Virus record (IMG/VR): IMGVR_UViG_3300010885_051264
Span: 1 to 22,824 of that record
Reading direction: 5' to 3' (one strand)
DNA length: 22,824 nucleotides
Origin: a virus
Part shown: in pieces, positions 1 through 22,824 of the stretch
Position numbering within the stretch: the stretch's first letter is position 1
How the letters are laid out: each line of letters opens with the position of its first letter
Made by a program: the position numbers and the translations under genes
Notes under the pieces: generated by a model
Databases searched by the model: none
Told to the model about the DNA's origin: nothing
The model's input: the letters and a program-made list of their open reading frames with translations, nothing else

Positions 1-116
1 AAGATGGTTATAATATTAATGATGAAAAGTACCAACGTCTAAGAAAGAAAATACTAGACAGCGGCAACGATAGCATCAGAAATTTTGAAGAAGATCTAAA
101 TAATATAAATTTATAA
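1..116 (+). CDS. 3' end of an unidentified gene
   Basis: The reading frame with codons from base 3 is open from the window edge to a TAA at 114-116, giving 37 residues that end in a charged, hydrophilic tail (ending FEEDLNNINL). The TAA shares its last base with the ATG of the next gene (TAATG), the tight coupling expected of a real upstream cistron. The fragment is too short to assign to a family. From its position before the chaperone candidates and the tape measure gene, a tail tube or other head-tail structural protein is the most likely parent, but this is inferred from gene order only. Confidence 0.65.
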   Translation, partial: DGYNINDEKYQRLRKKILDSGNDSIRNFEEDLNNINL

Positions 117-856
117 TGAAGACAATCTACGAATTTACAATCAGTAAAGAAGGAATTGTAAAAGAGACAGAGGAATCAGTAAACGAAGAAGGACAAAAAG
201 TAACTGTCACTAAAGACGTAGTGAAGCCAGTGCCTCATAAGTATTTTATTAAGAAACCTACTAGAGCTTTGTTTGATGAAGCCGAGTTGTTTTATGGAGT
301 TAAACTTTCTGAAGGCGTAAAAGCAGGTTTACTAACTCGCACTCTTCTCAATAAGAGATATATTGATGATGGAGGAATCCTAGGCAACAAGGGCAAGAAT
401 GCAGAAGCAGATGCGTACAAAGACTTGTATGACTCTCAAGGCGAGCTACAGAGACTAGAAGCTCTACCAGAGAAAGATCGCCCAGATTATTTTGAAACCA
501 AGAAAAATGAACTAGAGTCGAAAATCACTGTAATTAAAAACTCTCTAACAGAATTAGAGGTCCAAAAAGAATCTCTTTTTGATAATACAGCAGAAACGAG
601 GGCTCGTAATAAAGTAATTACTTGGTGGATATTGCTTTTGTCATACTATGAAAAAAACGGGGAAAAACAGCCATTTTTTGGTGAAGGAGATTATGAAGCC
701 CGAATGAACAAGTATGACGAAATTTTTGAATCAGAAGATCCTCATTTAGTAAAAACCGCTAATGCGTTTATTTACCTTATTAGCTTCTGGTATGTTGGTA
801 GAGCAAATTCAAAAGAAGATTTTGACGCTCTAAGAGAAGATCAAAAAATAAACTAA
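116..856 (+). CDS. Putative tail assembly chaperone (lambda G position), first of a related pair
   Basis: A soluble, charged protein of 246 residues with no signal peptide or membrane segment. After an N-terminal beta-like stretch (1-40) comes a YFIK motif (43-46), an acidic helical region with a likely coiled coil (about 105-155), an NTAET motif (157-161), an aromatic helix (WWILLLSYYEKNG, 170-182) and a QPFF motif. The same order of motifs occurs in the next gene, so the two are probably paralogues. No family was recognised with certainty. The chaperone call rests on its position two genes before the tape measure, where lambda has G and G-T, and on the acidic helical composition. The ATG overlaps the upstream TAA by one base and has no clear Shine-Dalgarno, so translation is probably coupled. 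It could instead be a minor tail-tube or connector protein. Confidence 0.55.
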   Translation: MKTIYEFTISKEGIVKETEESVNEEGQKVTVTKDVVKPVPHKYFIKKPTRALFDEAELFYGVKLSEGVKAGLLTRTLLNKRYIDDGGILGNKGKNAEADAYKDLYDSQGELQRLEALPEKDRPDYFETKKNELESKITVIKNSLTELEVQKESLFDNTAETRARNKVITWWILLLSYYEKNGEKQPFFGEGDYEARMNKYDEIFESEDPHLVKTANAFIYLISFWYVGRANSKEDFDALREDQKIN

Positions 857-877
857 TTTCTTGCATTAATTAATCCT

Positions 878-903
878 AGCCCCTGCGCGAGCGGGGGCTT
901 TTT
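878..903 (+). terminator. Intrinsic-terminator-like hairpin between the two chaperone candidates
   Basis: AGCCCCTGC (878-886) pairs with GCGGGGGCT (891-899) across a GCGA loop, giving nine base pairs with one wobble and a GNRA-type tetraloop. Five T follow (899-903). This is a textbook rho-independent terminator shape and is strikingly GC-rich for this AT-rich region. It ends only five bases before the ATG at 909, so it may act as a leaky attenuator on the downstream chaperone and tape measure genes rather than as a full stop. No promoter can fit between it and the next start. Confidence 0.8.
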
Positions 904-908
904 AGTAT

Positions 909-1925
909 ATGGACTTACAAGTATTCAATAAAAATCTAAAATCTCTTTACTGGGAAATAGTAAATGGATCTTCTGCATTTGAAGTAAATAAAAAAAATTA
1001 CTTTATAAAGCACATGTCTCCAAAAGATGCTGGAGTTATTGAATTGCGCGAAAATTACTATTATAATAAAGCAAAATCTCAAGGCATCCCCACAAACGAA
1101 CAAAAAATAGAAGAACTAATTAAAGAAGGCTCTTACAGCAAAAAAGATGATCAAAAGATTCTAAACAATAAAATGACTCTTGCGAATTTAGTTAAAACGC
1201 GCCGCAAGTTGTATCTAAGTAGAGACCTTGACAATATAGACATACAAATGAAGGAATTAACTCAAGAAATAAATGATCTTGAAAATAAGAAAAATAACCT
1301 TCTAGAAAATACTTGCGAAACATACAGCGGTAAAAGAATGAATGAGTTTTATATTTATTACTCAGTTTATTGTGATGAAGATTGTAAAACCCATGCTTTT
1401 ACATTGGAAGAATTTGAAGAATTAGATCAATATGAGTTGTTTAATTTCGTTTCTCATTATTCTGAAAGCGCAAGAAAATTTAGCCACCACAATTTAAAGA
1501 GAATTGGGGTTAGTAGTTTTTTCCTTAATTATTTCTACTTGTGTGAGGATAATCCTTACTTCTTTTATGGTAGACCAATTACTCATCTGACTTTTTATCA
1601 AGTCGAGCTATTTGGTTATGCAAGGTACTTCAAAGATTTGATGAGCAAATCTACAATCAAACACCCTGATGAGTATAATGATGATGTAGATAAGATTATA
1701 GACTGGTATGAGTCTAGTAGTAATCTTGAAAAATTACACGAAGATAAGAACATGACTAACGGGAAAGAGACTGCTGTACAAGCTGTTTCTGTCATGGGAG
1801 CCACCAAGGAAGACTTAAAGAAGTTAAAGCAAGACAACACTGGAAGCGTTTCTCTAGAAGATGCAGCAAAGAAAAAAGGTGGCTCATTAAGCTTTGAAGA
1901 TTTAATGAAGTTGCACGGCGTTTAA
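909..1925 (+). CDS. Putative tail assembly chaperone (lambda G-T position), second of a related pair
   Basis: A 338-residue soluble protein directly before the tape measure gene. Its first half is colinear with the upstream protein: YFIK (31-34 here, 43-46 there), a charged coiled-coil region (about 90-133), NTCET (134-138, against NTAET 157-161), then an aromatic helix. It then adds a unique aromatic-rich domain (about 170-260) and a charged, flexible C-terminus ending in repeated LEDAAKKKGGSLSFEDLMKL-like turns. A short form and a long form sharing one domain is the layout of lambda gpG and gpG-T, but here as two separate genes rather than one frameshifted gene. The ATG at 909 is the first in frame after the hairpin and no good Shine-Dalgarno precedes it; the only G-rich run lies inside the hairpin stem. 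The function is inferred from position and this similarity. Confidence 0.55.
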   Translation: MDLQVFNKNLKSLYWEIVNGSSAFEVNKKNYFIKHMSPKDAGVIELRENYYYNKAKSQGIPTNEQKIEELIKEGSYSKKDDQKILNNKMTLANLVKTRRKLYLSRDLDNIDIQMKELTQEINDLENKKNNLLENTCETYSGKRMNEFYIYYSVYCDEDCKTHAFTLEEFEELDQYELFNFVSHYSESARKFSHHNLKRIGVSSFFLNYFYLCEDNPYFFYGRPITHLTFYQVELFGYARYFKDLMSKSTIKHPDEYNDDVDKIIDWYESSSNLEKLHEDKNMTNGKETAVQAVSVMGATKEDLKKLKQDNTGSVSLEDAAKKKGGSLSFEDLMKLHGV

Positions 1926-1953
1926 GTGTAATTATTCTTAGGTTTAAGGACAT

Positions 1954-4900
1954 ATGGCTACATCAGCAGGTAATATTCCCATTTCGGCGACGTTTGGCTC
2001 TGCCCAGCTTGAAAAAGATGTTTTGGCAGCGTTGAATCGTATTCAAAGTAAAAGCTCTCTTACTTTAAATACTAAGAACTTTAGTCAGCCGCTTGGCAAA
2101 ATCACTGGTCAAGCTAATGAATTTCAAAAATCTTTAGAGGCTTCTAATGCCCGTGTTATCGCCTTCGGAGCTTCTGCTGGCGTTATTTACAATGTACAGA
2201 AAGCTTTTAGTGCATTAGTAAGCTCTACTATTGAAGTAGAAAAATCACTTACTGATATTAATATTGTATTAAATACATCTTCTTCTGGAATTAAGCAATT
2301 TGGAGATCAATTATTTAATGTCGCAAAACAAACTGGCTCTTCTTTTAAAGATGTAGCTGCTGCGGCGACAGAGTTTTCAAGACAAGGTTTGGGGTTAGAG
2401 GAGACCTTAAGAAGAACAAGAGATGCTCTTGTGCTTACTCGCTTGTCTGGTCTCGATGTAGTATCTAGTACAGAGGCTCTGACTTCTGCCGTAAACTCAT
2501 TTACAAAAGAAGCTCTTACCACTACTGAAGTTGTTAATAAACTGGCTGCGGTTGATGCTAGATTTGCTGTAAGTTCAAGAGATCTTTCTGAGGCTATTCA
2601 ACGTGTAGGTTCTTCAGCTAGTGAAGCTGGCGTGAGCTTTGACGAACTACTAGGCATCGTAACTTCTGTTCAGCAAACTACTGCCCGTGGTGGTGCTGTT
2701 ATCGGTAACGCCTTAAAGACTATTTTTACAAGAATAGAAAGACCTCAAGTAATTAATGACCTAAGAGACTTTGGAGTTACAGTCACTGATCTTTCTGGAA
2801 ATGCATTACCAGCGATAAAAGTATTAGAAAACCTTTCTCAATCTTTCCAAAACTTAAGCCCAGTAGTTAAATCTCAAGTTGCTGAATTAGTTGGTGGTGT
2901 TTATCAGATTAACATTTTAAAAGCCTCTTTAGCTGACCTTTCTAAAGAAAACTCTGTTTTCGCTGGGGCTACAAATGCATCTTCAAGAGCAGTTGATGAA
3001 GCTATAGTAAAAAATAAAGCCCTAAATGAAAGTTTATCTGCTTTACTTAGTGAAACTACTGCCAATGCAACTCAGTTTGCTGCTAAAGTAGGTTCTGTAA
3101 GCGTTGCTCCGGGAATTAGAAAAGTTTTAGGCTTTATTAATGACCAACTTTCTTCTGTAAATGATAAAGATTCCGAAAGCGTTGGAGCGAAAATTGGAAC
3201 TGGCATTATAAGCGGTATAACTAATTTTATTACTGGCCCCGGCGTGGCGATAGGGATAATTGGTTTGGGCAAGCTTTTCGTTACGTTTAGTAAATTCGCA
3301 AAAGATGCTGGCTCAAGTTTTTTAGGTTTAAATACTATATCTCAACAACAAGGAGTGCTGCAAGAAGGTATTTCAGCTATACTTACGAAGCAACCTACTT
3401 TAATGCAGCAAATGACTTTGTCAGCTACGGCTCGTCTCAATGTAGAAAAAGAAGTTACAAAAAATTTATTAGACCAGTCTGCTTTGTTACAGGGAATGGA
3501 TAAATCTTCTCTTGTTTTAGCTAAGAGTCTAATGCAGCAAGGAATAGGAGCCGATACGAAAGGAAGAGTTACTAAAGGAAAAGCCGGTGGGTATATTCCT
3601 ATGCAGGATAGGGTAGCAGAAGTTTCCTCTGCTGCTAAAGGTGGATATGTTGCTGGTAATGTAGTTAATGCTCCTGCTTCTGTTGGCGGAGTAATGAATA
3701 CTGCTGAAACAGTAAAATATGTTCCCGGCTTTAGCCAGCCATTTATACTGCCTCCAGCAGGTTCTAAAGCTGCTTCTTCATTAGCTTCTCGCTCAATGAA
3801 TCAGACGGGAGTTAATCCTTATATGGCTAAGGGTTATGTACCTAATTTTGCTACTTCCCTTCAAGAATGGTTTTCTACAAAAAGAAATGAAGGCCAATTA
3901 AAAAGTGTAAGTTTGAATCCAGATGGAACTCTTAGTGGATTTAATAATGCTAGTTTAAATTCTGCTTCTACTGCTGGAGTTCCTATTGAAGAAATCAGAA
4001 GAGCTTCTAAAAATCCAACTTGGTTGCCAAAGCAAGCTGCTTTAGAAAGAGAAGTAGGAAGACAAGTGGCTCAACTCCCTGCTTACATGGCTAAAGCCGA
4101 GATGTTAACTTTGGAAAGCCCAAATCAGTCTGGTCAAATAATTGAAAGAGGAAGAGGTGTAGGAAATGTTCCAATTGCTTTTAAGGTTGTTAATCTTAGT
4201 AAAGAAGCTTTACAAAGAAATAAAACAGATTTAAGATCAAAAGCTGATAATTACGCTAATGAACTCTTAAATGATTTCGCAAATGACTTACCCGGAGGAC
4301 AAAAATCTACTCCAGAATTAAGAACGAAATATCTTAGCGCAGTGCAAAATCCAGCAGCACAATTTGCAGGAAAAATATTCGAAGCAGCTATTAATCTTTC
4401 AAGAGATTATACTAGAGAAGGAAAAGGTGGGGGAGATTTTGATGTTAGAGGAGGAGCGAATATTAATAAAGTCCGTGAACTTTTCCCCGGATTTACTAGT
4501 AATTTAGGAGATTATAAACTTAAGTCCGATGATGATAGTCAAGCAAGTTTTGTTAAGAAAATTTTATCTGAATTTCCCGGTAATATTAAAATATTTGAAG
4601 ATGAGGCAAGAGCAAAAGCTAGTTCGGTAGATGTTACGGCCGAAGCTGCTAAATTAAAAGCTTCTGGAGAAAAAGTCACTAATATTGTTAAAAGAATTGC
4701 TCCCGGTGGCAAAAAAGCTTTTGGCTTTATTCCTAATTTTAATCCAATTCAAGAAGCAATAGGAAGAGAGATGTCTGCTGGCTACTCCTCTTCTCAAGTT
4801 AAACTGGGTCAAAATAGTCAATTAAAAACATCATTTAATCCAAACGGTCTTGGTGTTTACAACACAACCGAAGGAAGCCTAGGAAGCGGTATTTCTTTAG

Positions 4901-7900
4901 CAAAGAAAGCGGGGATCAATCCTCAAACTAAGGGAATGGCTGAAGGGTTTATCCCTAATTTTGCAGATGAGTTTGATATTTCAATGGTAACTATATCTCT
5001 TATTGCTTTTGGAAGTCAATTAAAATCTTTAGCTGGTGGCTTCAAAGAAATTAATGCTCAAACTCAAGCTCTAGTAAAGAATAAACAAATTGAAATTTCT
5101 CAAAGCGCAAACTCAGTTAAAACACTAAAGAAAGAAGCTAGATCAAAATTTAATCTTTCTAATGCTGATAATGATTTAAATGTCACTGGAAGGCTTAGGA
5201 CTTCTAGTGGGAGATTCGCTAATGCTGCACAAGTCGCAGATCTAGAGGACATCAAAAGCAAAATAAGAGGACAGAGAGAAACTGCAAGAAGCGCTGCTGA
5301 ACAAGCGAGAATAGGTTCAGCAGGATATTTAAATCCTTTAAGCTTAAGAAGCGGAGGAAAAATGAACAATTTAATTAGGTCTTCTGGAACTGGGGCGGGA
5401 TTAGCAGCGGCTGGGGCACTTAATATTGCAGAACAATTTGTGCCTGAGTCCGATAAGAAAACAAAAGCCGCATTTTCGGGCGCTGCGGATGTCGCTCAAT
5501 ATGCAGGGTTAGGCGCTGCCTTTGGTCCAGTTGGCGCTGCTGCTGGCGCACTAGTCGGCTTAGGGATAGCCGCTAAAAAGATAGTAGACTCAAAAGCAGA
5601 ACAAGCCATCTTTGACATCTCTGCTAATTTAGATAGAGTTAAGGAATCTTCTTCAAAGTTTTCTGGCGCATCACAAACTTATGCAACTTCATTAGAGAGC
5701 TTACAAAATGCTTTAAATGATCCAAAAACTCAACCCCAAGCCCTATTAAAATTTCAAACCAGTATAACTGATTCTCTTGCATCTATCCCTGATGAGTTTA
5801 GAAGCAAGATATTAGCCGCAGGAACTGATATTGGTAAAGTAGCTGATGCAATTGCTAGAGTAAATAAAGAGATGTCCGATGCTCAACAAAGTTTAGAAAG
5901 GCAATTGGCTATTACTAATTTAGTTAAAGATAAAACAGGAATTATTGCAGGAAGCAATTTAAAAAAAGCTGACTCAGATCAATTAAATAGATTATTCACT
6001 CAATCAATAGATCCTCAAAAAATTCTTTCTGAATTTAAAGGTGGGGCAGGAGAATTTGGTTCTTTTATTAGTAATTTAAAAGGTCAATCAATAAAAACTG
6101 ATAAAATTCTTGAATATGGAGCTAACCCTAATTTTGTAGGTTCGTCTGCTCCTAAATTTGTCGAGAGAACTAATGTCGATCAATTAGGTTTGAAACAAAT
6201 TAGATCGCAATTAGAATCTAAGGGTATTTTTGGACCAGAACTTGCTGCTAAATTTGAAGAAGTTTCTAAAAATATTAGCGTAGAGAATGTCAAATCTCTT
6301 TTCGATGCAATCGATAAATTTGGTAAAGGTGTTTTTTCTTCTAAAGAAGCTGCGGATAATCTTTTAGCAGTTCAGAAACAAAATGTTGAAATAGCGAAAA
6401 AGAACGCAGATATACTAAAGGATTTAACTCAAAGATATGAAAATCTAAATCTTTCTCTCTCTTCTCAAATTGAGGCAGAAAAAAATAGATCATCCACTCT
6501 TAGAGAGCTAAACAAAATACAAGCAGAAGGCTCTGTACAATTAGCTTCAGCAAGGACAAAAGGTGCTTTGAGTTTAGCTTCCCCTTTCATGACTGAAGCA
6601 GGTAAAACCGCCGCAGAATCAAGCCTAGCTTTAACAGATCTTCAAAATAAACAAAACTCTGAAGTAAGAGGCGCTTTAGATAAAGGATTGTCTTCTTTCA
6701 CTGATATTATTACTAAAAAAGCTGAAGACATAAGATCAAAAGCTCTTCCAGCAGTAACAGATTTGTCAAAGTCTCCAGAGGATATCACAAAAGAACTAAA
6801 CGTTTTTAATAAAAATATCCAAGGTATTTCTCCTCTAATCGCTTCTTCTTTGAAAGAGTTAAGCGCTGGTGGCAATATAGAAGTAGTAAAAAACAAATTA
6901 ATTCAAGGAATCTCTGCAACGGGTCTTTTCAAGAAACCAGAAGCCGAGTTAATCGCAGGAGAACTACAGAATACTTTTGAAGGAGTTTTAAACGAGTTAA
7001 CTAAAATTACTGAACAAGGAAAATTTGATTTAGCTATTCAAAAAGTAAACTCTGATTATCAAAGAAGAAGCGTAGCTCTATCTGAAAAGCTTTCTCTTGC
7101 TGGCGGTGCCGCAGCTTTGGGATCAACTGGTCAAGTTGGGGTTTCTGATTTATTTGATAAGCTAACTGAATTGACTTCTACTTTGGGACAAAATGTTAGA
7201 GTAGGAAATCCAACAGAAACAGGATCTGGATTGTTTAAATTGCTGGATACGATTTCTAATCAGTATGGGATTAGAGGCGGAGGAGTCGGAGCAGAATTAG
7301 CTCCATTACAAAATGCTTCAATAACCGCAAGAGCAGAACAGCTTAAAAAAGAAAACGAAAGAGCAAGAGCTTTAACTAATATTTCATTGATAGGGCAAAC
7401 AGGAAGCGGAATTCAATCAGGCGGTGCGTTGGAGAAAGCTTTTGATAACTTCAATGAAAACGCAATGAGCGTTGCTATTGATCAAGTGACTTCTCAATTG
7501 AAGCTTGATAATATAGGAACTTATTTCGATTTATTAGCTCAAGAAAGTAAATATGCGAATGAGCTAGCGAAGACTCAAACAGAAATTTTAGCAAAACAAG
7601 CTCCTGATATAACTAAAGCTTTTTATGATATTTCTAAGGCTGAAGTAGGATCAAAAATAACTGAATTAAATAGATCTTTGAGCGAAGCATTAAAGCAACT
7701 TGTTGATACTCAAAATACAGCAGAATTAAATAAAGAAATTAGAAATCTATTACCAATAGCTTCAGTTTCTGAAAGAGAAAAAGCTTTGGCAGAGATAAGG
7801 TCTCAGATGGGTAATCTTAATGGATTTAGTTCGCCAATTGCAGGAAATGATACTGGCGCTTATTCAACAGATAAAGAAAAGCTTGCTTCAAAATTAAATA

Positions 7901-9804
7901 TTCCACTTGAGAATTTAAATAGTATTTTAACGAAGCTGCATCAATCTCAACCATCTAAGCCTTTGTCAACTTATGGGCCTTTTGAAGGAAGCTATGGATT
8001 CCCTCCTGAGCAGTCATCATTTTTTAATTCTTCTATTATAGGTGGTGGCAATAATCAACCTGTTATTCCAGTAAAACCTCAATCTCTAATAGATGCAGAA
8101 ATAGCTTTACAAAAAACTCAAGAGAATATTCAACTTGAAAAAAATAAAAAGCTAGAAGAGATTAATAGAATTTACGGAAATGGCGACAAAGAACTAGCAG
8201 ATCAGATGCTCTTGGAAATGCAAATAGCAGATGAGAGAGCAAAAGTAACTGAGCGTTTAAATAAAACAAAAGAAGAGACTAAGAGGCTCTATGCTTCAGC
8301 TTATGGTGATACATTCTTCAAAGAAGAAAAGGCCGCTAGAATGAATGCTCAGATAGAGGATAATGCTAGACTTGGAAGAGTTGATATAGGAGGTATTACA
8401 GAAAAGAATACCACTTACAACAGAGCAGACTTCGCAAAAGATACTGGTCAACTAATTGATACATTTCAAACTGATTTTAAGTCTGGTATTGGCAGCGCAT
8501 TTGGCGAAGCTATTAAAGGCACTAAAACCCTTAAGGATGCATTTAGAGACATGTTCCAAGGCATCTTAAATAGAATGCTTGATAAGTCTTTAGAGATGGG
8601 CGTTGATGCTTTGTTTGCTTTTGGTAAGGCTTATGCTACTGGCAGGAAAGATGGAGGCCCAATTAAAGGCTACAATTCTGGAGGCATGGTCACTGGCGGC
8701 TCTGGGATGAAAGATGATGTACCTGCTATGATGAGTGGCGGCGAGTATGTCATTAAGAAATCTTCTGTTAATAAATATGGATCTGATTATTTAAGGAACC
8801 TAAATGGTGGAATTATTCCAAGATATGCAACTGGAGGTTTCTCTGTTGACCCATTACAAAATGAATTCTTATATGATAATCCTGATCGCCCAACTTCTGG
8901 AGAGTTTGCTGTTGATTCTAGATTATCAGCAATGGCTCTAACTGATGAAAATAATCCTCAAAATAAATTAAGACAAGATCGTTATGAAAAACTTGATCAG
9001 TACTTACAAGACCGAGCGCAATATGAGAGAGACAAGAAACAGAGCCTTAAAAACTATAAAAATCAAGTAAATAGCACTTTCTATTCAGGATTAACTGCTG
9101 CTGCTGTCCAAATAGGCGCTGCTGGACTTACAATGGGAGCAGAGAGTTTAAGGGGTAGCGCTTCTACTTCTGCGGGAAGAGGTTTAGAACCGGGAGGCAA
9201 TTTAAGTCAATCGCAATTAAATGAACAATATGCAAAAAATCTTAGAGCAGGAGGAGGTTATATTGCCAAATTTGCTGGCGGCGGCTCTACAGGCCAAGAC
9301 AATATTCCTGCTTTGTTAATGGGCGGCGAATACGTCATGAATAAAAAAGCCGTCGATATGTACGGCAAAGACTTCATGGGACGATTAAACTCTGGGTCTC
9401 TTCCTAAGTACGCTAGTGGAGGAATGGTTGGTACAAGTTCCTCTGGTCAAAGTACTCCTCAAGGTAGCGTAGAAGAATTAGTTTCTGCTCTCAATACTTT
9501 AAATGAAAACCTTTCAAAAGATGCGGGAATAACTCAAGCTGAGTCTGGTAAGACTTCAACCTCTGGAGCTACTCAAGAATCTGGAATGTCAGTAGTAAAT
9601 AACATTTCAATTAACATGACTCAAGGCGGAGAAACGACTTCGCAAGCTAATTCTGCTACTACTCAAAAAGGCGGCACTAATAGCGAAAATAATCAGAACA
9701 ACATTCAAAACAATGCTAAACTCGCTGAACTGCTTAAAGGTAAAGTCGTTGAAGTATTGATTGAGCAAAAGAGGCCCGGAGGATTACTTTACTCCAGTAG
9801 ATAA
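1954..9804 (+). CDS. Tail tape measure protein, TP901/lambda H type, with an internal domain cassette
   Basis: The product spans the tail lumen, sets tail length and is expelled at infection. It has 2616 residues, about three times lambda gpH (853). Residues about 80-350 match the TP901-type minor tail domain (ALVSSTIEVEKSLTDINIVL, then TARGGAVIGNALKTIFTRIE). Hydrophobic glycine/alanine segments lie near 415-446 and 1147-1210. Residues 545-1004 hold G-Y/F-V/I-P-N-F motifs bounding extra domains, including a PD-(D/E)XK-like stretch. A long helical, coiled-coil-rich rod follows (about 1220-2100), with a lambda-type C-terminal segment (LKDAFRDMFQGILNRMLDKS, about 2193-2212). Then come two copies of a Gly-rich module with the core GGEYV (2234-2296 and 2432-2491). 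The C-terminus is Asn/Gln/Thr-rich. The ATG is preceded by AAGGA (1946-1950) at a short spacing of three bases. The gene ends 21 bases inside the convergent minus-strand gene. Confidence 0.95.
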   Translation: MATSAGNIPISATFGSAQLEKDVLAALNRIQSKSSLTLNTKNFSQPLGKITGQANEFQKSLEASNARVIAFGASAGVIYNVQKAFSALVSSTIEVEKSLTDINIVLNTSSSGIKQFGDQLFNVAKQTGSSFKDVAAAATEFSRQGLGLEETLRRTRDALVLTRLSGLDVVSSTEALTSAVNSFTKEALTTTEVVNKLAAVDARFAVSSRDLSEAIQRVGSSASEAGVSFDELLGIVTSVQQTTARGGAVIGNALKTIFTRIERPQVINDLRDFGVTVTDLSGNALPAIKVLENLSQSFQNLSPVVKSQVAELVGGVYQINILKASLADLSKENSVFAGATNASSRAVDEAIVKNKALNESLSALLSETTANATQFAAKVGSVSVAPGIRKVLGFINDQLSSVNDKDSESVGAKIGTGIISGITNFITGPGVAIGIIGLGKLFVTFSKFAKDAGSSFLGLNTISQQQGVLQEGISAILTKQPTLMQQMTLSATARLNVEKEVTKNLLDQSALLQGMDKSSLVLAKSLMQQGIGADTKGRVTKGKAGGYIPMQDRVAEVSSAAKGGYVAGNVVNAPASVGGVMNTAETVKYVPGFSQPFILPPAGSKAASSLASRSMNQTGVNPYMAKGYVPNFATSLQEWFSTKRNEGQLKSVSLNPDGTLSGFNNASLNSASTAGVPIEEIRRASKNPTWLPKQAALEREVGRQVAQLPAYMAKAEMLTLESPNQSGQIIERGRGVGNVPIAFKVVNLSKEALQRNKTDLRSKADNYANELLNDFANDLPGGQKSTPELRTKYLSAVQNPAAQFAGKIFEAAINLSRDYTREGKGGGDFDVRGGANINKVRELFPGFTSNLGDYKLKSDDDSQASFVKKILSEFPGNIKIFEDEARAKASSVDVTAEAAKLKASGEKVTNIVKRIAPGGKKAFGFIPNFNPIQEAIGREMSAGYSSSQVKLGQNSQLKTSFNPNGLGVYNTTEGSLGSGISLAKKAGINPQTKGMAEGFIPNFADEFDISMVTISLIAFGSQLKSLAGGFKEINAQTQALVKNKQIEISQSANSVKTLKKEARSKFNLSNADNDLNVTGRLRTSSGRFANAAQVADLEDIKSKIRGQRETARSAAEQARIGSAGYLNPLSLRSGGKMNNLIRSSGTGAGLAAAGALNIAEQFVPESDKKTKAAFSGAADVAQYAGLGAAFGPVGAAAGALVGLGIAAKKIVDSKAEQAIFDISANLDRVKESSSKFSGASQTYATSLESLQNALNDPKTQPQALLKFQTSITDSLASIPDEFRSKILAAGTDIGKVADAIARVNKEMSDAQQSLERQLAITNLVKDKTGIIAGSNLKKADSDQLNRLFTQSIDPQKILSEFKGGAGEFGSFISNLKGQSIKTDKILEYGANPNFVGSSAPKFVERTNVDQLGLKQIRSQLESKGIFGPELAAKFEEVSKNISVENVKSLFDAIDKFGKGVFSSKEAADNLLAVQKQNVEIAKKNADILKDLTQRYENLNLSLSSQIEAEKNRSSTLRELNKIQAEGSVQLASARTKGALSLASPFMTEAGKTAAESSLALTDLQNKQNSEVRGALDKGLSSFTDIITKKAEDIRSKALPAVTDLSKSPEDITKELNVFNKNIQGISPLIASSLKELSAGGNIEVVKNKLIQGISATGLFKKPEAELIAGELQNTFEGVLNELTKITEQGKFDLAIQKVNSDYQRRSVALSEKLSLAGGAAALGSTGQVGVSDLFDKLTELTSTLGQNVRVGNPTETGSGLFKLLDTISNQYGIRGGGVGAELAPLQNASITARAEQLKKENERARALTNISLIGQTGSGIQSGGALEKAFDNFNENAMSVAIDQVTSQLKLDNIGTYFDLLAQESKYANELAKTQTEILAKQAPDITKAFYDISKAEVGSKITELNRSLSEALKQLVDTQNTAELNKEIRNLLPIASVSEREKALAEIRSQMGNLNGFSSPIAGNDTGAYSTDKEKLASKLNIPLENLNSILTKLHQSQPSKPLSTYGPFEGSYGFPPEQSSFFNSSIIGGGNNQPVIPVKPQSLIDAEIALQKTQENIQLEKNKKLEEINRIYGNGDKELADQMLLEMQIADERAKVTERLNKTKEETKRLYASAYGDTFFKEEKAARMNAQIEDNARLGRVDIGGITEKNTTYNRADFAKDTGQLIDTFQTDFKSGIGSAFGEAIKGTKTLKDAFRDMFQGILNRMLDKSLEMGVDALFAFGKAYATGRKDGGPIKGYNSGGMVTGGSGMKDDVPAMMSGGEYVIKKSSVNKYGSDYLRNLNGGIIPRYATGGFSVDPLQNEFLYDNPDRPTSGEFAVDSRLSAMALTDENNPQNKLRQDRYEKLDQYLQDRAQYERDKKQSLKNYKNQVNSTFYSGLTAAAVQIGAAGLTMGAESLRGSASTSAGRGLEPGGNLSQSQLNEQYAKNLRAGGGYIAKFAGGGSTGQDNIPALLMGGEYVMNKKAVDMYGKDFMGRLNSGSLPKYASGGMVGTSSSGQSTPQGSVEELVSALNTLNENLSKDAGITQAESGKTSTSGATQESGMSVVNNISINMTQGGETTSQANSATTQKGGTNSENNQNNIQNNAKLAELLKGKVVEVLIEQKRPGGLLYSSR
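3589..3603 (+). repeat. GYIPM variant of the tape measure boundary motif (residues 546-550)
   Basis: This codes for G-G-Y-I-P-M, a degenerate relative of the G-Y/F-V/I-P-N-F motifs further on. It stands at the start of a stretch with further glycine-tyrosine turns (GGYVAG at 563-568, KYVPGF near 588-593). I read it as the left edge of the non-rod region of the tape measure protein. Confidence 0.4.
3832..3852 (+). repeat. GYVPNFA boundary motif, tape measure residues 627-633
   Basis: First clear copy of a short motif that recurs at 4723-4740 and 4945-4965. All copies are Gly, aromatic, aliphatic, Pro-Asn-Phe, and two are followed by Ala. It marks the left boundary of the segment containing the nuclease-like pattern. 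The motif could be a linker, a turn that seals separate domains, or a processing site. The sequence does not decide between these. Confidence 0.65.
4321..4590 (+). other. PD-(D/E)XK nuclease-like core inside the tape measure protein
   Basis: This sub-region of the tape measure gene codes for about residues 790-880. It shows a helix with GKIFEAA (E810), a beta-like GGDFDV (D828 and D830), a spacer containing ELFPGF, then GDYKLK (D853-Y-K855), followed by a helix. An acidic residue in the first helix, an aspartate strand and a D-x-K strand are in the order found in restriction-endonuclease-fold enzymes. The segment is flanked by GYVPNFA and GFIPNF motifs and looks inserted relative to ordinary tape measure rods. 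The assignment comes from motif order read by eye, not from a profile search, so it is a hypothesis. Confidence 0.45.
4723..4740 (+). repeat. GFIPNF boundary motif, tape measure residues 924-929
   Basis: Second copy of the motif, 297 residues after the first and 74 before the third. It closes the segment with the nuclease-like pattern and opens a short segment beginning P-I-Q-E-A-I-G-R-E-M-S-A-G. Confidence 0.65.
4945..4965 (+). repeat. GFIPNFA boundary motif, tape measure residues 998-1004
   Basis: Third copy of the motif. It closes the short segment (930-997), which contains REMSAG and a following FNPNGLGVYN stretch. After it the protein returns to helical, tape-measure-like sequence. Confidence 0.65.
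8653..8841 (+). repeat. Tape measure C-terminal Gly-rich module, copy A (residues 2234-2296)
   Basis: This codes for a module with GGMVTGGSG, D-D-V-P-A-M-M-S-GGEYVIKK, NKYG and LNGGIIPRYATGG. It aligns closely with copy B at 9247-9429. Similar Gly-rich motifs lie near the C-terminus of many lambda-type tape measure proteins, the end thought to face the tail tip or be released first. Confidence 0.8.
9247..9429 (+). repeat. Tape measure C-terminal Gly-rich module, copy B (residues 2432-2491)
   Basis: This codes for GGGSTGQDNIPALLMGGEYV, then N-K-K-A-V-D-M-Y-G and LNSGSLPKYASGGMV. It shares the GGEYV core, the tyrosine-glycine turn and the leucine-asparagine-glycine ending with copy A, and is separated from it by about 135 residues. 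The copies have diverged, so the duplication is old. Confidence 0.8.
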
Positions 9805-10611
9805 TTCTTTAATCTTAGAGTCTATAGTCAGTATAGCCTGATTATAGATTTGCTCTATATTATTATCTTTGGCTAATGGCAAGTTTAGAAAAGGAGTATT
9901 CTCTACTTTAAGAATAAAAGGATGGCTAGAGTATTCTTTGTCCGTAGATTTATTTAAAGTGATGCGATATCGTTTTATATAAATTTCACCAGTAAGGAAG
10001 CTGTCTTTAATCTTTTCATTTAGTTCTACGAAAGTAAAGCCTTGATCTCGCTTTACATTTAATACAGAGAAGAACTTTAAAGATTTTTTGTCGTGTTTGC
10101 CTAGGATTAGGCTTACTTTTGCTCCTTTGCCAGAGCCGCCATCTAGGTCTGCTTGCTCAAAGTTTTGAGTGAATTTGCCATTGTTAATTAAATGGAGTTC
10201 AGTAATACCTCCGTTACTATCAACAGATTTGACTTGGAGAATAGCTCTTTCATTTCTATCGTTGCTAGAATCAAAATAAGTATTTTTATTAATGTTTACA
10301 TATTCATTTACTTTGTATCCAGATCCAGCCTCAGTAATTTCATTGACTAATGCAGTATAATAAGTAATAAAATAACAATCAATAGTATCTCCATCTAAAA
10401 CTAAATCTTTTATAATGTTATCAAATTTAATTATTGAATTTGATTCTACTGTAAAACCTTTATTATAATTAATTACATTGGCGCGAACAACGGAGAATTT
10501 TTCCGGGTTCCCCATTATTTCAATCTGTTCTCCTGAATTAATTAAAGACCAATTTGCTAAATTATTAGAGTACGCAAATTCGTCACCGAAAGAAAACAAT
10601 ACGTCTGTCAT
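9784..10611 (-). CDS. Probable tail tip or fibre accessory protein, last gene of the tip operon
   Basis: A 275-residue protein with mostly beta-strand character and no signal peptide or membrane segment. It contains a GSGY turn (96-99) followed by VNEYVNINKN, a GGITELHLINNGK strand (134-146) and a GGSGKGAKVSLILG stretch (158-171). These resemble the GSGY-type beta repeats of phage baseplate and fibre proteins, also seen in the neighbouring 232-residue product. Its C-terminus is helical and charged. No family was recognised. It starts two bases after the stop of the upstream gene without a clear Shine-Dalgarno, so translation is probably coupled, and its 3' end overlaps the tape measure gene by 21 bases tail to tail. 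Its place after J suggests a part that attaches to, or helps assemble, the tip fibre. Confidence 0.6.
   Translation of the reverse strand: MTDVLFSFGDEFAYSNNLANWSLINSGEQIEIMGNPEKFSVVRANVINYNKGFTVESNSIIKFDNIIKDLVLDGDTIDCYFITYYTALVNEITEAGSGYKVNEYVNINKNTYFDSSNDRNERAILQVKSVDSNGGITELHLINNGKFTQNFEQADLDGGSGKGAKVSLILGKHDKKSLKFFSVLNVKRDQGFTFVELNEKIKDSFLTGEIYIKRYRITLNKSTDKEYSSHPFILKVENTPFLNLPLAKDNNIEQIYNQAILTIDSKIKELSTGVK
9820..9849 (+). terminator. Hairpin just after the tape measure stop, in the convergent overlap
   Basis: GTCTATAGTCAG (9820-9831) can pair with CTGATTATAGAT (9838-9849) across a six-base loop. As plus-strand RNA this gives 12 pairs including two G-U wobbles; as minus-strand RNA those wobbles become A-C mismatches. 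The structure starts 16 bases after the tape measure stop and so favours the plus-strand transcript. It lacks a strong T run (only TTTG follows) and it lies inside the coding end of the minus-strand gene. It may stabilise or end the plus-strand message, but this is uncertain. Confidence 0.35.
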
Positions 10612-10613
10612 GT

Positions 10614-11312
10614 TTATATTATATTACCAATAACAGCTTTTAATACAGGATGTTTTGCGCTTTCTCCTTCATATCCGCTTATTTTAATTGTAGGTTCAGA
10701 TATATAACCGCATCCTAATTTTGCCATAGATAAAGAAAGTAATTCTCCTTTTGATCCTCTAATAGCGTTAGCAGCAGCCATCAATCCGTAATTATGATCA
10801 TTCTCTTCAGGAGGAGAAATAGTAACATGAGGCACGGATTCTGAACAGCCATAACCGGGGTCAATAATTTGTATGTCTACTATATTATAGAAAGCATTAA
10901 ACTTATTAATCTTTTCGCAGTCATGAATGTGTTGCATTTCCGTTCTGCAAGAAAGTTCTCTTAAGAAGTTTTTGTTTCTTTTAATAATCTCTGTCTGTTT
11001 GTTATTGGGAGTTTCAAGAGATATAATAAAATGAGTATCAAGGCTTTGCAATAAAGAGTTTCTTTTATAAGTGAACTCTTTTGTTTTTTTATTAATAAGT
11101 TCTTCTTTTTTCCATATTGAATTGCCATCAGGCAAAAATTTTCTATATTCTAATTCGCTTTGGTTAATATGTCCTTTTAATGGCACAATATAATCGACTA
11201 CTTCATAATCTACTCCTACAAGATGAAGTCTATCTAAATTATCCATTAAATTAAAAGAAGACTGCAAATATTTATAACTACCGTTTATAAAATATATAAT
11301 ATAGTATTTCAT
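10614..11312 (-). CDS. Probable tail tip/fibre-associated protein with GSGY-type repeats
   Basis: A 232-residue protein. Residues about 83-125 (R-N-S-L-L-Q-S-L-D ... N-F-L-R-E-L) loosely resemble the R..LL...D ... YR..LR.L pattern found in proteins that accompany tail fibres. The C-terminal half has two related beta units, DPGYGCSESVPHVTISPP (151-168) and LGCGYISEPTIKISG (199-213), of the G-x-GY-x-x-x-P-x-V/I-x-I type common in phage baseplate and fibre proteins. The ATG directly abuts the TAA of the J-like gene (TAAATG), so it should be co-translated with it. Several cysteines (122, 131, 156, 201) are notable. A structural role at the tip is inferred from composition and location. A fibre chaperone is the main alternative. 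Confidence 0.6.
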   Translation of the reverse strand: MKYYIIYFINGSYKYLQSSFNLMDNLDRLHLVGVDYEVVDYIVPLKGHINQSELEYRKFLPDGNSIWKKEELINKKTKEFTYKRNSLLQSLDTHFIISLETPNNKQTEIIKRNKNFLRELSCRTEMQHIHDCEKINKFNAFYNIVDIQIIDPGYGCSESVPHVTISPPEENDHNYGLMAAANAIRGSKGELLSLSMAKLGCGYISEPTIKISGYEGESAKHPVLKAVIGNII

Positions 11313-14300
11313 TTATGAATAAGTTACGATTATTGATAATTCTAACGCTTGAATATGAAAATTATGGTTAGGCATTTTCCCTAATGCTTTTGCAGCAGAC
11401 AAATGGGCAAAAGCTAGATTTTTCGGATCATTAAAACTCCAAAAAGGATTGTTGTTAAGCACATCTGGACCACCGAGAGCACTGTCTCGATATTGCGCTG
11501 CATAAGTATAATAATTTTTATGAGATAAATTATATAAAGTAATAGTCACAGAATTCTCTTTATCTTTAATTATTTGATTTGAAGATATCTCGCTAGATAT
11601 ATAATCTTCCCCGTTATAACAAAATATCTTTATTTTTTTGTCGGCGGATGGGTATCGAATTTGAATTGTTATTTGCAATTTATCAATTTTATCTAACAAG
11701 GGAATTCCAGCAATATATCCTTGACTTGCGCCTTGAGTTGAAACTGATGGAGCAAAACCTTGAACGTCAGTTGGGTTTAAAAAATTAACGAGAGTTTCTT
11801 TAGGAAGATAATTAAGTGAAAAAGAAACGTCTTGAGCAGAGACGCCTATGACGTCCAAATTACCTTGTGGAGTAACGTTGATTGCATTGAATGGGGAGTT
11901 ATAAAAATCTATATCGTACTTTACTGTGTCTTGAAAAGTCTCTTTAGTTATTCCTGAGTAAATGGTGTTCGTTAATCTATATCCGAGTTGGACCAATGAA
12001 AGGTTTTTACTTGTTGATTCATTTACTTTTTTTCCAAAACCTGTAGTCCCCTCTGGCATATTCAAAAGTCGAGCAATTGAAATATCGAAAAACTCTTCTC
12101 CATAAATAGAGTTGCTAGAGACGCCTTTAAATACTTGAAAACGATTGTTAGCATTTTCACTATAAATCCCTTGCAGCAATTTTGGGGTTACTGTCGTCTG
12201 TTCGTCTGACACTAAAGCTCTTGTAAATAATTTATTGCCGTTTAAAACGTAAGCTCTTTTGTTTGGAGGGATAGTGGGAGGAAAAGATAGGTCCGTAATA
12301 TTTGGTCTATTTTGTAGTGATAAAAGATAATAAGCACTATTTCCATTTGGGTTTGTAGAGAGTACATTGCTGTCTTTTTGCGAAATACTTAAATTACTAT
12401 CTATAGTAGGCTTGTATATTATACTGTTTCTCGATAGCGTGAGATTAGGGAAAGTGGTCTCAGCAATATAACCAGCTTGATTAAACATACTCTCAATCAT
12501 TATTGTTTGGTTAAAAGTAAAGTGTAAATATTTGTCACCAGCATTTTTTAAAACTTCTTCTATGGAAGTGTCTAAATTTGGGTCTACATAGAGTTGAATG
12601 GCCTTTCGGTCGCTTATCTGAGGATAAATTGTGGTAACATTATTAGCTGCGTCAGCGAATTTAGAAGTATAATCCAAAATTCTTCTTGGTTCTGTATCTG
12701 TCCCAAATTTCACCCATTCAGACATTAAAGCATCTACAGCTATTAAATAAATATTGTAGCTAGTTGAGCTAAATGGTCTACCACTGTCATCGACATTTTT
12801 TCTAGATTCAAAATCAATACTCGTATTCTCCACCTGTATAAAATGACAGTCATTAATCTCTTCATTTGAGGAATTTTTAACTCCAATAGGAGAGCCTGTT
12901 TCTTCATCGTATATTATTCCATTACTTCCAAATTTAAATTCTGTATTAGAAGGAACAAGTAGCAAGTAAAATGTGCTAACAAAAGTATCAGCGAAATCTT
13001 GATGGATTCTAATGCTTAAAAAATTCGCCGTTTCTTGGGAAAGTATTGAAAATAAATTATTTTCATTATTTAAAATATTATCTAGAGAAGTCTTTATCGT
13101 AGAGTCTTGATTGTCGTATGTAAGTAATAAAAATCCTTTTTCATTTGTAAAATTCTTTGATGTCGAATATGTTATCCCATCTGCAAGTGAAGTATTAGCT
13201 TTGTCTATAGCGATAGAAAAATTTCTATACTTTACTGCGTTTAAATTACTAGAATAAACGTATTGATTTTCTAGCGTCTTGAGGATGTCATTAGCAAAGA
13301 TGTACTCATTTAAAGGAGTTGAGTTTTGATATTTCTCTAAACTAGTGATAAATTGTTCTTTTGAATCTACTTTTTCTGGAATTGTTCTTGATCTGTAAGA
13401 GTAGGAATCGTCATTAAATTGAACCGGATCTTTAATAAAATTTAAACTAATGTTAACACTTAAAGAATTTATAGTCTTGTTCTTATCTGGAGGGGATACT
13501 AAGGGGAAAAAATCTCCTCTTGTTTTAACTATGAGAGGTGCGCCTCCATCAACGACAGCGTTAGGTGTAATTGCATCTAACCCAACGATTGGAGAATTTG
13601 TAGCGTCATTGCCGCCAATTGGCACCGCTTCTACATATGATGATGAAGATTCGTTATTAATATTAACTCCATATACTCTTATCTTATCAATATTTCCATC
13701 AACAGAAAAGGTAGTATTTACATACGATTCATTAATATTAATTGACGCAAATCTAGATGAAGTGTCTGTATTTGGATTAAAGTCGGTTGCGTATACAGTA
13801 TTAGTGAATATTTTGAATCCTATTGTGCTAGTCTTGATTGATGGATCATAATATATACCTAGAGTAAGAGATTTATTTCCTTTAATAAATGTGACAATTG
13901 AAGGAGGGGAAGCTGGGCTTGCGGGAGCTTTTGGAGGCGTGATATTTAATCCAGATTCTATTTGTGTATATTTTAAGTTGTATACTTGAGAGCCTAATAT
14001 AGTGTAATTAGCGCCTTCAGTAGACTCTTGAATTCTAAAAATTCTATAAAAATCATAATCACTATCTGTAGACCCGTCTAGGTTTCCTGAATTTTCTAAC
14101 GCCCAAGTTATTGATTTGGGAGACATACCTGATGCTCCTGTAAAATACGCTAAACCAGTTACATTCAATCCAGAAGCCATTACTGGAGACAAACCTGTGA
14201 TTCTTATAGAATCATAATATTGACCAGTAATTAAATTACCACTATTAATCATGAAAGAGTTGACTAATGGTTTTCTGTATTCGTTGTAATCAAGACTGCT

Positions 14301-17300
14301 AGTTACTCTACTGTTTCCTTGTGCATCTTTAAAACTAGGATCTATATTGTATTTTGGAGAAAGTATTGTTAGTTTATAGTTTTGACCTCCAGAGAAATTA
14401 AAGTCGAGCTTTCGATCTAAAGTTAATGTCCCGGTGGTGGCAATTACGTCTCCAGAGATATCAATATAATTTAAACGACCGCCTACTGTTTTGTGTTTTT
14501 TATTATAATCATAAATTTTAATTACATCTCCGGGTTTTAAATAAATACATTCTGGGCCAGCCTCAAAAGACGCCGTTTCTGTTTCGTTATATTCTGAAGC
14601 TAATAGCCACCTGCCCAGTCTTTGGGCCTGTCCTCTGCTTGTGCATCCAAATGCTGTCAATTCGGTTTCCTTAAATCCAAATTTTCTAATTGCTTCTATG
14701 TTCTCTACATATTCTACTGCTGGTTTATAAAAATTATTTTTGTCAACATAACGAACATAAACAGCAGAATTCCTGTCCTTTAAAGAAGTGGATTCGTAAT
14801 TAAAATTACCATTTATTACATTAGAATTTGTGAATGAATAAACAGGAGTCTCTTCTGGCATGTCATTTATTGAAAAAATAAATCCATTTGCATAATAGAA
14901 CATGCCTCTAAATATAGAAGCCATATCTGCTAATACTTTAAGAGCGTCTTCTTGAGTTTGGAGATAAAGATTACAGGAAAATCTGGGCTCTACTCCTCCG
15001 AATCCGTCACTGACTAATTCGTCGCAATATTTTCCAATTTGATATAGAGACCATTTATCTACGTCAGTTTCAGCAATCTGATTCCCTGCTCCGTATCTCT
15101 TGTTGGTTAAAAGATCATAAAAGCACCAAGCTGGGTTATCGGTCCATTCTTTATTCTGTTTAAAATTACCATCCCAATAATCATTCGAAGATGCGTAAGT
15201 TGGAACTGCTGAAGGAGTGTATGTAGAAATCTTTCGGGGTAGACTTTCTGAAAATAAAGTTCTTGAATAGGCTTTAGCTAAAATAGCTTTATCAAATTCA
15301 ATTTGATTTACTCTGATAGAGTCAGCAAGCCCTAATATTTTGCCGCCGAATCCAGCGCTTGTTTTATTTGTAAATATTTCTATTGCAGAGTTATTATTAA
15401 TAAAAGAAGCAGGGTTAAAAGGTCCGCTAGATACGCTAGGGGGCATGTCTGGCGACTTAAGATATCCATCATTAGTGAGATAAGCCTTAATTGGAAGTAA
15501 ATTATTAGATATTATGCCCATTTCTTCAGTTCTAGGCCCTAAACTAAGCAGGACATTAGTTTGATTTGAAGACAAAACTACATTTAAATTGTTAAGGGTT
15601 AAGGTGCCATTTATATCTGTTTCGTTGTAATTTTTTAAAGCTTGATTAGTTATTGTAAGCATCACATTTTCTCTTAACGCTTTTACTTCTGTAAAATAGC
15701 TAGAAGGATATACTGACCAATCAGTATAATCTGTTTTTAAATAATATTCTATTCCTACGCAAACAGCTTTATAAGTTGTATAATCTCCTACGTTTATATT
15801 GCATTGGATTTCTTTTTCTAAATCTAAAAGAACATCTATCTCTGCGTTTAATATATCTGGGTAATAATCTACTCCAAGTACTTCTATGGGTTTCTCGCTG
15901 CTATATGCTCCTATAGTATATGCGAAGTATTTTGTACAAAGGGGCGCAAGGTTAGAAATATCTCCTTGGTAAGTAGTGTCTTCTCTAAAGGTGACGCCGT
16001 TGACTAGCAATTGCATTGCCATGTCAGGGCTAGGAGTTATGCCTAATGAAGCAGCTAAGGTCTTAGTAAATTGGTTCTGTTCTTTATCTAAAACATCTGA
16101 CATAAGAATGTCGCGCCCATTGAAATTGGCATTTATCCACCTCTCTTTGACAGCAGTAGACAGGACTACTTCGCTTGCATTCTTCGCATATGAAAGAGTC
16201 GGTTTTACTATTTTTGGCAATATATATAAACTGAATCTTGTGTACTTGTTTTTGAGTATTGTTTTCGAATATTTTGACTGATCTAAAGTTTTATTTATTG
16301 TGTATTTTTTCTGTTCATTTTGAGCGACATTTGGAGTTAAAATTGTAAGAATTAAATTCGTATTATTATCTCCTATAGTAATGGAAAGATTAAATTGTCC
16401 ATCTCTATGTATTAGAGAATAATTTCCGTTTACTAGACTCTGATCTAACTTTAAATAAAAATCACAATAAAAACTACAAAACCCTTGTTTTTGTAAATTA
16501 AATGGCTGTATAGTCGCAGGATTTTTCCAAAATCTTTCAGGTATCAAATCAAATTTATAAGGTCTGTCCTTTGGGTTATCGCCATATACTGGAAGATTAT
16601 AAGGCTTCATCTCTTGTCCAAGAGAGCAAATGGTTTTCAAAGGTATTGTCAAAGAAACATTATTCAAAACCTGAAGAGCTTTTGAATTGTAGCCATCTGG
16701 TGAATTTACAAAAGTAGGATTAGTTACAGCGACATTCCATTTATTATTAAGCCAATTTCTTACTTTAATAGCTTCCTCCTTAGCGAGAGCGCGGTTATAA
16801 ATTAAAATTTCAAAAACTGTACAATCACTTTTATCTGCTGGTACTTTCCCTGTGTTTATAGCTAACCCTTGTGGCGCAGTTGGAACTGTTGATGTTTGAA
16901 CGGAATAAATAGAATTTTGCCAGAATATATTTACATTTTTATCATTTCTAATTACCGCGCCAGCAATATAAGTATTTGAATCATTTGAAGTGTTCCAGTA
17001 ATTTGAAAGATTAAAATTGCCATCGCCCGCGCCCATTGGGCCATTAACCCAAGACCCAAAGAAAAAAGCTTTATTATAATTCTCCCAATTTCCTAATAAC
17101 CAGTTATTTCCATTTCCTTGTAAAATTCTCTTTCTTGTTGCAGCAGTTGACGAAGCGTCCCATTTAGATACTACAAAAATAGTACAGTTGCCGTTTCCGT
17201 CAGCAAAAAATTTAACTCCATCTAAAAAAGTAGCAGTTTGAGTGCTGGCAAAACTTACTCCATAAGAACCATTTGGACTGGTTTCCCCAGCTTTACCATA

Positions 17301-18815
17301 AGTCGGCTTGCTCGTTGATAAAGTGCAAGTCAAATTGCCAGCAACTCTATTAGCCCATGCAGTTACTGGCGTAGTCGCTCCACCATTTGTTGTATTTTCT
17401 GCGGCAAATTGACCAATTAATCCTGCTACAATGGGCGGATTAATATTGCTTGCATTGGTGTAGGTCTGATCTTCTCCTATAAAGTAATCGATTGCTGGCG
17501 TTTTATCAGTTTTAATATAAGAATCATTAACGCTTATTGTGCGAGTTGTCGTTTCTCCGTATGTCTTTGTTAATGGATCATAGTTAGCAGGGACTTTAAC
17601 TTTTAATAATTTTACGTCATAAGATCTCTCTGGTATTTTAGAGAAATAAGCAGCATTAAATCTAGAGGTAATAGTAGCGGAGTTTGTATATCTAAATGAA
17701 GAAGAATAAATCTCAGTAATACTTTCTATTGATACAAAAGACGCTCTTGAGGAAAATGTATCTTCTGGGGTTATTTTTAATATCGAAAGCTCCCATCCTA
17801 ACCAATTTTCATTTGTATTTAATTCTTGGAAGACAGTAGACATGTCAAGCATAATTTGTTTAGAATATCCTTGAGTGACTTTACCTTTAAATGTTATTTC
17901 AATTAAATTAGGGATATTATTGTCAACGCTAATAGATAAATCTTGTCCATCTTTAATAACTTTTGGCACACCTGTAACCATATCAATAGTAGAATTCCTT
18001 GAGTTATAGCCTTCCTTATAAACAGAGTTTATTTTTATTCTTACTTTAAAACTATGATAAAGAACGGACCCAACGCCAGCCTTAGAGCTTCCGTCTGATT
18101 GATTGGCTAGCGACAATTCTCTACCTTCTGTAGAGAGAATAAAATATCCATCTGTTGCATTAGCGCTGGCGACTCCATCTATTGGTTTTCCTGCGGTTAA
18201 ATCTTGATATTTTAATGTCGTATAAAGAGAAGATATTGTAAAATTTAAAAAAAGTTTTTTACATTCTTTATTTAATATACGATAAGATCTTTGATAATCA
18301 GCTATCTGATCAGAAGTGGTACTTAAAAAATTTGGACCTCTTAGTCTTTCTCCTATTGAGCGGATATAAGAAACGTTTTCAAATTCCTCTCCTGTCGCAG
18401 TGCCAATAGGGGTTCCATTTGTGGAGTTTACATTTATTTGTTGAAAATTATATTTATTTTGACTATCCAAAAGTGGAGTTTGATTCCAATAAATAGATCT
18501 TAAATAAACAGATTTTGAATCTTCGCCTAGTACTATAGGGTATTGATTATAAATTACGCTAGTGTATCCTAAGTTACCTACGCTGCCATTATAAACATAC
18601 TGTCCATCTACCAACCCATCAATTGGTCCCTCTGAAAGCAGATCTTTTACTTTCGCAAATTGATAGACATTATAATTAACTCCGCCAACCGAATTTTTTG
18701 CGTAAATGAATCCTTCTGGATCTTCGTAGGCGGCGGTGGGTTGCGCTGCTTGCTGTGTGCTGCTCCCTTTACCTCCAAAACCTTTTACATATTTGAAATC
18801 TTCAAAGTTATTCAT
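11313..18815 (-). CDS. Tail tip attachment (receptor-binding) protein, lambda J family, with large insertion
   Basis: The central fibre and host-specificity protein of lambda-type tails, here 2500 residues against 1132 in lambda J. The N-terminus has the J signature DLLSEGPIDGLVDG (58-71). The conserved path continues to VKVPANYDPLTKTYGE (406-421) and is then broken by about 790 residues. It resumes at YWDGNFK (1213-1219), with EWTDNPAWCFYDLLTNKRYGAG, a CDELVSDGFGGVEPRFSCN stretch and FGCTSRGQAQRLGRW, reaching PGDVIKIYD near 1429. The insertion carries a LamG/concanavalin-like domain (about 462-695). Fibronectin-III-like beta segments follow (from about 1630). The last 800 or so residues are beta-rich and unassigned, and probably meet the receptor. 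AAGGG lies about ten bases before the ATG, and the gene starts three bases after the I-like stop. Confidence 0.95.
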   Translation of the reverse strand: MNNFEDFKYVKGFGGKGSSTQQAAQPTAAYEDPEGFIYAKNSVGGVNYNVYQFAKVKDLLSEGPIDGLVDGQYVYNGSVGNLGYTSVIYNQYPIVLGEDSKSVYLRSIYWNQTPLLDSQNKYNFQQINVNSTNGTPIGTATGEEFENVSYIRSIGERLRGPNFLSTTSDQIADYQRSYRILNKECKKLFLNFTISSLYTTLKYQDLTAGKPIDGVASANATDGYFILSTEGRELSLANQSDGSSKAGVGSVLYHSFKVRIKINSVYKEGYNSRNSTIDMVTGVPKVIKDGQDLSISVDNNIPNLIEITFKGKVTQGYSKQIMLDMSTVFQELNTNENWLGWELSILKITPEDTFSSRASFVSIESITEIYSSSFRYTNSATITSRFNAAYFSKIPERSYDVKLLKVKVPANYDPLTKTYGETTTRTISVNDSYIKTDKTPAIDYFIGEDQTYTNASNINPPIVAGLIGQFAAENTTNGGATTPVTAWANRVAGNLTCTLSTSKPTYGKAGETSPNGSYGVSFASTQTATFLDGVKFFADGNGNCTIFVVSKWDASSTAATRKRILQGNGNNWLLGNWENYNKAFFFGSWVNGPMGAGDGNFNLSNYWNTSNDSNTYIAGAVIRNDKNVNIFWQNSIYSVQTSTVPTAPQGLAINTGKVPADKSDCTVFEILIYNRALAKEEAIKVRNWLNNKWNVAVTNPTFVNSPDGYNSKALQVLNNVSLTIPLKTICSLGQEMKPYNLPVYGDNPKDRPYKFDLIPERFWKNPATIQPFNLQKQGFCSFYCDFYLKLDQSLVNGNYSLIHRDGQFNLSITIGDNNTNLILTILTPNVAQNEQKKYTINKTLDQSKYSKTILKNKYTRFSLYILPKIVKPTLSYAKNASEVVLSTAVKERWINANFNGRDILMSDVLDKEQNQFTKTLAASLGITPSPDMAMQLLVNGVTFREDTTYQGDISNLAPLCTKYFAYTIGAYSSEKPIEVLGVDYYPDILNAEIDVLLDLEKEIQCNINVGDYTTYKAVCVGIEYYLKTDYTDWSVYPSSYFTEVKALRENVMLTITNQALKNYNETDINGTLTLNNLNVVLSSNQTNVLLSLGPRTEEMGIISNNLLPIKAYLTNDGYLKSPDMPPSVSSGPFNPASFINNNSAIEIFTNKTSAGFGGKILGLADSIRVNQIEFDKAILAKAYSRTLFSESLPRKISTYTPSAVPTYASSNDYWDGNFKQNKEWTDNPAWCFYDLLTNKRYGAGNQIAETDVDKWSLYQIGKYCDELVSDGFGGVEPRFSCNLYLQTQEDALKVLADMASIFRGMFYYANGFIFSINDMPEETPVYSFTNSNVINGNFNYESTSLKDRNSAVYVRYVDKNNFYKPAVEYVENIEAIRKFGFKETELTAFGCTSRGQAQRLGRWLLASEYNETETASFEAGPECIYLKPGDVIKIYDYNKKHKTVGGRLNYIDISGDVIATTGTLTLDRKLDFNFSGGQNYKLTILSPKYNIDPSFKDAQGNSRVTSSLDYNEYRKPLVNSFMINSGNLITGQYYDSIRITGLSPVMASGLNVTGLAYFTGASGMSPKSITWALENSGNLDGSTDSDYDFYRIFRIQESTEGANYTILGSQVYNLKYTQIESGLNITPPKAPASPASPPSIVTFIKGNKSLTLGIYYDPSIKTSTIGFKIFTNTVYATDFNPNTDTSSRFASININESYVNTTFSVDGNIDKIRVYGVNINNESSSSYVEAVPIGGNDATNSPIVGLDAITPNAVVDGGAPLIVKTRGDFFPLVSPPDKNKTINSLSVNISLNFIKDPVQFNDDSYSYRSRTIPEKVDSKEQFITSLEKYQNSTPLNEYIFANDILKTLENQYVYSSNLNAVKYRNFSIAIDKANTSLADGITYSTSKNFTNEKGFLLLTYDNQDSTIKTSLDNILNNENNLFSILSQETANFLSIRIHQDFADTFVSTFYLLLVPSNTEFKFGSNGIIYDEETGSPIGVKNSSNEEINDCHFIQVENTSIDFESRKNVDDSGRPFSSTSYNIYLIAVDALMSEWVKFGTDTEPRRILDYTSKFADAANNVTTIYPQISDRKAIQLYVDPNLDTSIEEVLKNAGDKYLHFTFNQTIMIESMFNQAGYIAETTFPNLTLSRNSIIYKPTIDSNLSISQKDSNVLSTNPNGNSAYYLLSLQNRPNITDLSFPPTIPPNKRAYVLNGNKLFTRALVSDEQTTVTPKLLQGIYSENANNRFQVFKGVSSNSIYGEEFFDISIARLLNMPEGTTGFGKKVNESTSKNLSLVQLGYRLTNTIYSGITKETFQDTVKYDIDFYNSPFNAINVTPQGNLDVIGVSAQDVSFSLNYLPKETLVNFLNPTDVQGFAPSVSTQGASQGYIAGIPLLDKIDKLQITIQIRYPSADKKIKIFCYNGEDYISSEISSNQIIKDKENSVTITLYNLSHKNYYTYAAQYRDSALGGPDVLNNNPFWSFNDPKNLAFAHLSAAKALGKMPNHNFHIQALELSIIVTYS
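15180..17555 (-). other. Insertion in the J core with LamG-like lectin domain
   Basis: This sub-region codes for J residues about 421-1212, between the VKVPANYDPLTKTY and YWDGNFK motifs that adjoin in ordinary J proteins. Residues about 462-695 (16731-17432) look like a LamG/concanavalin-A domain: IVAGLIGQFAAENTTNG at the start, NGNCTIFVVSKWD in the middle, and an ending of the form FEILIYNRALAKEEAI followed by L-N-N-K-W. A second lectin-like stretch is possible at about 778-1000 (FCSFYCDFYLKLDQ, NYSLIHRDGQFNLSI) but is weaker. The domain call is by eye. Confidence 0.65.
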
Positions 18816-18818
18816 TTT

Positions 18819-19544
18819 TTATATGCCCTTAATCTTGCTTTTAACATCTGCTGATGTCGATCTGATATCTAGTTCAAAATTCTTTAATGTTATCTCAACA
18901 GTTTGAGATCCTATTTTCATTCTTCCATACCCAACTGGTACAGGTCCACCTTCTCCAAGAATGTTAGAAGGTCCATCAAATAGATAGCTTGGTTTACCTC
19001 CACCTTCTTGAATCTTTCTAAAGTCATCAAATTTTGGAGGAGTCATCATGAGTAAGGTGATGCCAGTTACCGCCAAACCGATACCAGCACTAACTAATGC
19101 AGTAGCTAAGGTAGCGCTTGCAGTAGCTCCCAATCCTATTCCGAAACCAGCAGGAGCGAAAACGCCAGTCGCAATTAATACAACCGCCAACACCAAGGCC
19201 AGCACTCCTTTCGTCGTATTGTTCCCGCCTCCGCCGCCAGCGCCTTTAATAATTGGGACTATGTCTAGAGTGTCTAGTTTTTCATTTATCATTACTAATT
19301 CAGAATTGAAAATAGACTCTGGTTTTTCTAAACAAACCTCCTCGGCTGATATCATTTGTCTTTTATTAACAAGAACCTTATATTCAATACTTTTCTCTGC
19401 TGCGCCAATTAAATATCTTAATAACTTACCCTTAGACAACACTTGGATAGCCCGCAGAGCTTCTTTTATAGAGTTTACTTTTAAAGTCCAATGCTCTCTG
19501 CCTACTTGTTCTCCCATCTCACCGTGTAAAGTTATGTTAGTCAT
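18819..19544 (-). CDS. Tail assembly protein, lambda I family
   Basis: In lambda, gpI is needed to build the tail tip together with J, L and K, although it is not found in the mature tail. This 241-residue protein has the family layout. A ubiquitin-like N-terminal part is seen at 1-90 (MTNITLHGEMGEQVG, then VNSIKEALRAIQVLSKG). A Gly-rich break follows (GAGGGGGNN, 101-109), then a hydrophobic hairpin of two apparent membrane-like segments (about 112-170), and a C-terminal part with GPVPVGYGRMKIGSQTVE. It overlaps the end of the upstream K-like gene by eight bases and has only a weak Shine-Dalgarno, so translation is probably coupled. The 201-codon frame opposite (19048-19653) is a shadow. Confidence 0.88.
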   Translation of the reverse strand: MTNITLHGEMGEQVGREHWTLKVNSIKEALRAIQVLSKGKLLRYLIGAAEKSIEYKVLVNKRQMISAEEVCLEKPESIFNSELVMINEKLDTLDIVPIIKGAGGGGGNNTTKGVLALVLAVVLIATGVFAPAGFGIGLGATASATLATALVSAGIGLAVTGITLLMMTPPKFDDFRKIQEGGGKPSYLFDGPSNILGEGGPVPVGYGRMKIGSQTVEITLKNFELDIRSTSADVKSKIKGI

Positions 19545-20283
19545 AAAGGTTGTTTCTCATTATATAAATTACCCATTTTTTATAACCATTAGAAAGTCTT
19601 TCAGTAGTAGAGATTCCATCTCCCGGATGATGCAAAATAATATCTTTACCTAGATAAACAGCGCAATGGATAGGAAAATTAAATTTTTCTGTTCTCATTA
19701 TTAAGACATCGTTTTTCTTCAAGTCAGAAACTTGTCTAAATCCGTTATATTCAAAGTATTTTTTCAAATAATCATCTTTATCTTTTAAACATTCTGCTTC
19801 ATCAATTAATCTTTTGTTCGCCATTTCATTATACTCTTCTTCAGAAACGGTATTCTTAAGAACTTCTAATTCTGGGCAAAGATGAATGTTTAAATCATGG
19901 CAGTAATAATCTTTTACTAGCCACAAACAATCAGCAAACCCCAAAAGGAAAGGTCTTCCTGTGTACTGAATTCTATAACTATTTGGACTATAAATATGAA
20001 AAGATCCGCTTTGCTTATTGTAAACAATACAGGTTAAACCAAGCCTTTCCGAAACAATCTTGTCTGCTTCTGAAATAGCATCAAAATTAATATGAGAATG
20101 ATAATAAGCAGCGATATTAGATTGCCCGTTAAGATTCATCATGAATTCAGTGGCAGAATCAATTAGGTTCTCTTTTTTTTGCGTTTCTATTCCATCGTCT
20201 GTATTCAATAAAAAGCCGCACACTTCATTATCAGAAGTATTAGCGTGTTCAATGATTTGATTTTTTATTTCTTCTGTTAACAT
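19537..20283 (-). CDS. Tail tip peptidase, lambda K family (JAMM + NlpC/P60), copy 1
   Basis: Lambda gpK-type proteins join a JAB1/MPN (Mov34) metallopeptidase-like domain to an NlpC/P60 cysteine peptidase. They act at the tail tip in assembly and probably in cutting peptidoglycan. In this 248-residue protein the JAMM residues are present: E20 before C-G, H62-S-H64, S71 and D74. The NlpC/P60 part has the catalytic Cys in ADCLWLV (C119), the His in PIHCAVYLG (H206) and a following His in ILHHPG (H218 or H219). Both active sites look intact. A strong AAGGAG lies nine bases before the ATG, and the start overlaps the stop of copy 2 by seven bases. It is adjacent to a second, diverged protein of the same layout, which is unusual because lambda has one K. 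Confidence 0.9.
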   Translation of the reverse strand: MLTEEIKNQIIEHANTSDNEVCGFLLNTDDGIETQKKENLIDSATEFMMNLNGQSNIAAYYHSHINFDAISEADKIVSERLGLTCIVYNKQSGSFHIYSPNSYRIQYTGRPFLLGFADCLWLVKDYYCHDLNIHLCPELEVLKNTVSEEEYNEMANKRLIDEAECLKDKDDYLKKYFEYNGFRQVSDLKKNDVLIMRTEKFNFPIHCAVYLGKDIILHHPGDGISTTERLSNGYKKWVIYIMRNNLYD

Positions 20284-21035
20284 AATTGCTTACTCCTTGC
20301 GAAACAATAGATCCTTCTTTTCTCTGCATCTGTTAGCCTTTCAATGATTGATTTTTTATTTCTTGGCTGGTGTAAAATATAATTTTGTCCAAGGTAAATG
20401 CCAAAGTGAGAAGGATAGTTCTCTAAATATTTAAACACTATAATGTCATGCTTCTTAGCGTTATCTATACTTTCAACCTTAATGAAATTCTCTTTTTCAA
20501 AAAACTTGTCAAAACTTTGTGATTCACAAAACTCTGCTAGTTTATCCTTTACAAACTCTTCGTAATTCTTGTCCCAATCTGTTCCTCTTTCATAGTGGAA
20601 TATTTTAATGCCAAATTCTTCATTATAATAGTTTTCTACTATTGATAAGCAGTCAGATAGTCCAATTACAAAATCTTTATTAACGTATTTATTATAGTAA
20701 TTTTCTGGAGAATACTCTTCAAAAGAATCTCTTTTTAGTATATAAACTATGTTTTTTAAATTAAGTTTGTGACTTATCTGCTTGTCTAACTCTGAAAAAG
20801 AATTATCTTGTATACAATGAGAGTGGTAAATGCCAACAATTTTACCATTCATCGCTGCCTTCAAGTAGTCTAGCTGACATACAACAAATTCATTTTCCTT
20901 ATCTTGAGCAATATTCCTACAAGGAAAAGCTTCTAGCTCATTTTTGCTATTTAAAAGCAAAAGGCCACAGCACTCTTCAGGGTTTTCCTTTAATGCGTGT
21001 TCTCTTATCTTTATTTTTATCTTCTCAGAAACCAT
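20277..21035 (-). CDS. Tail tip peptidase, lambda K family (JAMM + NlpC/P60), copy 2
   Basis: A 252-residue paralogue of the next gene, with the same two domains in the same order. JAMM residues are E21 (PEECCGLLL), H71-S-H73, S81 and D84, with the His-to-Ser gap one residue longer than in copy 1. NlpC/P60 residues are C129 (GLSDCLSIV), H210 (YPSHFGIYLG) and H222 (ILHQP). Both sites look complete, so neither copy is an obvious inactive remnant. The two are clearly related but well diverged, so the duplication is not recent. Its start shares one base with the stop of the L-like gene (TAATG), and a GAGGGG sits seven bases upstream. Possible roles are two enzymes with different wall targets, or one enzyme and one assembly factor. 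Confidence 0.88.
   Translation of the reverse strand: MVSEKIKIKIREHALKENPEECCGLLLLNSKNELEAFPCRNIAQDKENEFVVCQLDYLKAAMNGKIVGIYHSHCIQDNSFSELDKQISHKLNLKNIVYILKRDSFEEYSPENYYNKYVNKDFVIGLSDCLSIVENYYNEEFGIKIFHYERGTDWDKNYEEFVKDKLAEFCESQSFDKFFEKENFIKVESIDNAKKHDIIVFKYLENYPSHFGIYLGQNYILHQPRNKKSIIERLTDAEKRRIYCFARSKQLC
20284..20304 (-). promoter_or_regulatory. Strong ribosome binding site of K-like copy 1
   Basis: Read on the minus strand, AAGGAG stands nine bases before the ATG at 20283 and inside the coding end of copy 2. It allows copy 1 to be translated independently as well as by coupling. Confidence 0.7.
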
Positions 21036-22153
21036 TAAAATGCCCCTCTATTATAATTAGATACTCCATAGAATCCTCCAAAAGGTAAAGGATTTTCTCC
21101 AAATCTAATTTTACATCCTTTAACGCTCTTAGAGCATTGATCTGCTAGCCAATATTGTCCATTTGGGGGAGGTGTGTTAATTGGGACCTCTGACTTTGCA
21201 ACAAAATAAAAGTTTATACCTTTTTTCGCTATAAAAACTACATTTCCTTTTTCATACTTAGTTGATGAACCCCATTTGCTAGGATTATTTGAGAAGGGAA
21301 CTCCATCAAATAAAGGCATGTCTTTAATTACTTGGTCATCTTCAGTGCCGCAAACTGGTGCTGATACTCCACTTGAATCGCTCTTATTTGGTATTGCGGT
21401 GGCCGTTCCATGTACATCTTCGTTTAACCTGTCTTTGTATTCGTATAAACATCCTTCTCCTCTATATTGCCAAGGACAAATATAACTTAAAACTCTCCTT
21501 TTAGGCAACCTTACTCTGTCTAAGTCTATTGCGCTTGAAAGCTCAAACTGAATGCTATTTTTATTTTCTGAAGACTTTCTGTCAAAGTAATAAACATCTC
21601 TGGGAAATTCGCAATTAGGATCAGGGTCAAACCCGTCTGGTATCACTAATCTGTCTGGAGACAATAGAGAAGTGCCATCGCTTTGATAAAAGTTGCTCCT
21701 ATCAAGAAATTTAGCAAATGTCCTAATTCTTGTAAATTTTGCACCAATTAAATCTCCAAAATCAATAGTCCCCCTAAAAAGACTAAACACATCGAGCATA
21801 TCATCAGAAAAGCTAATTTGAACTTTAGGTTTAGGAAATACGCCTCTTGCGGCTATCTCAAACCCTTCAGTGGAAAGAGGAGCGGGTAAATAAGGGTTTT
21901 TTTTCCAATAAATAATATTCCTTCCAAGCTTTAAATTATTATGGAGGCGGATTGTTTTGTAATTAAAACCTTCAGTATTCCCTCCCGGTAATGTTATTTG
22001 AAAGTTTTTAAGATTAACAATGAATTGGCTATTGCTATCAAATCCAATTTCAGTTAAATCTACTTCAAATAAAGAAATAATTGAAGAAGGCTCAAGAGAG
22101 AAAAACTCTGTGTTTACTTTTAAGGATGCATTTTTTTCTTGTTGGGTAGCCAT
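21035..22153 (-). CDS. Minor tail protein, lambda L family (Fe-S cluster tip protein) with CBM-like insert
   Basis: Lambda gpL is a tail tip hub protein that binds an iron-sulfur cluster through four cysteines. In this 372-residue homologue the ligands are recognisable: C226 and C235 (ICPWQYRGEGC), then C340 and C347 (DQCSKSVKGC), with the same 9- and 7-residue spacing as the lambda pairs as I recall them (173/182 and 205/212). The family ending FGGFYG is present (359-363). About 80 extra residues lie between the two pairs, holding an extra Cys (C268) and a module resembling carbohydrate-binding family 5/12 (294-335). The N-terminal 220 residues are beta-rich, as expected. The gene starts four bases after the M-like stop with no clear Shine-Dalgarno, so it is probably coupled to it. 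Confidence 0.93.
   Translation of the reverse strand: MATQQEKNASLKVNTEFFSLEPSSIISLFEVDLTEIGFDSNSQFIVNLKNFQITLPGGNTEGFNYKTIRLHNNLKLGRNIIYWKKNPYLPAPLSTEGFEIAARGVFPKPKVQISFSDDMLDVFSLFRGTIDFGDLIGAKFTRIRTFAKFLDRSNFYQSDGTSLLSPDRLVIPDGFDPDPNCEFPRDVYYFDRKSSENKNSIQFELSSAIDLDRVRLPKRRVLSYICPWQYRGEGCLYEYKDRLNEDVHGTATAIPNKSDSSGVSAPVCGTEDDQVIKDMPLFDGVPFSNNPSKWGSSTKYEKGNVVFIAKKGINFYFVAKSEVPINTPPPNGQYWLADQCSKSVKGCKIRFGENPLPFGGFYGVSNYNRGAF
21036..21050 (-). promoter_or_regulatory. Strong ribosome binding site of K-like copy 2
   Basis: Read on the minus strand, GAGGGG stands seven bases before the ATG at 21035 and within the last codons of the L-like gene. It supports this start rather than a later ATG. Confidence 0.7.
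21149..21274 (-). other. CBM5/12-like module inside the L-like protein (residues 294-335)
   Basis: The pattern is W294, then T-K-Y-E-K-G-N-V-V, an FYFVAK strand, a Pro-rich turn (TPPP) and Y-W at 334-335. This is the W...Y.(K)G..V....YY.A....P...YW layout of chitin-binding family 5/12 modules. It aligns well with the N-terminal module of the M-like protein. Confidence 0.6.
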
Positions 22154-22157
22154 AATA

Positions 22158-22712
22158 TTATGCTGGTACTTCTTCGAAGGTAGCTTTTACAGAGAAATTA
22201 TTGAAGAATGGATTAGATGATCCCCATTTTCTGCAAACAAATAATTTAGCATCTGTAGCCGCTACAGTATAGGGAGCAGATGGGTAATATATAAAAGCTG
22301 CCTTCGCTGACCTTGCACTAAGAAAATGAAGGATAGCAGTACATTCGTCTAATGTTAACCCGTCAAAATTCAATTCAAAATTGAGCAGATTAAAGTTAAT
22401 TTGATCACTTACTCTTTTTTCGTAACCATCTCCGTATTTTATTACATCTACTTTGGGCTCAAAATTCGCTTGAGTTTGATATGAAGGCTTCCAAATAAAT
22501 AAAGGATAGTCTTTCTTTACTACTGGATGCTGGAAAAAACCACCCCAATAAGTATCCGAATTAGATATTACATTAGAATAGATGGGAGGATTGGCTGCGG
22601 GAACCGCCGCTTTAGCGTAATAATATCGATTATCTGTGTATACGATAATATCATGCTTATTATATATGGCAGAACTGCTCCATGAACTAATGTTAAAAAT
22701 CGAACTAGACAT
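22158..22712 (-). CDS. Minor tail protein, lambda M family, with N-terminal CBM5/12-like module
   Basis: The C-terminal part (about 80-184) of this 184-residue protein matches the Phage_min_tail family of lambda gpM, a tail tip protein. It has NFEPKVDVIKYGDGYEKRVS (83-102), a LNFDGLTLDECTAILHFLSAR stretch (114-134), LFVCRKWG (157-164) and the ending VKATFEEV. Residues 1-60 are an addition not expected in M: a W...Y..HDIIV...YYYAK...NPP...YW module like that in the neighbouring L-like protein. An AAAGG lies eight bases before the ATG, with another AAAGG closer in. The start overlaps the stop of an upstream frame by eight bases. The order M, L, K, K, I, J follows lambda M-L-K-I-J. Confidence 0.9.
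   Translation of the reverse strand: MSSSIFNISSWSSSAIYNKHDIIVYTDNRYYYAKAAVPAANPPIYSNVISNSDTYWGGFFQHPVVKKDYPLFIWKPSYQTQANFEPKVDVIKYGDGYEKRVSDQINFNLLNFELNFDGLTLDECTAILHFLSARSAKAAFIYYPSAPYTVAATDAKLFVCRKWGSSNPFFNNFSVKATFEEVPA
22545..22682 (-). other. CBM5/12-like module at the N-terminus of the M-like protein (residues 11-56)
   Basis: It is built from W11, Y17-N-K-H-D-I-I-V, Y30-Y31-Y32-A-K, N41-P-P and Y55-W56, with the same order and spacing as the module inside the L-like protein. Carbohydrate binding is inferred from the aromatic pattern only. Confidence 0.6.
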
Positions 22713-22824
22713 ACCTTTTACCTTTTACCAACTTATTATTACACTTTTTTGTGTAAATAATAAAATAAGATGGCATTATCTCGACTAAATAAACAGAACT
22801 TGGATTTTTACTTGAATCAAAGCC
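22705..22824 (-). CDS. 3' end of an unidentified gene upstream of the M-like gene
   Basis: On the minus strand one frame is open from the window edge to TAG at 22705-22707, giving 39 residues that end in a basic tail (LVKGKRYV). The other two frames are closed. Its stop overlaps the M-like start by eight bases, the same arrangement as other neighbours in this operon. The fragment (starting GFDSSKNPSSVYLVEI) is too short to assign. A tail protein is likely from the context. Confidence 0.55.
   Translation of the reverse strand, partial: GFDSSKNPSSVYLVEIMPSYFIIYTKKCNNKLVKGKRYV

Follow-up and report, generated by a model that had tools for sequence, protein, structure and literature searches.

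Two neighbouring genes for tail-tip proteins in a viral locus from IMG/VR (record IMGVR_UViG_3300010885_051264) each carry a small aromatic-rich segment. The whole stretch of DNA analysed, hereafter the window, comprises 22,824 nucleotides. The locus raises the questions of whether the two segments are related, what they might do at the tip of a lambda-type tail and how they came to be there.

Tip proteins M and L and their shared module

Both proteins are encoded on the minus strand. M (P0001, 184 aa, 22158-22712) matched Pfam Phage_min_tail (PF05939) over residues 72-182 (E 9e-16) and PHROG 14 (E 8e-19), and its top Foldseek match was lambda gpM (8iyk_E). The matched part is a lambda gpM-like beta-sandwich core (22167-22499, minus strand); residues 70-184 were superposed on 8iyk_E with a VIA-align Z of 6.9. 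L (P0002, 372 aa, 21035-22153) matched Phage_tail_L (PF05100, E 5e-34) and PHROG 18 (E 6e-51), with lambda gpL (8iyk_L) as top Foldseek match (E 2e-4). Pfam and Foldseek agree, and confirm that M is a gpM-like distal tail (Dit) protein and L a gpL-like hub protein.

The core domains and the gene order are those of lambda. The tip operon (9784-22712, minus strand) comprises M-L-K-K-I-J and two more genes. It converges with the tape measure gene (1954-9804) on the opposite, plus strand, which we take to be a difference from lambda. The two tandem gpK-like genes (20277-21035 and 19537-20283, minus strand) each encode JAB and NlpC/P60 domains; the JAMM-like motif is HSHx7SxxD in the first and, one residue shorter, HSHx6SxxD in the second, and the Cys/His residues of both NlpC domains seem intact by eye. 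The J-like protein (11313-18815, minus strand, 2500 aa) has a Phage-tail_3 domain at residues 1287-1437 and a long C-terminal half that received no assignment.

Lambda gpM begins at the start of the M core, and the M module (residues 11-56, 22545-22682, minus strand) therefore extends the protein at its N terminus. In L the module (residues 294-335, 21149-21274, minus strand) is internal. Alignment with lambda gpL and 13 relatives identified four cysteines, invariant in the family, as counterparts of the lambda Fe-S ligands (all minus strand): Cys226 (21476-21478; lambda Cys173), Cys235 (21449-21451; Cys182), Cys340 (21134-21136; Cys205), and Cys347 (21113-21115; Cys212). L thus combines the Phage_tail_L domain with the four conserved cysteines of the gpL Fe-S hub. 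The module is part of an insertion (residues 236-339, 21137-21448, minus strand) placed exactly after the second cysteine and before the third: 104 residues separate Cys235 from Cys340, compared with 22 between Cys182 and Cys205 in lambda. Inspection of lambda gpM (109 aa) and gpL (232 aa; NC_001416) revealed no such module in either, as the original prediction had stated.

The resemblance claimed there between M residues 11-56 and L residues 294-335 was borne out at exactly these positions. When whole M was compared with whole L by BLASTP, the module pair was the sole significant segment (38% identity over 40 aa, E 8e-5). In a cruder and weaker test, whole-protein shuffles, the pair score was reached in 28 of 3000 (p ~0.01), so that the pair by itself is suggestive rather than overwhelming. 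Once relatives are included through family profiles, the match appears firm: hhalign of the M-module and L-module profiles gave E 3e-7 (probability 93%), and the HMM of either family recovered the modules of the other (best E 4e-8 for the M-module HMM in L proteins and 7e-6 for the reverse). Chance likeness between two aromatic-rich stretches would fit the roughly 1% of shuffles that reach the pair score, but can be practically dismissed given the profile-profile E-value and the match of the separately made M and L structure predictions to CBM5/12 domains (below). The M and L segments are homologous small modules.

Predicted fold and occurrence of the modules

AlphaFold2, run on a shallow alignment, produced a weak model of M and a poor model of L, in each of which the module was the most confident stretch. 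For the M module the pLDDT was ~75-83 at residues 11-40 and 62-65 at residues 41-60; for L residues 281-340, the module part, it was 52-76. As the mean over the whole L model was only 38, the module part alone was taken into structure comparison. The M module matched 8yfp_B (VIA-align Z 5.1, rmsd 1.3 Å over 44 residues) and 4mb3 (Z 5.2, rmsd 2.0 Å over 45), and superposed on the CBM5/12 domains of a Moritella chitinase and of Vibrio chitin-oligosaccharide deacetylases with rmsd values of 1.3-2.3 Å over 44-47 residues. The L module matched 9jen_A (Z 4.5, rmsd 1.2 Å over 43 residues) as well as 4tx8, ChiC (1wvv/2d49), ChiB, ChiA1 (1ed7), deacetylases and others, in most cases at about 1.2-2.4 Å over 41-46 residues; domains of phage baseplate and fibre proteins were among these matches. 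The Z values for both modules, 3 to 5.5, are middling, as expected at ~45 residues, and CBM5/12 entries recurred in both lists. Both predicted modules have the small three-stranded sheet of the CBM5/12 fold, in agreement with the original assignment.

Against Pfam CBM_5_12 (PF02839; gathering score 26.2 bits) the window M module gave a match below the cut-off (12.1 bits, E 0.21) and the window L module gave none; a match of any strength was obtained for 8 of 13 M members (best E 0.0023) and 2 of 16 L members (best E 0.015). Identity to the CBM5 and CBM12 domains of ChiA1, ChiC, ChiB, the Moritella chitinase and the Vibrio deacetylase was 13-24%, whereas the fold is shared over 41-47 residues, mostly at 1.2-2.4 Å. 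A PDB sequence search with the module profiles returned weak matches only (best E 0.1); those to paramyxovirus G proteins span half the module and were judged to be chance. In a PHROG scan the modules matched tail-fibre and head-decoration families, but only weakly. Five M modules (alignment A3) had weak matches to PHROG 20658 (head decoration; best E 0.00083), which hints at a similar module on the heads of other phages.

It has been shown for CjCBM5 that a tyrosine and the final tryptophan form the core of the domain, and that the exposed Y282-W283 pair, together with Y296, binds the ligand (PMC8449059). The core pair (Y265 and W299 of CjCBM5) is kept as Y17 and W56 in M and as Y300 and W335 in L; in the module alignments (A3 and A4) the final Trp is invariant, and a few distant M modules have Phe in place of Y17. 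The binding platform is different. By motif alignment, the equivalents of Y282, W283, and Y296 are A35, A36, and D53 in M and S321, E322, and G332 in L. Among the distinct modules fitting the pattern, to which the scoring was applied, all three positions were non-aromatic in 59 of 59 L and 38 of 38 M modules, the third position being approximate, as it was placed by its spacing from the final Trp. Nor is there an aromatic equivalent of the CBM12 tryptophan W687 (ChiA1). The exposed aromatic platform of CBM5/12 was found in neither M nor L. By these alignments, the modules have kept the core residues of the fold and have lost the aromatic platform by which chitin or cellulose is bound.

Relatives were fetched from IMG/VR, one set of loci by core L patterns alone (TFAKFLD, SIQFELSS). 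With these core-pattern loci included, the modules were present in all 67 distinct complete L ORFs and in 60 of 60 M ORFs, all environmental, at identities to the window L down to ~33%. Among the cultured-phage proteins read, none of 7 L and none of 4 M proteins had the module. A tblastn search of 50,697 phage records with the L module found no gpL; the matches listed all fell in proteins of Pseudomonas phages annotated as tail fibre, J or tail component. Homologues of L occurred in 1241 records of the phage collection, none spanning 80% of the window L. Scanning genomes for hosts with query A2 gave nothing, and query A5 detected one MAG contig (Proteobacteria bin), which encodes a relative in which the L module is present and the M module is matched in part; no host was assigned. 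The other ORFs of the fetched loci contained no convincing further modules, and Pfam searches of the window J and tape measure proteins revealed none. Several variants were noted. Three distant M modules (L135, L137, L141) have an expanded hairpin, their first two strands being separated by a long insertion. In two loci (L231 and L234) a second M-like ORF with a module (start 783, minus strand) lies close to the regular M and L, on the opposite strand. Three L-like ORFs (L221 1770, L222 626, L229 2363; plus strand) are 648 aa long, ~250 aa above the others, and carry the module at ~545-594.

Role of the modules in the tip

In the lambda tip gpM forms a hexamer and gpL a trimer, and the Fe-S domain of gpL lies at the outer surface (PMC10721106). 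From these copy numbers and this position we infer that the M and L modules would be exposed on the tip surface, with up to nine per tip. The most likely role, to which we assign a probability of about 45%, is that of exterior docking modules fixed in a lambda-type tip. The M module, an N-terminal add-on to the distal ring protein (gpM, six copies in lambda), and the L module, within a loop of the Fe-S domain in the hub protein (gpL, three copies), would stabilise M on L, or secure the J fibre or side fibres to the tip. Domains of the same fold appear to act in an analogous way, between anchor and stem, in the short tail fibres of other phages.

Docking is supported by an architecture that is invariant across the clade and by the loss of the platform aromatics while the core Tyr and final Trp remain. 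The best structural match of the L module was 8kec_b, residues 133-195. In phage A-1(L), the short tail fibre is fixed to the baseplate wedges through a joint domain (residues 111-215; PMC10966104); taking 8kec chain b as this short fibre, as its chain length implies, the match falls inside the joint domain. Baseplate fibre chains of phages Milano and 7-7-1 also matched the L module. These small globular domains are alike in fold by structure comparison, but are part of contractile-tail baseplate fibres. In Pseudomonas phage MR13, the flanks of a related module in the J fibre resemble, by eye, a coiled-coil fibre shaft. Two points count against docking. The CBM5/12 fold is best known for glycan binding. 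Sequence also varies a little more in the modules than elsewhere in the same proteins (identity 0.81 vs 0.89 in M and 0.75 vs 0.83 in L), which pure docking need not predict.

The same variability would suit a non-canonical glycan contact, a reading that we regard as a serious contender. The modules would then ring the tip and bind polysaccharide weakly, in the manner of the evolved Dits of phages that infect Gram-positive bacteria; they would do so through another surface (e.g., the PP...YW edge, with Y55 of M and Y334 of L) and with a polysaccharide other than crystalline chitin. L modules and the J-fibre modules of Pseudomonas phages both have a conserved aromatic residue immediately preceding the last Trp, which could provide such a site. 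The presence of the CBM5/12 fold in both modules and the outward-facing Fe-S domain of lambda gpL (PMC10721106) are consistent with this reading, for which CBM-carrying Dit and Tal proteins provide precedent (PMC8540738; see also PMC10688798 and PMC6669499). Weighing against it are the non-aromatic platform positions in every scored module, the Pfam CBM_5_12 result (below the cut-off for M, no match for the window L), and the retention of the modules throughout the clade, with no loss or exchange, which sets them apart from most receptor-adapted domains. Docking is slightly favoured over glycan contact. Of the original interpretation, the CBM5/12-like fold of both modules, their absence from lambda and the location of the L module in a domain reported at the outer surface of the lambda tip (PMC10721106) are supported, and chitin binding is not.

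Since the L module is inserted between two of the gpL Fe-S ligands, its engagement, whether by a glycan or by a fibre, could conceivably strain or expose the cluster and thereby trigger opening of the tip. The Fe-S domain would in that case serve as a contact sensor, an idea we consider a long shot.

Origin of the modules

Homology of the two modules within one operon had been read as the spread of one module from gene to gene. Copying from M to L, or the reverse, would account for the similarity of the pair, and a group uniting M and L modules was not rejected (AU p 0.16). We nevertheless regard it as improbable. Both modules occur in relatives of only 33-43% identity, so any copying would predate the clade. 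In the module tree, which was built on 47 columns with few forks resolved, the L modules came out as a single clade (99/99), to which the J-fibre modules from Pseudomonas phages attached (97/98), and the M modules fell elsewhere. The L-module HMM scored 20-26 bits on J modules, and a similar L-module HMM reached at most ~18 bits on M modules. Given the grouping of L with J and the higher J scores, copying between M and L cannot be claimed; the spread within the operon is compatible with the AU test and at odds with the L-J grouping. A recent intra-operon duplication found no support in the tree.

The nearest sequence relatives found for the L module are these J-fibre modules, from Pseudomonas phages MR13, phiAH14a, SYP, and D14H and the F2-pyocin fibre (25vf). 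They share with it the motif Y..G..V...VP..xPPN..YW, but sit in the J fibre and not in gpL or gpM.

Proposed chitin binding and significance of the twin modules

The modules had further been proposed to be useful for first contact with chitin or other glycans; as canonical chitin-binding CBM5/12 domains they would contact chitin particles or chitin-clad surfaces. The non-phage structural matches, mostly chitinase or chitin-deacetylase domains, speak for this proposal. It is undermined by the lack, in all scored modules, of equivalents of CjCBM5 Y282, W283, and Y296 and of ChiA1 W687. Because the platform residues are missing, chitin binding is very doubtful.

CBM-decorated tips have been described mainly from phages of Gram-positive bacteria. 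The twin modules are a true, conserved feature, and represent an "evolved Dit"-like variation on such decorated siphophage tips. As in the evolved Dits of phages of lactic acid and other Gram-positive bacteria, the siphophage tip has a CBM-fold module joined to its distal tail ring protein: M has both a Dit core (PF05939, lambda gpM match) and a CBM-fold module. In contrast to evolved Dits, the module here is N-terminal to a lambda gpM-type Dit without a galectin domain and is of a different CBM fold, and a second copy is found in the hub protein; the arrangement is known here from sequence and predicted fold.

A large uncultivated lambda-type clade carries one small fold at two fixed tip positions, in one case inside the Fe-S loop of gpL. 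The presence of a CBM5/12 fold in phage tails need not imply chitin binding. The function of the gpL cluster is an open question (PMC10721106), and a domain located between its ligands offers a handle on it. If the contact-sensor reading were true, the gpL Fe-S cluster would gain a role.
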